Shown here: positions 1-64,000 of the stretch, piece after piece | How positions within the stretch are numbered: the first letter of the stretch is position 1 | Layout of the letters: each line of letters begins with the position of its first letter | Assembly: GCF_000412335.2 (NCBI RefSeq) | Contig: NZ_KE161030.1 | Coordinates: 1,552,031 to 1,616,030 of the forward strand | Direction of reading: 5' to 3' | DNA: 64,000 nt | Source: Cedecea davisae DSM 4568 | GTDB taxonomy: Bacteria; Pseudomonadota; Gammaproteobacteria; Enterobacterales; Enterobacteriaceae | Made by a program: the position numbers and the translations under genes | The notes under the pieces: generated by a model | What the model was told of the DNA's origin: nothing | What the model saw: only the letters and a program-made list of their open reading frames with translations | Databases searched by the model: none

Positions 1-509
1 TGAGCCAGATAGCGGGCGCGAATATTTGCCGTTGGCGTCCAGGTTGGGTTGGCGCGTTTATCGGAGATCTTTGTCACCATTGTTGGAGTCAACGTATCGC
101 CACCCAGCTGGCCGATGCCAATCGGGTAAACGGTGACGCTATTTTGCCCGGCAGGGAAGTAATAGAGGCGCAGCTCGGCGAGGTTGATAACAATACCTTC
201 GCGCGGCACGTCGGGCAGCAGCATCTGGCGTGGGATGGTCAGCACGCTACCGGCACGCGGAACGTAAGGGTCGACGCCCGGGTTGGCCTGCAATAAAGCC
301 AGGAAACCGACGTTGTACTTCTTGGCAATCGCCTCCAGCGAACCGCCGTCGTTCTCAACCTGGTGGAACAGGTTTTTGCCAATCAGGCGGCTGTTGGCGG
401 CGGGAAGCGGGTAATCGTTAGCGCTGGCGGGCAGCGCAATAACCGCCGCGCCCATCAGGGCCACGGCGGCAAACCAGCGGCGGAATAACAAAGTACGCGT
501 TGCAAACAT
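1..509 (-). CDS. ldtC: L,D-transpeptidase LdtC (YcfS), N-terminal part, cut by window edge
   Basis: Periplasmic L,D-transpeptidase family that attaches Braun lipoprotein to peptidoglycan. The reading frame starts at an ATG at 509 and runs off the left edge, giving about 169 residues. Visible are a signal peptide (basic start MFATRTLLFRRW, hydrophobic core, ALPASA cleavage region), then a LysM-like peptidoglycan-binding stretch (GGSLEAIAKKYNV, LLQANPGVDPYVPRAG), then the start of the YkuD catalytic domain (IVINLAELRLYYFP and YPIGIGQ). The catalytic Cys/His motif lies outside the window. Its position next to mfd is the E. coli arrangement, which favours ldtC over the paralogues ldtA and ldtB. 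Confidence 0.9.
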   Translation of the reverse strand, partial: MFATRTLLFRRWFAAVALMGAAVIALPASANDYPLPAANSRLIGKNLFHQVENDGGSLEAIAKKYNVGFLALLQANPGVDPYVPRAGSVLTIPRQMLLPDVPREGIVINLAELRLYYFPAGQNSVTVYPIGIGQLGGDTLTPTMVTKISDKRANPTWTPTANIRARYLA

Positions 510-630
510 AGCTTAAACCCTGCGTTTAAAATGGCTAATTTTATTAGACAGATAAACGCCAATTATCGGCTAGCGGAATGTCGGGAAGTCCTGGGAGATT
601 GCAAAGAATGTGTAAATGTCACAGAAAGTT

Positions 631-654
631 GCGCCTTACCGGACGGTAAGGCGC
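631..654 (-). terminator. Stem-loop after mfd
   Basis: A perfect 10-bp stem (GCGCCTTACC paired with GGTAAGGCGC) with a 4-nt loop begins 7 bases beyond the mfd stop codon. On the minus strand it is followed by AACTTTCTGT, a weak U tract, so it is a plausible intrinsic terminator of moderate strength. Confidence 0.6.
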
Positions 655-660
655 AGTGGG

Positions 661-3600
661 TTATGCGGCGGCGTTTTCCGCCAGGCTGTTCATGAAGTTA
701 CGCACCCATTCCATCCGCGTTTTGCGGTCGGCAAGTTCCTGAATAAACTTCAGACGGGTCGGCCCGTCGAGGCGGAAATGCTGCGGCTGCTTTTGCAGCA
801 GGCCAATCAGCCAGACCGGATCGACATGGTTTTTCTCGGCAAATTCAATCACACCGCCTTTCTCGTTACCTTCAATCTTACGCACGCCGAGCTTCTGCGC
901 CTGCTGGCGCAGGGCGGCGATGTCCAGCAGATTGCGGGCCGCGTCCGGCAGCAGGCCGAAGCGGTCGATAAGCTCAACCTTCAGCTCGTCCAGCTCGTGC
1001 TCGCCCTTCGCGCTGGCGATGCGCTTGTAAAACGACAGGCGGGTGTTCACGTCAGGAATAAAGTCGTCCGGCAGCAGGGCCGGCATGCGTAGCTCGACTT
1101 CCGTCTGGCTGTTGGTGAGATCTTCCAGCGACGGCTCACGGCCTTCTTTCAGGGCATCGACGGCGTTTTCCAGCAGTTCCATATACAGCGAGAAGCCGAT
1201 GGTTTCCATTTGCCCGCTCTGATCTTCGCCCAACAGCTCGCCCGCGCCGCGAATTTCCAGGTCGTGAGTCGCCAGAGCGAAGCCCGCCCCGAGATCTTCC
1301 AGAGAGGCTATTGCCTCCAGGCGTTTCTGTGCGTCGGTGGTCATCGCTTTAGGATGCGGCGTCAGCAGCCAGGCATAAGCCTGATGGTGCGAACGCCCCA
1401 CGCGGCCGCGCAGCTGGTGGAGCTGGGCGAGGCCAAAGTGGTCGGCTCGTTCGATGATAATCGTGTTGGCGGTCGGGATATCGATCCCGGTTTCGATGAT
1501 GGTGGTACACACCAGCACGTTAAAACGCTGGTGGTGGAAGTCGTTCATCACCCGTTCCAGCTCGCGCTCGCGCATCTGGCCGTGACCGATGGCAATGCGC
1601 GCTTCCGGTACCAGTTCGGCCAGTTTGTCGGCGGCTTTCTGAATATTTTCTACGTCATTGTAGAGGTAATAAACCTGCCCGCCGCGCAGCACTTCACGCA
1701 GAATAGCCTCACGCACCACGAGGCTGTCGTATTCGCGCACAAAGGTTTTTACCGCCAGGCGGCGAGCCGGAGGCGTGGCGATAATCGACAGGTCGCGCAT
1801 GCCGCTCATCGCCATATTCAGGGTTCGCGGAATTGGTGTTGCGGTCAGGGTCAGGATATCCACGTCGGCGCGCATCGCTTTGATGCGCTCTTTGTGGCGC
1901 ACCCCGAAGCGGTGCTCTTCGTCGACGATCAGCAAGCCCAGATCGCGCCACTTCACGTCGGCCTGTAACAGCTTGTGGGTGCCTATCAGAATATCAATCT
2001 TGCCTTCGCTTGCCTGCTCCAGGATCTGCGTTTGTTCTTTGGCGCTGCGGAAGCGGGAAAGCATTTCAATGCGCACCGGCCAGTTGGCAAAGCGGTCGCG
2101 GAAGTTGTCCAGATGCTGCTGCGCAAGCAGGGTGGTTGGCACCAGTACCGCGACCTGTTTGTTGTTCTCCACGGCCAGGAAGGCGGCTCGCATAGCGACT
2201 TCGGTTTTGCCGAAGCCCACGTCGCCGCAGACCAGCCTGTCCATCGCCAGCGGGCGGCACATGTCGCTCAGGACGGCATTGATTGCCTGAGCCTGGTCCG
2301 CCGTGGTTTCGAACGGGAAGCTGTCGCAGAACAGCTGATACTGCTCGCGGTCGTGCTTAAAGGCGAAGCCTTCTTTGGCGGCACGCATCGCATAAATGTC
2401 GAGCAGTTCGGCGGCAACGTCACGCACTTTTTCCGCGGCTTTCTGGCGCGCGCGGGACCAGGCATCGCTGCCCAGTTTATGCAGCGGTGCGTTATCGTCC
2501 GCGCCGCCAGCATAGCGGCTGATAAGATGCAGGGACGAGACCGGAACGTACAGCTTCGCGTCGCCCAGGTAGGTCAGCATCAGGTATTCAGCGGTGATCC
2601 CGCCAGCCTCCAGCGTCGTCAGCCCCGCATAGCGGCCAACGCCGTGCTCGAGGTGAACCACCGGCTGGCCTGGATGCAGCTCGGCCAGGTTGCGGATCAG
2701 GGTGTCCGGGTTAATGGTGCGGCGGCTGTCCTGGCGGCGACGGCTTACGCGCTCGCCCAGCAGGTCGCTCTCGCAGATCAGCGCCCGGTTGCGCAGGGTG
2801 TCAATAAAGCCGTGCTCGCTGGCGCCAATCATCAGGTAACGGCCGGTGCCTTCGGCTTCTTCAAGGCGATAAATGCGTTTTGGCGCAACTTTAATGCGCC
2901 CCAGCAGTTCGCCCAGCGCTTCACGGCGGCCTTCGCTCTCCACCGAGAAGACAACCGGCCCGGTAAAGGACTCAAGGAATTTACGCAGGCTGTCCAGCGG
3001 GGCTTTCTGCTGCGCCTGTACCGCCAGGTCCGGCAAGGTTTGATAACCCAGATTAACGTTGGCCGCTTTCTTCGCCAGAGAGTCGGTTTTGAGCTGAACA
3101 CGCGGCCAGGCTTTTAGCTCGCTAAACAGCGAGTCGGTCTTCAGCCATAAATCTTCCGGCGGCAGAAGAGGGCGCATCGGGTCAACGCCGCGATTCTCAA
3201 AGCGGGCGTTAGCGTCCAGCCAGAAGCGTTCGGCACTGGCTTCCAGGTCGCCGGTATTCACCAGCAGCGTGTTGGTCGGGAAGTAGCTGAACAGCGTCGG
3301 CAGCGGCTCGCTAAAGAACAGCGGCTGCCAATATTCGATACCCGCAGGTAAAGTGCCTTTGCTCACCTGCTGGTAGATGTGCTCCGCGTCGCGCTTAACT
3401 TCGAATTTATCCCGCCACTGGCTGCGGAACAGCTCGATGGCGTTTTTATCGGTCGGGAATTCATGGGCGGGCAGCAGGTTAATGGCTTCCACTTCTTCCA
3501 GCGTGCGCTGGGAGTCCACGTCGAACACGCGCAGGCTGTCGATTTCATCATCAAAGAAGTCAATGCGGTACGGCTGGGCGCTGCCCATCGGGTAGAGATC

Positions 3601-4107
3601 GAGCAGCGCGCCGCGGGTGGCGAACTCGCCGTGCTCCATTACCTGATCGACGCTGCGGTAGCCGGCCTGTTCCAGCTGAGCACGCAGATTATCACGCGAT
3701 AAGCGCTGGCCTTTTTTCATCACCAGGGCGTGGCCGTGCAGGTAGCTGTGAGGGCACACCCGCTGCATCAGCGTATTAACCGGCAGGATCAGCACGCCCC
3801 GCTGCATGGTCGGCAACTGGTAAAGGGTGGACAGGCGTGAAGAGATAATTTCCTGATGCGGAGAGAAGCTGTCGTACGGCAGCGTTTCCCAGTCCGCGAG
3901 GTTCATCACCAGGCTGTCGGTAAACTGGGAGACTTCGTCGTGCAGGCGCAGGGCGTTCTGCATATCCGGGGCAATCAGCACCACCGGGCCGCTATGGCGC
4001 TCGACGATTTCGGCCACCTCGGTGGCGCAGGCCGAACCGGTTAACTCTCCAAGCAGGCGCTGTTCAGCGGCTTTAGCGGGTAAGGAATAGCGATATTGTT
4101 CAGGCAT
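661..4107 (-). CDS. mfd: Transcription-repair coupling factor Mfd
   Basis: ATP-dependent translocase that pushes RNA polymerase stalled at DNA lesions off the template and recruits UvrA. The product is 1148 residues, the usual Mfd length. The N-terminal third is UvrB-like. The RNA-polymerase-interacting region follows at about 470-550 (LEHGVGRYAGL). The superfamily 2 motor has Walker A GDVGFGKTEVAMRAAF near residue 630, a DEEHRFGV box, TATPIPRTL and TTIIETGIDIPTANT. The C-terminal regulatory domain is complete. The gene has the surrounding chromosome's GC-rich composition. In E. coli ycfT lies directly upstream; here an AT-rich insertion with two peptidase genes separates them. Confidence 0.98.
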   Translation of the reverse strand: MPEQYRYSLPAKAAEQRLLGELTGSACATEVAEIVERHSGPVVLIAPDMQNALRLHDEVSQFTDSLVMNLADWETLPYDSFSPHQEIISSRLSTLYQLPTMQRGVLILPVNTLMQRVCPHSYLHGHALVMKKGQRLSRDNLRAQLEQAGYRSVDQVMEHGEFATRGALLDLYPMGSAQPYRIDFFDDEIDSLRVFDVDSQRTLEEVEAINLLPAHEFPTDKNAIELFRSQWRDKFEVKRDAEHIYQQVSKGTLPAGIEYWQPLFFSEPLPTLFSYFPTNTLLVNTGDLEASAERFWLDANARFENRGVDPMRPLLPPEDLWLKTDSLFSELKAWPRVQLKTDSLAKKAANVNLGYQTLPDLAVQAQQKAPLDSLRKFLESFTGPVVFSVESEGRREALGELLGRIKVAPKRIYRLEEAEGTGRYLMIGASEHGFIDTLRNRALICESDLLGERVSRRRQDSRRTINPDTLIRNLAELHPGQPVVHLEHGVGRYAGLTTLEAGGITAEYLMLTYLGDAKLYVPVSSLHLISRYAGGADDNAPLHKLGSDAWSRARQKAAEKVRDVAAELLDIYAMRAAKEGFAFKHDREQYQLFCDSFPFETTADQAQAINAVLSDMCRPLAMDRLVCGDVGFGKTEVAMRAAFLAVENNKQVAVLVPTTLLAQQHLDNFRDRFANWPVRIEMLSRFRSAKEQTQILEQASEGKIDILIGTHKLLQADVKWRDLGLLIVDEEHRFGVRHKERIKAMRADVDILTLTATPIPRTLNMAMSGMRDLSIIATPPARRLAVKTFVREYDSLVVREAILREVLRGGQVYYLYNDVENIQKAADKLAELVPEARIAIGHGQMRERELERVMNDFHHQRFNVLVCTTIIETGIDIPTANTIIIERADHFGLAQLHQLRGRVGRSHHQAYAWLLTPHPKAMTTDAQKRLEAIASLEDLGAGFALATHDLEIRGAGELLGEDQSGQMETIGFSLYMELLENAVDALKEGREPSLEDLTNSQTEVELRMPALLPDDFIPDVNTRLSFYKRIASAKGEHELDELKVELIDRFGLLPDAARNLLDIAALRQQAQKLGVRKIEGNEKGGVIEFAEKNHVDPVWLIGLLQKQPQHFRLDGPTRLKFIQELADRKTRMEWVRNFMNSLAENAAA

Positions 4108-4286
4108 AGAAAGCGTCAGGATCTCGTAGGTTATGCCGCAGCCAGGCCCGGCATAAGAGGTGCATTAAGTCATGAACAGATAGCGATTATTATCCTTGAT
4201 AGTAGAACATTAGCAACCATCGGAGGCGAAAAGAGAAGGCAAAAAGCTTGCTGAAAGGGTGTCTATTGAGCGGGCTAGCCGATGTG

Positions 4287-4321
4287 CCTTCCCTCTTTCA
4301 GGCACAAGATAAGAGGGAAGG
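4287..4321. terminator. Inverted repeat downstream of the second C10 peptidase gene
   Basis: CCTTCCCTCTT (4287-4297) pairs perfectly over 11 bp with AAGAGGGAAGG (4311-4321), with a 13-nt loop. It lies 15 bases past the stop of the 4337-6502 gene. There is no clear U tract on the minus strand, so terminator function is uncertain; it could equally be an RNA 3'-end stabiliser. An equivalent stem-loop follows the other copy. Confidence 0.5.
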
Positions 4322-4336
4322 GCGAACTTGTAAAAA

Positions 4337-6502
4337 CTACGCGGTGATCTCAATCTCAATCTGATTGATTATCGTGTTATTTGCACCGCTGAGCATTTCC
4401 GGAGGGGTGCTTTCTTCTTGATAAGGCCCCAATTCTTCGACCCTTAAAAATAGAGAGTAATGACCTGGATTAATGCCCTCGGGAATTTTACAATTAAGTG
4501 AAACCTCTTCCTCTTTAAATACTGGCATTATAAACATAGGATCATGAGCTATCTCATAAGTTTCACCCGCGGAATTGCTTATTACAGCATAAAGCTCAAA
4601 GTATATTGCATTACCTAACCCGTTCTCCATATCGAATAACAGGGATGAATGAACGACCAGTTCATCATTTGGTTGTAATACCGTTTCATCACTGCTGATA
4701 GATTTTACTAAATGCAGGTAATCATAAGGGTTTCTGTGCTGTACGATAAAATCAACCGGGTTAGAAATTTCATCGTTTTTAGGTTTCAAATAAAATGTAT
4801 CTTGTGAGTGTAATTGATTGTATAGCAAGTTGAATGTTAATTGTTCACTCTGCATAAATTCGGTCAGCTGTAAGGAAAATGTGGCTGTATACTCCCCTGC
4901 GCCATGAGTTAAAATAGAGGTTTTTTCTGTTTGATTATAATTGCTTGATTTATCATTAACCAATAATGTGATATCAATGACTTCATTTGGTTGCCGATCG
5001 TACCAAAATTTAACTGAAACCTCATTAAGCCCTGGGGAGTAATATGGTTTTGATGTGTCTATATTAGTGAGTAGGATAATATCTCCATAGACTACATCTT
5101 TATCTTTGTTTCGTATGTTATGTATAAATACCGTGCCGTCATTCGTGGGCAGAAGTTTACTTGTAGAAAAGTCAGAATTATCAGTGTCATCCTCTACAAA
5201 TGCCAGTAAATAGTCATTGTAGGGAGCTACAGCGCTAAAGTCTAATGTCATGGCGCATTTGTTTAAGCCTGAAGTATCAATATTGTATGTGCCAGAGCCC
5301 AGTTTATAAATCGCATTATAATATTTTCCTACAATATAGCAGCCAATATTTTTAGGTGCGGATATGCTGCTGGTAATTTCGAAATTGACATCGACAGGCT
5401 TGTTGGTAAATGCCTCTTCCGGTATCGTCGCATTACGGCTAATAACTAATTCATCGGAGATGTGTTTTTTTATTGTGATATCATAAGAAATTATCTGGTC
5501 AGCATCGTCTCTTAATGGTCGGTAATCTTTGCCATCTTCACTGTAAGTCAGGGCAATGCTCCGTTTTCCGTAGGTGGCATCAACGGGAATATCTATCTGC
5601 AATTCTATTTGAGCATTATTCCCTGCCAGCAGGGATAATTCTTGAGGGAGAGTCAGGAAAGAGCGCCGCACGCCTGCGCTATCGAATAAAACCGCTCTGT
5701 AATAGCCGGTAAAGTCCTTGCCTGGCGTTGAGACCTGAGCTTTAAGATGTGTGGAATTTCCGGGGAAGCCCTCAAGGCCACCGATATCCAGGTGTGATAT
5801 CAGCAACGTTTCTTCTTTTGCGGGTTGAATACCAATATAGAGTTTTCTTGCTTCGATACCTGATTTATCGAGTTCTTTCTCATACCACTCGCCATCCCAG
5901 CCATAGTTAAATGAAAAATAATCATCATCTGCATAGCCATCACAAACGACAGCATGGCCTGGGATCCTGACCATTATAACTCTGCCCAAATCCAGCTCTT
6001 CTCTGAGGAGTCGACTTATTTCCTGAATTGTATATCCTTGTTCTTCTTGTTTATACAGCACGATTTTTGTCAGGTTTTTGTCGTAGCCGAAATTGTTTAC
6101 CATTGCCTCAGCAAGACATCCTTCATTACCCGGTGAACCTGCATCAAAAGTAGTTTGGGCTGCGTACCCTGCATGGTATAAAAAAGTGGATGTTGCGTTT
6201 TTTTGTTCCTGTGAGCTGCCGTTAGTAAGATCATCCGGCATTAAGTCCCAGTGATATTCATAGCCATCAATATCCATTTCTGGCTGGAGCTCAGTGGTAA
6301 AGTATTCTGGTAAGGTACCGGTAGCAAATGGGGGATGATTATAGTATTTCATCACCTGCCCTCCTGCAATTCCAGCACATCCCATGGCGATGTATGACTG
6401 ATCGAACACTTCATTGTATGGGCGACCCTGACCCCATTCTGTAGTGGTGAGCGGCCCTACAATTAAATCTGATTTTTTTCTGTCAATGCGTTTTATTTTC
6501 AT
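4337..6502 (-). CDS. Streptopain-like (family C10) cysteine peptidase with C-terminal beta-rich extension, distal copy
   Basis: 721-residue protein whose first 205 residues match the mature catalytic domain of streptopain-family (C10) cysteine peptidases. Visible are PLTTTEWGQGRPYN with the oxyanion-hole Gln25, the nucleophile motif MGCAGIAGGQVMKYYNHP with Cys42, GHAVVCDGY with His183, and FNYGW with Asn199 and Trp202. Residues from about 245 to the end look like several successive beta-sandwich domains with no recognisable enzyme motif. No signal peptide, transmembrane segment or propeptide is seen; the catalytic domain begins within about 15 residues of the start. The gene is AT-rich compared with mfd and ycfT, which suggests acquisition. 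It is the second gene of a tandem pair with the neighbour starting at 8814. The substrate is unknown; the call rests on motifs. Confidence 0.8.
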   Translation of the reverse strand: MKIKRIDRKKSDLIVGPLTTTEWGQGRPYNEVFDQSYIAMGCAGIAGGQVMKYYNHPPFATGTLPEYFTTELQPEMDIDGYEYHWDLMPDDLTNGSSQEQKNATSTFLYHAGYAAQTTFDAGSPGNEGCLAEAMVNNFGYDKNLTKIVLYKQEEQGYTIQEISRLLREELDLGRVIMVRIPGHAVVCDGYADDDYFSFNYGWDGEWYEKELDKSGIEARKLYIGIQPAKEETLLISHLDIGGLEGFPGNSTHLKAQVSTPGKDFTGYYRAVLFDSAGVRRSFLTLPQELSLLAGNNAQIELQIDIPVDATYGKRSIALTYSEDGKDYRPLRDDADQIISYDITIKKHISDELVISRNATIPEEAFTNKPVDVNFEITSSISAPKNIGCYIVGKYYNAIYKLGSGTYNIDTSGLNKCAMTLDFSAVAPYNDYLLAFVEDDTDNSDFSTSKLLPTNDGTVFIHNIRNKDKDVVYGDIILLTNIDTSKPYYSPGLNEVSVKFWYDRQPNEVIDITLLVNDKSSNYNQTEKTSILTHGAGEYTATFSLQLTEFMQSEQLTFNLLYNQLHSQDTFYLKPKNDEISNPVDFIVQHRNPYDYLHLVKSISSDETVLQPNDELVVHSSLLFDMENGLGNAIYFELYAVISNSAGETYEIAHDPMFIMPVFKEEEVSLNCKIPEGINPGHYSLFLRVEELGPYQEESTPPEMLSGANNTIINQIEIEITA

Positions 6503-6595
6503 TTTTTAACGCCTTATATTTTCTTCGTGAATGAATTTCAGTCTTTTTTACAGGGATCTTGCTGAAATGGCATATATCACGCGGTTGGGCTGATG

Positions 6596-6635
6596 TCCCT
6601 TTCCTCGTTTCGGGTGAAAGAAAAGAGGAAAGGGA
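6596..6635. terminator. Inverted repeat between the two C10 peptidase genes
   Basis: TCCCTTTCCTC (6596-6606) pairs perfectly with GAGGAAAGGGA (6625-6635); the loop can form a further TTTC/GAAA pairing. It lies 13 bases past the stop of the 6649-8814 gene, matching the position of the stem-loop after the other copy. No U tract is obvious, so it may be only a partial terminator or a stability element within a two-gene transcript. Confidence 0.5.
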
Positions 6636-6648
6636 GGCTTTATAGAAG

Positions 6649-8814
6649 TTACGCGGTGATCTCAAGCTCAATCTGGCTGATGATTGTGTTATTTGCGCCG
6701 CTGAGCATTTCCGGAGGAGTGCTTTCAGCCTGGTAAGGTACCATCTCCTCGGCTCTTAAAAAGAGGGTATAACGGGCAGGAGCAATGCCCTCGGGAATTT
6801 TACAATTAAGTGAAACATCTTTTTCTTCGAGTGTATTTATCAAAAAGTCAGAGGCTTTACCTATATTATAAGTATCACCATCTGCATTACTTAATACCGC
6901 ATAAAGTTCAAGGTCTACAATGTTACCTACCCCGTTTTTCATATCGAATAGCAGGGATGAATGAACGGTTAGTTCATCATTTGGCCGTAATTCTTTTTTG
7001 TCACAATCAATAGATTTAACCAAATGCAGATAATCATAAGCATTTCTGTACTGTAGGATGAAATCAACAGGGTTGGAAATTTCATCGTTCTTAGGTTTCA
7101 AATAAAAAGTATATTCTTCCAGTGCTTTTTGGGATAGCAGGTTAAACGTTAATTTCTCACTCTGCATGAAGCCGCTAAATGGGATGTTAAAGGTGGCTGT
7201 ATACTCCCCTGCCTCCCCGACCAGTATGGTAGTTTCTAGTGATCTATTGTAGTTGCTTGATTTGTCATTTATTAATAATATAATTTTTATTACACCACCG
7301 ACTTGCTTATCACACCAAAATTTAAATGAAACTTTATTTGTGCCTGGGGTGTAAAATGGTTTTGATGTGTCTATGTTAGAAAGAAGAATAACATCGCCAT
7401 ACACTACATCTTTATCTTTAACACGTATGTTTTGTATGAATATTGTACCGTCATTTGTTGGCAGAAGTTTGCTGGTGGAAAAATCAGCATCATCAGCATC
7501 ATCCTCTACAAATGCCAGGAAATAGTCATTGTAGGGATCCACATTACTAAAATCTAATGTCATGGTGCATTTGTTTAAACCTGATGCATCAATATTGTAT
7601 GTGCCAGACCCCAGTTTATAAATCGAGTTATAATATTTTCCTACAATATAACAACCAATGTTTTTAGATGCAGATATGCTGCTGGTGATTTCGAAATTAA
7701 CATCGACAGGCCTGTTGAGAAATGCCTCTTCCGGTATTGTCGTATTACGGTTAATAATTAATTTATCGGAGATGTATTTTTTTATTGTGATATCATAAGC
7801 AATTATCTGGTCAGCGTCGTTTCTTAATGGCCGGTAATCTTTACCATCTTCACTGTAAGTCAGGGCTATTCTCCGTTTTCCGTAGGTGGCATCAACGGGA
7901 ATATCTATCTGCAATTCTATTTGAGCATTATTCCCTGCCAGCAGGGATAATTCTTGAGGAAGAGTAAGGAAGGAGCGCCGTACGCCTGCACTATCGAGCA
8001 AAACCACTCTGTAATAGCCGGCAAAGTCCTTGCCTGATGTTGAGACCTGCGCTTTAAGGCGGGTGGAATTTCCGGGGAAGCCCTCAAGGCTACCGATATC
8101 CAGGTGTGATATTAGTAACGTTTCATTTTTTGCCGGTTGAATACCAATATAGAGCCTTCTTGCCTCGATATCTGAACTGTCAAGTTTTTGCTCATGCCAT
8201 TCACCATCCCAGCCATAGTTAAATGAAAAATAATCGTCATCGGCATAACCATCACAAACGACAGCATGGCCGGGAATGGCTGTCATTATAACTCTGCCCA
8301 AATCCAGCTCCTCCCTGAGGAGTTTACTCACTTCCTGAATTGTATACCCTTGCTCTTCTTGTTTATACAGCACGATTTTTGTCAGGTTTTTGTCGTAGCC
8401 GAAATTGTTTACCATTGCCTCAGCAAGAAATTCTTCATTACCAGGTGAACCCGCATTAAAAGTGGTTTGAGCTGCATACCCTGCATGGTATAAAAAATTG
8501 GATGTTGCGTTTTTTTGTTCCTGTGAGCTGTCGTCAGTAAGAACATCTGGCATTAAGTCCCAGCGATATTCATAGCCGTCAATATCCATTTCTGGCTGGA
8601 GCTCAGTAGTAAAGTATTCTGGTAAGGTACCGGTAGCAAATGGGGGATGATTATAGTATTTCATCACCTGCCCCCCTGCAACGCCAGCACATCCCATGGC
8701 GATGTTTGGATTATCGAACACTTCGTTGTATGGGCGTTCCTGACCCCATTCTGTTGTGGTGAGCGGCCCTACAATTAAATCTGGTTTTTTTCTGTCAATG
8801 CGTTTTATTTTCAT
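6649..8814 (-). CDS. Streptopain-like (family C10) cysteine peptidase with C-terminal beta-rich extension, proximal copy
   Basis: Paralogue of the neighbouring gene with exactly the same length (721 residues). All proposed active-site residues are at the same positions: Gln25 (TEWGQERPYN), Cys42 (AMGCAGVAGGQVMKYYNH), His183 (IPGHAVVCDGY), Asn199 and Trp202 (FNYGWDGEW). By eye the copies agree at well over three quarters of positions. Differences concentrate around residues 490-640 of the beta-rich tail, and the catalytic half is the most alike. As in the other copy there is no signal peptide or propeptide. Translation from ATG 8814 opens with MKIKRIDRKK in both copies. Being upstream on the minus strand, it is probably the first gene of a pair. 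Whether it is secreted, intracellular or delivered by a secretion system cannot be read from the sequence. Confidence 0.8.
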   Translation of the reverse strand: MKIKRIDRKKPDLIVGPLTTTEWGQERPYNEVFDNPNIAMGCAGVAGGQVMKYYNHPPFATGTLPEYFTTELQPEMDIDGYEYRWDLMPDVLTDDSSQEQKNATSNFLYHAGYAAQTTFNAGSPGNEEFLAEAMVNNFGYDKNLTKIVLYKQEEQGYTIQEVSKLLREELDLGRVIMTAIPGHAVVCDGYADDDYFSFNYGWDGEWHEQKLDSSDIEARRLYIGIQPAKNETLLISHLDIGSLEGFPGNSTRLKAQVSTSGKDFAGYYRVVLLDSAGVRRSFLTLPQELSLLAGNNAQIELQIDIPVDATYGKRRIALTYSEDGKDYRPLRNDADQIIAYDITIKKYISDKLIINRNTTIPEEAFLNRPVDVNFEITSSISASKNIGCYIVGKYYNSIYKLGSGTYNIDASGLNKCTMTLDFSNVDPYNDYFLAFVEDDADDADFSTSKLLPTNDGTIFIQNIRVKDKDVVYGDVILLSNIDTSKPFYTPGTNKVSFKFWCDKQVGGVIKIILLINDKSSNYNRSLETTILVGEAGEYTATFNIPFSGFMQSEKLTFNLLSQKALEEYTFYLKPKNDEISNPVDFILQYRNAYDYLHLVKSIDCDKKELRPNDELTVHSSLLFDMKNGVGNIVDLELYAVLSNADGDTYNIGKASDFLINTLEEKDVSLNCKIPEGIAPARYTLFLRAEEMVPYQAESTPPEMLSGANNTIISQIELEITA

Positions 8815-9140
8815 AATATTAATACCTGATATTTTCTATGCGAAAAGATTTACTCTGTTTATTATTTACATGGCGGCGTGATTTTTAAGGTGTAAATAAT
8901 TTCCTGAGATGAATTTGATTGCGATCCTACTCCTCCTCAAAGCAATGTGAATATTAATATTGTTGTGCCGGTGCCATTTAATTCTTTATTTCAATAAATA
9001 TAAGGGCGGAGGGTTATTTTCTGAAGGGTTAAAAATATATCCTGGTTTATAAGAAGATCGTGCCAAAGAAAGAATTAATTGATTTAAAATCAAAATGATA
9101 CGTTTTAATTGCTGGCTTTTTTGTAAGTGGAGGGAATCGC
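8815..9140. other. AT-rich intergenic stretch upstream of the peptidase pair
   Basis: No convincing gene. The stretch is strongly AT-rich and must carry the promoter for the peptidase genes on the minus strand. I could not single out one -35/-10 pair with confidence because many AT hexamers fit. Confidence 0.4.
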
Positions 9141-9254
9141 ATGCATTGGTGTAAGTTGTCGATATTTATGGTTATTTTGGGAGGGTTGCCCTGCGCATTT
9201 TCAGAAGTGCAGGGCAAAATGCTGCCTTTAGACGACGCTAAGCCACGATTTTAG
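9141..9254 (+). CDS. Possible small secreted or membrane peptide (37 aa)
   Basis: ATG at 9141 is preceded by a good Shine-Dalgarno (GGAGGG, 9129-9134, spacing 6). The frame encodes 37 residues starting MHWCKLSIFMVILGGLPC, a short basic start followed by a hydrophobic core like a signal peptide, then a polar tail ending DDAKPRF. The last 17 bases overlap the 3' end of ycfT on the opposite strand, and the coding region includes the inverted repeat at 9186-9217. I recognise no family. The good ribosome site and hydrophobic profile make it worth listing, but an open frame this short can arise by chance. Confidence 0.3.
   Translation: MHWCKLSIFMVILGGLPCAFSEVQGKMLPLDDAKPRF
9186..9217 (-). terminator. 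Stem-loop after ycfT
   Basis: TTGCCCTGC (9186-9194) pairs over 9 bp with GCAGGGCAA (9209-9217), about 20 bases beyond the ycfT stop on the minus strand. No long U tract follows. Confidence 0.45.
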
Positions 9255-10296
9255 CCGGAGGGGAGAAGAACATATCCCCGAACAGCGCCACCGAAAGCTT
9301 GCGGAAGCCCAGCCCTGCCAGCGTGCAGATAGCCAGGCTGATAAACGGATAAACCAGCAGAATAGCCAGCAGCAGCGGGCCGGAGAAGCTGCCGTTATTG
9401 ATGCGGGCTATCATTATCAGGCTCATCGCCTCTATCAGGATGCGGTGCGTGGTGTAAATCGCGATGGTATTTGAGCCGACCACGTTAAGGAATGAGTTCG
9501 CGCCGGTTTCGCGCCAGCCGTCCAGCAGATAGAACACCCGCAGAATAACCACGATAGAGACCAGGGAAATCACCAGCGGGACGTTGACCAGGTAAAGCGC
9601 CATAGCGCCGCAGGCGACACCCGCGCAGGTAAATGGATGGCGCGAAAAACGGAAGTCTTTCATCCAGGCCATTAACAGCGGGCCAAACCATGCCCCGAGG
9701 CCGTAATAAACCATATTACGCACCACGCTGTTCAGCCCCCACCACGGCAGCGGCATAAAAGTAATAGCGATGTTTACCGCCATCAGCAGGATAAGTACCG
9801 GCATGCGGTAGCGGCGCAGCGCCTTAAAAATAACGAAGTAGACCAGCAGGGCGTACAGATACCACAGGCTGGTGCTTGCCTTCGCCATGCTGGCGGCAAA
9901 CTGCCAGAAGGTATCGGCGTAGGCGGCGTTGGAGGTTGGGTTGCGATCCAGATCCGGCGCCAGCCACTGGTTCAGATGGGTAAGGGCAACCCACTGAATC
10001 ATCCCCCAGAGCACCAGCACGTAGAAGATGCTCCACAGCCGTTTGTCCACGCTGTCACGCCATCTCACTTCGTGGATGTAGCGGGTTATCAAATAGCCGG
10101 AGATAAAGAAAAACACCGGCATACGGAACGGGGCAAGGTAGAGATTGAGGTACACCCAGAGTTTGGCGAGATACAAATTGAAGCCAGGCCCGAGCGTGGT
10201 GAGGTGAGGGTAGAAGGTGATAACCGAATGGTAGATAACCACCAGGCAAATACATAATCCTTTGATTTGATTAATCCATAGCTGCTTTTTCTTCAT
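9238..10296 (-). CDS. ycfT: Inner-membrane acyltransferase-3 family protein YcfT
   Basis: Multi-pass membrane protein of 352 residues in the acyltransferase-3 family, whose members move acyl groups onto extracytoplasmic sugars or lipids. The N-terminus has the family hallmark: MKKKQLWINQIKGLCICLVV followed by YHSVITFYP with the conserved His, then FFISGYL. About ten hydrophobic segments span the rest. The substrate in E. coli is not firmly known. It sits divergent from lolC as in E. coli, where mfd is its downstream neighbour; here the peptidase island lies between them. Nothing appears broken. Confidence 0.9.
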   Translation of the reverse strand: MKKKQLWINQIKGLCICLVVIYHSVITFYPHLTTLGPGFNLYLAKLWVYLNLYLAPFRMPVFFFISGYLITRYIHEVRWRDSVDKRLWSIFYVLVLWGMIQWVALTHLNQWLAPDLDRNPTSNAAYADTFWQFAASMAKASTSLWYLYALLVYFVIFKALRRYRMPVLILLMAVNIAITFMPLPWWGLNSVVRNMVYYGLGAWFGPLLMAWMKDFRFSRHPFTCAGVACGAMALYLVNVPLVISLVSIVVILRVFYLLDGWRETGANSFLNVVGSNTIAIYTTHRILIEAMSLIMIARINNGSFSGPLLLAILLVYPFISLAICTLAGLGFRKLSVALFGDMFFSPPAKIVA

Positions 10297-10459
10297 GCCA
10301 TATCCACGTCTTTATGTTTTATCGTCGTCATTGGCCTTTTATCCTGGCGGCATCACGCGGCGAGCACGACCTCAATTGTCTGTATTTGGCGCTGATTTGG
10401 TAAATTTAGGAAAAGTTGCAGGCGCTTGAGAAGTAACGGGAATAATTTAGGGTATTGAA

Positions 10460-10488
10460 TTCATTTGGCCGGGGAGGTGTCGTATACT
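10460..10488 (+). promoter_or_regulatory. Candidate promoter for lolCDE
   Basis: TTCATT (10460-10465) and TATACT (10483-10488) are separated by 17 bases, giving a good -10 and a partial -35 in the ycfT-lolC divergent gap. It lies just upstream of the palindromic repeat, so that repeat would be in the mRNA leader. Confidence 0.3.
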
Positions 10489-10503
10489 TCCCGGATCTTT
10501 GTT

Positions 10504-10622
10504 TGCTCGTGATACTTCAAGTTGCAGGTGCGTGGCTGCACCGATAGCCCTGGCAACAGTGAGCCAGGCTCCAGGGGGCTCCTGGTCTTGCCGTCTACCT
10601 GCAACCCGAATTATTCAGAGCA
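10504..10622. repeat. 119-bp imperfect palindromic intergenic repeat in the lolC leader
   Basis: The two ends are imperfect inverted copies of about 26 bp. The left end ends CTTCAAGTTGCAGGT (near 10515-10529) and the right end starts ACCTGCAACCCGAATTATT (10597-10615). Further internal palindromes such as CCAGGCTCCAGGGGGCTCCTGG-like pairing (about 10564-10584) are present. This looks like one of the small non-coding palindromic repeats dispersed between genes in enterobacteria. It ends 28 bases before the lolC start and would fold as RNA. In the 354-bp gap 10297-10650 I see nothing else beyond the candidate promoter. Confidence 0.65.
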
Positions 10623-10650
10623 AATATGCAACTGCAACAAGACGGATTTC

Positions 10651-11850
10651 ATGTATCAACCTGTCGCGTTATTTATAGGCCTGCGCTACATGCGTGGGCG
10701 AGCAGCCGACCGCTTCGGCCGCTTTGTCTCCTGGCTGTCGACCATTGGCATCACCCTCGGGGTTATGGCGCTGGTCACGGTGCTTTCGGTGATGAATGGT
10801 TTTGAGCGCGAGCTGCAAAACAACATCCTCGGGCTGATGCCGCAGGCGATGGTCACTTCATCCACCGGTTCGATTAATCCTCAACAACTCCCGGCTGACT
10901 CCCTCAAGCTACAGGGCGTGACGCGTATTGCGCCGCTGACTACCGGCGACGTGGTGCTGCAAAGCGCGCGCAGCGTGGCGGTGGGCGTGATGCTTGGCGT
11001 GCAGCCGGACGAAAAAGACCCGCTGTCGCCTTATCTGGTGAACGTTAAGCAGACTGGCCTGGTGGCCGGGCAGTACAACGTCATTCTTGGCGAGCAATTG
11101 GCCGTTTCGCTTGGCGTAAAACGCGGGGAAAGCATCCGTATTATGGTGCCTTCTGCAAGCCAGTTCACGCCGATGGGCCGCGTGCCGAGCCAGCGTTTGT
11201 TCACGGTTATTGGCACTTTCGCTGCGAGCAGTGAAGTAGACGGCTACCAGATGCTGGTTAACCAGCAGGACGCCTCACGCCTGATGCGCTACCCGGCGGG
11301 CAACATCACCGGCTGGCGTCTGTGGCTGGCCGAACCGCTGAAAGTTGACGTGCTTAGCCAGCAAACTCTGCCGCAGGGGACTGAATGGAAAGACTGGCGC
11401 GAGCGCAAAGGCGAGCTGTTCCAGGCCGTGCGCATGGAAAAGAACATGATGGGCCTGCTGCTGAGCCTGATTGTTGCGGTCGCCGCGTTTAATATTATTA
11501 CCTCGCTGGGCCTGCTGGTGATGGAGAAGCAGGGCGAAGTCGCCATTCTGCAAACCCAGGGCCTGACCCGCCGCCAGATTATGGCGGTGTTTATGGTGCA
11601 GGGCGCAGGGGCGGGCGTGATTGGCGCGCTGCTGGGTGCGCTGCTCGGCGCGCTGCTCGCCAGCCAGCTGAATAATTTAATGCCGGTTATCGGCATCCTG
11701 CTGGATGGTGCGGCGCTGCCGGTTGCCATTGAGCCGTTACAGGTGGTCGTTATTGCCCTGGTGGCGATGCTGATTGCCCTGCTGTCCACGCTTTACCCTT
11801 CCTGGCGCGCCGCCGCTACCCAACCCGCTGAGGCTTTACGTTATGAGTAA
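10651..11850 (+). CDS. lolC: Lipoprotein-releasing ABC transporter permease LolC
   Basis: Inner-membrane subunit of LolCDE, which extracts outer-membrane lipoproteins and passes them to LolA. The product is 399 residues from the ATG at 10651 ([20 protein letters not shown]), the E. coli start and length. An upstream in-frame ATG at 10522 would translate the palindromic repeat and is rejected. One N-terminal membrane segment ([19 protein letters not shown]) is followed by a large periplasmic domain and three C-terminal membrane segments with the FtsX-like region ([20 protein letters not shown]). It overlaps lolD by 8 bases, indicating translational coupling. Confidence 0.97.
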
Positions 11851-12547
11851 TTCTGTCCTGTTGCAGTGTGACAAGCTGTGCAAACGCTATCAGGAAGGCA
11901 AAGTGCAAACGGATGTGCTGCACGATGTCAGCTTCAGCATGAACCCGGGCGAGCTAATGGCGATTGTCGGCACTTCCGGCTCGGGCAAAAGTACCCTGCT
12001 GCACCTGCTGGGCGGCCTGGATACGCCAACCTCCGGCGACGTGGTGTTTAACGGCCAGGCGATGAGCAAGCTTTCGTCTGCGGCCAAAGCCGAACTGCGT
12101 AACCGCGAGCTGGGCTTTATCTACCAATTCCACCACCTGCTGCCGGACTTTACGGCGCTGGAAAACGTCGCTATGCCGCTGCTTATCGGCAAGAAGAAGC
12201 CGGAAGAAGTGCAGAAACGCGCGCTGGAGATGCTGGCCGCCGTTGGGCTGGATCACCGCAGTAATCACCGCCCGTCGGAGCTGTCCGGCGGCGAGCGTCA
12301 GCGCGTGGCGATTGCCCGTGCGCTGGTGAACAACCCGCGCCTGGTGCTGGCGGACGAGCCGACCGGTAACCTGGATGCGCGCAATGCCGACAGCATCTTT
12401 GAACTGCTGGGCGAGCTCAACGTGCGCCAGGGCACCGCTTTCTTAGTCGTCACCCATGACTTGCAGCTGGCAAAACGCATGTCACGCCAGCTGGAAATGC
12501 GCGATGGCCGCCTGACAAGCGAGCTGACCTTGATGGGAGCGCAGTAA
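11843..12547 (+). CDS. lolD: Lipoprotein-releasing ABC transporter ATPase LolD
   Basis: ATPase of LolCDE, 234 residues from ATG 11843 ([19 protein letters not shown]). Walker [10 protein letters not shown], signature [15 protein letters not shown], Walker [13 protein letters not shown] and the switch His in VVTHD are intact. The LolD-typical [13 protein letters not shown]-loop region is present. The start overlaps the end of lolC (ATGAGTAA), and the stop overlaps the lolE start by one base (TAATG). A longer frame from 11774 lies inside lolC and lacks family support. Confidence 0.97.
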
Positions 12548-13791
12548 TGGCTTCACCCCTTTCTTTATTGATAGGCCTGCGGTTCAGCCGCGGGCGTCGC
12601 CGCAGCGGCATGGTGTCGCTGATTTCGGTTATCTCCACCCTGGGCATTGCTCTGGGCGTGGCGGTGCTGATAGTCGGCCTGAGCGCGATGAACGGCTTCG
12701 AGCGCGAGCTGAAAAACCGCGTGCTGGCCGTGGTTCCGCACGGCGACATCAAGCCGGTGAACCAGCCGTTTACCAACTGGCAGGACGTCTTGCCGAAGAT
12801 TGAAAAGGTCAAAGGTATTATTGCCGCCGCGCCTTACATCAGCTTTACCGGGCTGGTGGAGAGCGGGGCGAACCTGCGGGCGATAGAAGTGAAAGGCGTT
12901 GATCCGGCGCAGGAAGAGCGTTTGAGCGCTTTGCCACAATATGTGCAGAACCATGCCTGGGCGAATTTTAAGGCCGGGCAGCAGCAGATAATCATGGGCA
13001 AAGGCGTGGCGGATGCGCTGAAAGTGAAGCAGGGCGACTGGGTTTCAATCATGATCCCCAACAACGACGGCGGCACTAAGCTGATGCAGCCCAAGCGAGT
13101 CAGGCTCCAGGTCGCCGGTATCCTGGCCTTAAGCGGTCAGCTCGATCACAGCCTGGCGATGGTCCCGATGCAGGATGCTCAGGGCTATCTGGATATGGGC
13201 AACAGCGTGACCGGCATCTCCATCAAAGTGGACGACGTATTTAATGCCGTTAAGCTGGTGCACGACGCCGGAATGGCAACCAATTCCTACGTCTACATTT
13301 CCAGCTGGATAGGCACCTACGGCTACATGTACCGCGACATCCAGATGATCCGCGCCATTATGTACCTGGCAATGGTGCTGGTTATTGGCGTGGCCTGTTT
13401 CAACATCGTCTCTACGCTGGTGATGGCGGTTAAAGACAAGAGCGGCGACATCGCCGTGCTGCGTACGCTCGGGGCGAAAGACGGGCTTATCCGCGCGATC
13501 TTCGTCTGGTACGGGCTGCTGGCCGGGCTGCTGGGCAGCGTGAGCGGCGTAATTGTTGGCGTGCTCGCTTCGTGGCAACTGACCAACATTATTAACTTTA
13601 TTGAAAAACTGATCGGGCACAATTTCCTGTCCGGTGACATTTATTTCATTGATTTCTTACCTTCAGAATTGCACTGGCTGGACGTGGTTTACGTCCTGGT
13701 GACGGCGCTCCTGCTCAGCCTTCTGGCTAGCTGGTACCCGGCACGGCGCGCAAGCAATATCGATCCGGCAAGGGTGCTAAGCGGACAATAA
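12547..13791 (+). CDS. lolE: Lipoprotein-releasing ABC transporter permease LolE
   Basis: Second membrane subunit of LolCDE, 414 residues as in E. coli. It is homologous to Lol[21 protein letters not shown] start, first membrane segment [20 protein letters not shown], periplasmic loop, then three C-terminal membrane segments ending in a conserved [17 protein letters not shown] tail. It forms a tight operon with lolC and lolD, with nagK and cobB downstream on the same strand. Confidence 0.97.
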
Positions 13792-13818
13792 AATTTACCT
13801 TACTTTTGGGGAGCAGCG

Positions 13819-14730
13819 ATGTATTACGGATTCGATATCGGCGGCACTAAAATTGCACTTGGCGTTTACGACCAGCAGCGGCGTTTACTTTGGGAAGCCA
13901 GGGTTGCTACTCCCCATGACAGTTATGAAAATTTCCTCGAGGCAGTCGCCGGGCTTGTTGCTCAGGCAGACGAGCGCTTTGACTGCCGTGGCTCCGTGGG
14001 CATAGGTATTCCCGGCATGCCGGAAACCGACGACGGCACGCTCTACGCCGCCAACGTGCCTGCCGCCAGCGGCAAGCCTCTGCGCGCCGACCTGAGCGCC
14101 ATGCTTGAGCGCGACGTGCGCATCGACAACGACGCCAACTGCTTTACCCTCTCCGAAGCGTGGGACGACGAGTTCCTCAATTATCCTGTGGTGATGGGCC
14201 TTATCCTCGGTACCGGCGTTGGCGGCGGGATCATCGTTAACGGCAAATCCGTTACCGGGCGCAGCTACATTACCGGCGAATTTGGCCATACGCGCCTGCC
14301 GGTCGATGCCCTGGAAATCCTCGGGCGCGATATTCCGTTCACCCGCTGCGGCTGCGGCAAAAACGGCTGCATCGAAAACTACCTCTCTGGCCGCGGTTTT
14401 GCCTGGCTGTGGCAGCACTTCTACCACGAACCGCTGGATGCAAAAGAGATAATCTCCCGCTACCGCCAGGGCGACGAGCAGGCCATCGAACACGTTGACC
14501 GCTTCCTCGAGCTGCTGGCCGCCTGCCTCGGCAATTTATTGACCTCAATCGACCCACATTTGGTGGTGATTGGCGGAGGATTGTCTAACTTTAGCGATAT
14601 CTACGCGCAACTGCCGGAGCGCCTGCCGAAGTATTTGCTGCCGGTGGCGGCGGTTCCGCGCATTGAACAGGCACGGCACGGCGACGCAGGCGGCATGCGC
14701 GGCGCTGCATTCCTCCACTACTCGGAGTAA
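13819..14730 (+). CDS. nagK: N-acetylglucosamine kinase NagK
   Basis: ROK-family kinase that phosphorylates N-acetylglucosamine recovered from peptidoglycan. It has 303 residues, the E. coli length. ATP-binding [14 protein letters not shown] is at the start, the catalytic region DNDANC lies near residue 105-110, and the ROK zinc motif [12 protein letters not shown] follows at about 178-189. It lies 27 bases after lolE with a GGGGAG ribosome site, and cobB starts 2 bases after its stop, so the three functions are probably cotranscribed. Confidence 0.96.
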
Positions 14731-14732
14731 CT

Positions 14733-15554
14733 ATGCTTTCTCGTCGTCAACACCGGCTTAGCCGGTTTCGGAAGAACAAACGTCTGCTGCGTCAACGGTT
14801 GCGTCAGCGTATTTTTTTCAGAGACAGAATGGTGCCGGAACTGATGGATAGACCAAGAGTGGTGGTGCTGACCGGGGCGGGGATCTCCGCCGAGTCAGGT
14901 ATTCGTACTTTCAGAGCGGCGGACGGGCTGTGGGAAGAGCATCGCGTTGAGGATGTGGCGACCCCGGAAGGCTTTGCCCGTGATCCGCAGCTGGTGCAGA
15001 GCTTCTACAATGAACGCCGCCGCCAGCTCCAGCAGCCGGAGATCCAGCCTAATGCCGCACACCTTGCGCTGGCGAAGCTGGAAGAGGCGCTGGGCGACCA
15101 TTTTGTGCTGGTGACCCAGAATATCGACAACCTCCACGAACGCGCGGGCAGCAAGAACGTTATCCACATGCACGGCGAGCTGTTAAAAGTTCGCTGCGCC
15201 AGCAGCGGCCAGGTGCTGGACTGGAAGGACGATATTACGCCTGAAGACCGCTGCCACTGCTGCCAGATCTCTTCCGCGCTGCGCCCGCACATCGTCTGGT
15301 TTGGCGAAATGCCGCTGGGCATGGACGATATTTACCAGGCGATCGCCACCGCAGACTACTTTATTGCCATTGGCACTTCCGGACACGTTTACCCGGCGGC
15401 GGGCTTTGTGCATGAGGCTCGTTTACAGGGGGCGCACACCGTGGAGCTGAACCTGGAGCCAAGCCAGGTGGGCAGTGAATTCGAAGAGAAACACTACGGG
15501 CTTGCAAGCCAGGTGGTGCCTGAATTTGTGGATAAGCTTTTGAAGGGATTGTAG
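14733..15554 (+). CDS. cobB: NAD-dependent protein deacylase CobB (sirtuin)
   Basis: Bacterial sirtuin that removes acetyl and succinyl groups from lysines, including that of acetyl-CoA synthetase. The product has 273 residues. The sirtuin motifs are present: [32 protein letters not shown], the catalytic-His region [11 protein letters not shown] and zinc cysteines including CHCC. The basic N-terminal extension ([17 protein letters not shown]) corresponds to the long form described in E. coli and enterobacteria; an internal start near 14829 would give the short form. It ends next to the repeat block before potD. Confidence 0.96.
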
Positions 15555-15565
15555 TTAGCGGTTGA

Positions 15566-15600
15566 CCCTCACCCCGACCCTCTCCCTGAAAGGGAGAGGG
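15566..15600. repeat. Repeat unit with perfect hairpin between cobB and potD (inverted copy)
   Basis: Begins CCCTCACCCCGACCCTCTCC and contains a 10-bp hairpin CCCTCTCCCT/AGGGAGAGGG (15578-15587 with 15591-15600, loop GAA). Its first half is an inverted, imperfect copy of the ends of the two units that follow. Confidence 0.75.
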
Positions 15601-15613
15601 GGAAAGCGAAGCT

Positions 15614-15655
15614 CCGGTTCCCTCGCCCCTTTGGGGAGAGGATTAGGGTGAGGGG
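15614..15655. repeat. 42-bp direct repeat, copy 1, cobB-potD gap
   Basis: Starts CCGGTTCCCTCGCCCCTTTG and ends TTAGGGTGAGGGG. It matches the next copy at all positions but one (GAGGATT here, GAGGGTT there). An internal CCCC(TTT)GGGG pairing forms a short hairpin. Confidence 0.8.
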
Positions 15656-15672
15656 TCAACACCCAGCTCGAT

Positions 15673-15714
15673 CCGGTTCCCTCGCCCCTTTGGGGAGAGG
15701 GTTAGGGTGAGGGG
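15673..15714. repeat. 42-bp direct repeat, copy 2, cobB-potD gap
   Basis: Second copy, 59 bases downstream of the first, ending 5 bases before the potD stop codon. Together with the inverted unit it can fold into alternative long hairpins at a site where two operons converge, as is usual for dispersed palindromic elements. Confidence 0.8.
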
Positions 15715-15718
15715 CGAA

Positions 15719-16780
15719 TTACCGCCCGGCTTTCAACCGCTGATAGTAAGACTCATACAAAGCACTCGCCTCGCCGACATCGTTCTGCCACTCACCGGCT
15801 TTAATCACTTCCGCATCCGGGTACAGCGACTTATCTTCCGCTACATTCTTCGGCAGCAGCTTGCGTGCCTCGAGGTTTGGCGTCGGGTAGCCGATGGTTT
15901 CCGCAACCTGCTTCGCCACTTCCGGGCGCAGCAGGAAGTTGATCAGCTTCAGCGCGCCCTCCACGTTTTTAGCGTTGGCCGGGATAGCCAGGTTATCCAT
16001 CCAGAAAATCCCGCCTTCCTTCGGCCAGACGATGTCCAGCGGCGTACCGGCCTGGCGTGCGACATACGCGGAGCCGTTCCACACCATGCCCAGATTCACT
16101 TCGCCTTCCATATAAGGGTTAGCCGGGTTGTCTGAGTTGAACGCCGCGACGTTTGGCATCAGCTTTTGCAGCTCGTGGTACGCGGCTTCAATCTGTTTAG
16201 GATCGGTAGTGTTGCCGGAATAGCCGAGCTTGAGCAGCGCCATCTGGAACACTTCGCGGGCATCGTCGGTCAGCAGCAGGCTCTGCTTGTATTCCGGCTT
16301 CCACAGGTCGGCCCAGCTGGTGACGCTCTTCGGATCCATCGCTTCGCTGTTGACGCCAATTGCCGTTGCGCCCCAGATATACGGAATGGAGTAATCGTTA
16401 TTCGGGTCGAACGGCTTGTTCAGCATCTCCGGGTCGAGATTCTTAAAGTTGCTGAGCTTGCTTTTGTCTATCTTCTGGATCATGCCTTCTTTGCGCATCT
16501 TCGCCACAAAGTAGGTGGACGGCACCACAAGGTCATAAACGCCGTCTTTATAGGTCTTGAGCTTGGCGTACATGGTTTCGTTCGACTCGTAGGTCGAATA
16601 AATCACCTTGATGCCGGTCTCTTTGGTGAACTGCTCCAGCAGGCCCGGCGGCACGTATTCCGTCCAGTTGTAGAAATAGAGCGTCTTGCTGTCGTCGGCA
16701 TGAGCGGCGCTAACGCCGAGCGCCAGAGCGCCCGCAGCAAGCAGGTGGCGTGACCATTTTATGAAAGGCAACTTTTTCAT
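15719..16780 (-). CDS. potD: Spermidine/putrescine-binding periplasmic protein PotD
   Basis: Substrate-binding component of the spermidine-preferential polyamine importer, 353 residues. The signal peptide (HLLAAGALALGVSAAHA) is followed by the mature start DDSKTLYFYNWTEYVPPGLL, typical of PotD. The start includes a few extra residues (MKKLPFIKW) compared with E. coli. It is the last gene of potABCD; its ATG overlaps the potC stop by 4 bases. Confidence 0.97.
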   Translation of the reverse strand: MKKLPFIKWSRHLLAAGALALGVSAAHADDSKTLYFYNWTEYVPPGLLEQFTKETGIKVIYSTYESNETMYAKLKTYKDGVYDLVVPSTYFVAKMRKEGMIQKIDKSKLSNFKNLDPEMLNKPFDPNNDYSIPYIWGATAIGVNSEAMDPKSVTSWADLWKPEYKQSLLLTDDAREVFQMALLKLGYSGNTTDPKQIEAAYHELQKLMPNVAAFNSDNPANPYMEGEVNLGMVWNGSAYVARQAGTPLDIVWPKEGGIFWMDNLAIPANAKNVEGALKLINFLLRPEVAKQVAETIGYPTPNLEARKLLPKNVAEDKSLYPDAEVIKAGEWQNDVGEASALYESYYQRLKAGR

Positions 16781-17568
16781 TTTAACGTCCCCTGAGGTTT
16801 AGTTTTATCGCGCAGGATAAGCTGGCTGGCAATCACCATAACCAGCGAGAGTAAAAGCAAAATAGTGGCCAGGGCGTTCACTTCCGGCGAGACGCCAACT
16901 TTGACCATGGAATAAATTTTTAGCGGCAGGATCTCGTAGCTCGGCCCGGTAACAAACGAGGAAACCACCACATCGTCCATCGAGAGGGTAAAGCTCAGCA
17001 GCCAGCCTGCGGCAACCGCGGGCATCGCCAGCGGGGCAATAATTTTGCGCAGGATGGTCAGCTCGCTGGCACCCAGATCCCTCGCCGCTTCCAGCATCTT
17101 GACGTCAAAACCCTTGAGGCGGGAATAAACGGTGACCACCACAAACGGCAGACAGAACGTGATGTGGGAAAACAGCAGCGACCAGAAGCCAAGCGAAACG
17201 CCCAGCAGCATAAACAGCACCAGCAGCGAGATGGCCATAACGATGTCCGGCGACATCATCACCACAAACAACATACCGCTGACGAACGGCTTGCCCCGGA
17301 AGCGGTAGCGGTAAAGCGCCACGGCGGTAAGCGAGCCGATAAGCGTGGCGGCACTCGCGGAAACAATCGCCATGGTTAATGAATGCTGAGCCGCCTGAAG
17401 CAGGCTGTCGTTATTCATCAGCAGGCTGTACCAGTTGGTGGTAAACCCCTGCCAGTTAATGCCGAAGCGCGAGCTGTTAAACGAATTCACGATCAGAATA
17501 ATGATCGGAATATACAAAAAGGCATAAATCGCGGACATAAAGCCGCCGCGGAGCAGGCGTCCTGTCAT
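16777..17568 (-). CDS. potC: Spermidine/putrescine ABC transporter permease PotC
   Basis: Inner-membrane permease of 263 residues with six hydrophobic segments. The cytoplasmic EAA loop ([21 protein letters not shown]) that contacts the PotA ATPase is present. It overlaps both potB and potD by 4 bases, so the operon is translationally coupled. Confidence 0.96.
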   Translation of the reverse strand: MTGRLLRGGFMSAIYAFLYIPIIILIVNSFNSSRFGINWQGFTTNWYSLLMNNDSLLQAAQHSLTMAIVSASAATLIGSLTAVALYRYRFRGKPFVSGMLFVVMMSPDIVMAISLLVLFMLLGVSLGFWSLLFSHITFCLPFVVVTVYSRLKGFDVKMLEAARDLGASELTILRKIIAPLAMPAVAAGWLLSFTLSMDDVVVSSFVTGPSYEILPLKIYSMVKVGVSPEVNALATILLLLSLVMVIASQLILRDKTKPQGTLK

Positions 17569-18422
17569 TCGAGTTCCACCTTCTTGTTCAGCAGGCGCGC
17601 GGCGCGCCAGTAAACCAGCAGCATCAGGCCCATCACCAGCGTAAGGGTGATGCTGGTTGCCGCCCCGAACGGCCAGTCGCGGATGTTCAGGAACTGGCTC
17701 TTGATCACGTTGCCAATAAGCAGGTTCTTCGCGCCGCCCATCAGATCCGAGACGTAGAACAGGCCCATTGCCGGGAGCATCACCAGCAGGCAGCCGGCAA
17801 TAATGCCCGGCATGGTCAGGGGAATAATGATGCGGATAAAGGTTTGCAGCTTGCTGGCCCCTAGATCGCGCGCGGCTTCAAGCAGCGGCTTATCCAGCTT
17901 TTCAATGCTGGAATAGAGCGGCATCACCATAAACGGCAGCAGGATATAGACCAGGCCGATTATCACCGCGCTCGGGGTAAACATAATGCGAATGGGCGTG
18001 TCGATAACCCCCAGCCAGAGCAGGAACTCGTTGAGATAGCCCTTGGTGCTGAGGAAGATCTTCAGCCCGTAAATGCGGATCAGCGAGTTGGTCCAGAACG
18101 GCACAATCAGCAGAAACAGCAGCAGGGGGCGCACGCGCTCCGGCAGCCGGGCGAGGAACCAGGCAAAAGGATACCCGAGCGCCAGACAGGCGAGGGTGGC
18201 TATCACCGCCATATTCAGCGAGTGCAGCAGCACCTGGGCGTACAGCGGGTCCGCCAGCCGGGTGTAGTTATCCAGCGTAAAGACCATGCTCACGAAGTTA
18301 TCGTTATCGCGGGTCAGGAAGCTGGTGACAATAATCATCAGGTTGGGCAGGAAGACAAACAGCAGCAGCCAGCCCACCACCGTGGCAATTACCACATTCT
18401 GGAATTTACGCGAGCTCTTCAT
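17565..18422 (-). CDS. potB: Spermidine/putrescine ABC transporter permease PotB
   Basis: Permease partner of PotC, 285 residues if started at ATG 18422 ([18 protein letters not shown]), which matches the E. coli N-terminus. An earlier in-frame start at 18449 would overlap potA further and is less likely. The EAA motif [19 protein letters not shown] is clear. The chosen start overlaps the end of potA by 17 bases. Confidence 0.95.
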
Positions 18423-19542
18423 CGGCCAGTACAACCTCCCAGCTTTCAACCCAGGTCACCGCCATTTTTTGATCCAGCGAATGGTCGAAGTCCGGGTCGT
18501 CTTCGTTAAAGAACTCGCTCACCATCACCATTTTGCCGTTTTCCAGCTCCACAGTGGACTCAAGCGTCATACCTTTATAGTTACGTTCGCGCACGTAGCC
18601 TATCAGCCCGTCGGCCTCGGTTGTGCCGTTAATCTCCTCAACGCGCAAATCTTCCGGGCGCAGCAGCACCTTGAGGTTTTGCCCCGGCGTAACCGGCTTG
18701 CTGACGAAGATATGGCACTCGCGGCCTTCAACGTTGGCGAGCACGCGCTGGTCATCCGTGCGCTCCACCACCGTGGCGTCGAAAATATTGATCTCGCCAA
18801 TAAAACTGGCAACGAACAGGTTCTTCGGCTCCTCGTAAATCTCTCTTGGCGTACCGTCCTGCTCAATTTTGCCGTCGCGCATTACCACGATGCGGTCCGA
18901 CATGGTCAGGGCTTCTTCCTGATCGTGCGTGACAAACACAAAGGTAATGCCAAGCTTACGCTGGAGGGCTTTCAGCTCGTTCTGCATTTGCTTGCGCAGC
19001 TTGTAGTCCAGCGCCGAGAGCGATTCGTCGAGCAATAGCAGGCGAGGTTTATTCACCACCGCGCGGGCAATGGCAACGCGCTGCTGCTGGCCGCCGGAAA
19101 GCTGGTTCGGTTTGCGCCGGGCAAACTCTTCGAGCTGAACCATTTTCAGGGCATCGGTCACGCGGGGCGTGATTTCCGCCGTGGGCGTTTTTTGCATCCT
19201 CAGGCCGAAGGCGACGTTTTCAAACACCGTCATATGCGGGAACAGAGCATAGCTCTGGAACACGGTATTAACGTGGCGATGCTCGGCAGGAACGTGGGTG
19301 ATGTCTTGATTGTCGAGCGTTATCTGGCCGGAGTCGGTGCTTTCCAGCCCCGCTATAAGGCGCAATACGGTGGTTTTGCCGCAGCCTGAAGGGCCGAGCA
19401 GCGTCAGGAATTCACCATGATTGATGGTGAGAGAGAAGTCAGAAATTACAGATTTACCATCAAAGCTCTTAGCGACCCCGGCCAGGTTGACCAGCGTCGA
19501 GCGCGAACGTTGCTGTTTATTCAATTTTTTACGCTGTCCCAT
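18406..19542 (-). CDS. potA: Spermidine/putrescine ABC transporter ATPase PotA
   Basis: ATPase of the polyamine importer, 378 residues as in E. coli. Walker [10 protein letters not shown], signature [14 protein letters not shown], Walker [13 protein letters not shown] and HDQEEALT are seen. The C-terminal TOBE-like regulatory domain ([15 protein letters not shown]) is complete. It is the first gene of potABCD; the 295-bp gap to the divergent pepT must hold promoters for both, though I could not fix them. Confidence 0.97.
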
Positions 19543-19837
19543 AAATAACGTATCCGAAAGCGGGGATACGGGGTTTGTGATTAACCACCTTGGGTTTTGG
19601 CACGTTGAGTGAGGGCAAGGATTCTACGGCAAAGAGGAGGTAATCGCCAATCCCGCGATGGAGAAAGCAGGCCCGAAATCGGCGGTTATTTTCTCTTGTT
19701 AAGGGTAGGTTGATAACACGGCATTGTTACAAACGCGATAAACTATTTTTCCCGTAACCCATTAAAAGTGACCTGACGCAATATCTGCCCGTTGCGGCTT
19801 ATTGATAATTGGTGTCACAAAAAACGAGGGTGGCTAA

Positions 19838-21064
19838 ATGGATAAATTACTTGAGCGCTTTTTGCAGTATGTCTCTCTGGATACACAATCCAAACCCGGC
19901 GTTAAGCAGGTGCCGAGCACGGAAGGGCAATGGAGGCTTCTGCGTCTGTTAAAGGAACAGCTGGAGCAGATGGGGCTGGTGGACGTCACGCTCAGCGACC
20001 ACGGCACGGTGATGGGCACGCTGCCTGCGAATATTACGCACCGCGTTCCGGCGATTGGTTTTATCTCCCACGTTGATACTGCTCCGGACTTTACCGGGAA
20101 AAACGTTAACCCGCAGATAGTCGAAAACTACCGAGGGGGCGATATTGCCCTGGGCATTGGGGACGAAATTCTTTCCCCGGTGATGTTCCCGGTGCTCCAC
20201 CAGTTGATGGGGCAAACGCTCATCACCACGGACGGCAAAACCCTGTTGGGCGCGGACGACAAAGCAGGCGTGGCCGAAATCATGACCGCCCTGGCGGTGC
20301 TTAAAGAGAAGAACATTCCGCACGGCGATATTCGCGTAGCGTTCACGCCGGATGAAGAAGTCGGCAAAGGCGCGCATTTCTTCGACGTGGAAGCCTTTAA
20401 CGCCGAATGGGCGTACACCGTGGACGGCGGCGGAGTAGGCGAGCTGGAGTCGGAGAACTTTAATGCCGCTTCGGTCACTATCAAAATCGTCGGGAATAAC
20501 GTCCACCCCGGCACGGCAAAAGGCGTGATGGTTAACGCCCTGTCGCTGGCGGCGCGTATTCATGCCGAAGTCCCGGCGGACGAAAGCCCGGAATGCACCG
20601 AAGGCTATGAAGGTTTCTACCACCTGAACACCATGAAAGGCTCGGTTGACCGCGCCGAGATGCATTACATCATCCGTGACTTCGACCGCGAGCAGTTCGA
20701 AGCCCGCAAACGCAAAATGATGGAAATAGCCAAAAAGGTCGGCAAAGGCCTGCACCCGGACTGTTATATAGAGCTGGTAATAGAAGACAGCTATTACAAC
20801 ATGCGCGAGAAAGTGGCCGAGCACCCTTATATTGTTGAAGTCGCCCAGCAGGCAATGCGCGACTGCAATATAGAGCCGATTATGAAGCCCATCCGCGGCG
20901 GCACGGACGGCGCACAGCTCTCCTTTAAAGGCCTGCCGTGCCCTAACCTGTTCACCGGCGGCTATAACTACCACGGCAAACACGAGTTCGTGACCCTGGA
21001 AGGAATGGAGAAGGCAGTGGCGGTTATTGTCCGTATTGCTGAATTGACGGCTAAGAAAGACTAA
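19838..21064 (+). CDS. pepT: Peptidase T (aminotripeptidase)
   Basis: Zinc aminopeptidase that cleaves the N-terminal residue from tripeptides, in the M20 family; 408 residues as in E. coli. Metal-ligand regions are visible: [42 protein letters not shown] and the C-terminal [11 protein letters not shown] strong terminator follows. In E. coli the next gene is roxA; here a 3.8-kb accessory patch intervenes. Confidence 0.97.
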
Positions 21065-21090
21065 ATCGGCTGAGAACTACTAATTATGGG

Positions 21091-21113
21091 AGGGGCTTTT
21101 GGCCCCTTTTTTT
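21091..21113 (+). terminator. Intrinsic terminator after pepT
   Basis: AGGGGC (21091-21096) and GCCCCT (21102-21107) form a short GC-rich hairpin followed by a run of T residues, a classic rho-independent terminator 26 bases past the pepT stop. Confidence 0.85.
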
Positions 21114-21217
21114 ATTATTGTTGGTTGTGGCTTTGAGCTGTTCTCCATTATTTTATTCAGAACGCTGTTTGCAATGTCTGTAGCTTGCTCATAGCGTATT
21201 TCCGGGTCGGTTAGCTT

Positions 21218-21241
21218 GTCTGCTTTGTGCCAGAAGCGGGC
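21218..21241. repeat. 24-bp hairpin repeat, left copy
   Basis: GTCTGCT and AGCGGGC arms around TTGTGCCAGA. It matches a second copy at 22537-22560 at most positions. The two copies lie on either side of the HNH gene. Confidence 0.6.
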
Positions 21242-21357
21242 CTTGCTGAAGGAAACAGATAATAATAAATGGGTTGAGCTGGTTACCCTGACTACAGTTT
21301 TGCAATTATGATAAAGTGTTGGCCAACGCGTAATAGTAATTCAAATAGGGATTGGCA

Positions 21358-22266
21358 GTGAGGGACGATTTCTCAAACAAAATTAAACAGAGGTTGGCCG
21401 AACGCGTAGCATGGCTTTGCTCCAATCCCGATTGCAGAGTTGTGACTGTTGGGCCCCATACAGATCCTACAAAGCGAGTTAATGTTGGACAGGCATGCCA
21501 TATTGAAGCCGCATCTGAAGGTGGCCCCCGCTACAACAAGGAAATGCAAAAAGATCAAAGATGCTCTTTTGACAACGGTATTTGGCTTTGCTCTATCCAT
21601 GCAAAAGAAATTGATGTAGATCCAGACCGCTTCTCTGTAGAGCTTCTTCGTAAATGGAAGCTTACAGCTGAACAGTATGCGCTGAGTAAAGTAGGCAAAG
21701 CGAGATATGATGTATCTCAGGATGTCTTTACGGAAAATGTAAATCGCCATCGTGAACTTTTTTCAGGTATTCGTGATATTGAATATTTCAGTTTATATAG
21801 GGACTCAAATGATAAATGCTTCACTTTGCGCGGTGTTGGGCCTTTAAATATAATCGTAAAAGATCGTAGAATAGATATCTTTTTTAAAGATTTATTCAAT
21901 CCCATCAAATATAGAAATGATTCTTACATAGGATTAATATGCTTGCCAGTAAAGGAATTAATTGATTATGTAGTATTATCTCACGAGTTTGATGAAACAA
22001 TTGAGTCCTTTAATATGACATTTAACTTTAGTCCAAACTCGTTGAATGAAATGTATTTTTCGATCCACACGGACACGGTTAACGTTAATCCACACATGGA
22101 TGGTATTAGTTATTATGGCGATTACACAGTAGAGAAGGATGAATTAATAGATGATTTAAGTAGAGCTATACCTCCTTATCGGCAGGACATTTACCTTAAG
22201 ATTATTGTAGCAATGTACAACATTTACCGACGAATTGTAACATTCAAAACAGAAGGATTTACTTAA
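21358..22266 (+). CDS. HNH-type zinc-finger/nuclease-domain protein of unknown role
   Basis: About 302 residues. The N-terminal 110 residues follow a conserved HNH-like pattern: CSNPDC, then NVGQACHIEAASEGGPRYN, then NGIWLCSIHAKEIDVD and LLRKWKLTAEQYA. Similar domains sit at the N-terminus of many bacterial proteins linked to defence loci, but the usual paired His near the second zinc knuckle reads SIHA here. Residues 120-302 are AT-rich in code and match nothing I know. I prefer GTG at 21358 because AGGG (21347-21350) gives a 7-base spacing; a TTG at 21352 is too close. It has its own composition, flanking repeats and no homologue between pepT and roxA in E. coli, so it is probably acquired. 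The actual enzymatic activity is not shown. Confidence 0.7.
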   Translation: MRDDFSNKIKQRLAERVAWLCSNPDCRVVTVGPHTDPTKRVNVGQACHIEAASEGGPRYNKEMQKDQRCSFDNGIWLCSIHAKEIDVDPDRFSVELLRKWKLTAEQYALSKVGKARYDVSQDVFTENVNRHRELFSGIRDIEYFSLYRDSNDKCFTLRGVGPLNIIVKDRRIDIFFKDLFNPIKYRNDSYIGLICLPVKELIDYVVLSHEFDETIESFNMTFNFSPNSLNEMYFSIHTDTVNVNPHMDGISYYGDYTVEKDELIDDLSRAIPPYRQDIYLKIIVAMYNIYRRIVTFKTEGFT

Positions 22267-22489
22267 TTTTTTGTGAACTGTAAGCCACGCGAAGCATTTA
22301 ATCAAAGTTAAATATTTTATAATTTACTTTTGTCTTCAAAAAAATAGATTGAGCCGTGAACTAATACTTTGCAGATCTTATATACTATATTATATACCGC
22401 AATGGTATATATCTTATCTATGAAAGTGCAACGGATGGCCAGATCCTCGCCGATCTTAGCATGGTAGTATTTACTAATACATCAAGAAG

Positions 22490-22523
22490 CGAACTTCCGC
22501 TTCTTGCTCACAGCGGACCTTCA
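22490..22523. repeat. Short dispersed repeat, copy 1
   Basis: Starts CGAACTTCCGC and ends GCTCACAGCGGACCTTCA. It is repeated with a few changes at 23691-23723. The two copies bracket the DUF2726 gene and the truncated HNH gene. Confidence 0.65.
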
Positions 22524-22536
22524 CCCCAGTAAACTC

Positions 22537-22560
22537 GTCCGCTCAGTGCCAGGAGCGGAC
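22537..22560. repeat. 24-bp hairpin repeat, right copy
   Basis: GTCCGCT (22537-22543) pairs perfectly with AGCGGAC (22554-22560). This is the better-paired partner of the copy at 21218-21241. Confidence 0.65.
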
Positions 22561-22597
22561 GAAGCCCAGAGAGTGGTGATGGTACGGCGGTATTGTA

Positions 22598-22614
22598 GGC
22601 GTTTTACCGAACGG
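22598..22614. repeat. 17-bp repeat, copy 1
   Basis: GGCGTTTTACCGAACGG is present identically at 23307-23323, in the same orientation, just beyond each end of the DUF2726 gene. Confidence 0.65.
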
Positions 22615-22686
22615 AGGGTAAGGACGTAAAAAAACCGCCTGGCGGGGGTCAATGCGATAAATTTCCCATCAACTATTAATTATTAG

Positions 22687-23250
22687 TCATAAATAATTAA
22701 ATCTAATATCTTCCAAGAAATAGTCCAATTTTTTTTCGTCACAAGCATCTTTATTAGTTATACGAAAAATTTTAATACCTGCATTCTCTAATGCCTTGTT
22801 TTTGAACTCATCCTTTCTTGCGGAATATGATTTTTTGTGTTCTTCCCCATCCACTTCGATTACACAGAGAGGATATCCAGTTTTATTTGAAATAACGAAA
22901 TCAACACTAAGTAAGTTTATTAAATTGAAAATGGCATACTTTTCTTCCTCGCCTTGAAAGAACGTAGGGAAATCTATTTTAAACTGAGGAATTTTAGAGC
23001 TATCAATATCTACCAACCGGATAAGCTGAACCTGGCTAAATATAAGATAGTTAGGGAGTTTCTTAATGGCCGCATCGAGAAAATCACGCTCTATTTTAGA
23101 CAAAAAAATCGTTCTCTTTGTCGGTAATGTTTCAACCAGTTTTGTCGGCAAGTCACTATACAAATTTTCGTATTCTTCCCACTCAGCCTCTGAAGATGGT
23201 GTCAATGATATAGCAATACTTTTTCCATTAATTTTGGGATTGAAAGCCAT
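22687..23250 (-). CDS. DUF2726-type putative nuclease-fold protein
   Basis: 187 residues ending in a DUF2726-like domain, which is related in pattern to the PD-(D/E)XK and Vsr-type nuclease fold. Visible are the acidic beta-strand motif VDFVISNKTGYPLCVIEVDG, then EHKKSYSARKDEFKNKALENAGI, then IKIFRIT. The VDF Asp and the E-V-D of VIEVDG sit where the metal-binding residues of this fold usually lie. The N-terminal 60 residues are not recognised. The start at ATG 23250 has GAGG upstream at good spacing. The gene is AT-rich and flanked by identical 17-bp repeats. Nuclease activity is inferred from the family, not shown. Confidence 0.65.
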   Translation of the reverse strand: MAFNPKINGKSIAISLTPSSEAEWEEYENLYSDLPTKLVETLPTKRTIFLSKIERDFLDAAIKKLPNYLIFSQVQLIRLVDIDSSKIPQFKIDFPTFFQGEEEKYAIFNLINLLSVDFVISNKTGYPLCVIEVDGEEHKKSYSARKDEFKNKALENAGIKIFRITNKDACDEKKLDYFLEDIRFNYL

Positions 23251-23306
23251 TATGCTTGCCTCTGATTTTATTGTTAATAGTCTAACTTATATATATAATA
23301 AATATT

Positions 23307-23323
23307 GGCGTTTTACCGAACGG
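23307..23323. repeat. 17-bp repeat, copy 2
   Basis: Identical to the copy at 22598-22614. It abuts the point where the HNH-like gene at 23341 stops abruptly, so it may mark a recombination junction. Confidence 0.65.
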
Positions 23324-23340
23324 GGGCGTACTGGTAAACA

Positions 23341-23562
23341 TCAGAGTACGGAAATTAGCTCAAACTCCTCAGCAGGCCATTTTTCGCGGTGGGACTCAGT
23401 ATCACCATGAAGAATGACATGTACTATTTGAGCTATATACTTATCACCACCGATCTCTGCTGGGAAAAGTGGCTTAAGACAATCTGGTTTCTGACAATGA
23501 CCTACCGATGCCGAAATCAACCGCAATTTGGTTTCGTTTGGAATACTTTTCCGAATAGCCAT
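23341..23562 (-). pseudogene. Truncated HNH-domain gene
   Basis: From ATG 23562 the frame reads MAIRKSIPNETKLRLISASV, then HCQKPDC and KYIAQIVHVILHGD, the first half of a common HNH domain (CxxxxC then I-x-x-I-x-H). It then degenerates to ESHREKWPAEEF and stops after about 73 residues, before the second half (the expected LLCPxCH region). The stop lies close to the 17-bp repeat. It is best read as a remnant of a second HNH gene; a functional short protein is less likely. Confidence 0.6.
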
Positions 23563-24182
23563 AATTGATTCCAAGGGCTTGGTTGAAAGAATGTAAATAT
23601 ACTGTACTACAGCTGAAATTGCATACAATTGACACGCCTCATATTGCACTGAGATTTTAATCAAGTTTTATTCCATGTTGATAACAATTTCGAACTTCCG
23701 CACCTCGCTCACAGCGGACCTTCAGTTCTGTTATACCATCGGCTGGTTGCTCAAAGTACATCTCGATCCCCACTCTAAATAATCAAAACAAACAATATCA
23801 ATAACAAATAACCCCATCTACCAATTCTGGTAGCCAAGATCTCTGTAAAGCCCGGTGCCCAAGAGGGAGGTACAAGCCGGAATCATAGCAAACCCAGCAA
23901 GAATATATCCGTCACTAAAATATCGCTAAAGAGACTAGGGTCCTTTTTCAGAAGTAGAAATCACGCCAGAAATATAAGCAGCAAGAATTTGGAATCAATC
24001 TCGCAATTATCAAATAAACCGAAAAAGGAATAAGGAAATGTAACGAGGTTTCCAGTTATCACGTTTTCGGGATCTCCCTCGAATTTTCAAGGTTTCCAAT
24101 AATTTAGCAATCCCATACTGTTGACTTATCCAGTGATAAGTAAGAGGGTGATAGGGCAATTTAAGGTAGTGAATATAGAGTC
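23563..24182. other. AT-rich stretch without recognisable genes
   Basis: Apart from the repeat copy at 23691-23723 I see no gene. A 71-codon minus-strand frame (24010-24225) has an unlikely composition and no ribosome site I trust. Confidence 0.45.
23691..23723. repeat. Short dispersed repeat, copy 2
   Basis: CGAACTTCCGC, then CTCACAGCGGACCTTCA; pairs with the copy at 22490-22523. Confidence 0.65.
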
Positions 24183-24215
24183 GCCCCCGAATGGTGCAGC
24201 AACACCAAACGAGGG
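24183..24215 (+). promoter_or_regulatory. Structured leader before the 24249 gene
   Basis: An inner GGTG/CACC hairpin (24193-24196 with 24203-24206) is extended by a near-complementary outer pair CCCCCG/CGAGGG. It lies about 35 bases before the start codon. The layout resembles leaders of small genes in P4-like prophages, but this is only a resemblance. Confidence 0.35.
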
Positions 24216-24248
24216 CTAACCACAACGTAACTAAACAGGAGTCACGCT

Positions 24249-24779
24249 ATGGCTGGTGCCGATAGTAACACATTTATCCACCCGGAAATCAAAGATGATC
24301 AAAAGCTTATGGCCGGAGATATTACAGCTTTATTAAAAACGCCGCTGGGCGCAACGGACGATTTATTTCATGTGCTGAATGTTTGCCGCTGCTGGGCCGG
24401 TGAATTAATCGAAACAGATAACCACGTTGAATATATCGCCCTGTGTGGGCGTCTGCTGGCGGGGTTTAATGTGCTGAGGGCAGTGTTAGATAACCCGCTG
24501 CCGCAATACCTTATTGAGCAGCTAACGGTAGAAGAAGGGCAGCTAGATAAGCTCCGCACCCCGCTGGAAACAGAGTCAGAAACCCTCTGCGATTATTGTT
24601 CCGCCTTAACCATGGTGCTGCTGAACCAGGAGCTTTCAGCGGAGCAGCAGGTGCAAATAACGGACCTGTTATATGAAGTGTTCGGCATGCTGGAAGAAGA
24701 TTTAAAAGCGCCGCGGTTCGTGCGCACGAAGAAAGGGCTGGCAATGATAGACGGTGGCGTGTTGCCGGGTCTTCATTAA
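24249..24779 (+). CDS. Uncharacterised 176-aa protein, possible prophage remnant gene
   Basis: Mostly helical, acidic protein with no signal peptide, membrane segment or motif I recognise (start MAGADSNTFIHPEIKDDQKL, end MIDGGVLPGLH). CAGGAG upstream at 7-base spacing supports the ATG. Composition is closer to the core genome than the preceding 3 kb. It converges on roxA with a shared terminator between. The structured leader and insertion at a variable site suggest a phage-derived origin; function unknown. Confidence 0.6.
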   Translation: MAGADSNTFIHPEIKDDQKLMAGDITALLKTPLGATDDLFHVLNVCRCWAGELIETDNHVEYIALCGRLLAGFNVLRAVLDNPLPQYLIEQLTVEEGQLDKLRTPLETESETLCDYCSALTMVLLNQELSAEQQVQITDLLYEVFGMLEEDLKAPRFVRTKKGLAMIDGGVLPGLH

Positions 24780-24788
24780 GCAGAAGCG

Positions 24789-24832
24789 TCCCGCCTTCTC
24801 AGCCGGCAAGCGGCGTTGGTGAGAAGGCGGGA
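24789..24832. terminator. Bidirectional stem-loop between the 24249 gene and roxA
   Basis: A perfect 13-bp stem TCCCGCCTTCTCA (24789-24801) with TGAGAAGGCGGGA (24820-24832), with an extra GCCG/CGGC pairing in the loop. It sits between convergent genes, 9 bases from one stop and 11 from the other. Confidence 0.7.
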
Positions 24833-24842
24833 GAGCAGGGCG

Positions 24843-25964
24843 TTAGTCTTCGAAGAACCAGTAGCCGCTGTTCACCAGAGCGGCCAGCGTCGCCAGGAAG
24901 GAAGGATCTTCCAGCGCGTCGCCAAATTTCTCCGCATCCAGCTTAATGTGGCTTGCCAGGGCTTCTACCGCCGGGCGGTGCGGGCTGTCCAGCTTCTCGC
25001 CGTTAACGTAAACCTCACCGGCAATGCGCAGCACGCGCAGGCCGCCAAGGCGAACCAGGGAATCACCCTGCTGGAGTGCGTCGTAAATCTCATCCGGCTG
25101 GTAAGGCGGCTCCGGCGGGGCCACATCCAGCTCGTGGCGGGACTGGGTAATAAACTCCCCGAACCAGCTGTTGAAGGTTTCCGGCTGGTTAACCATGTCC
25201 AGCATCATGCCACGCAGCTTATCCAGCTCCTGAGGCAGAACATCCGCCGGGTGCTGGCGCTCAGGAACATCCGGGTCGGTATAGCGCAGGCTGCCCAGCT
25301 CACGCTGCAACACGTAGTCGGCAAAACCGCTGATAAGCTCTCTGCCGCTGGGGGCACGGAAGCCAACCGAATAGTTCAGGGCATTCTCCAGGGAGTACCC
25401 CTCGTGCGGGAAACCCGGTGGAATATACAGAATGTCGCCAGGCTCCATCTCTTCGTCGATGATGGCGTCAAACGGCTCAACCTGGAGCAGGTCCGGGTGC
25501 GGGCAGTGCTGCTTCATGGCGACTTTTTCGCCCACGCGCCAGCGGCGGCGGCCTGTTCCCTGAATGATAAACACGTCGTACTGATCCAGGTGCGGGCCAA
25601 CGCCGCCGCCGGGAACAGAGAAAGAGATCATCAGGTCGTCAATGCGCCAGTCGGGCAGGGCGCGGAAGGGGCGCATCAGGGCGCTGGAAGGTTCGTGCCA
25701 GTTGTTCACCGCCTGCACCAGCAGCGACCAGTTGTTCTCGCCCAGGTGATCGTAGCTCTGGAACGGCCCGTGGCTGACCTGCCATTTCCCGCCCTGGTGG
25801 CTCACAAGGCGGCTGTCCACCTCGTTTTCCATGGCCAGGCCCGCCAGTTCGTCCGGTGAGATAGGGTCGATGAAGTTTTTAAAGCCACGTTTCAACACCA
25901 CCGGGCGTTTTTGCCAGTAGCGTTGGATAAAGTCGGGCCAGTTTAAATCCAGTTGGTAATCCAT
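24843..25964 (-). CDS. roxA: 50S ribosomal protein uL16 (L16) arginine 3-hydroxylase RoxA (YcfD)
   Basis: Fe(II)/2-oxoglutarate-dependent JmjC-type oxygenase that hydroxylates an arginine of ribosomal protein L16. 373 residues, exactly the E. coli length. The iron-binding HxD is seen in GPHLDQYDVF and the distal His in YIPPGFPHEGY. The C-terminal winged-helix-like region ends ALVNSGYWFFED. It is transcribed with phoQP upstream on the same strand, 73 bases from phoQ. Confidence 0.96.
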   Translation of the reverse strand: MDYQLDLNWPDFIQRYWQKRPVVLKRGFKNFIDPISPDELAGLAMENEVDSRLVSHQGGKWQVSHGPFQSYDHLGENNWSLLVQAVNNWHEPSSALMRPFRALPDWRIDDLMISFSVPGGGVGPHLDQYDVFIIQGTGRRRWRVGEKVAMKQHCPHPDLLQVEPFDAIIDEEMEPGDILYIPPGFPHEGYSLENALNYSVGFRAPSGRELISGFADYVLQRELGSLRYTDPDVPERQHPADVLPQELDKLRGMMLDMVNQPETFNSWFGEFITQSRHELDVAPPEPPYQPDEIYDALQQGDSLVRLGGLRVLRIAGEVYVNGEKLDSPHRPAVEALASHIKLDAEKFGDALEDPSFLATLAALVNSGYWFFED

Positions 25965-26037
25965 ATTGTTGTCTTCCTGCAGGTGGAGGAGCCTGACACG
26001 GATTATAACGGATGGCGGCCCGGCTTACGGGACTATT

Positions 26038-27507
26038 TCAATCCTCATCCTGTTCAGGCTGCTGGCGGGCGAAAATAACTTCCATTCTTGCGCCGCCGAG
26101 CGGGCTGGAGCTGGTCTGGATCTCGCCGCTGTACTGCTCCACGATTTCTCTGGCGACAGAAAGCCCCACGCCCTGGCCGGGGCGCAGCGTGTCGGCCCGC
26201 TGGCCGCGGTCAAAGACCATGGCTCGCTTGCTCTCCGGGATGCCGGGGCCGTCGTCTTCCACTATCAGGTGCAGCGAATCTTCGGTCTGGCGGGCGGTGA
26301 TTTCAACAAACTCAAGGCAGTATTTACAGGCGTTATCCAGCACGTTGCCCATGACTTCCATAAAGTCATTTTTCTCGCCGACGAAGGTAATTTCCGGCGA
26401 CACGTCCAGGGTGATGTTTACCCCTTTGCGCTGGTAAACCTTGTTCAGCGCCGAGCAGAGTTTGTCCAGCAGGGGGGCAACCGAATGCAGTTCGCGGCTC
26501 AGCAATGTGCTGTTGCCGCGCATGCTGGCGCGGTGCAGGTAATAGCCGATTTGCTGAGAAATACGGCTGATCTGCTCCAGCATCACCGGTTCGGCTTCCT
26601 CAACGTCCATCTTGTCGGTGCGCAGCGAACGCAGGGTGGACTGCAACACCGCCAGCGGCGTTTTCAGGCTGTGGGTTAAATCCGTCAGCGTGGTGCGGTA
26701 TTTATCGTGCCTGTCACGCTCGGTGCGCAGCAGCTGGTTAAGGTTACGCACCAGGCTCGTCAGCTCGCGGGTGGTTTCCGGGTTCAGGCTGTCGCGGTCG
26801 TGTTTTTCCAGCTCGCGCACTTCCTGGGCCAGCTCCTGAATAGGGCGCAGGCTCCACCAGGCTGCAAGCCACAGCAGAGGCACCACCAGTAACAGGTTGG
26901 CAAGCAGGACGTAAATAAACCAGCTCCAGACCATATAGGAGCGTTTAAGCTCGATAGGAATGGTATCCACAACCACCACGGTCAGGGCAGGCATGTGCGC
27001 GGTGGCCGGGTAGAGGTTAACCGCCACCGAGTGGGTCATTTCGTAGCCGTCGTCGCTTTCGTCGTCGTGCATGTCTTTTAGCTGGGCGAGGCGGTCTTTG
27101 TCGTTATCCAGCAGGGCGCTACTGGTGGCGAAGTCCGCTTCCAGTTCGTGGAAGCCGTTCCCGCTCAGCCACTCTTTCTGGATCTGCTGTACTACGTCCG
27201 GCACGTTGCGCTGCATCCACAGCAGCTTGCCGTGCTCGTCGTAAATCAGCGCCATGGTCGGGCTTTGCACGCTTACGTTCTCGGGCAGGTCAACCTGTAG
27301 TTTGCCGTCCTTCCAGCTGGCGAGGGTGTAGAACAGGTTGCTTTCGCCGCGCAGCAGCCTGAAGGTGGTTTTATCGAAGCTGACGCTGTAGCCCACCAGC
27401 GCAACCACGCCGTAGGCAAGAGACAGCACCATCACGACTGCTGCGGTAGCCAGCAAGAAGCGAACCCGCAGCGAGAGCGGCAGAATATGGCGAAAAATAT
27501 TTGGCAT
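26038..27507 (-). CDS. phoQ: Sensor histidine kinase PhoQ
   Basis: Inner-membrane sensor of low Mg2+, acid pH and cationic peptides; phosphorylates PhoP. 489 residues. Membrane segments lie at about 15-38 and 195-215 around a periplasmic sensor domain with an acidic patch ([16 protein letters not shown]). HAMP follows, then the H-box [16 protein letters not shown] with the phospho-acceptor His near residue 280, and ATP-binding N- and G-boxes ([35 protein letters not shown]). Its ATG directly follows the phoP stop codon, so the two are coupled. Confidence 0.97.
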
Positions 27508-28179
27508 TTAGTGTAAGTCGAACCGGTAGCCCTGGCCGCGCACGGTGGTAATCACCTCTTGCGGATACTCTGCCTGAATTTTTTTACGCAGGCGGCCCAT
27601 CAGTACGTCAATGGTGTGGCTCTCGCGCAGTTCAGCGTCCGGGTACAGTTGCAGCATCAGCGAATCCTTGCTTACCACTTTTCCGGCGTTGCGGATAATG
27701 GTTTCCATAATGGTGTATTCAAATGCCGTCAGCTTGATCAGGTTGTCATTAATCGACAGCTCACGGCGGGACAGGTCAACCTGGAACGGCGGCAGGGAAA
27801 TAACCTGCGAGGCCAGGCCGCTGTTACGGCGCATTAAAGCCTGCATGCGGGCCACCACTTCTTCCAGGTGGAACGGTTTGGTCACGTAGTCGTCGGCACC
27901 CGCGCCGAGGACTTCTACTTTGTCCTGCCAGCCTTCGCGGGCGGTCAGCACCAGAATCGGAATGGTGACATCGTGGCTGCGCCAGCGGCGGATCAGGCTC
28001 ATGCCGTCTTCGTCCGGCAGGCCTAAGTCAACAATCGCAATATCCGGCGTGTGTTCATTAAGGAAATAGTCGGCCTCTTTGGCATCTTCCGCAGCATCAA
28101 CCTGGTGGCCAGCTTCACGTAGCTGCACCTTAAGGTGGTGACGCAACAGGGCATTATCTTCCACAACCAGAACGCGCAT
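27508..28179 (-). CDS. phoP: Response regulator PhoP
   Basis: OmpR-type transcription factor of 223 residues. The receiver domain has acidic VVEDN, the phospho-acceptor Asp in [14 protein letters not shown] near residue 51, and the conserved Lys in DDYVTKPF. A winged-helix DNA-binding domain ([23 protein letters not shown]) follows. It lies in a long minus-strand series after purB with a 119-bp gap; I did not find a convincing PhoP box in that gap. Confidence 0.97.
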
Positions 28180-28298
28180 CGCTTTTCCCTCAATCCGTTA
28201 ATTTGCCATGTTAGTTTAACGCGAATTATCAAAGAGGAGGAGTAAACGACGGATAAACAGCAGGAAATAGACGCCGCCGGGCGACGGCGTCATGGGGA

Positions 28299-30315
<2,017 letters not shown>

Positions 30316-30337
30316 CGGGCTGCGTCCTTGTGTGTAA

Positions 30338-31962
<1,625 letters not shown>

Positions 31963-31971
31963 GGGCTTTCC

Positions 31972-32604
31972 TTATGCAGAGGTGAGTGGGAGTTCGCGCC
32001 AGCTGCCCGGCTCGAGGCCGTCGAGGGTTAAATCTCCCATCGCATAGCGGATCAGGCGCAAAGTAGGGTAGCCAACGTGCGCCGTCATGCGGCGAACCTG
32101 GCGGTTACGGCCTTCATAAAGCGTGATTTTCAGCCAACTGGTGGGGATTGATTTACGCTCGCGGATTGGTGGGTTGCGCGGCCAGAGCCATTCCGGCTCG
32201 TCCACCCGCTCTGCACCTGCGGGCAGGGTGGGGCCATCGTTCAGCTCAACGCCGTTACGCAGCGCGGCAAGGGCTTCTTGCGTCGGCTCGCCTTCAACCT
32301 GCACATAGTAAATTTTGCCGGTCTTTTTGCCCGGTTGGGTCAGCCTGGCCTGTAGCGCGCCGTCGTTGGTCAGCACCAGCAGCCCTTCGCTGTCGCGGTC
32401 CAGGCGGCCTGCGGCGTAAATCCCCGGCAGCGGGATGTAATCCTTCAGCGTACTGCGTCCCGCTTCGTCGGTGAACTGCGGCAGCACATCGTAAGGTTTA
32501 TTAAAGATAACCAGCTTCTTTGGCCCGTCGGGCTGCTTGCGCTTCGCGGTCTGCTGGTTGCTGAATCGTTTAACTTGGTGATTCTTAAAAGAAGTTTTGT
32601 TCAT
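31972..32604 (-). CDS. rluE: 23S rRNA pseudouridine synthase RluE
   Basis: RsuA-family synthase that modifies U2457 of 23S rRNA in E. coli. 210 residues. The catalytic Asp motif [17 protein letters not shown] and the family stretch [20 protein letters not shown] are seen. The N-terminus is basic and unstructured ([20 protein letters not shown]). Divergent from icd; first gene of the rluE-nudJ-mnmA-hflD-purB series. Confidence 0.94.
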
Positions 32605-32740
32605 AGTATTTTCAGGGCGGGTGGATTAACGCATTATAACGGAAATCATGAGTGATTGGCGCGAGCCTGATATTGCAGTAGTATGAGCCCGCAAATTACA
32701 AATCATTAACAAAAACCAGAAGCGCTCGAAGGAGAGGTGA

Positions 32741-33991
32741 ATGGAAAGCAAAGTAGTCGTTCCGGCGGAAGGTAAAAAGATCACCCTGCAAAATGGCAAA
32801 CTCAACGTTCCTCATAACCCGGTTATTCCTTTCATTGAAGGGGACGGGATTGGTGTGGACGTTACGCCAGCCATGATTAAAGTGGTGGATGCCGCCGTGG
32901 AGAAAGCCTATAAGGGCGAGCGGAAAATTTCCTGGATGGAAATCTACACCGGTGAAAAATCTACCCAGGTTTATGGCCAGGACGTCTGGCTGCCAGAAGA
33001 AACTCTTGACCTGATTCGTGACTACCGCGTTGCTATCAAAGGCCCACTGACCACCCCGGTCGGCGGCGGTATTCGTTCCCTGAACGTTGCGCTGCGTCAG
33101 CAGCTTGACCTGTACGTGTGTCTGCGCCCGGTGCGTTACTACGCGGGCACCCCAAGCCCGGTTAAACAGCCAGAGCTGACCGACATGGTTATCTTCCGTG
33201 AGAACTCCGAAGATATCTATGCGGGTATCGAGTGGAAAGCAGACAGCGCCGAAGCGGATAAAGTTATCAAGTTCCTGCGTGACGAAATGGGCGTAACGAA
33301 AATTCGTTTCCCTGAGCACTGCGGTATCGGCATCAAGCCTTGCTCCGAAGAAGGCACCAAACGCCTGGTGCGTGCGGCCATCGAATACGCAATCACCAAC
33401 GACCGTGATTCCGTGACCCTGGTGCACAAAGGCAACATCATGAAGTTCACCGAAGGCGCGTTCAAAGACTGGGGCTACCAGCTGGCTCGCGAAGAGTTCG
33501 GCGGCGAGCTTATCGACGGCGGCCCTTGGGTGAAAATCAAGAACCCGAAAACCGGCAAAGAGATCGTGGTTAAAGACGTGATCGCCGATGCGTTCCTGCA
33601 GCAGATCCTGCTGCGTCCTGCTGAATACGACGTTATCGCCTGTATGAACCTGAACGGGGACTACATCTCTGACGCCCTGGCGGCGCAGGTTGGCGGCATC
33701 GGTATCGCACCGGGCGCAAACATCGGTGACGAATGCGCGCTGTTCGAAGCGACCCACGGCACCGCGCCTAAGTACGCAGGCCAGGACAAAGTAAACCCAG
33801 GCTCCATCATCCTGTCCGCAGAAATGATGCTGCGTCATATGGAATGGTTCGAAGCCGCAGACCTGATTGTTAAAGGTATGGAAGGCGCAATCGACGCGAA
33901 GACCGTAACTTATGACTTCGAGCGTCTGATGGATGGCGCTAAGCTGCTGAAATGTTCAGAGTTTGGCGACGCTATCATTAAACACATGTAA
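32741..33991 (+). CDS. icd: NADP-dependent isocitrate dehydrogenase
   Basis: TCA-cycle enzyme, 416 residues as in E. coli. The substrate/phosphorylation region [20 protein letters not shown] contains the Ser targeted by AceK in E. coli. [19 protein letters not shown] and the metal-binding [11 protein letters not shown] and [16 protein letters not shown] regions are present. AGGAGAGG supplies the ribosome site. In E. coli the 3' end of icd is an attachment site for e14 and phage 21; here the end is intact with a terminator straight after, so no such element is integrated. Confidence 0.98.
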
Positions 33992-34013
33992 TCAGCCTCG
34001 CTGGTGATGTGAC

Positions 34014-34045
34014 AACGGGAACCTGATGGTTCCCGTTTTTTATTA
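34014..34045 (+). terminator. Intrinsic terminator after icd
   Basis: AACGGGAACC (34014-34023) and GGTTCCCGTT (34028-34037) form a perfect 10-bp stem with TGAT loop, followed by TTTTATTATT. Confidence 0.9.
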
Positions 34046-34141
34046 TTAGCTTTCGAACGGTTATCAAAACTCTTGCGTAAAAAGCCCCATTTCTGCCCGG
34101 ACTGGATCCTCCATACACCCTGCTTTGAATACAGGCGAAGG

Positions 34142-34615
34142 TTAGCCAGATTTTTGTGTATTAGTATAAATATCAGGCCTGGTGATGGCCCATGCATAGT
34201 TTTCCCGGTTGACCGGCTCGTAGCCAAACTTTTCATAAAGCCAGGGAGCGGTGGTTGTGAATAACAAAATTCTGCGAAGTTGCTCAAAAACAGGATGATT
34301 ATGTATGCATTCCATAACCCATCTTCCAAGCCCTTCACCCTGGTATTCTTCGAGAACATAAACGTCGCAAAGGTAAGCGAACGTAGCATAATCCGTTATA
34401 AGACGAGCGAAGCCTATCTGTGTTTCATTATGATAAACACCGAAGTTCAGGCTGTTTTCAATTGATGTGCCGACAGTCGTCAGGTCAATACCTTTCGCCC
34501 AGGTGGACCTGGTCAGGTAGCTATGGATAGCCTGCAAGTCCAGCTTTTCTCTGTCTGTACTTACCAGATAGTGATGCTTACGCCATTCGAGCTTCTTTGA
34601 AATACTCACGTTCAC
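34142..34615 (-). CDS. GNAT-family N-acetyltransferase
   Basis: 157 residues. The acetyl-CoA-binding motif A is visible as VYVLEEYQGEGLGRWVMECI, followed by the motif-B region WLYEKFGYEPV. The N-terminal strand and the DVYVLEEY beta-bulge fit the GNAT fold. The acceptor substrate cannot be read from the sequence. It stands alone between icd and a divergent second GNAT gene. Confidence 0.82.
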   Translation of the reverse strand: MNVSISKKLEWRKHHYLVSTDREKLDLQAIHSYLTRSTWAKGIDLTTVGTSIENSLNFGVYHNETQIGFARLITDYATFAYLCDVYVLEEYQGEGLGRWVMECIHNHPVFEQLRRILLFTTTAPWLYEKFGYEPVNRENYAWAITRPDIYTNTQKSG

Positions 34616-34791
34616 TCCTGCTTATAAGGGTGGGGACCTAACTTATCATTCACATGAAAATACAAACATAATGGACTGCTGAATACCCTGGAAGTGATAA
34701 TTGCCATGGCGCTAAGGAAAAATGTATGCGAAAGATAAAGTGTAAAGTTGAGGGAGCAGGATGTGCTCCAGCAGAAGATAAGGATAAATAA

Positions 34792-35274
34792 ATGATACTG
34801 CTCCGCTCAATGCGTGAGGATGAATATCCTGCTTATTTAGCGTATTTCATTCCGGATTATGCACAGGAAATTGCCTCAAACTATCCGCTTTCCGGCCAGG
34901 ATTCTACTGCAAAAGCGGAACAGGAAATAGCCATGCAGCTCCCCAATGGCGTCAATACTCCCGGGCAAGTTCTCCTGTGTTTAATTGACCCGATAGACAG
35001 CGCTGGCAGGCATGTCGGCTACCTTTGGTACAAACCCGACTTAGTTCAACGTAGCGTATTTATCTACGATTTTTACATCTTCAATGCTTACCAGGGGCAA
35101 GGCCTGGCTAAAAAGGCTCTCCGCGCTTTTGAGCTGGATTTGCAGGAACAGGGGTTTGAGCAGATAAAACTCCGTGTTGCCGCAGATAACGTCCGTGCCC
35201 GGCATGTTTACGAAACGACGGGTTTTGGCGTCACGGGCATAAACATGAGTAAAGCGATAAAGCCTTCGGAATAG
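34792..35274 (+). CDS. GNAT-family N-acetyltransferase
   Basis: 160 residues with the GNAT core FYIFNAYQGQGLAKKALRAF (acetyl-CoA site QGQGLA) and the C-terminal NVRARHVYETTGFGV. ATAAGGATAA upstream gives the ribosome site. It is divergent from the other acetyltransferase at 34142-34615 and is not closely similar to it. Substrate unknown. Confidence 0.82.
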   Translation: MILLRSMREDEYPAYLAYFIPDYAQEIASNYPLSGQDSTAKAEQEIAMQLPNGVNTPGQVLLCLIDPIDSAGRHVGYLWYKPDLVQRSVFIYDFYIFNAYQGQGLAKKALRAFELDLQEQGFEQIKLRVAADNVRARHVYETTGFGVTGINMSKAIKPSE

Positions 35275-35339
35275 AATTTACCTATATTCAAGAATACTAT
35301 GATGAGCTTGCGAAAATTATCCGACGAAACGAGGCTTTC

Positions 35340-35541
35340 ATGTTAGTCACCCCCACAACGCGGCTCATCATTCGCTCATTTGAAGACAAAGATGCCGCGC
35401 CGCTGTTTGCCGATAATAGCGATGAACCAGATCCGAATACCTGGGGGGGCATTTCAATTTGCTATATGAAGGGCAGGGCTTTGCAAAGGTCGGCAGACTT
35501 AATATAAATAACTCGGTCTGTCAGCGCGGAAGGGCATAAAT
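35340..35541 (+). pseudogene. GNAT acetyltransferase remnant with internal deletion and frameshift
   Basis: ATG at 35340 opens MLVTPTTRLIIRSFEDKDAA, the usual beginning of RimJ-like acetyltransferases, for about 40 codons. Around 35440 the reading shifts frame, and the +2 frame continues HFNLLYEGQGFAKVGRLNIN, typical of the C-terminal end of the same family. The central catalytic part is missing. The remnant overlaps the 3' end of the diguanylate cyclase gene on the other strand. Confidence 0.65.
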
Positions 35542-36420
35542 AATACAATCTCTCCCGTTCCTTTTGGCTTGATAAAGCGCTTCGTCTGCGGCGGTAAGAA
35601 TGTGTGAGGAGGAATGATGGTTCTTTTTCACAGCAACGCCAATGCTCAGGGTAATGGTTTCGCCCCTAGCATCTTTGCAGGATATTGATGATTTTATTTT
35701 ATTGATAAACTCTTCCGCGTCTGTGTTGTTAAAGATGATAACCGCGAACTCCTCTCCTCCGGAGCGGGAAATGAAAATGTCTTCGGAGATGAATGCCCCT
35801 AATTGCAATCCCGTATCTTTAAGAACTTTATCACCAAAATCATGGCCGTAAGTATCGTTTATGTTCTTGAAATGATCGATGTCGATAATGCAAAGGGTGC
35901 CACTTTTCGGCTCTAATTCTCTTAACTTTATATTAAGGTGCCTTCTGTTTGGCAGCCCCGTTAACTCATCAGTTAATGATAATTTGACTGCGGCTTTGTA
36001 ATTCCGATTTATGTATTTGACGAAGTTATTGAAGGACAGCGTGATAAGAAATATAGCCGGGGCATACAGAAGCGCTGCAACCAGCGATGCCGAATCACGG
36101 TCTATCACTCCCAGCCCACCGGCAAGGGACACAAGACTTGAATTTAACAAAAGAAACAAACTGATCCTAAAAATCGCAAGGTGCTTTTCTTTTGATTGAA
36201 TGTTAAATGACTTTCTTATGATCCATGTCAGAATTAAAACGGTGCAGGTATTAATAAGGAAATAGAAGTTAACTTTGGACGGGTTACCTATGGTAAACGC
36301 CAGAATAAAAATTATCGTCATTGTAAAACAGACGAATGCGATAATCATTCGATAGAGCAATCCGCGTGCCGACCCGGCCCCTTCAATAAGCTTGTCGTGT
36401 ATTTTAAAGTTCATTTTCAT
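35521..36420 (-). CDS. Membrane-bound diguanylate cyclase (GGDEF)
   Basis: 299 residues. About five or six hydrophobic segments in residues 20-135 are followed by a GGDEF domain: DELTGLPNRRHLN, IDIDHFKNINDTYGHDFGD and active-site RSGGEEFAVI. The GGEEF variant is catalytically competent in known enzymes, so it probably makes cyclic-di-GMP. The inhibitory RxxD site expected just upstream of GGEEF reads SEDI, so product inhibition through that site is unlikely. What the membrane sensor responds to is unknown. Confidence 0.88.
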   Translation of the reverse strand: MKMNFKIHDKLIEGAGSARGLLYRMIIAFVCFTMTIIFILAFTIGNPSKVNFYFLINTCTVLILTWIIRKSFNIQSKEKHLAIFRISLFLLLNSSLVSLAGGLGVIDRDSASLVAALLYAPAIFLITLSFNNFVKYINRNYKAAVKLSLTDELTGLPNRRHLNIKLRELEPKSGTLCIIDIDHFKNINDTYGHDFGDKVLKDTGLQLGAFISEDIFISRSGGEEFAVIIFNNTDAEEFINKIKSSISCKDARGETITLSIGVAVKKNHHSSSHILTAADEALYQAKRNGRDCIIYALPR

Positions 36421-36518
36421 TCCTTTGCTAACTTCGGTGCATAAGTGCTAATTATTCAGGCAGCCGGGGATATAATATTATATTGTTTTAGCCGCTGGCA
36501 AATGAGCACCCTGGAACA

Positions 36519-36746
36519 CTACTCGTCCGTATCAATTAAGCGAACATCAGGATGCCGTTCGTTTGCTGCCTCGTGGTAAATATCGCCCAGCCAGCCGGAT
36601 AACTCCTCTACCGTTAAATAAGGCGGGATCGCGACGTCATAAATGCGTGATGATTTACCCTCGTTGGGGTCAACGCGGTAGAGCAGCCATTGCTCACCGA
36701 CTCGCTTTACGCCGACCCGGCGGCCAAAAACATCGAATTGCAACAT
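36519..36746 (-). CDS. Conserved small protein (DUF7661-like), 75 aa
   Basis: Short cytoplasmic protein starting MLQFDVFGRRVGVKRVGEQW, with YRVDPNEGKSSRIYDVAIPP and WLGDIYHEAANERHPDV. This pattern occurs in a family of small enterobacterial proteins of unknown role, which I believe is DUF7661. No membrane segment or catalytic motif. GAAGGAGCG upstream gives a good ribosome site. Confidence 0.65.
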   Translation of the reverse strand: MLQFDVFGRRVGVKRVGEQWLLYRVDPNEGKSSRIYDVAIPPYLTVEELSGWLGDIYHEAANERHPDVRLIDTDE

Positions 36747-36998
36747 GTTCGCTCCTTCTCAATACCCGTACCTCCGCCAATGATAAAAGCTTTGCGCGGC
36801 GTTGACGAGGTGATTGTCAGTCAGGCATCGCAATGGCTGTAAAATTCAGACATAAAAAATTTCGCTATATGTTGCGGAGTTGTTTCAATGAGTTAATGAG
36901 GCACGCCGCGCCCGGAGGAATTTTCCGGATTGAATCCCGGTTTTTCGCCGATCTTGTTGTGTTAGTTTTAGCATTCAGGGAATTTTAAGGGAGTGGCT

Positions 36999-37196
36999 AT
37001 GGGTATGGATAAAAGCGTTACTGAGGAATTTCATCCCGACATGTTGCAGGTGGTAGGTACGGCTGTGATGCAGCTGCTTGCCCGGGAGCAGGCAATATCG
37101 CGGGAATCTATAGCCGATATGGTGCAGGTGGTTTACGCAAACAATCTGGACGACCTGGCGGTACAAAGGGCGGTTGATCTGCTCATTCTGGGATAA
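36999..37196 (+). CDS. Small acidic protein, weakly YmgA/AriR-like (65 aa)
   Basis: From ATG 36999 the product is MGMDKSVTEEFHPDMLQVVG, then a helical pair ending DDLAVQRAVDLLILG. AAGGGAG (36986-36992) at 6-base spacing decides for this ATG over GTG 36993. The pattern V-G-x-A-V-x-Q-L-L then I-S-x-E-S-I resembles the small YmgA/AriR biofilm proteins found later in this window, but the match is weak. A strong terminator follows, so it is monocistronic. Confidence 0.6.
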   Translation: MGMDKSVTEEFHPDMLQVVGTAVMQLLAREQAISRESIADMVQVVYANNLDDLAVQRAVDLLILG

Positions 37197-37216
37197 AACC
37201 AGACTCCAACTCAAGA

Positions 37217-37240
37217 AAACGGCCCACGGGCCGTTTTTTA
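37217..37240 (+). terminator. Intrinsic terminator after the 36999 gene
   Basis: AAAACGGCC and GGCCGTTTT around CACG, followed by a T run. Confidence 0.85.
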
Positions 37241-37292
37241 ACATCAGTTAAACCAACGCTTAAATCCCGGTTTTCTTTTCATACCCAAATGT

Positions 37293-37318
37293 TATAATTG
37301 ATAGTGGTTATCATTATC
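37293..37318 (+). promoter_or_regulatory. -10 element with overlapping Fur box
   Basis: TATAAT at 37293-37298 is followed directly by GATAGTGGTTATCATTATC (37300-37318), which matches the 19-bp Fur consensus at 16 positions. It lies 13 bases before the ATG at 37332. Binding here would block transcription start, so iron repression is predicted. Confidence 0.75.
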
Positions 37319-37331
37319 AAATGGAGGTTTC

Positions 37332-37601
37332 ATGAGTAAGATGCTCATTCTTTGCACGACCCTACTGTGCGCCATGGCGGCCCATGCCGCAAATAAACCG
37401 GCGTCCGAACTAGTCTGGACCGAGGCTGAAGAAGAAGGCTGCCGGGGCAATGTTTGCGTCAACAATGATTCGAACAAAAAGCCGGATATGTTCAGCAGGC
37501 TGGACAAAACTGAACGTCAACTACTGACCGACCCTTATTCTAAATACGATCGCGATAGCAGTAGTACTGCCCGTGCCGGAGTTACGTTTAAGTGGGATTA
37601 A
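37332..37601 (+). CDS. Small secreted protein under a Fur box (89 aa)
   Basis: Signal peptide MSKMLILCTTLLCAMAAHA precedes a mature chain of about 70 residues with a Cys pair (EEGCRGNVCVNN) that could form a disulphide. The rest is charged (KKPDMFSRLDKTERQL, RAGVTFKWD). ATGGAGG is the ribosome site. The Fur box just upstream suggests it is made under iron limitation. I do not recognise the family; a periplasmic or surface role in metal handling is only inference. Confidence 0.75.
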   Translation: MSKMLILCTTLLCAMAAHAANKPASELVWTEAEEEGCRGNVCVNNDSNKKPDMFSRLDKTERQLLTDPYSKYDRDSSSTARAGVTFKWD

Positions 37602-37830
37602 TATAGCCATGCTTTGCTAATAATGAGAGCCGCCCGGCTCTCATCTTTGTTCAGTAAACCCGCCATACAAGTCAGAAAAAGCGATGCTGCGTGAGCACGC
37701 CTTTATCATCAATTAAGCCCTGAGCCACATGAACAAAACAGCGGCTAAGCTCTCTATTCTGCTCTTTCTCCATTTAATAATAAGCAACTTAAATGCTACT
37801 GTAAGATCAAACAGATAAGCCGGAGGCAAG

Positions 37831-38046
37831 ATGGATAAAAAAGCGAAAGACGATGAGCTGTATCAGGAAATGTGCCGCGTCGTGGGAAAGGTGGTGCTGG
37901 AGATGCGCGACCTCGGGCAGGAGCCAAAGCATATCGTCATTGCCGGAGTGGTAAGAACGATGCTGGCCAACCACAAAATCAAACGCTCGGCGCTGACGGA
38001 AGAAGCCATGGAGCATGTTATTAAAGCGCTGGGCTACGAACTGTAA
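37831..38046 (+). CDS. fumD: FumD-like (YdhZ) small protein
   Basis: 71 residues: KAKDDELYQEMCRVVGKVVL, then EMRDLGQEPKHIVIAGVVRT, nearly identical to E. coli FumD/YdhZ, reported as a third type of fumarase activity in E. coli. The tail is more variable. GGAGG at good spacing supports ATG 37831. The neighbourhood differs from E. coli, where ydhZ is near pykF, so this copy sits at a different locus. Confidence 0.85.
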   Translation: MDKKAKDDELYQEMCRVVGKVVLEMRDLGQEPKHIVIAGVVRTMLANHKIKRSALTEEAMEHVIKALGYEL

Positions 38047-38086
38047 GCCCCTTGTACTCAGAACATAACCCCTTCAGGAACCGCCT

Positions 38087-38440
38087 ATGATTGCCAGCAT
38101 CCTTATTATTCTGGTCGCATTGATTCACGTTTATATTCTGGTCCTGGAAATGCTGCTTTGGGATAAACCCACCGGACGCAAGGCTTTTGGCCTGTCTGCG
38201 GAGTTTGCCACCCAGTCCAAAACGCTGGCGGCCAATCAGGGGCTGTATAACGGCTTTTTAGCCGCCGGGTTAATTTATGGCCTGCTGGCGAGCAGCGCGG
38301 GCTATGAATTTAAAGTATTCTTCTTGATATGCGTATTAATAGCAGGGTTATTTGGCGGCTTTACCGCGAGTAAAAAAATTCTTTATGTTCAGGCAGTACC
38401 CGCTGCGCTGGCATTAATTGCGTTACTCAGCGGAGTATAA
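38087..38440 (+). CDS. DUF1304 membrane protein
   Basis: 117 residues with four hydrophobic helices and the DUF1304 pattern (LIHVYILVLEMLLWDKPTGR, LAANQGLYNGFLAAGL). Function of the family is unknown. It follows fumD by 40 bases on the same strand and could be cotranscribed. Confidence 0.85.
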   Translation: MIASILIILVALIHVYILVLEMLLWDKPTGRKAFGLSAEFATQSKTLAANQGLYNGFLAAGLIYGLLASSAGYEFKVFFLICVLIAGLFGGFTASKKILYVQAVPAALALIALLSGV

Positions 38441-38449
38441 ACGAAGAAA

Positions 38450-38466
38450 ACCCGGCTATGCCGGGT
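38450..38466. terminator. Hairpin after the DUF1304 gene
   Basis: ACCCGGC/GCCGGGT with a TAT loop, 10 bases after the stop. An A run precedes it but no T run follows on the plus strand, so it is a weak terminator candidate. The rest of 38467-38717 shows nothing I can name. Confidence 0.45.
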
Positions 38467-38717
38467 CACCACAAGGCTATCATCATTAATATAATAGGTG
38501 ATCGACCGGATCGTTTTTAAAGTGGTTCCGGTCCCCCCAGAGGAGGAGAAATATAGGCATATTTCGCTAACGGAATGAGGGTTCACAGCGTCAGCGAAGG
38601 CTCGAAATTATCCTGAGTCGGGGGCGTTGGCAAGAGCCGGAGAGTGATATTTTCTAATTATGAATTTTGAAACTAAATTTTCCAGAATAATCGGCCTGAA
38701 GAGTTTTTCAGATTCGT

Positions 38718-38728
38718 CTATGCTTTAA
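38718..38728 (+). promoter_or_regulatory. Candidate sigma-S-type -10 for the YqaE-like gene
   Basis: CTATGCTTTAA resembles the extended -10 favoured by the stationary-phase sigma factor and lies about 50 bases before the 38779 start. The inference fits stress induction known for this peptide family. Confidence 0.35.
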
Positions 38729-38778
38729 GTTCTGAGTTGTTTTTTTGAATGGACTAAGCGAATTTATCAGGAGTTTAT

Positions 38779-38937
38779 ATGGGATTCTGGCGCATCGTTT
38801 TCACTATTATTCTGCCGCCGCTGGGCGTGCTGCTCGGCAAGGGGTTTGGCTGGGCTTTCCTCCTCAACATCATTCTTACGCTGCTGGGTTACATCCCGGG
38901 GCTTATCCATGCATTCTGGGTGCAGACCCGGGATTGA
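38779..38937 (+). CDS. yqaE: YqaE/Pmp3-family small membrane protein (52 aa)
   Basis: Translation MGFWRIVFTIILPPLGVLLG, then KGFGWAFLLNIILTLLGYIP and GLIHAFWVQTRD is almost identical to E. coli YqaE, a two-helix stress-related membrane peptide of the UPF0057/Pmp3 family. CAGGAG lies at 8-base spacing. It is too short for most gene lists. A clear terminator follows. Confidence 0.92.
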   Translation: MGFWRIVFTIILPPLGVLLGKGFGWAFLLNIILTLLGYIPGLIHAFWVQTRD

Positions 38938-38961
38938 TCTGCTGCGGTTATCGCCAGCCTG

Positions 38962-38985
38962 GCCCACTTCGGTGGGCTTTTTATT
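38962..38985 (+). terminator. Intrinsic terminator after yqaE-like gene
   Basis: GCCCAC (38962-38967), TTCG loop, GTGGGC (38972-38977), then a T-rich tail. Confidence 0.85.
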
Positions 38986-39256
38986 TCACTTAAATTAAAA
39001 AGAGTTCCTCAACCTGCAAAAATAATGCTTTTGTTTATCTGTTATTAAGGTTTTCTTAATAATCCTGTCATTAATAAATAGTTAAAATAATTTCGCCAGG
39101 AATTATTTGTTTTTATTTAAAGTCTTTGTAAAACAAGGATGTACAAACCGTTACACGAAAGCATCGGGCAATACGCTAAGGTAATCCGGTTTATTGAGGT
39201 AGCGTTTATTTTAGCGGCCTTACTATGCCCATGTTTTCACTCCTGAGGTTATAATA

Positions 39257-40366
39257 ATGAATCATCTTTTGATAACCGGCGCTACAGGTTTCCTGGGCGG
39301 CGCGGTTTTAGCTCGATCACTTTCTGAATCCTCTTTTAGCTCTGTTTTATTATTGGTGCGAGCGAATTCGCCTCAGGAGGGCGTGGCAAGAATCAGGAAT
39401 AACCTGGTTAACTTTGGCTGCGACGAAGCGCAACTGGCGCGGATCACCGAAAAAAATATCCTGCTGGGCGACCTGGCCGAGCCGGAACACTTCCTTGATG
39501 ACGAAAGACTGTCGCAGGTTACTCACGTTATAAACTGCGCGGCGGTGGCTTCCTTTGGCGAAAATGCGCTGATCTGGAAAGTTAACGTTGAGGGCACCCT
39601 GAAGTTTGCCCGCAGAATGTCACAGGTTGAAGGCCTGGAGCGTTTCCTGCACGTTGGCACCGCGATGTCCTGCGTGCCGGAAGCCGGGACTCTGGTGACC
39701 GAAAGCATGACCCGCAAGCCGGAAGAAGAGCATCTGGTTCAGTACACCTGGTCCAAGTCCACCATTGAACATATGATGGCCGAGCAGTTCCCGAACCTGC
39801 CGCTGGTTATCGCTCGCCCGTCCATCGTGGTTGGCCACAGCGAGCAGGGCTGCCGCCCGTCCAGCAGCATCTTCTGGGTGTTCCGCATGGTGCTAATGCT
39901 CGGCAAATTTATGTGCTCGCTCGACGATAACATCGACGTTATCCCGGTGGACTACTGCGCTGAAGCGCTGCTGTTGCTGGCGAAGAGCGACTCGCTGAAA
40001 GAGAAGGTCTACCATATTTCCGCCGGCGACGTGAGCAGCACCCGCTTTGCCGATATTGATATGGCGATGTCCGGCGCGCTTAACCAGCAGCCAATTTGCA
40101 CCAATTACGAGCAGGTAGATTACAGCGAGCTGGTGAAGAGCCGCAGAAGCTTCAAGTCTATTTACGGGCCGTGTAACGAACGCCTGATGCTGAGGGCAAT
40201 GCGCCTGTACGGTGAATTCTCGATGCTGAACGTGCGTTTCTCCAACGAGAAGCTGCTGGACCTGGGCATGTCTCCGCCGCCGCGCTTCGTGGACTATATC
40301 AGCCGTTGCGTGGAAACCACTCGCGAATACTCGATCCCCGAGCTGATGAAAGTCGACTTTAAATAA
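39257..40366 (+). CDS. NAD(P)-dependent SDR of the thioester-reductase/fatty-acyl-reductase-like group
   Basis: 369 residues. Nucleotide-binding ITGATGFLGGAVLARSL begins at residue 6, and the catalytic Tyr163-x3-Lys167 is in VQYTWSKSTIEHMM. NCAAVASF, VNVEGTLKFAR and LHVGTAMSCV fit extended SDRs of the male-sterility/thioester-reductase type (NAD_binding_4). No carrier or adenylation domain is attached, so it probably acts on a CoA- or carrier-bound substrate or has drifted to another one. It is preceded by a 266-bp AT-rich gap and followed by a strong terminator, i.e. a single-gene unit. No counterpart at this place in E. coli. Confidence 0.8.
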   Translation: MNHLLITGATGFLGGAVLARSLSESSFSSVLLLVRANSPQEGVARIRNNLVNFGCDEAQLARITEKNILLGDLAEPEHFLDDERLSQVTHVINCAAVASFGENALIWKVNVEGTLKFARRMSQVEGLERFLHVGTAMSCVPEAGTLVTESMTRKPEEEHLVQYTWSKSTIEHMMAEQFPNLPLVIARPSIVVGHSEQGCRPSSSIFWVFRMVLMLGKFMCSLDDNIDVIPVDYCAEALLLLAKSDSLKEKVYHISAGDVSSTRFADIDMAMSGALNQQPICTNYEQVDYSELVKSRRSFKSIYGPCNERLMLRAMRLYGEFSMLNVRFSNEKLLDLGMSPPPRFVDYISRCVETTREYSIPELMKVDFK

Positions 40367-40373
40367 CGAAGAA

Positions 40374-40395
40374 GGGAGCAAATGCTCCCTTTTTT
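40374..40395 (+). terminator. Intrinsic terminator after the SDR gene
   Basis: GGGAGCA (40374-40380), AA, TGCTCCC (40383-40389), then six T residues. Confidence 0.9.
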
Positions 40396-40407
40396 ATCAG
40401 CCATAGA

Positions 40408-40429
40408 AAAAGGAGCTTTCGCTCCTTTT
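40408..40429 (-). terminator. Intrinsic terminator after the metallo-beta-lactamase-fold gene
   Basis: AAAAGGAGC (40408-40416) with GCTCCTTTT (40421-40429), 12 bases from the stop of the minus-strand gene at 40442. Confidence 0.8.
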
Positions 40430-40441
40430 GTCATTTCAGGT

Positions 40442-41296
40442 TTACCACTTCATTTCGCCGGTATTCACCTTCGCGCTCATCTCAAGAGAGCTTTCATCCG
40501 CGAGCTTAGGATATTTTTGCTTCATCTCCGCGATAACCGGTGCGCTTTTGCCTTTCTTCAGCGCCAGTTCGAAGTCTGCTAAATAATCCCCGGTGAAAAC
40601 AACCGGAGCCGTGCCCGGCTTCACTTCACCGATAAAGTGGCCCGGGATCACGCGCTCAGGCTTCAGGGCAGCCATTTCGTCCAGCACGTCGCGCCATTCC
40701 TGGCGTGCTGCCTTAGTCTGCGAGTCTGCTGTCCAGACGTGAATGCCGGAATCTACGGCCACGCCGCCGAGGATGGTTTTATTCGCAGGGATCCACAAAT
40801 AAGCGGCGTGGGAAGCAGGCTGGCGCAGTTCTACCTTTTCACCGTCGACGGTAAACGTGGTGGCATGGGTCACCTGAGGCACAAAGACTTTCTGCGGCGC
40901 ACCGTCTTTCAGGATCGGGCCCCAGTATTTAATTTTTGCGTCTTTGGTTTTATTTATGTGTTCAACGACCAGCGGAGTGGCTTCAATTTTCACATCCGGC
41001 CAGGCCTTAACAATCGGTTCCAGGCCAAAGTAAAAGTCCGGGTCACCGGCGGTAATCAGGATGCGGGTCAGTTTTTTACCGCTGTGCTGGATAATTTTGA
41101 CCAGCTCTGCGCCGTCCTTAACGCTGAACTGGGCGTCAACCAGCGTTGCTTCGGTTGGGCCGGAAATCAGGGTGGAGGTCACAGGGAACACGCCCTTATC
41201 CTGCGGGTTGTAGACTTCAAGCGTTAACGGGGCGGCAAAGCTTGCGCCGCTGAATACCAGAGTGGAGATGGCCGCAGCCAGAGCATGTTTCTTCAT
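40442..41296 (-). CDS. Secreted metallo-beta-lactamase-fold protein with altered metal motif
   Basis: 284 residues with a signal peptide (MKKHALAAAISTLVFSGASF ending near AAP). The MBL pattern is recognisable: NTLISG-like SSTLISGPTEA region, VDAQFS, then ILITAGDPDFYFGLEPI where the HxHxDH metal motif belongs, and VIPGHFIGE near residue 215. The first His of the motif is Ala83 and the final His is Phe88, so only Asp85/Asp87 remain there; His residues later in the chain (PASHAAY, VIPGHF) persist. Hydrolase activity is therefore uncertain. It is divergent from a LysR gene, its probable regulator. Confidence 0.78.
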   Translation of the reverse strand: MKKHALAAAISTLVFSGASFAAPLTLEVYNPQDKGVFPVTSTLISGPTEATLVDAQFSVKDGAELVKIIQHSGKKLTRILITAGDPDFYFGLEPIVKAWPDVKIEATPLVVEHINKTKDAKIKYWGPILKDGAPQKVFVPQVTHATTFTVDGEKVELRQPASHAAYLWIPANKTILGGVAVDSGIHVWTADSQTKAARQEWRDVLDEMAALKPERVIPGHFIGEVKPGTAPVVFTGDYLADFELALKKGKSAPVIAEMKQKYPKLADESSLEMSAKVNTGEMKW

Positions 41297-41426
41297 ATCA
41301 TTAATCCTGATTAACTGAGTTGGTTAGCCCGTTTGGGAATAAAAGCAGTTTAAATTGCATTATGTGAATCGTAACGGCCTTATTCAGGTAACATGAATTT
41401 CATAAATCGAGCAGATAGGGTGAGAA

Positions 41427-42305
41427 ATGGACAGAATAGTGGCGGCAAAGGTGTACACCAGGATTTGTGAACTCGGCAGCCTGAGCGCCGCGGCGCGAGC
41501 GCTGGATATGTCCCGCCCGATGGTAAGCCGCTATCTTGAACACATGGAGCGCTGGGCGGGGGAGCGGCTGCTGCATCGCTCCTCGCGCAAGTTAACCTTA
41601 ACGCCCGCGGGCGAGCGCGTGCTCAGCCAGGCCCGCAGTTTAAATGAAGTTGCCGAGGGGATAACCGGCCAGAAGCAGCAGGATTTGCCCTCAGGTACCT
41701 TGCGCGTAGCCTGCTCGCAATTTGGTGCCCGCTATTACATCGTGCCTTTCTTGTCTGATTTTTTGCACAACTACCCGGATGTCCGCGTTGAGCTGCACGT
41801 CAGCAGCCAGGCGGTAAACATGATAGAAGAGCGCATCGACCTCGCTATCCGCATCACTAACGACCTCGACCCGAATATTATAGCCCGCCGCCTCGGGGAG
41901 TGTGATTCGGTGCTGTGCGCCTCGCCCGCCTATATAGAAAGCAAGGGCATGCCGCGTTCGCCAGCCGATCTCGCGCACCATAATTGCCTGCAATACAGCT
42001 ATTTTCTGCGCAACATCTGGCAAATGGTGGACGAACAGGGCGAGCCGCTTAGCGTAGAGGTGAGCGGCAACTTTAGCGCCAATGACTCGGTAGTGTTGAT
42101 GGACGCGGTGGCGGAGGGCGTGGGGATAGCCATGCTGCCGGTGCAGGATGCGCAGCAGCGGCTTGATAGCGGCGAACTGGTGAAAGTGCTGGAGGATTGC
42201 CCGCCCAGAACGATGGGCATTTACGGTATCTATCGCAGCCGCAGCTATCTCCCGGCGGCGCTGAGGATCTTTTTAACCGCCCTGGCGGAGCGGCTGGCAA
42301 AATAA
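41427..42305 (+). CDS. LysR-family transcriptional regulator
   Basis: 292 residues. N-terminal helix-turn-helix (YTRICELGSLSAAARALDMS, PMVSRYLEHME) and the LysR effector-binding fold (PSGTLRVACSQFGARYYIVP, EERIDLAIRI, VAEGVGIAMLP). It is transcribed away from the metallo-beta-lactamase-fold gene across a 130-bp gap, the usual layout of a LysR regulator and its target. The effector is unknown. Confidence 0.9.
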   Translation: MDRIVAAKVYTRICELGSLSAAARALDMSRPMVSRYLEHMERWAGERLLHRSSRKLTLTPAGERVLSQARSLNEVAEGITGQKQQDLPSGTLRVACSQFGARYYIVPFLSDFLHNYPDVRVELHVSSQAVNMIEERIDLAIRITNDLDPNIIARRLGECDSVLCASPAYIESKGMPRSPADLAHHNCLQYSYFLRNIWQMVDEQGEPLSVEVSGNFSANDSVVLMDAVAEGVGIAMLPVQDAQQRLDSGELVKVLEDCPPRTMGIYGIYRSRSYLPAALRIFLTALAERLAK

Positions 42306-42399
42306 CCTAAGAAAAATCTCACTAATTGGCCGCTGTACCGTTTACTTTTTATTCCAGGAATGTTCTGATCTCGCGGCGAAAAATGTGAGGAAGAAGTCG

Positions 42400-42705
42400 A
42401 TGTTTCAATTAAAACCGGGCACCCTGGCGATGGTCATTGGCGCCCGCACCGCAGCAGGGCGGGTGAATATTGGTAAAGCGGTGGAACTGTTTGGCCTGTG
42501 CCAGCCGGGCGAGCGCTTTGTTAATCCGGTTACCGGCGTGGTAACGCAGCTGCCGCCGGAGGCGAATTACCCGCTATGGCTGGTCACCGGCGAAGTTATC
42601 GCATTTGATGGCCGCCAGGGTTACGCGTTTGTGCGAGCCGAGCACCTGATGCCGCTGGATAAAGATTTTTCCCTGGAAACCGACGAGCTGCATCTCAGCC
42701 ATTAA
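42400..42705 (+). CDS. Uncharacterised 101-aa protein
   Basis: MFQLKPGTLAMVIGARTAAG start at ATG 42400, chosen because GAGGAAG lies 7 bases upstream; an in-frame ATG at 42385 lacks a ribosome site. Predicted small beta-rich cytoplasmic protein (MVIGART, GRQGYAFVRAEHLMPLDKD). No family recognised. Its stop overlaps the end of the convergent yeaO-like gene by 4 bases. Confidence 0.65.
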   Translation: MFQLKPGTLAMVIGARTAAGRVNIGKAVELFGLCQPGERFVNPVTGVVTQLPPEANYPLWLVTGEVIAFDGRQGYAFVRAEHLMPLDKDFSLETDELHLSH

Positions 42706-43052
42706 TCCATGTAGTGGCGCAGAAAATCGGCCAGCACCAGAGCATGGTTTTGGTCGGCATTTTTTGCGCCATACAGCAATGTTAACGTTCCTTCCTTTCC
42801 GTGTTTTGCCAGCGCTTTTGCCGCGCTGAGATTCTGTTCCAGCTCTTTTTTATAGCAGCGGCTGAATTCGGTGAAGTCGATGGCCTCGCTGTGAAACTCT
42901 TTGCGCAGTGCGCTGGACGGCGTCAGATCCTTCGGCCATTCATCGTAGTGTAAATCCGTTTTTTTAACTCCACGCGGCCATAACCGGTCTACCAGCACCC
43001 GGTAACCATCTTCCGGGGTGGGGGCCTCATAAACACGTTTGCAGCGGATCAT
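42702..43052 (-). CDS. yeaO: DUF488 protein YeaO
   Basis: 116 residues matching E. coli YeaO: RCKRVYEAPTPEDGYRVLVD, RLWPRGVKKTDL, TLLYGAKNADQNHALVLADF. Function unknown. Its start overlaps the upstream DUF523 gene by 4 bases (ATGA), so the two are coupled. In E. coli yeaO sits next to nimT; here it is about 3.5 kb away. Confidence 0.88.
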   Translation of the reverse strand: MIRCKRVYEAPTPEDGYRVLVDRLWPRGVKKTDLHYDEWPKDLTPSSALRKEFHSEAIDFTEFSRCYKKELEQNLSAAKALAKHGKEGTLTLLYGAKNADQNHALVLADFLRHYMD

Positions 43053-43552
43053 GCTCTCTCCTTATCAACCTCTTCCAGTCTTTCCAGCAACTGCGGGATT
43101 TGGTGGTCGGCAAAAACCTCAATTCCGTGCTGGCGCAATAGCGCCGAGGCGACGCCCTGTCCCGGAATTGTCGCGCCTTCAAATTGCCCGTTGTAGATCT
43201 TTTGGCTGCCGCAGGTTGGGCTGCCGTCGGTAAGGATAGCAAAGCGGCAGTTATTTTCGCGGGCAGTTTGCAGGGCCAGCCACGCGGCCAGCAGATAGGG
43301 TTGGGTGACGTCGGTTCCGTCGCTTTCAACAATCGCGGCTTTGCCAAGAAATGCCGCTTCTCCATCGCCGCCCAGCAGCTCTGCGGGCAGACGCGGGGTC
43401 GCTAAACCGGCGGCCAGCTCCGGGCAGTGAACCACCAGGCGTTCTTCCTGCTGTAGCCGTTCAAGTGCGGCTCCGATTTGCGATTTTTCGCTGCCGTTGT
43501 AACGAACTTTGAACCCCATCAGGCAGGCGCTGACCAGTATTTTTGCTTTCAT
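43049..43552 (-). CDS. DUF523 protein
   Basis: 167 residues with the DUF523 hallmarks SACLMGFKVRYNGSEK, VVHCPELAAGLATPR and LTDGSPTCGSQKIYNG. Conserved cysteines at the first and third motifs suggest a metal- or thiol-based role, but the family is uncharacterised. Two-gene unit with yeaO. Confidence 0.88.
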   Translation of the reverse strand: MKAKILVSACLMGFKVRYNGSEKSQIGAALERLQQEERLVVHCPELAAGLATPRLPAELLGGDGEAAFLGKAAIVESDGTDVTQPYLLAAWLALQTARENNCRFAILTDGSPTCGSQKIYNGQFEGATIPGQGVASALLRQHGIEVFADHQIPQLLERLEEVDKERA

Positions 43553-43716
43553 GGAAGTTTTATCTGCGAAGTGAACCTGCCACGGTACTACATTGCCCGC
43601 AGGCCTGGGAAGAGGGGGCGACCTGCTAATTTTTGCTGTTGTCAGCCCAGGGCAAAAAGCCTAATCTATCGTTCCTTATGTTGTTCTCCTCCCTCAAACA
43701 TAAGGCCAACACAAGC

Positions 43717-44424
43717 ATGTCAGACACACAGCTGAAGTCCACTTTACGCATTGCGCTTATCGGTGATTATAACCCTGCGGTTATCGCTCATCAGGCTATT
43801 CCTCTGGCATTAGATAACGCGGCCGCCGTGCTTGGCGTCAACGCCGACTACGACTGGCTGCCTTCGCCTGAAGTCACCAGCAATGAGGATCTGGTCGGTT
43901 ACGACGCCATCTGGTGCGTTCCGTCCAGCCCCTATCTGAATGAAGATGCGGCTTACCTGGCCATTCGCTTTGCCCGCGAAAACAATATTCCGTTCCTTGG
44001 CACCTGCGCGGGTTTTCAATACGCGGTGGTTGAATATGCGCGCAACGTCCTCGGCTGGCAGGATGCAGGGCACGCGGAAACCGCCAGTGAAGGCCGCCTG
44101 GTGATTGGCCGCCTGAGCTGCTCGTTAGTGGAAGTGTCTGATGTGATTGAGCTGAAAGCGGGATCCATCGTCGGCAGGGCTTACGGTAAAACGGAGATTG
44201 AAGAGGGCTACCACTGTAACTACGGCGTGGCCGATCTGTTCGCCACCGCGCTTGCCAACGGGCCTCTTGAAGCAACGGGCTGGGATAAGCAGCGCGAGAT
44301 CCGCGCGGTAGAACTTGAGGGCCATCCTTTCTTTGTGGCAACGCTATTCCAGCATGAGCGTAACGCCCTGAAAGGCAAGCCTTCGCCGCTGGTTGAGGCC
44401 TGGCTGGCCGCCGCTGAGAAATAA
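43717..44424 (+). CDS. CTP-synthase-like class I glutamine amidotransferase domain protein
   Basis: 235 residues from ATG 43717 (MSDTQLKSTLRIALIGDYNP). The GATase nucleophile elbow is FLGTCAGFQYAVVEYARNVL, with the conserved His/Glu region at the C-terminus (VELEGHPFFVATLFQHERNA). The fold resembles the C-terminal domain of PyrG without the synthase half, a known family of free-standing proteins of unknown substrate. An upstream in-frame ATG (43678) is possible; AAGG at 11 bases from 43717 is not ideal, so the start is moderately sure. Confidence 0.8.
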   Translation: MSDTQLKSTLRIALIGDYNPAVIAHQAIPLALDNAAAVLGVNADYDWLPSPEVTSNEDLVGYDAIWCVPSSPYLNEDAAYLAIRFARENNIPFLGTCAGFQYAVVEYARNVLGWQDAGHAETASEGRLVIGRLSCSLVEVSDVIELKAGSIVGRAYGKTEIEEGYHCNYGVADLFATALANGPLEATGWDKQREIRAVELEGHPFFVATLFQHERNALKGKPSPLVEAWLAAAEK

Positions 44425-44815
44425 CAGATAAAAGCCCGCATTTTTGTGCTGCCACTGTGCGGGCAACATTAATGATGTTGGTACGACCCGATATTGATGT
44501 GTCGCATACTGGAATGAGCTTATTTTGCAAGTTTATAAAGTCTCAAAACAATCTATAACTTAAGCTTACTCTATGATTTTTATAATTAAAATTAATAAAC
44601 AGAGTTGGCTGGTGAAATTAATGACAAGTAAATCAATTGCGGCTAAAGTAAATTAAATGTGAAATATTGGTACTTTATGATCTTCAGTTTTAGATGAAGA
44701 TATAACGGCTAATATGTCATGCTCGATTTCGTAGATTAATAAAAAAGGGATCGGTATCAGTCTCAACCACTAAGGTTGGTCTTGCCCTGATGGGCTTTTA
44801 AAAAGGAGCAGTAAA
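44425..44815. other. AT-rich gap with small hairpin
   Basis: GCCCGCA (44434-44440) and TGCGGGC (44458-44464) form a 7-bp stem just after the amidotransferase gene without a T tail. The remaining AT-rich sequence shows no gene; it likely carries the promoter for the small gene at 44816. Confidence 0.45.
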
Positions 44816-44965
44816 ATGATTAATCAACAATTCAGCCTGACGCAAAAGCAAATATCAGACTTCCGGGAAAAAGGATTCCTTTTACTGGTCGCAAAACATG
44901 AAGGCGAACGTCTGGTGGATAGCCCATTGTTTGCCGGGCAGGACTACAGAGACCTCTCACTTTAG
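44816..44965 (+). CDS. 49-aa open frame resembling a phytanoyl-CoA-dioxygenase N-terminus
   Basis: Excellent ribosome site AAGGAG (44803-44808, spacing 7) and ATG 44816. The peptide MINQQFSLTQKQISDFREKG, then FLLLVAKHEGE follows the opening of PhyH-type dioxygenases (LTxEQIxxFRExGFLLL) but stops after 49 residues. It is either a truncated remnant or a genuine small protein. It precedes the LysE exporter gene by 48 bases, so it may act as a translated leader. Confidence 0.5.
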   Translation: MINQQFSLTQKQISDFREKGFLLLVAKHEGERLVDSPLFAGQDYRDLSL

Positions 44966-45013
44966 TTTAAAACTATCGGGGGGCCGCTGCCCCCTATTTA
45001 ACAGGGTGCCATC

Positions 45014-45646
45014 ATGTCTCAGATTTACCTGTACGTCTTAATTGCAAGTCTTACAATTGCGAGCCCGGGGCCGGGAGTGCTGCTCACTTTGACGAATACG
45101 CTAAATTACAGCCTGAGGAGTGCTTTAGCCGGTATCATCGGTGTATCAGCCGGTATGGGGGTGATTTCTATCGTCGCTGCCAGCAGTTTAGGGATAATTA
45201 TCACGACCTCTCAGTTTGCACTGATCATAGTTAAAGTTGCTGGTGCGGTCTATCTTGCCTGGTTAGGGATAAAGTTATTTCGTAGCACGCCAAAGAAAAT
45301 GAGCGATAGTGGCAGGTATCGTCTCCTGCCTTCAAAATCATCACGGTTTCGTCAGGGTTTTTTTGTCTCAATTTTTAATCCAAAACCTATCGTTTTTTTT
45401 ATGGCCTTATTTCCTCAGTTTATTAATTATGAAAAATCTTTTATTTGGCAATTCTGTTTGCTTTCGGCAATCTTTTGCATCTTAGTTGTCCTTATTCATT
45501 TTATTTATGCGTTATCTGCAAGCACGGTTAAGAAAAAGCTGGCTAATGGTAATATGTTTTCCTGGCTGAACAAGATCGGTGGTTGCGTATTCATGGTTTT
45601 TGCTACCGGCTTGTTGATTTCAGCTCTGGTGCCCTATATAAATTGA
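45014..45646 (+). CDS. LysE/RhtB-family amino-acid exporter
   Basis: 210 residues with about six membrane helices and the family start (IASLTIASPGPGVLLTLTNT), AGAVYLAWLGIKLFRS and SIFNPKPIVFFMALFPQF. It exports amino acids or homoserine-lactone-type compounds; the substrate is not readable. AT-rich compared with neighbours, suggesting recent gain. Terminator follows. Confidence 0.88.
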   Translation: MSQIYLYVLIASLTIASPGPGVLLTLTNTLNYSLRSALAGIIGVSAGMGVISIVAASSLGIIITTSQFALIIVKVAGAVYLAWLGIKLFRSTPKKMSDSGRYRLLPSKSSRFRQGFFVSIFNPKPIVFFMALFPQFINYEKSFIWQFCLLSAIFCILVVLIHFIYALSASTVKKKLANGNMFSWLNKIGGCVFMVFATGLLISALVPYIN

Positions 45647-45663
45647 TTATATTTGAAGTTCAG

Positions 45664-45692
45664 GAAGCAGCTCTTAATACCAGAGCTGCTTC
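45664..45692 (+). terminator. Intrinsic terminator after the LysE-family gene
   Basis: GAAGCAGCTCT (45664-45674) pairs perfectly with AGAGCTGCTTC (45682-45692), followed by ATTTTTC. Confidence 0.8.
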
Positions 45693-45731
45693 ATTTTTCA
45701 ATTAAACTCAAAACCACTATATTCAAGCGGT

Positions 45732-46496
45732 TTAGATTTCAATAATCTCTTTTTTTGTCGCCCTAAGGATCAAAAATGCCGGGCGGCGCAATTCTTTAGC
45801 AAGGGCGGGGCGCAGAGCCAGAGCCTCGGGTGTGGGCTTAGTTTCCAGCATTCGGGTGAGCGCAAAGCCGCTGTCCAGCAGCGTATTGACATAAGTTTCC
45901 GTGGTGCGGTGGTACTTTTGCACGTCCTCAACAAACCATCTGGTGTGGCGCAGCCCCTGCTGGTGGTAATGGTTTACCGGCCAGATAGTTTCCTCTTCGT
46001 AAGGCTGCCAGCCCACCGGGAAGGCGGTACACATAGGGTGTTCAACGGAGAAGATGAATTCCCCGCCTGGCTTGAGGGCAGCGAAGACTCTGTTGCTCAG
46101 CGCGGCAAAGTCTTCGATGTAATGTAGCGCCAGCGACGAGATGGCTAAGTCCCACGGGCCGGACTGCGCCGGAAATTGTTCTATCGGCAAATTATGGTAA
46201 CTAATATGCTCATCCTGCGTGGCGGCGCGGGCCTGGGCCAGCATCTTCTCCGAGATATCAAACCCGGTAACGCTGGCCGCGCCGTGGCTGCGGGCAAAGC
46301 GTGCGAAATCGCCAAACCCGCAGCCCAGATCGAGGATCGTTAGCCCATCCAGCGCGGGCAGCAGAGAATACAGTTCGGGAATTTCCAGCAGCCCGTTAAG
46401 GCCGGAGTCGTTCTCGCGTAGCTGGCGGTAGTTTTCAAAAAATACCGGGTCATCAAAAATATTCTGCGGCGCTGCCGTGGTGTTTTTAGGGTTCAT
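45732..46496 (-). CDS. Class I SAM-dependent methyltransferase
   Basis: 254 residues from ATG 46496, chosen because AAGGAGG lies 6 bases before it; an in-frame ATG at 46550 would overlap nimT. SAM-binding motif I is LTILDLGCGFGDFARFA, followed by VTGFDISEKMLAQARA and DLAISSLALHYIEDF. Acceptor unknown (UbiE/small-molecule type). It follows nimT by 28 bases on the same strand, so it may be cotranscribed. Confidence 0.86.
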   Translation of the reverse strand: MNPKNTTAAPQNIFDDPVFFENYRQLRENDSGLNGLLEIPELYSLLPALDGLTILDLGCGFGDFARFARSHGAASVTGFDISEKMLAQARAATQDEHISYHNLPIEQFPAQSGPWDLAISSLALHYIEDFAALSNRVFAALKPGGEFIFSVEHPMCTAFPVGWQPYEEETIWPVNHYHQQGLRHTRWFVEDVQKYHRTTETYVNTLLDSGFALTRMLETKPTPEALALRPALAKELRRPAFLILRATKKEIIEI

Positions 46497-46524
46497 TCGA
46501 TCCTCCTTGTTCATCGCCAGGCTA

Positions 46525-47727
46525 TCAGGCGGCGGTTTTCTCCGCTGCACCTATCTCTTTCTGGCGGCCAGCATAAGCGCCAAATACCGCCATTACCACC
46601 GAAAGTAGCGCGCATCCCAGCAGCGGTAAAGCCCAGCTTCCCGAAATATCGTGGACTTTACCCATTACCGGCGGCCCGAAGGCGGCAAGCAGGTAGCCTA
46701 CGCACTGCGCCATGCCGGAGAGCGCCGCGGCCTGGTGAGCGGAGCCGGTACGCATTCCGATAAACGAGAGGCCGAGGATCATCGCCGCGCCGGAACCAAA
46801 TCCGCCGAGCGACACCCAGAATATTGAGAAGTCAGGCATCAGCCACAGCCCCAGCGTCGCCATACACCACAGAACGGCCATCAGGGCCGCGATACCGCGC
46901 TGATCTTTCAGCCGGCTGAGGATCAGGCCGACAAACAGGCCGGGAATAGCGGTGGCGAGCTGCAAAATACCGTGAATCGATCCGGCTTCTGCCTCGTTAT
47001 AGCCGTGGCTGATAAGAATCGACGGCAGCCAGCCGATTATCACGTAATAAATCAGTGAGTTAATACCGAGATACAGCGTAACCTGCCAGGCCAGCGGTGA
47101 AGACCAGATGCCTCTGCTTTGCATCGCCGGGTTGCCGGAGAGGTTCATTACCGTGTGGCTGCCCAGCTGCGGCAGCCAGACAATCAGGGCAATCAGCGGG
47201 AAGATCATCAATGACAACATCGCGCCCGACCAGCCAAAACCGTGCAGGGCAATCGGGACCACCATCACGGAGCCAAGCGCGGCGGCAACGCCCATCGTCA
47301 GGGAATAAGCACCGGTAAGTTTTGCTACCTGTCCGGGGAAATCGCGCTTCAGCAAGCTCGGCAGCAGGACGTTACCCATCGCAATGCCGCAGCCGATAAT
47401 CGCCGTGCCGAGGTAAAGAAACGCGGCGTGGCCCGCCGAGCGCAGGGCGATGCCGGCACAAATAATAACCAATGCCCCGAACAGGCTGCGTTCGGTGCCA
47501 AAGCGGCGGGCGATCCCGGCGGCGAGCGGCGACACCACGGCAAAGGCCAGCAGCGGCAGGGTGGTCAGAATACCGATTTGCGCGGTGGAGAGCGCCAGCG
47601 CGTCGCGCACCATATCCAGCAGCGGTGCGGCTCCGGTAAAGGTGACGCGCAAAGTGGTGGCAATCATCAGAATACCGAGCAGAAGCACAAAGCGGCTCTT
47701 CTTGCTCGCTGAAGTTATCGAGGTCAT
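46525..47727 (-). CDS. nimT: 2-nitroimidazole exporter NimT (YeaN)
   Basis: Major-facilitator permease of 400 residues, closely matching E. coli YeaN/NimT (RFVLLLGILMIATTLRVTFT, GAAPLLDMVRDALALSTAQI, GGFGSGAAMILGLSFIGMRT). About twelve hydrophobic segments. ATG 47727 aligns with the E. coli start; ATG 47757 adds ten unsupported residues. It is divergent from nimR, which in E. coli regulates it. Confidence 0.92.
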   Translation of the reverse strand: MTSITSASKKSRFVLLLGILMIATTLRVTFTGAAPLLDMVRDALALSTAQIGILTTLPLLAFAVVSPLAAGIARRFGTERSLFGALVIICAGIALRSAGHAAFLYLGTAIIGCGIAMGNVLLPSLLKRDFPGQVAKLTGAYSLTMGVAAALGSVMVVPIALHGFGWSGAMLSLMIFPLIALIVWLPQLGSHTVMNLSGNPAMQSRGIWSSPLAWQVTLYLGINSLIYYVIIGWLPSILISHGYNEAEAGSIHGILQLATAIPGLFVGLILSRLKDQRGIAALMAVLWCMATLGLWLMPDFSIFWVSLGGFGSGAAMILGLSFIGMRTGSAHQAAALSGMAQCVGYLLAAFGPPVMGKVHDISGSWALPLLGCALLSVVMAVFGAYAGRQKEIGAAEKTAA

Positions 47728-47825
47728 GAGAGAGTATCCAAAAGTACGGGAGGGCAAAGATACACGCTTCTGCCCTTTTACGAATCAAGCTAGAATGACA
47801 GATTATCGCTAAATTCGGACAAGTT

Positions 47826-48626
47826 ATGGAACGCGATTTAGATCTTGAGGGTTTTGACCCGGATAGCATTATCACGCCCGCGCTGGCGTTCAGGATCCGC
47901 GCGGCGCAAAGCTACAACGAAAAGCCAATTCATACCCACCGTAAAGGGCAATTGATTCTGGCGCTGCACGGAGGCATCACCAGCGAAGTCACCAACTCAA
48001 TGTGGATGGTGCCGCCGCAGTATGCGGTTTGGGTGCCAGGGCAAATGCCGCACAGCAATAAAGTCACCGCCGATGCGCGCCTCTGTTTTCTGTTTATTGA
48101 ACCGGGTGCGGTCGCGATGCCCGATCAATGTTGCGCCCTTAAGATTTCGCCGCTGGTACGCGAGATTATCCTGCGCCTGTCTAACGTGCCGCATGAACAC
48201 CTGGGCTGCGCGGCCACTCAGCGGCTGGTGCAGGTGCTCTTCGACGAACTGCCCAATCAGCCGGTAGAGCAATTGCAGTTGCCTATCTCTTCTCACCCCA
48301 AAATCCGCGCGATGGCGGATGAAATGGCAAAAAACCTGCAACAGAGGCGCACTCTGGCGCAGTGGGCAGGCGAGATGGCGATGAGCGAGCGGAACCTCTC
48401 GCGGCTGGTGGTGAAGGAAACGGGGTTGAGTTTTCTGCGCTGGCGGCAGCAGATGCAGCTGATCATTGCCCTGCGGCTGCTGATTAGCGGCCAGACGGTG
48501 CAAAACGCGGCGGAGTCGCTGGGCTACGACTCCACAACTGCGTTTATCACTATGTTCAAAAAGGCGCTTGGGACCACGCCAGGGCGTTATTTAAGCACCC
48601 TGGCCGGGGACGATTTTACAGACTAG
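47826..48626 (+). CDS. nimR: AraC-family regulator NimR (YeaM)
   Basis: 266 residues: cupin-like N-terminal domain (IHTHRKGQLILALHGG, PPQYAVWVPGQMPHSN) and C-terminal double helix-turn-helix (LAQWAGEMAMSERNLSRLVV, QNAAESLGYDSTTAFITMFK). It matches E. coli NimR, which represses nimT. The nimR-nimT gap is about 98 bp and should hold its operator. The 3' end overlaps the convergent chemoreceptor gene by 11 bases. Confidence 0.9.
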   Translation: MERDLDLEGFDPDSIITPALAFRIRAAQSYNEKPIHTHRKGQLILALHGGITSEVTNSMWMVPPQYAVWVPGQMPHSNKVTADARLCFLFIEPGAVAMPDQCCALKISPLVREIILRLSNVPHEHLGCAATQRLVQVLFDELPNQPVEQLQLPISSHPKIRAMADEMAKNLQQRRTLAQWAGEMAMSERNLSRLVVKETGLSFLRWRQQMQLIIALRLLISGQTVQNAAESLGYDSTTAFITMFKKALGTTPGRYLSTLAGDDFTD

Positions 48627-50151
48627 CGAGCTTAAACTGGGAAACGGCGGTATTCAGCTCGTAGGTTTGCGCCAGCAGAGATTCGGCGGCGGCAGAGGCC
48701 TGGTTCACCATTGCCGCGTTCTGCTGGGTGGTGACGTCCATCTGGCTGATAGCGGTGCTGACCTGCTCGATACCACTGCTTTGCTCATCGCTGGCGTGGG
48801 TAATTTCCACCATCAGGGCGGCAACGCGCTTAACGTCCTGCACCACCGTATTAATGGTTTTACCCGCCTCGTTTACCAGCCTGCTGCCGTTAGAAACCTG
48901 GTGTACCGAATCTTCAATCAGCCCTTTAATTTCTTTTGCCGCACTGGCGCTGCGCTGGGCCAGGCTGCGAACTTCACCGGCTACCACGGCGAAACCACGC
49001 CCCTGGTCACCCGCTCTTGCCGCCTCTACAGCAGCATTCAGCGCCAGAATGTTGGTCTGGAAGGCAATGCTGTCGATAACGCCAATGATATCGGTGATCT
49101 TGTTGGCGGAGGTGGAAATATCATCCATGGTTTGGACCACCTGAGCCACCACCGCGCCGCCCTGTTCCGCACTGCGTGAGGCGGTGCTGGCAAGCTGGCT
49201 GGCGCTTTGGGCGTTTTCTGCGTTCTGTTTGACCGTGGCGGTCATCTCTTCCATAGAAGAGGCGGTTTGCTCGAGCGCGCTGGCCTGTTCTTCGGTGCGC
49301 GAGGCAAGGTCAATATTGCCGCTGGCGATTTCGCTGGAGCTGGTGGAAATTTGATTGCTACTTTCGTGAACCAGATGAATAACCATCGTCAGCTGCTGGC
49401 ACATGGTTTCCATCGCCGCCATCACGCTGTTTCGGTCCCCATCGCGCACCTTAACCTCGCGGGTCAGGTCACCGCAGGCCACGGCGTTTGCGATTTCGGC
49501 CACTTCGCTCGGTTCCCCGCCCAGAGAGCGGAAAATCGTGCGGTGTACCCACCAGCCAACAACCAGCAGCAGCAGCACGGCGGCACCGGATCCAATCAAC
49601 TGCCAGCGGGTTGAGATGTCGTTGCTGTCTCTGGCGTTTTCAACCGCGTTATCGGCATATTGGTCGGAGGCCTTAACAAGCGACTCGATCCCTTTTTGAT
49701 GGGCAAAAAAATCTTTATCTGCGGCTTTGAGTTTTTCAAACAGCGGCGTTGGTGCGCCAGAGCGAATCAGCTCCACCAGTTCGTTGGCGTCTTTGATCAT
49801 CGCCACTCCGGCCTTGTACTGCTCGCCGAGCAAGTTGTCCTGTAATTCCGGGGGGAGAGTGGTTTTCCAGTAGTTCACACGCTGGTGCCACTGGCTGCTC
49901 AGGCGTTTGATTTCCGCATCGGCCTGGTCAACGTTCAGCGTGCCTTCTACCACGCGGGACAGCACCAGTCGCAGCTCAATAAGATAGATAGGAGCGGGCT
50001 TAATGTCCGACATTAAATCCTTGGCCAGCAGGCCGCTTTCGGTACTTTGCGCACTCCGGTGACTGCCGTACAGAGAAATAGCGGTAACCAGAGCAGACAT
50101 CAAAATCGAACAGCAAATTAACAACAACAAATTGTGAGCCAGTGATTTCAT
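48616..50151 (-). CDS. Methyl-accepting chemotaxis protein
   Basis: 511 residues: membrane segment about 8-28, periplasmic four-helix-type ligand domain to about 185, second membrane segment (LIGSGAAVLLLLVVGWWV), HAMP, then the signalling tip IDSIAFQTNILALNAAVEAA and RAGDQGRGFAVVAGEVRSLA. Methylation helices flank the tip. The C-terminal NWETF-type CheR/CheB tether of Tsr/Tar is absent (ends SQFKLASL), so it likely relies on other receptors for adaptation. Divergent from an amino-acid importer, which may share its ligand. Confidence 0.93.
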   Translation of the reverse strand: MKSLAHNLLLLICCSILMSALVTAISLYGSHRSAQSTESGLLAKDLMSDIKPAPIYLIELRLVLSRVVEGTLNVDQADAEIKRLSSQWHQRVNYWKTTLPPELQDNLLGEQYKAGVAMIKDANELVELIRSGAPTPLFEKLKAADKDFFAHQKGIESLVKASDQYADNAVENARDSNDISTRWQLIGSGAAVLLLLVVGWWVHRTIFRSLGGEPSEVAEIANAVACGDLTREVKVRDGDRNSVMAAMETMCQQLTMVIHLVHESSNQISTSSSEIASGNIDLASRTEEQASALEQTASSMEEMTATVKQNAENAQSASQLASTASRSAEQGGAVVAQVVQTMDDISTSANKITDIIGVIDSIAFQTNILALNAAVEAARAGDQGRGFAVVAGEVRSLAQRSASAAKEIKGLIEDSVHQVSNGSRLVNEAGKTINTVVQDVKRVAALMVEITHASDEQSSGIEQVSTAISQMDVTTQQNAAMVNQASAAAESLLAQTYELNTAVSQFKLASL

Positions 50152-50445
50152 TTTGCCTCTCCTGTTATTTTGAAAAGTTATCGGCGAGGAAGAGGGGAAA
50201 CTTTGCCGCCTGATGCCAAAACCACAGGGTTAATCACAAATTTAGGCTAAAAAAGACCGATTTTTTATTTTTAAAATAATAACTTAGCAAAACTATTTGT
50301 TAAATCTATAAGCGAATGTTTTAACCCTGCTTTAACTAATACAATTTTTGCATATGTAATGCAGGATTAAGTATTGGCGAGGGGAGAAAGCTTATGCGAG
50401 CGTAAAGGCATAGCTCGCTCACAGACGGGATAACAAGGGAAATCA

Positions 50446-51303
50446 ATGGCACAGGTAAAGTCTTTATCTAAAAAAACTGCACACAACACAGCGCGCGGCA
50501 AAACCGCTCTTGCCTCTCTGGTTCTGGCCCTGTCCGGCCTGACCTCCGCCGCGGTCCACGCAGACCAGCTGGCGGATATCCACAAGGCTGGGGTAATCAA
50601 AGTGGCGACATTTGACGCTAACCCTCCGTTTGGCTCCATAGATGCCAAAACGCACGATATCGTGGGTTATGACGTTGATTTTGCTAAAGCGCTGGCAAAA
50701 ACGCTGGGCGTAAAGCTGGAACTGGTGGCCACTAACCCGGCAAACCGTATTCCGCTGTTGCAGTCCGGCAAAGTGGATTTGATCGTCGCGGATATCACCA
50801 TCACGCCCGAGCGTGCTCAGGTCATCGATTTCTCCACGCCGTACTTCGTGACCGGGCAGCAATTCCTGGTTCCGGTTTCCGGGCCGGACAAGCTTGATGA
50901 TTACGCCAAAGGGCGTGTGGGTGCGGTAAAAGGCACCACAGGAGAACAGGCGCTTCAGCAACGTTTCCCGTCAATTCGAGTGCTTTCTTATGACGATATC
51001 CCGCTCGCCTTTACCGCTCTGCGTAACGGCAACGTGCAGGCGATAACGCAGGACAGCACTATTCTTGCCGGGCTGCTGGCCGAGGCGCCGGATAAGGCGA
51101 AGTTTAAAATTCTGCCGGACCTGCTGAGTAAAGAAGAGATTGGCGTCGGAGTGAAAAAGGGAGAGCCAGCCTTGCTGAAAGCCGTTAACGACGAGCTGGT
51201 GAAGCTGGAACAGAACGGCCAGGCAGAGCAAATCTACAACGCCTGGTTTGGCCCGGACAGCAAAACGCCACAGCCGCGCAGCTTTAAAATTGTAGCCAAA
51301 TAA
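50446..51303 (+). CDS. Polar amino-acid ABC transporter, substrate-binding protein
   Basis: 285 residues with a long signal peptide (basic first 20 residues, then ALASLVLALSGLTSAAVHA). Family 3 solute-binding pattern: IKVATFDANPPFGSIDAKTH, YDVDFAKALAKTLGVKLELV and DLIVADITITPERAQVIDFS. Binds a polar amino acid; which one is not clear. First gene of a four-gene operon with an ATPase (1 base gap) and two permeases. Confidence 0.92.
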   Translation: MAQVKSLSKKTAHNTARGKTALASLVLALSGLTSAAVHADQLADIHKAGVIKVATFDANPPFGSIDAKTHDIVGYDVDFAKALAKTLGVKLELVATNPANRIPLLQSGKVDLIVADITITPERAQVIDFSTPYFVTGQQFLVPVSGPDKLDDYAKGRVGAVKGTTGEQALQQRFPSIRVLSYDDIPLAFTALRNGNVQAITQDSTILAGLLAEAPDKAKFKILPDLLSKEEIGVGVKKGEPALLKAVNDELVKLEQNGQAEQIYNAWFGPDSKTPQPRSFKIVAK

Positions 51304-51304
51304 T

Positions 51305-52126
51305 ATGTTTAAAAGACCGCCTCATTTGTCCGCAGCTTCGGCTGCGGATTTTTTGCATCTGGAGTCCGCCAGCGTGGAGTTTCGCAAAGCCAGTAAAAGC
51401 TATGGCGATAATTCCGTGCTGCGCGCGATAGATCTCAGCATCACGCCGGGCGAAGTGGTGGCGATTTGCGGCCCTTCCGGGTCGGGAAAATCCACGCTAA
51501 TAAGGCTGATTAACCAGCTTGAAACGCTCAGCGATGGCGATATTTATATCGACGGGAAACCCACCCGGCGGCTGAGCGGTGCCGCGCTTCGCCGCCTGCG
51601 TAGCCGGATCGGTTTTGTCTTCCAGCAGTTCAACCTTTATGCCCATTTAACCGCCGAAAAAAACATTACGCTGTCGCTGACTCATGTGCACGGCTGGAGC
51701 CGCGATAAAGCGCGTGAGAAGGCGCTGGCGCTGTTAGCGCGGGTGGGTCTTGCCGAGAAAGCTCATCACTACCCGGCGCAGCTTTCTGGCGGGCAGCAGC
51801 AGCGCGTTGCTATTGCCAGGGCGCTGGCTTCGTCCCCGCAAATCATCCTGTTTGATGAACCAACTTCTGCACTCGACCCGGAGATGATAGGCGAGGTGCT
51901 TCAGGTGATGAAGGATCTTGCCCATAGCGGCATAACCATGATTGTGGTCACGCATGAGATGCAGTTTGCCCGCGAAATTGCCGACCGGGTGGTGTTCATC
52001 GACGGCGGCGAAATCCTCGAGCAGGCGGCTCCGGCTCAGTTCTTCCGTTCGCCACAGCACCCGCGGGCGCGCCGTTTTCTGCAAAAGGTTCTCGACCCGC
52101 TGCATGCGGATGCAAGGGATGAGTGA
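51305..52126 (+). CDS. Polar amino-acid ABC transporter ATPase
   Basis: 273 residues. Walker A CGPSGSGKST, signature [15 protein letters not shown], Walker B IILFDEPTSALD, switch VVTHEMQFAREI; GlnQ/HisP type. The N-terminal 25 residues before VEFRKASKSYG are extra relative to most relatives. ATG 51305 follows the binding-protein stop by one base. Confidence 0.94.
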   Translation: MFKRPPHLSAASAADFLHLESASVEFRKASKSYGDNSVLRAIDLSITPGEVVAICGPSGSGKSTLIRLINQLETLSDGDIYIDGKPTRRLSGAALRRLRSRIGFVFQQFNLYAHLTAEKNITLSLTHVHGWSRDKAREKALALLARVGLAEKAHHYPAQLSGGQQQRVAIARALASSPQIILFDEPTSALDPEMIGEVLQVMKDLAHSGITMIVVTHEMQFAREIADRVVFIDGGEILEQAAPAQFFRSPQHPRARRFLQKVLDPLHADARDE

Positions 52127-52899
52127 TGAACAACTATTTTGACTGGGCCGGGGTGCTGACCGGCGCGCCGCGCGAGTGGCTTATCTCCGGCGTGCTGACT
52201 ACCGCCTGGGTTACGCTTGCCGGGAGCGTAATCGCCACGCTCTGTACCTTGTTGTTGCTAGGGTTGCGGCTGGCGGGCGGGCGCTGGGGGCGTTTTATCG
52301 CCGCAGGCTGGGTGTCTATTTTCCGCAATACGCCGCTGCTGGTACAGCTTCTTTTCTGGTACTTCGCCGCGTGGAACGCGCTGCCGCAAAGCTTACGCTG
52401 GTTTATCAACGACGATCACAGCTGGTCTCAGCTGCCGGGAGGCGTCTGGTGGCTGACGCCTGAATTCCTCTGCGCGGCCTGGGGGCTGGGGCTTTTTACC
52501 TCCGCATTTCTGGTCGAAGAGATCCGCAGCGGGCTACAGGCTGTGGGGAAGGGGCAAACCGAGGCGGCGCTTTCGCAGGGTTTTTCCGGCTGGCAGCTGT
52601 TCCGCCGCGTGCTGCTCCCGCAGGGGGTGGTAAACGCCTGGCAGCCGGTGGTCGGCCAGTATCTTAATTTGATGAAGCTCTCTTCCCTGGCGACCGGCAT
52701 CGGCTTTGCCGAACTTACGAGCCAGGTGCGCAGAATCGAAAGCTACAACGCGCATGCGCTGGCGGCCTTTGCCGTCGGAACGGTACTTTACCTGCTGTTG
52801 GGGCTGGTTATGAGCGGACTGTTTACGCTTTTTGCGCCGGGCAAGCACAGGCGGGAAGGGCAGGCTGCTTTAAAAGCGGAGGTGCAGCATGATAGCTAA
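52126..52899 (+). CDS. Polar amino-acid ABC transporter permease 1
   Basis: 257 residues from ATG 52126, which overlaps the ATPase stop by one base (TGATG). HisM/GlnP-like membrane domain with the EAA-type loop (TEAALSQGFSGWQLFRRVLL) and STPLL-like IFRNTPLLVQLLFWYF. Pairs with the following permease. Confidence 0.92.
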   Translation: MNNYFDWAGVLTGAPREWLISGVLTTAWVTLAGSVIATLCTLLLLGLRLAGGRWGRFIAAGWVSIFRNTPLLVQLLFWYFAAWNALPQSLRWFINDDHSWSQLPGGVWWLTPEFLCAAWGLGLFTSAFLVEEIRSGLQAVGKGQTEAALSQGFSGWQLFRRVLLPQGVVNAWQPVVGQYLNLMKLSSLATGIGFAELTSQVRRIESYNAHALAAFAVGTVLYLLLGLVMSGLFTLFAPGKHRREGQAALKAEVQHDS

Positions 52900-53584
52900 T
52901 CTGACCGTTATTTCGGATAACCTCGACTATTTGCTGTGGGGGCGAATGGCGCAGGGCGAGCCGGGTGGCGTGCTGTTAACGTTGTTGATGGCGGCCGGTG
53001 CCGGAGTGCTGGCGCTTATTTTCGGGCTTTTGTTCGCCTGCTTAGCCTGGCGTTACGGCGGAGTGGTGCGCAGAGTCTTGTTTATCTGGGCCGATCTTAT
53101 CCGCGGTATTCCGCTGATCTTCGTTATCTTCTGGCTCTATTTCCTGCTGCCTGCAATCACCGGGCGTGACCTGCCGGGGCCGCTGACCGTCACGCTGGCG
53201 CTGGCGTGGTTTACCTCGGCGGCGGTAATGTACACCGCGCTTGCCGCCCTGGAGTCGCTGGCGAAGGGGCAGAGTGAAGCGGCCGTGGCCGGGGGCTTTA
53301 CGCCGTGGCAGTCTTTAAGGCTGGTTCTGCTGCCTCAGGCGCTACGTAACGCATTGCCGTCTTTCGCCGGGCTGTTTATCTCGCTTATCAAAGATACTTC
53401 GCTGGCGTTTATCGTCAACGTGCCGGAGTTAACCACCGTTGCCGGGCAGGTTAACAGCCGGGTGCAGATATACCCGGCGGCTATCTTTATCTTTACCGGG
53501 CTGGTGTATTACCTGCTGTGCAGCGCGCTAGCCTGGCGGATTGGTCGCTGGCAGCGCCGCGGAGCTATTGCTTCCCCACTATAA
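52889..53584 (+). CDS. Polar amino-acid ABC transporter permease 2
   Basis: 231 residues, overlapping permease 1 by 11 bases. [20 protein letters not shown] and the EAA loop [20 protein letters not shown] mark the family. The 3' end overlaps the convergent yeaL by 20 bases. Confidence 0.92.
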
Positions 53585-54014
53585 GGGAAACCAGGCCCGC
53601 GGCAATCAGCGGCCCGACGGGTACGCCGCGGAACAGGGCGACGCCAATGACGGTGCCTACCAGCAGGCCGCCAACCAGGCCTGGCTGGTTGCCCATCAGC
53701 GTTACGCCGCGCCCGCCCAGCCACGAAACGGCGATACCCACCACGATGGCAACCAGCGACTTCCAGTGAGTAAAGGAGTGGAGCAGGCTGCTGGCGGGCA
53801 GAGTGCCGCTGGCAATGGGCGCCATCACGCCGATGGTGAGGATAATAATCCCGACGGTCAGGCCCTGTTTTTCAATCCACGGGAAAAAGGTACTGAGCGG
53901 CGTAACCCGCACGATGATAAGCACGAGAATGGAGACGGCGACCGTGGTGTTGTGGCTAACAAAACCCAGCCCGGCGAGGCCCAGAAGTATTAATAAAGTT
54001 GAGTCGAATATCAT
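53565..54014 (-). CDS. yeaL: DUF441 membrane protein YeaL
   Basis: 149 residues from ATG 54014 ([20 protein letters not shown]), aligned to E. coli YeaL. About four hydrophobic helices; ends [16 protein letters not shown] like the E. coli protein. AAGGAAACC supplies the ribosome site. Function unknown. Confidence 0.93.
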
Positions 54015-54162
54015 GAGGTTTCCTTGCAAAAACGAGCCAAAAGAAGATTTTTATCGTTATTCATTTGCTAATGTACCCGCCGCTTTATTTCTTAGCATTC
54101 ATCATTTTGTCATTTTTGGTGTTTAATAATTGACCAATGTAATGGCTAAAGGCGGCAAGGCG

Positions 54163-54267
54163 ATGAACGATCCTGCGTTTTTCGATACGCTCTGTATTAC
54201 GGCAGTATTCCTGGCAATAGCTTCGGCGCTGGTGATGTCGGTACTTTATCTCGAGCGCCGCTGGTAG
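54163..54267 (+). CDS. yoaI: Small membrane protein YoaI (34 aa)
   Basis: MNDPAFFDTLCITAVFLAIA, then SALVMSVLYLERRW. It matches E. coli YoaI in length, start MND and the single hydrophobic helix, and sits between yeaL and yeaK as in E. coli. An in-frame ATG at 54142 is possible but E. coli supports 54163. The stop codon touches the end of yeaK (convergent). Confidence 0.85.
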   Translation: MNDPAFFDTLCITAVFLAIASALVMSVLYLERRW

Positions 54268-54771
54268 CTATGCCGTGCGGTGAAAATCCACCAGCTCGGG
54301 TTCGGCAATGCGAAGGTAATCCCGCGCATTCATTACGACTGATTTTTCCAGCAGCCCGGCGTTAAAGGCTATTTCGTCGTAGCGCTCAAAAATAGACGGG
54401 TCTGCCACCAGTTTAAGCTGAGGATGAAAGCTGAACGGGGGGATCGCGCCAAATACGCAGCCGGTTAGCTCGTCCACTTCCGCAGGGCTTGCCAGCGAGG
54501 CCTTCAGGCCGCCAAGATGCTGCGCCAGCAGGCTTAAATCGGCCTGTTTATCCGCCGCCAGAATCGCCAGAACGTGCAGTTTCAGACCGTTTCCTTTCAC
54601 CTTACACACCAGCGCTTTTGCCCCCTGACCAAGTGCGGTGCCGCGAATAGCGGAAACTTCCTCGCACTTGCCTGCCGCAACGTGGCTGACCACCCGATAA
54701 CGAGCCTGATTCTCCTCCAGCAGGTTAACCAGCTGCTGATGAACTTTTTCACCTTTGATTTCGGTTGTCAT
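54268..54771 (-). CDS. yeaK: Misacylated-tRNA deacylase YeaK (YbaK/ProX domain)
   Basis: 167 residues, the E. coli length. The YbaK-domain hallmarks are present (RGTALGQGAKALVCKVKGNG, HVLAILAADKQADLS, GCVFGAIPPFSFHPQLKLVA). Removes wrongly attached amino acids from tRNA in trans. Single gene. Confidence 0.93.
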   Translation of the reverse strand: MTTEIKGEKVHQQLVNLLEENQARYRVVSHVAAGKCEEVSAIRGTALGQGAKALVCKVKGNGLKLHVLAILAADKQADLSLLAQHLGGLKASLASPAEVDELTGCVFGAIPPFSFHPQLKLVADPSIFERYDEIAFNAGLLEKSVVMNARDYLRIAEPELVDFHRTA

Positions 54772-55078
54772 TGCCTGCCCTCTGCATAAACATTTTGTCC
54801 AGTATTTGATATTTTATCTATTCAGGATGATAAAGGCCGCAGGTCTGAAAATCCAGCTGGTAGCGTTCTCTTTTCATTGTCTTCGATTCTTTTAAAAGGG
54901 GGGGGCTGTGAATATATACAGTGATGTCGGCCAGTTTCAATGCCTGAATTGGTAGGGTGACAGCGGGGGAGAGTTGGTGGAGAAGGAAGAGTAAAGGCCG
55001 TTGATGATCGGCCTTTACTTTGTGTGATCGCTAAATGGCGTTGGCCATGCGGTTGGCACGAATGTTTCCCAACGCTTT
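54772..55078. other. Gap between yeaK and ariR
   Basis: Contains the ariR-operon stem-loop at 54990-55019 and nothing else I can support; no ymgC-like frame was found. Confidence 0.5.
54990..55019 (-). terminator. Stem-loop after the ycgZ-ymgA-ariR operon
   Basis: AGTAAAGGCCG (54990-55000) and CGGCCTTTACT (55009-55019) form a perfect 11-bp stem; the minus-strand sequence beyond it is pyrimidine-rich. Confidence 0.7.
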
Positions 55079-55363
55079 CTAAATATCATCCATGGTGTGG
55101 CCGACCACAATTTCCAGGGCGTTGCGGTAGACATCGCACATCACAACATCGTCGGTGGTTTCCAGAGCCTCCACCAGCCAGATGATAATGGCTTTGTTAG
55201 AGACAGACTTATTGGCAGACAGAATGGCAGTTATTGCCTGAGAAATAGCCGCATTCTCCTCGGCATGCCGATCTCCGGCGCTTCTGATGTAGTCGGTTAA
55301 TGCTTTGTCAGCAAGCCCGGTATGCATTTCAGAGGTATTGGAAATTAGCTGTGTCATAGTCAC
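55079..55363 (-). CDS. ariR: Biofilm and acid-resistance regulator AriR (YmgB)
   Basis: 94 residues aligning with E. coli AriR: ADKALTDYIRSAGDRHAEEN, AISQAITAILSANKSVSNKA, EALETTDDVVMCDVYRNALE. Small helical dimer; last gene of ycgZ-ymgA-ariR. In E. coli these proteins act through the Rcs system to raise colanic acid and reduce curli. Confidence 0.9.
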   Translation of the reverse strand: MTMTQLISNTSEMHTGLADKALTDYIRSAGDRHAEENAAISQAITAILSANKSVSNKAIIIWLVEALETTDDVVMCDVYRNALEIVVGHTMDDI

Positions 55364-55394
55364 TCACCGTTTTTCAGTTATTGGCCATGGGCCG

Positions 55395-55673
55395 CTAGTG
55401 GACATTTTTTGCGTTACGCTGGTTAGTCTCTACCGCTATCGAACGCGCTTCTTTTTCTCTCTTTCCCGCCGAAACCCGGGAAATATTGCCCTCAATTTCT
55501 TCGATAATTTTTTGCAGCACTTTGCGCCGCCGTGTGTCTTGTTCGGATATAAACATCGCCTCTAATTTGGCGACTAAGGCGCGAGTATTTATTGCGCTGT
55601 TACTTTTGAGCAGGGATAAAGCTGCTTCACCGATCATCTCGTCCGTTAATTGTTCATCATCGCTTCTCTTCAC
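55395..55673 (-). CDS. ymgA: Small regulatory protein YmgA
   Basis: 92 residues: MKRSDDEQLTDEMIGEAALS, SINTRALVAKLEAMF-like helices, then a basic tail (SAGKREKEARSIAVETNQRN). Matches E. coli YmgA in length, helical core and operon position. Middle gene of the three. Confidence 0.85.
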   Translation of the reverse strand: MKRSDDEQLTDEMIGEAALSLLKSNSAINTRALVAKLEAMFISEQDTRRRKVLQKIIEEIEGNISRVSAGKREKEARSIAVETNQRNAKNVH

Positions 55674-55838
55674 GTCTTTACTCCTGATTTCCTCGCCAGT
55701 ATTTGGATAAGTGCTGGCATGAAGTCATTAGCCGGAGCCTGAGAATGAGGAAGAACTCAGTATTTGCAACACTGTGGCTTCTGCCCTGTTGGGGGGCACA
55801 GACCATTAATCTGGTGGAACTCCGGTTTGGCCATCACG

Positions 55839-56087
55839 TTAGCGAGTGAAAAGCATGCCCAACAGCGCCTGATAATGCTTTTCTTCTTCGGGTTCCGAAA
55901 CCTTGTCCAGGCGCGACAGTAATATTGTACAAATCGCTTTTCTGTTCAAATTGCGGCCATCGCTAAGAATTTCTAGCACGATCTGCCCCATGGTCTCCTG
56001 CTGAGAGAGAGGGATTGCGTTGCTGAAATAACGAGCAATATCATTTTCTGCCGTGTTCTGACCGGGCATAAAAGTGTTCTGTCGCAT
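55839..56087 (-). CDS. ycgZ: Small regulatory protein YcgZ
   Basis: 82 residues aligning with E. coli YcgZ (ENDIARYFSNAIPLSQQETM, GQIVLEILSDGRNLNRKAIC, EEEKHYQALLGMLF). First gene of the operon, divergent from bluF; its promoter in E. coli is repressed by BluR and relieved by BluF in blue light or cold. Confidence 0.9.
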   Translation of the reverse strand: MRQNTFMPGQNTAENDIARYFSNAIPLSQQETMGQIVLEILSDGRNLNRKAICTILLSRLDKVSEPEEEKHYQALLGMLFTR

Positions 56088-56394
56088 AAGCCGCTCCTGT
56101 AATTTAAACTTTGCAGAATGTTAACTAAGTTATGCAATTGCTATAAAAACTGTACACAAAGGTGTATTACTTCGCTTGCTATTTTTTGATTAAAAGTGCT
56201 ATTTGTTATTTATCAGTTAGTTATTTTTGGTTTTGTTTAAACTATTTGTGCGTCAACTTGTACAAGATAAACTGAGGGGGAATGCAAAAGAAAATGCGGG
56301 ATGTTGTTCAATTGTTTATGTTTTGTTGGGTTTGTGGCGACGTATCAGCGGCTATCTGTTAAATTATTAGCTTATCCTTCCGCAGGGAACGCTC
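56088..56394. promoter_or_regulatory. ycgZ-bluF divergent control region with TGTACA sites
   Basis: AT-rich. Contains TGTACA at 56151-56156 inside an inverted repeat TACAC-4-GTGTA (56153-56166) near ycgZ, and the perfect palindrome CTTGTACAAG at 56257-56266 nearer bluF. The same core occurs twice upstream of bluR, so these are candidate BluR operators. Confidence 0.5.
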
Positions 56395-57600
56395 ATGCTC
56401 ACGACTATCATCTATCGCAGCCATATTCACAGCAGCACGCCTTTCGAGGTCTTGCAGGAGATGGTTTATGCCGCAAACGCTAAAAATATTGACGCGGATG
56501 TGACGGGAATACTGCTTTTCAACGGCACGCATTTCTTTCAACTGCTGGAAGGCCCTGAAGAATGCGTAGAGAAAATTTATCACGCTATTTGCAAAGACAG
56601 CCGCCACTACAACATCGTTGAATTGCTTTGTGACTACGCGCCAGCCCGCCGCTTCGGGAGAGTGGGAATGGAGCTTTTTGATTTAAGGGAACACGATAAA
56701 CACGATGTATTACAGGTCGTTCTGGAAAAAGGTACCAGCCGGTATCAGCTGGCCTATGATGACCGTGCTTTAAGTTTTTTCCGCACCTTTATCGAATCGA
56801 CTGAAAAAGAAAATTATTTTGAGATCCCCCAACGCGGCACGTGGGAATTTGTCGTTGATGTGCCAGATAGCGGAGCTTCCGGCATGGATGACCCGCGTGC
56901 AAAGACTGTTTTTCAGCCGATTGTTGACCCCATGGCACGCTCGGTAGCGGCGATTGAAGCATTAACAGCGGATGCGGTTTTATCACCTGACTCCGGCAAT
57001 GAAGATATGAATGACAATCTTTACCTGCGCGATCTGCTGAATGCTAAAGCGGCCTTTGCCGCAGCACAGGGCGCGAATATTGGCCAGCAAACGCTATGCA
57101 TCAACCTTCTGCCCATGACCCTGGTGATAATCCCCGGGACCGTAGAACAACTGCTAGCGGAAATTGAGTCTAACAAGCTTGTACCCGAGCAGGTGGTGAT
57201 TGAATTTACCGAAAGTGAAATTACTCCGCATATTGGCGCCTTTACCGAAGCCATCAGGCAGCTTAAATCCGCAGGTATCAAGCTGGCGATAGATAATTTT
57301 GGTGCCGGTTTTGCAGGGCTTCAACTGCTGGCACAGTTCCAGCCCGAAAGACTCAAAATTAACAGAGAGCTTATTCGGGATATTCATAAAAGCGGGCCGC
57401 GGCAGGCTATCATACTGGCGATTATCAAGTGCTGCGCCTCGCTTGAAATCGCGGTCTCTGCAACCGGCGTTGAACAACCGGAAGAGTGGATGTGGCTGGA
57501 GGCGGCGGGGATTTCTCACTTCCAGGGTAACCTGTTTGCTAAACCCTGTGCCGGGGGCCATTTTGCGATTGCCTGGCCGGAACGACAGGCCGAATTGTGA
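56395..57600 (+). CDS. bluF: Blue-light-sensing antirepressor BluF (BLUF-EAL)
   Basis: 401 residues. The N-terminal BLUF flavin domain spans about 1-95 (LTTIIYRSHIHSSTPFEVLQ with the photoactive Tyr7; TGILLFNGTHFFQLLEGP with the conserved Asn and Gln). A C-terminal EAL domain follows (VFQPIVDPMARS, EALTAD, VVIEFTESEI). Key catalytic spots are changed: LAIDNFGAGF has Asp-Asn instead of Asp-Asp, and LKIN replaces KID. It is therefore probably not a phosphodiesterase; in E. coli the protein instead binds and releases BluR from DNA in blue light. Confidence 0.93.
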   Translation: MLTTIIYRSHIHSSTPFEVLQEMVYAANAKNIDADVTGILLFNGTHFFQLLEGPEECVEKIYHAICKDSRHYNIVELLCDYAPARRFGRVGMELFDLREHDKHDVLQVVLEKGTSRYQLAYDDRALSFFRTFIESTEKENYFEIPQRGTWEFVVDVPDSGASGMDDPRAKTVFQPIVDPMARSVAAIEALTADAVLSPDSGNEDMNDNLYLRDLLNAKAAFAAAQGANIGQQTLCINLLPMTLVIIPGTVEQLLAEIESNKLVPEQVVIEFTESEITPHIGAFTEAIRQLKSAGIKLAIDNFGAGFAGLQLLAQFQPERLKINRELIRDIHKSGPRQAIILAIIKCCASLEIAVSATGVEQPEEWMWLEAAGISHFQGNLFAKPCAGGHFAIAWPERQAEL

Positions 57601-57641
57601 TGTCTGTCGAATACCCTGCCTGGCAGCCATTTAATTTTTTC

Positions 57642-57668
57642 TTGTACAACACCGGAAAAAATTGTACA
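57642..57668 (+). promoter_or_regulatory. Paired TTGTACA sites upstream of bluR
   Basis: TTGTACA at 57642-57648 and 57662-57668 are direct repeats with a 20-base period, about 60-90 bases before the bluR start. Shared core with the ycgZ-bluF gap; suggests autoregulation by BluR. Confidence 0.5.
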
Positions 57669-57730
57669 CATTGAACAGATTGACGGGTGTTTTAATGGAA
57701 GCATGAGAACTGTGTACGGGGAGGGACACT

Positions 57731-58459
57731 ATGGCCTATTACACTATCGGCGATGTAGCAGAGCGATGTGGAATCAACCCGGTCACGCTGCGTGCCTGGC
57801 AGCGCCGATATGGTTTGCTAAAGCCTCAACGTAGCGAAGGCGGTCATCGGCAGTTTGATGATGCGGACATTCAGCGCATTGAAGAAATTAAATACTGGAT
57901 GAGCAAAGGCGTTTCCGTGGGCAAAGTGAAAGCCCTGCTTGAGCGCACCCACGTTCCCGAAGAGCAGCTGTGGGTGACTCTGCAAGAAGAAATGATGCTA
58001 CTTCTGCGAAAGGTTAACCCCGCAAAGCTACGTGATAAAATTGTTGCTTTGAGCCGGGAACACAGCGCAGATCTGCTTATCGATAATCTTTTGTTACCGG
58101 TGAGAAATAAACTCAGCCAGGATGAATCTACGGCCTCTTTGATGTGCAGCCTGCTGGATGGCGTGTTGATAAGGCACTGCGCACAATGCCTGACAGAAGG
58201 GCAAAGCCAAAGTGGGGAGGAGGTGCTGCTCATCGGTTGGCAAACAGACGACCGAACAGCGTTGTGGCTTGAGGCGTGGCGTCTATCCCGCAGAGGTATG
58301 CAAGTTAACATGCTTGCGGAGCCTGTTGAAACTTTTCGCCCGGAGCTTTTTCCGGGGCAGCACATTTTTTTGTGGACGGGAAAAGCGCTATCAGAAGAGC
58401 AGCAGCAGCAGCTCGCTCACTGGAAACAGTGGGGATATGACATCGAACTTCATCAATAA
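57731..58459 (+). CDS. bluR: MerR-like repressor BluR (YcgE)
   Basis: 242 residues. MerR helix-turn-helix at the N-terminus (YTIGDVAERCGINPVTLRAW, YGLLKPQRSEGGHRQFDDAD) and a C-terminal ligand-like domain without the B12-binding His motif, as in E. coli BluR. Represses ycgZ-ymgA-ariR in the dark. GGGGAGGG provides the ribosome site. Confidence 0.93.
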   Translation: MAYYTIGDVAERCGINPVTLRAWQRRYGLLKPQRSEGGHRQFDDADIQRIEEIKYWMSKGVSVGKVKALLERTHVPEEQLWVTLQEEMMLLLRKVNPAKLRDKIVALSREHSADLLIDNLLLPVRNKLSQDESTASLMCSLLDGVLIRHCAQCLTEGQSQSGEEVLLIGWQTDDRTALWLEAWRLSRRGMQVNMLAEPVETFRPELFPGQHIFLWTGKALSEEQQQQLAHWKQWGYDIELHQ

Positions 58460-58512
58460 ACGGACGTAAACTTAATTCATTTTATCCGTCCCGCTCCTCT
58501 GCCATTGATAAA

Positions 58513-58535
58513 AAAGCCGGTGATTCACCGGCTTT
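58513..58535. terminator. Bidirectional terminator between bluR and yeaH
   Basis: AAAGCCGGTG (58513-58522) and CACCGGCTTT (58526-58535) with ATT loop; A run on one side, T-rich on the other, between convergent genes. Confidence 0.85.
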
Positions 58536-58545
58536 CGGTTTTATG

Positions 58546-59844
<1,299 letters not shown>

Positions 59845-59900
59845 TTATGCCAGGTGCGCAAAGGGACCACGCCGCCCGGCGTGGTCCGCAGCAAACTCCC

Positions 59901-61835
59901 TTAAGAAGACTTACGCACCCGCAGATACCATTCGCACAGCAGGCGAACCTGCTTGCGGGTGTAGCCTTTCTCCATCATACGGTCGACAAAATCATCGTGT
60001 TTTTTCTGCTCGTCGGTGGAGGTTTTGGCATTGAACGAGATAACGGGCAGCAGCTCTTCGGTGTTCGAGAACATTTTCTTCTCGATAACCGTACGCAGCT
60101 TCTCGTAGCTGGTCCAGTTCGGGTTACGACCATTATTATTGGCACGGGCGCGCAGCACGAAGTTCACGATTTCATTACGGAAATCTTTCGGGTTGCTTAT
60201 CCCGGCCGGTTTCTCAATTTTCTCAAGTTCCGCGTTCAGGGCTTCACGGTCAAACAGCTGGCCGGTGTCCGGGTCGCGGTATTCCTGATCCTGGATCCAG
60301 AAGTCGGCGTAGGTCACATAACGGTCAAAAATGTTCTGCCCATATTCCGAGTAGGATTCGAGATACGCGGTCTGGATCTCTTTGCCGATAAACTCAGCAT
60401 ATTTCGGGATCAGGTAGCCTTTCAGGTACTCGAGGTATTTCTCGGACTGATCCTGAGGGAACTGTTCGCGTTCGATCTGCTGCTCCAGCACGTAGAACAG
60501 ATGTACCGGGTTAGCCGCCACTTCAACGTGGTCGAAGTTGAACACGCGGGAGAGAATTTTAAAGGCGAAGCGGGTGGAGAGCCCGTTCATCCCTTCGTCC
60601 ACGCCTGCGTAGTCGCGGTATTCCTGGTAGGACTTGGCTTTCGGGTCGGTGTCTTTCAGGCTTTCACCATCGTAGACGCGCATTTTTGAGTAGATGCTGG
60701 AGTTTTCCGGCTCTTTCAGGCGCGACAGGATAGAGAAGCGGGACAGCGTTTCCAGCGTGCCTGGAGCGCAAGGCGCATGGGACAGCTCGCTGTGGTTAAG
60801 CAGCTTCTCGTAGATTTTGATCTCTTCCGAGATGCGCAGGCAGTAAGGCACCTTGACGATGTATACACGGTCAAGGAAGGCCTCGTTATTCTTGTTGTTG
60901 CGGAAAGTCACCCATTCCGACTCGTTCGAGTGCGCCAGGATAATCCCGTTAAACGGCAGGGCGGAGATACCCTCGGTGCCGTTGTAGTTTCCTTCCTGAG
61001 TGGCGGTCAGCAGCGGGTGCAGCACCTTAATGGGCGCTTTGAACATCTCGACGAATTCCATAATCCCCTGGTTGGCACGGCACAGTGCGCCCGAATAGCC
61101 GTAGGCATCAGGGTCGTTTTGCGCATGGTGCTCCAGCTTACGGATATCAACTTTACCGACCAGGGCGGAGATATCCTGGTTGTTCTCATCGCCCGGCTCG
61201 GTTTTGGCAATAGCGATTTGGGCAAGAATAGAAGGCCAGACCTTCACCACGCGGAATTTGGTGATGTCGCCGCCGAATTCGTTAAGGCGTTTTGCCACCC
61301 ACGGCGACATAATCGTGCCGAGGTAGCGGTTAGGGATACCGTACTCTTTTTCCAGAATATTGGCATCTTCCTGCGGATTGAACAGGCAAAGAGGATGGTC
61401 GTTCACCGGGCTGCGTTCGCCGTTGGCGCTCAGCACATAAATCGGTACGCGCTGCATAAGCGCTTTCAGGCGTTCCGCCAGCGATGATTTACCGCCGCCC
61501 ACCGGCCCCAGCAGATAGAGGATCTGTTTCTTCTCTTCCAGGCCCTGCGCCGCATGTTTCAGATAGGCAACAATCTGTTCGATGGCTTCTTCCATGCCAT
61601 AAAATTCTTCAAAAGCAGGATAGCGGGCAACCACCCGGTTCGAAAAGAGACGGGACAGCCGTGGCTCTGTGGCAGTATCCACCATCACTGGCTCACCAAT
61701 GGCCGTCAATAGCCGTTCTGCCGCGTTGGCATAGGCACTGCGATCTTGTTTACAGATAGCAAGAAATTCCTGCAGTGTGAACTCTTCGTCCTTGGCAGCT
61801 TCATAACGCTGGCGATAGTGATCGAATATATTCAT
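59901..61835 (-). CDS. yeaG: PrkA-family serine protein kinase YeaG
   Basis: 644 residues, the E. coli length. AAA-like N-terminal module with Walker A LLGPVGGGKSSLAERLKAL near residue 110 and the C-terminal PrkA kinase region (LVPKYAEFIGKE-like, YVTYADFWIQDQEYRDPDTG). Linked to nitrogen-starvation and stationary-phase survival in E. coli, where it depends on sigma-54; I did not find a clean -24/-12 match upstream here. Confidence 0.96.
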   Translation of the reverse strand: MNIFDHYRQRYEAAKDEEFTLQEFLAICKQDRSAYANAAERLLTAIGEPVMVDTATEPRLSRLFSNRVVARYPAFEEFYGMEEAIEQIVAYLKHAAQGLEEKKQILYLLGPVGGGKSSLAERLKALMQRVPIYVLSANGERSPVNDHPLCLFNPQEDANILEKEYGIPNRYLGTIMSPWVAKRLNEFGGDITKFRVVKVWPSILAQIAIAKTEPGDENNQDISALVGKVDIRKLEHHAQNDPDAYGYSGALCRANQGIMEFVEMFKAPIKVLHPLLTATQEGNYNGTEGISALPFNGIILAHSNESEWVTFRNNKNNEAFLDRVYIVKVPYCLRISEEIKIYEKLLNHSELSHAPCAPGTLETLSRFSILSRLKEPENSSIYSKMRVYDGESLKDTDPKAKSYQEYRDYAGVDEGMNGLSTRFAFKILSRVFNFDHVEVAANPVHLFYVLEQQIEREQFPQDQSEKYLEYLKGYLIPKYAEFIGKEIQTAYLESYSEYGQNIFDRYVTYADFWIQDQEYRDPDTGQLFDREALNAELEKIEKPAGISNPKDFRNEIVNFVLRARANNNGRNPNWTSYEKLRTVIEKKMFSNTEELLPVISFNAKTSTDEQKKHDDFVDRMMEKGYTRKQVRLLCEWYLRVRKSS

Positions 61836-62260
61836 GGCATGCCGTCCTTTCGTTTTTTAGCACAGGTTAAAGAGCCGTTGGAATGTGTAGTAGAGGCTCC
61901 CCGGAAGACGTCTGCTTAAGTTACAGCAACCCTTATGCCAGGTTGATGACGGGCATCAGCGCTGCTTTCCTGGTCGTTCGTCTCCCTAAAATAAAGCGTA
62001 GATGGCATTTGCAAAACTTGCATACGGCCGAAACTCAATTTCAATGACATATCAATAACTCATCATAAAAATTTCGCTTTTGAGATAAGCGAGGGAAACA
62101 CCGTTCACGCCGCTGCCATAAATATGAAAACCTCCCGTAATCGGGTTACGGGATGTTTATGGGTTGGTTAAAGGTTGAGATTAAGTAAATTATTTGGGAT
62201 GAGAGCCAAGGGCGGTTAAACTTCTTCGGCTGATTATTTGATTAAAGGACTGAAAGGATT
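61836..62260. other. yeaG-mipA divergent gap
   Basis: AT-rich toward mipA. It holds a perfect 8-bp hairpin TCCCGTAA (62133-62140) with TTACGGGA (62146-62153), followed by TGTTTAT. This could end a short transcript or attenuate mipA. No further gene was found. Confidence 0.45.
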
Positions 62261-63007
62261 GTGACCAATTTCAAACTTCTCGCATTAGGCGTGCTGCTTG
62301 CTTCTTCCGTTACCGCGGCTCACGCTGAAGGGCCGTGGTCCGTTGGTGCTGGTGCTCTGGTATCGCCAAACCCTTATAAAGGTGATCAGAACCGCGTTTA
62401 TCCGGCTCCTCTGTTTGGTTATGAAGGGGAAAACTTCTACTTCCGTGGCTTCAACGCGGGTTACTACCTGTGGAATGACGAAGCGGACAAGCTTTCCGTT
62501 ACCGCTTACTATTCGCCGCTGCATTTCAGGCCGAAAGACAGCAACTACGACAGCATGCGCGCCCTGGACTACCGCCATTCAACCGTGATGGCCGGTCTTT
62601 CCTGGGTGCATAACACCGATTACGGGTTCCTGCGTACCGTGCTTGCCGGGGACATCCTCGACAACAGCAACGGGATCACCTGGGATACCGCCTGGCTGTA
62701 TCGCTACAATGCTGATCGCTTAACTCTGACTCCTGGAGTGGGTGTGACGTGGGACAGCAAGAAGCAGAACGATTACTACTACGGCGTAAGCGGCAAGGAA
62801 TCTGCCCGCAGCGGCCTGAACGAGTACGACGCGGGCAATAGCTGGTCGCCGTATGTTGAGCTTTCGGTTAACTACAAGCTGACCGACGACTGGAATATCT
62901 TCGGCATGGGGCGTTATGTGCGCCTGTCTAAAGAAGTGACCGACAGCCCAATGGTTAACAGCAACTGGACCGGCGTTCTGCTGACCGGGGTTAACTACAG
63001 CTTCTAA
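62261..63007 (+). CDS. mipA: MltA-interacting outer-membrane protein MipA
   Basis: 248 residues, the E. coli length, from GTG 62261 with AAAGGA upstream. Signal peptide (LLALGVLLASSVTAAHA) then a beta-barrel-like chain with aromatic-rich strands ending in Phe (TGVLLTGVNYSF). In E. coli it bridges the lytic transglycosylase MltA and PBP1b. The mature start differs from E. coli but the core aligns throughout (WSPYVELSVNYKLTDDWNIF). Confidence 0.94.
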   Translation: MTNFKLLALGVLLASSVTAAHAEGPWSVGAGALVSPNPYKGDQNRVYPAPLFGYEGENFYFRGFNAGYYLWNDEADKLSVTAYYSPLHFRPKDSNYDSMRALDYRHSTVMAGLSWVHNTDYGFLRTVLAGDILDNSNGITWDTAWLYRYNADRLTLTPGVGVTWDSKKQNDYYYGVSGKESARSGLNEYDAGNSWSPYVELSVNYKLTDDWNIFGMGRYVRLSKEVTDSPMVNSNWTGVLLTGVNYSF

Positions 63008-63028
63008 TTGGTGCAACTAACGCACTAA

Positions 63029-63050
63029 AACGGGGCGATTGCGCCCCGTT
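63029..63050 (+). terminator. Intrinsic terminator after mipA
   Basis: AACGGGGCG (63029-63037), ATTG loop, CGCCCCGTT (63042-63050), followed by TGCTTTTC. Confidence 0.85.
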
Positions 63051-63105
63051 TGCTTTTCTGTGGTGCAGGGGCTAAATCTGTTGCCCCGCGCTGGTGAAAG
63101 GTAGC

Positions 63106-63996
63106 TTAGCCTTTCTTCGCCACGCTGATGGTCTGGCTCAGGCGAGTCGGTTTTTCCGCAGCGGCTTTCTGCTTTTTAGAAGCACAGGCCGTTTCCACGC
63201 AAACGAAGGTTTTGTAGCCGTCGTCCGGCATATCGCCCATTGAAACGGAGAGCGCCGGGCCAGGGTTCCAGCCGACGACGTTATAGTGGTGGTGGTGAAC
63301 CACGTTCAGAGTGCGCTTCAGGCTGCTTGCGTCGTGGATAACGCTGCACTCTTCCGGCTCGAGGTAGAGACGGTCGGTACGATCAGGGAAGGTCTGCACG
63401 CCGTCGGTCAGTTGACCTGCGGTTTCGTTCAGCACTTTATCAATATATGGATTACCCAGCCCGCTGACTTTCACATCGGCAATGTCGCCCACGTTGAAGT
63501 AGGTATGCAGGGCGGAGGTGGTTTCGAATTCGCCATGGGCTTCCAGCTCAATTTCGCAGGTTTTGCCCAGCTTGAAGCGCGCGTACAGCGTGAATTCGTG
63601 CGGCCACAGCTTCAGCGTTTCTTCGTTATGATGCAGTTCAAAAGTCAGCACCGCGCCGTTGGCGTCTTCATTATGGGCGCTGAGCGTCCAGGGTAGATTG
63701 CGGGCAAAACCGTGTGCCTGAAGGCCTGCTTGCTCAGCCGGGCCAAACCACGGCCAGCAGATAGGCACGCCGCCGCGCAGGGCTTTACCTTTATGGAACG
63801 GGGTAATGTCGCTCAGCCACAGCACTTCGTCTTCACCGGCAGGCTGCCAGGAAAGCAGGTGTGCACCCTGAAGCGCAAAAGAGGCGCGAACCTGAGGGTG
63901 GTCAACGACGATGACGTCGAGCTGATCCTGCTTGCGTAAAGAAAGGGCGGGGCTAATTTGTTCGATAACCGGAAGGGCAAAAATTTTAGTAATCAT
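63106..63996 (-). CDS. yeaD: Glucose-6-phosphate 1-epimerase YeaD
   Basis: 296 residues, aldose-1-epimerase fold, complete just inside the right edge. Motifs: GAHLLSWQPAGEDEVLWLSD, GGVPICWPWFGPAEQAGLQA and HGFARNLPW, ALHTYFNVGDI, and the catalytic-Glu region VVGWNPGPALSVSMGDMPDD. Interconverts hexose-6-phosphate anomers. In E. coli gapA lies directly upstream, beyond this window. Confidence 0.95.
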   Translation of the reverse strand: MITKIFALPVIEQISPALSLRKQDQLDVIVVDHPQVRASFALQGAHLLSWQPAGEDEVLWLSDITPFHKGKALRGGVPICWPWFGPAEQAGLQAHGFARNLPWTLSAHNEDANGAVLTFELHHNEETLKLWPHEFTLYARFKLGKTCEIELEAHGEFETTSALHTYFNVGDIADVKVSGLGNPYIDKVLNETAGQLTDGVQTFPDRTDRLYLEPEECSVIHDASSLKRTLNVVHHHHYNVVGWNPGPALSVSMGDMPDDGYKTFVCVETACASKKQKAAAEKPTRLSQTISVAKKG

Positions 63997-64000
63997 TGGC

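What the first reader, a model, noticed from the sequence alone, without database searches (positions are those of the whole stretch)
4337..8814. Tandem streptopain-like peptidases in an enterobacterial core neighbourhood
Two 721-residue genes, exactly the same length and offset by 2312 bases, carry complete C10 motifs (Gln25, Cys42, His183, Asn199). I know C10 peptidases from streptococci and Bacteroidetes, not as a standard part of the mfd-ycfT region. The pair is AT-rich and breaks conserved synteny, so it is a recent gain kept in two copies. This is the best candidate here for an undescribed system.
Basis: partly seen in the sequence, partly recalled or inferred. Interest (0 to 1): 0.85.

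Follow-up and report, generated by a model that had tools for sequence, protein, structure and literature searches.

The report
Leaderless streptopain-like protease gene pair
An enterobacterium carries two side-by-side copies of a cysteine protease of the streptopain family that lack the usual export signal and self-blocking segment, in a chromosomal spot where its relatives carry nothing or a sugar operon; the enzyme family is known, but this stripped form in gut-type bacteria appears undescribed.

Summary
Both 721-aa genes (4337-6502 and 6649-8814, minus strand) encode peptidase C10 proteins (Pfam E about 1e-35) with Q25, C42, H183 and N199 in both. A weak model of the catalytic domain matches only streptopain and interpain among solved structures (13 of 13 at E<=0.001). 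C10 is rare here: 2 of 392 sampled Enterobacteriaceae genomes, both of the window's genus.

Added here: the proteins start at the mature catalytic domain, with no recognisable leader (hydropathy only) and no I69 propeptide. The segment before the catalytic His is 4-6 residues shorter than in Bacteroidota relatives. A 500-residue tail is shared only with a congener's single copy and a C10 protein on Serratia plasmids that carry Tc genes. The mfd-ycfT gap is variable: bare in 3 of 7 congeners, melRAB in 4 of 7. The duplication looks old: dS in the 3' part (0.83) is as high as between species, while the 5' part looks homogenised. Purifying selection holds (dN/dS about 0.25).

Best reading: an acquired pair of proteolytic effectors made without Sec export. 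Delivery and target are inferred, not shown. New variant of a known kind.

The parts
6649..8814 (-). copy A, C10 peptidase with long tail, 721 aa, leaderless
   Evidence: ORF; PF01640 E 1.0e-35; motif residues
4337..6502 (-). copy B, C10 peptidase with long tail, 721 aa, 81% identical to copy A
   Evidence: ORF; PF01640 E 1.2e-35; motif residues; identity
8200..8748 (-). catalytic domain of copy A (residues 23-205): Q25, C42, H183, N199
5888..6436 (-). catalytic domain of copy B (residues 23-205)
6652..8163 (-). about 500-residue tail of copy A, strands only in a low-confidence model, no Pfam match above cut-off and no PDB match
4340..5851 (-). tail of copy B
6596..6635 (-). hairpin after copy A, -22.2 kcal/mol for the 51-nt window 6590-6640, z -5.4; no U tract and not called by the terminator scan, so function uncertain
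4286..4323 (-). similar hairpin after copy B, -20.0 kcal/mol for the 51-nt window 4280-4330, z -3.9; likewise not called by the terminator scan
8815..9237 (-). 423-base spacer between ycfT and copy A; best local alignments to the bare site only 11-22 columns
661..4107 (-). mfd, left neighbour (core gene)
   Evidence: tblastn to congeners; gene name recalled
9238..10296 (-). ycfT-like acyltransferase (PF01757), right neighbour
   Evidence: gene name recalled

Best explanation
The pair encodes active-type C10 (streptopain-family) cysteine proteases of a rare enterobacterial subgroup. The proteins are made directly in mature form: translation starts 24 residues before the conserved Gln, with no recognisable Sec signal and no I69 propeptide, and a 500-residue tail follows. 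They were acquired into the mfd-ycfT gap, a site that other species of the genus use for melRAB. Most likely they are proteolytic effectors that leave the cell by a route needing no Sec signal (for example one of the genome's two type VI systems) and cut proteins of a eukaryotic host, predator or rival, with the tail acting in binding or delivery. Damage to the producer would be limited by narrow specificity, since the segment before the catalytic His is shortened. Shown here: family, intact motifs, missing leader (by hydropathy) and propeptide, shared tail, variable site, purifying selection. Inferred: catalysis, export route, target, role of the tail and of the shortened segment.
For: Family. 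No leader in any of three frames over 300 bases upstream of either copy, and no hydrophobic N-terminus. Shortening before the catalytic His in winA, winB, G389 and the Serratia protein against the Bacteroidota rows. Tail shared with G389 (z 37-45) and with Serratia (window copies z 5.4-5.5, G389 z 10.0), not with the Bacteroidia tail (z -1.3 to 0.1). The four enterobacterial rows group together (93/94 support). On three of three inspected Serratia plasmids the relative lies between fimbrial genes and a gene annotated Tc toxin subunit A or neuraminidase-like, and the G389 copy lies near a GH46 chitosanase and a reprolysin-type protease. Purifying selection. Two TssK-family matches in the genome. 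Papain-like peptidases are described as domains of toxins delivered into host cells (PMC3482391, one passage).
Against: No delivery gene lies beside the pair: the TssK matches are about 0.2 and 1 Mb away, and the family also rings in the E. coli control, so it is common. No T6SS, T3SS or T1SS signal was tested for. The five Serratia plasmids may count as one event, since PMC10758657 argues a single ancestor for that island. Proteases of this kind are said to need a propeptide for folding and restraint (PMC3462683 passages), so a form without it might not fold or might act only inside the cell. No PADLOC or PHROG match helps either way.
Confidence: 0.4

Rival explanations
1. Intracellular proteases. 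The proteins stay in the cytoplasm and cut a bacterial or phage protein, for example as a stress or defence protease held inactive by the tail until triggered.
For: No recognisable signal peptide and no propeptide. 7 and 6 cysteines in the two copies (pairing untested) could suit a reducing site. Accessory location between core genes, at a variable site.
Against: No PADLOC or PHROG match. No partner or inhibitor-sized gene in the gap. Relatives sit beside fimbrial and Tc-type genes or exoenzymes rather than defence genes, although a GIY-YIG protein lies near the G389 copy.
Confidence: 0.25
2. Exported degradative exoenzymes that lost their leader and now work only on release by lysis, i.e. scavenging proteases under weak constraint.
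For: Three of four C10 proteins found elsewhere in the order have what I read as a leader and then no room for a propeptide, so propeptide loss alone is not unusual. The Serratia relative keeps a weak I69-like segment but no leader, a plausible intermediate.
Against: The leaderless state is kept in three diverged members (window pair, G389, Serratia), perhaps after one ancestral loss, and selection acts on both window copies; both argue that the leaderless form is functional.
Confidence: 0.2
3. Catalytically dead or decaying remnants kept by chance.
For: Unusual N-terminus and shortened segment before the catalytic His.
Against: Both 721-codon frames intact, motifs intact, dN/dS about 0.25, and random placement of the same changes would create about 10 stops.
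Confidence: 0.05
4. Binding or inhibitor proteins that use the C10 fold without proteolysis.
For: A C10 paralogue without the catalytic Cys is described in Bacteroides thetaiotaomicron (BtpZ; PMC3462683 passages).
Against: Cys, His, Asn and Gln are all kept in both window copies, G389 and Serratia.
Confidence: 0.1

Closest known systems
Streptopain (SpeB, Streptococcus pyogenes), peptidase family C10
   Same: Catalytic domain and motif order; with interpain the only significant PDB match of the model.
   Different: SpeB is secreted as a zymogen (PMC8745752 passages). The window proteins have no recognisable leader, no propeptide, and a 500-aa tail.
Interpain A (Prevotella intermedia)
   Same: Best sequence match in the PDB, E 2.1e-13 over residues 13-206.
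   Different: In 3bb7, named a prointerpain A fragment, 79 residues precede the match, while the window protein has 8 before it. The PDB match ends at residue 206; the tail is not matched.
Bfp/Btp C10 proteases of Bacteroides
   Same: C10 domain; some lie on mobile elements or in clusters (PMC2873492, PMC3462683 passages).
   Different: Those have predicted lipoprotein leaders and, for Btp, propeptides, and some sit beside staphostatin-like inhibitor genes. The window gap holds no inhibitor-sized ORF outside the pair.
C10 family peptidase of Serratia proteamaculans/entomophila plasmids (WP_241391771 and kin)
   Same: 28% identity over residues 18-327, homologous tail (z 5.4-5.5 with the window copies), no leader, shortened segment before His.
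   Different: Keeps an I69-like N-terminal segment (18.2 bits, below the 25-bit cut-off), and Trp202 is His. [quoted passage not shown]
G389 C10 protein (unnamed congener)
   Same: 721 aa, about 30% identity over the full length, no leader.
   Different: Single copy, different chromosomal place near GH46 and reprolysin-type genes.

Membership tests
Peptidase family C10 (streptopain) | Profile match above the curated cut-off over the whole catalytic domain | tested here: met
   124 bits vs 26, profile 1-189 of 194, both copies
Peptidase family C10 (streptopain) | Catalytic Cys and His with oxyanion Gln and orienting Asn, in order | tested here: met
   Q25, C42, H183, N199 in both; aligned with interpain and Bacteroidota rows. 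Roles of the residues are recalled.
Peptidase family C10 (streptopain) | Papain-like C10 fold with the catalytic residues together | tested here: inconclusive
   Domain model weak (pLDDT 54.5, pTM 0.57); 13 of 13 PDB matches at E<=0.001 are C10; no coordinates to measure distances
Secreted zymogen C10 (as SpeB, Bfp, Btp) | N-terminal signal peptide | tested here: not met
   Hydropathy only, no signal-peptide predictor; no leader in any of three upstream frames
Secreted zymogen C10 (as SpeB, Bfp, Btp) | N-terminal propeptide (I69-like) | tested here: not met
   Catalytic match begins at residue 23; no I69 hit at E<=1 in the window proteins. No I69 gene found in the genome, but that search rang in no control either, so it shows nothing
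Secreted zymogen C10 (as SpeB, Bfp, Btp) | Linked small inhibitor gene | tested here: not met
   Outside the two genes no ORF above 62 aa between mfd and ycfT; no distant-homology test of shorter ORFs
Peptidase family C10 (streptopain) | Cysteine-peptidase activity | not testable with these tools
   needs purified protein
Known anti-phage defence families (PADLOC) | Profile match | tested here: not met
   0 families at E<=0.01 for both copies

The most novel reading that the evidence does not exclude
A previously unrecognised enterobacterial effector family: leaderless, propeptide-free C10 proteases with a private 500-residue tail that is itself a delivery or receptor-binding module, spread horizontally among Enterobacterales (the chromosomal pair here, a congener's exoenzyme-rich region, Serratia Tc plasmids), exported without Sec, and diversified in the tail while conversion keeps the catalytic half uniform.
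Probability: 0.25. Interest if true: 0.65.

Novelty: new variant of a known kind. Interest (0 to 1): 0.42.

Why it matters
The C10 proteases that I could read about are exported zymogens of streptococci and Bacteroidota. A form without leader and propeptide, kept in two copies by selection in an enterobacterium, asks how a cell makes a mature papain-like protease in its own cytoplasm, and where it sends it. A relative on Serratia insect-disease-type plasmids sits beside Tc-type genes, where the paper that I read notes only a predicted type 9 secretion domain, so the family gives a concrete, testable candidate factor there too.

Tried and rejected
Full-length structure: mean pLDDT 42.5, tail uninterpretable; not used for fold search. 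Domain structure: weak (five models 36-54.5 pLDDT) but matches C10 only. Genome contigs by peptide patterns: 5 loci, all Bacteroidota by their titles or lineage. Viral contigs for more relatives: 4 scans, none. Phage records: 2 distant hits to the catalytic part only. E. coli genomes: none in near or distant mode. NCBIfam: no family. PHROGs and PADLOC: none. Promoter and terminator scans of 4050-9300: 17 against 15.8 expected and 5 against 4.7 expected, i.e. chance level, and neither hairpin of the parts list was called. Tail profile against the PDB: none at E<=1. Pfam on 6 tails: none for copy A's tail, and for others only hits of E 0.007 or worse, one of them Ig-like. Tail profile in 365 genomes of the order: own genome only. 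I69 in the own genome: none, but the control also rang nowhere. Papers whose passages I opened without finding these proteins: PMC8528098, PMC12890329, PMC9455582, PMC11297309, PMC12096733, PMC5664417 (there SpeB is agmatinase), PMC3482391. Considered and rejected: misannotated start with a hidden leader; pseudogene; prophage cargo (no tRNA in the window, no PHROG match, no phage match of the tail).

Full report
OBSERVATION. Two ORFs of 721 codons lie head to tail on the minus strand, copy A at 6649-8814 and copy B at 4337-6502. Both match Peptidase_C10 at about 1e-35 over residues 23-205. They are 81% identical, and Q25, C42, H183, N199 and W202 are the same in both. The best sequence matches of copy A among solved structures are interpain A (2.1e-13) and streptopain (2.3e-10). 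An AlphaFold2 model of residues 1-230 of copy A from eight sequences is weak (pLDDT 54.5, pTM 0.57). Even so, all 13 PDB matches at E<=0.001 are streptopain or interpain, and the next is at E 2.1. I could not measure the Cys-His-Asn geometry because no coordinates are given. The full-length model failed (pLDDT 42.5).

ANATOMY. The proteins begin MKIKRIDRKK and reach the conserved W-G-Q at residues 23-25. There is no hydrophobic N-terminus (best 12-residue hydropathy from the first 40 start positions 1.12 and 1.32, against 2.55 and 2.11 in two leader-bearing C10 proteins), and no leader in any of three frames for 300 bases upstream. No signal-peptide program was available. The I69 propeptide is missing. 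The segment before the catalytic His is 4-6 residues shorter than in the Bacteroidota rows, and the same shortening is seen in G389 and the Serratia protein (alignment); in the pairwise match to interpain the gap there is 3 residues. A tail of about 500 residues follows. It has no Pfam match above cut-off and no PDB match, and what secondary structure the poor model gives there is mostly strand. The gap holds no other ORF above 62 aa outside the two genes. Each gene is followed by a similar strong hairpin (-22.2 and -20.0 kcal/mol, z -5.4 and -3.9) without a T tract.

DISTRIBUTION. Peptidase_C10 was found in 2 of 392 Enterobacteriaceae genomes sampled, both in the window's unnamed genus: the own genome (two copies) and G389 (one). 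In the genus, 2 of 8 genomes have it. A profile of four enterobacterial proteins found 5 of 394 genomes of the order (own plus four of another family, f8) and 1 of 369 of the class (own only). The four f8 proteins are 437-550 aa C10 enzymes with N-termini that I read as leaders; in three of the four the catalytic domain starts at residue 33-41, leaving no room for a propeptide. A pattern scan of genome contigs gave five further loci, all Bacteroidota. Plasmid records gave 10 with a match: 5 Serratia and 5 of Prevotella, Segatella, Parabacteroides and Phocaeicola. In a 14-row tree, the window pair, G389 and Serratia form one side of a branch (93/94, not starred); the window pair plus G389 is starred (98/96). 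Long branches make the Serratia placement unsure. The tail supports the grouping: global-alignment z against 300 shuffles is 37-45 between the window copies and G389, 5.4-5.5 between the window copies and Serratia and 10.0 between G389 and Serratia, but -1.3 to 0.1 with a Bacteroidia C10 tail. The tail profile found nothing besides the own genome in 365 genomes of the order (G389 was not among the matches, presumably not drawn).

CONTEXTS. G389 carries its copy between cydAB-like genes and an inositol-phosphatase-like gene (names judged by eye), with a GH46 chitosanase, an SH3 protein, a GIY-YIG protein and an M12 reprolysin close by. On the three of five Serratia plasmids inspected, the C10 gene lies 3' of fimbrial genes and an EAL gene and 5' of an IS3 element, a second EAL gene, holin and lysozyme genes and then a gene annotated Tc toxin subunit A (one plasmid) or neuraminidase-like (two). 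PMC10758657 (section 2.2 read whole, other passages seen; [quoted passage not shown] By position the C10 gene fits that description; this matching is my inference. The adjacency therefore counts as one event. The Serratia protein keeps a weak I69-like segment (18.2 bits, below the 25-bit cut-off) but no leader.

THE SITE. ycfT was found in 8 of 8 genomes of the genus and in 15 of 59 relatives, the genus included; the other 44 were not examined for this gap. In 3 of 7 other congeners (L018, L019, L022) mfd follows ycfT within 200 bp (about 175 bp after its stop), and likewise in five other genera (L025-L029). In the other 4 congeners the gap holds melB, an alpha-galactosidase and melR (families were run on one, L034, and the other three read alike by ORF length and sequence start). 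The two remaining loci, L030 and L031, are weak acyltransferase matches (33% and 29% identity) without mfd in the stretch held and were not counted. The mfd-proximal sequence of the window aligns with the bare site; the ycfT-proximal spacer does not. The gap is thus a variable site. No tRNA was found in the window, and I saw no phage or transposase gene in the gap.

AGE AND SELECTION. The two copies differ at 327 of 2163 nucleotides and 136 of 721 residues. Placing the same changes at random gives 217 +/- 7 residue differences and about 10 stops. dN/dS is 0.25 overall, 0.23 in residues 1-210 and 0.25 in the rest. dS is 0.24 in residues 1-210, 0.33 in 211-460 and 0.83 in 461-721. Synonymous changes cluster towards the 3' part: 0 of 5000 permutations reach the difference across codon 440 (a break chosen after seeing the data) and 0 of 5000 the variance between 30-codon blocks, but the longest identical run is not significant (p 0.13). 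For comparison, dS between the window's species and congeners is 0.70-0.91 for ycfT and 0.55-0.67 for the first 400 codons of mfd. So the 3' parts look as diverged as the species are, and the 5' parts look homogenised by conversion. Differing constraint or composition along the gene is an alternative that I cannot exclude.

MECHANISM. The family is secure and the chemistry is very likely. What is odd is the production form. SpeB and the Bacteroides enzymes are described as exported zymogens (PMC8745752, PMC3462683, PMC2873492; passages). Here nothing that I can recognise marks the protein for Sec export or holds it inactive. I favour non-Sec delivery to an outside target, because of the Serratia and G389 contexts and two TssK matches in the genome (common, since the E. 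coli control rings too), at 0.4. An intracellular role is next at 0.25, and release by lysis as a scavenging enzyme is at 0.2. None of the delivery steps is shown.

LITERATURE. Searches for C10 peptidase with Enterobacter (0 papers), streptopain with Enterobacterales (0), 'C10 family peptidase' (4), a six-term Serratia/pADAP search (20 listed of 43), a six-term SpeB/Serratia/insect search (10) and a Cedecea/Kluyvera/C10 search (8 listed of 64) listed no paper that, from its listing or the passages opened, describes these proteins in Enterobacteriaceae. Only open-licence papers are held and most listed papers were not opened, so absence from print is not established.

VERDICT. A real, rare and well-preserved variant of peptidase family C10. 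Not a new system on present evidence.

Noticed in passing
window 21352-22266 (+), with 22687-23250 (-) and 23341-23664 (-): AT-rich block (37.7% GC at 22001-24000) between a pepT-like and a roxA-like gene (names recalled): a protein matching PADLOC PDC-M68A (4e-23) and endonuclease effectors though no Pfam family, and a DUF2726 protein with weaker nuclease-type matches. Looks like a small defence island.
   Followed up: partly
L032-L035, mfd-ycfT gap of G192, G071, G389, G1119: melRAB sits in the gap where the window has the C10 pair: one chromosomal site, three states in one genus.
   Followed up: yes
L003 9533-11833 and 11961-14264: A Bacteroidia MAG also carries two C10 genes in tandem (766 and 767 aa, with leader- and propeptide-like N-termini), so tandem C10 duplication recurs.
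   Followed up: no
L011 5107-6339 (-) and 11351-12208 (+): Around the G389 C10 gene lie an M12 reprolysin-type metalloprotease and a GH46 chitosanase, suggesting an exoenzyme region.
   Followed up: no
L009 11692-14133, L041 12048-14543: The Serratia plasmid C10 protein has His in place of the Trp after the catalytic Asn (NFGHGG where the window has NYGWDG), which may alter activity.
   Followed up: no
window 39257-40366 (+): A 369-aa NAD(P)-dependent thioester-reductase-like protein (judged by eye, no family search) beside a lower-GC stretch (45-48% at 34001-40000).
   Followed up: no
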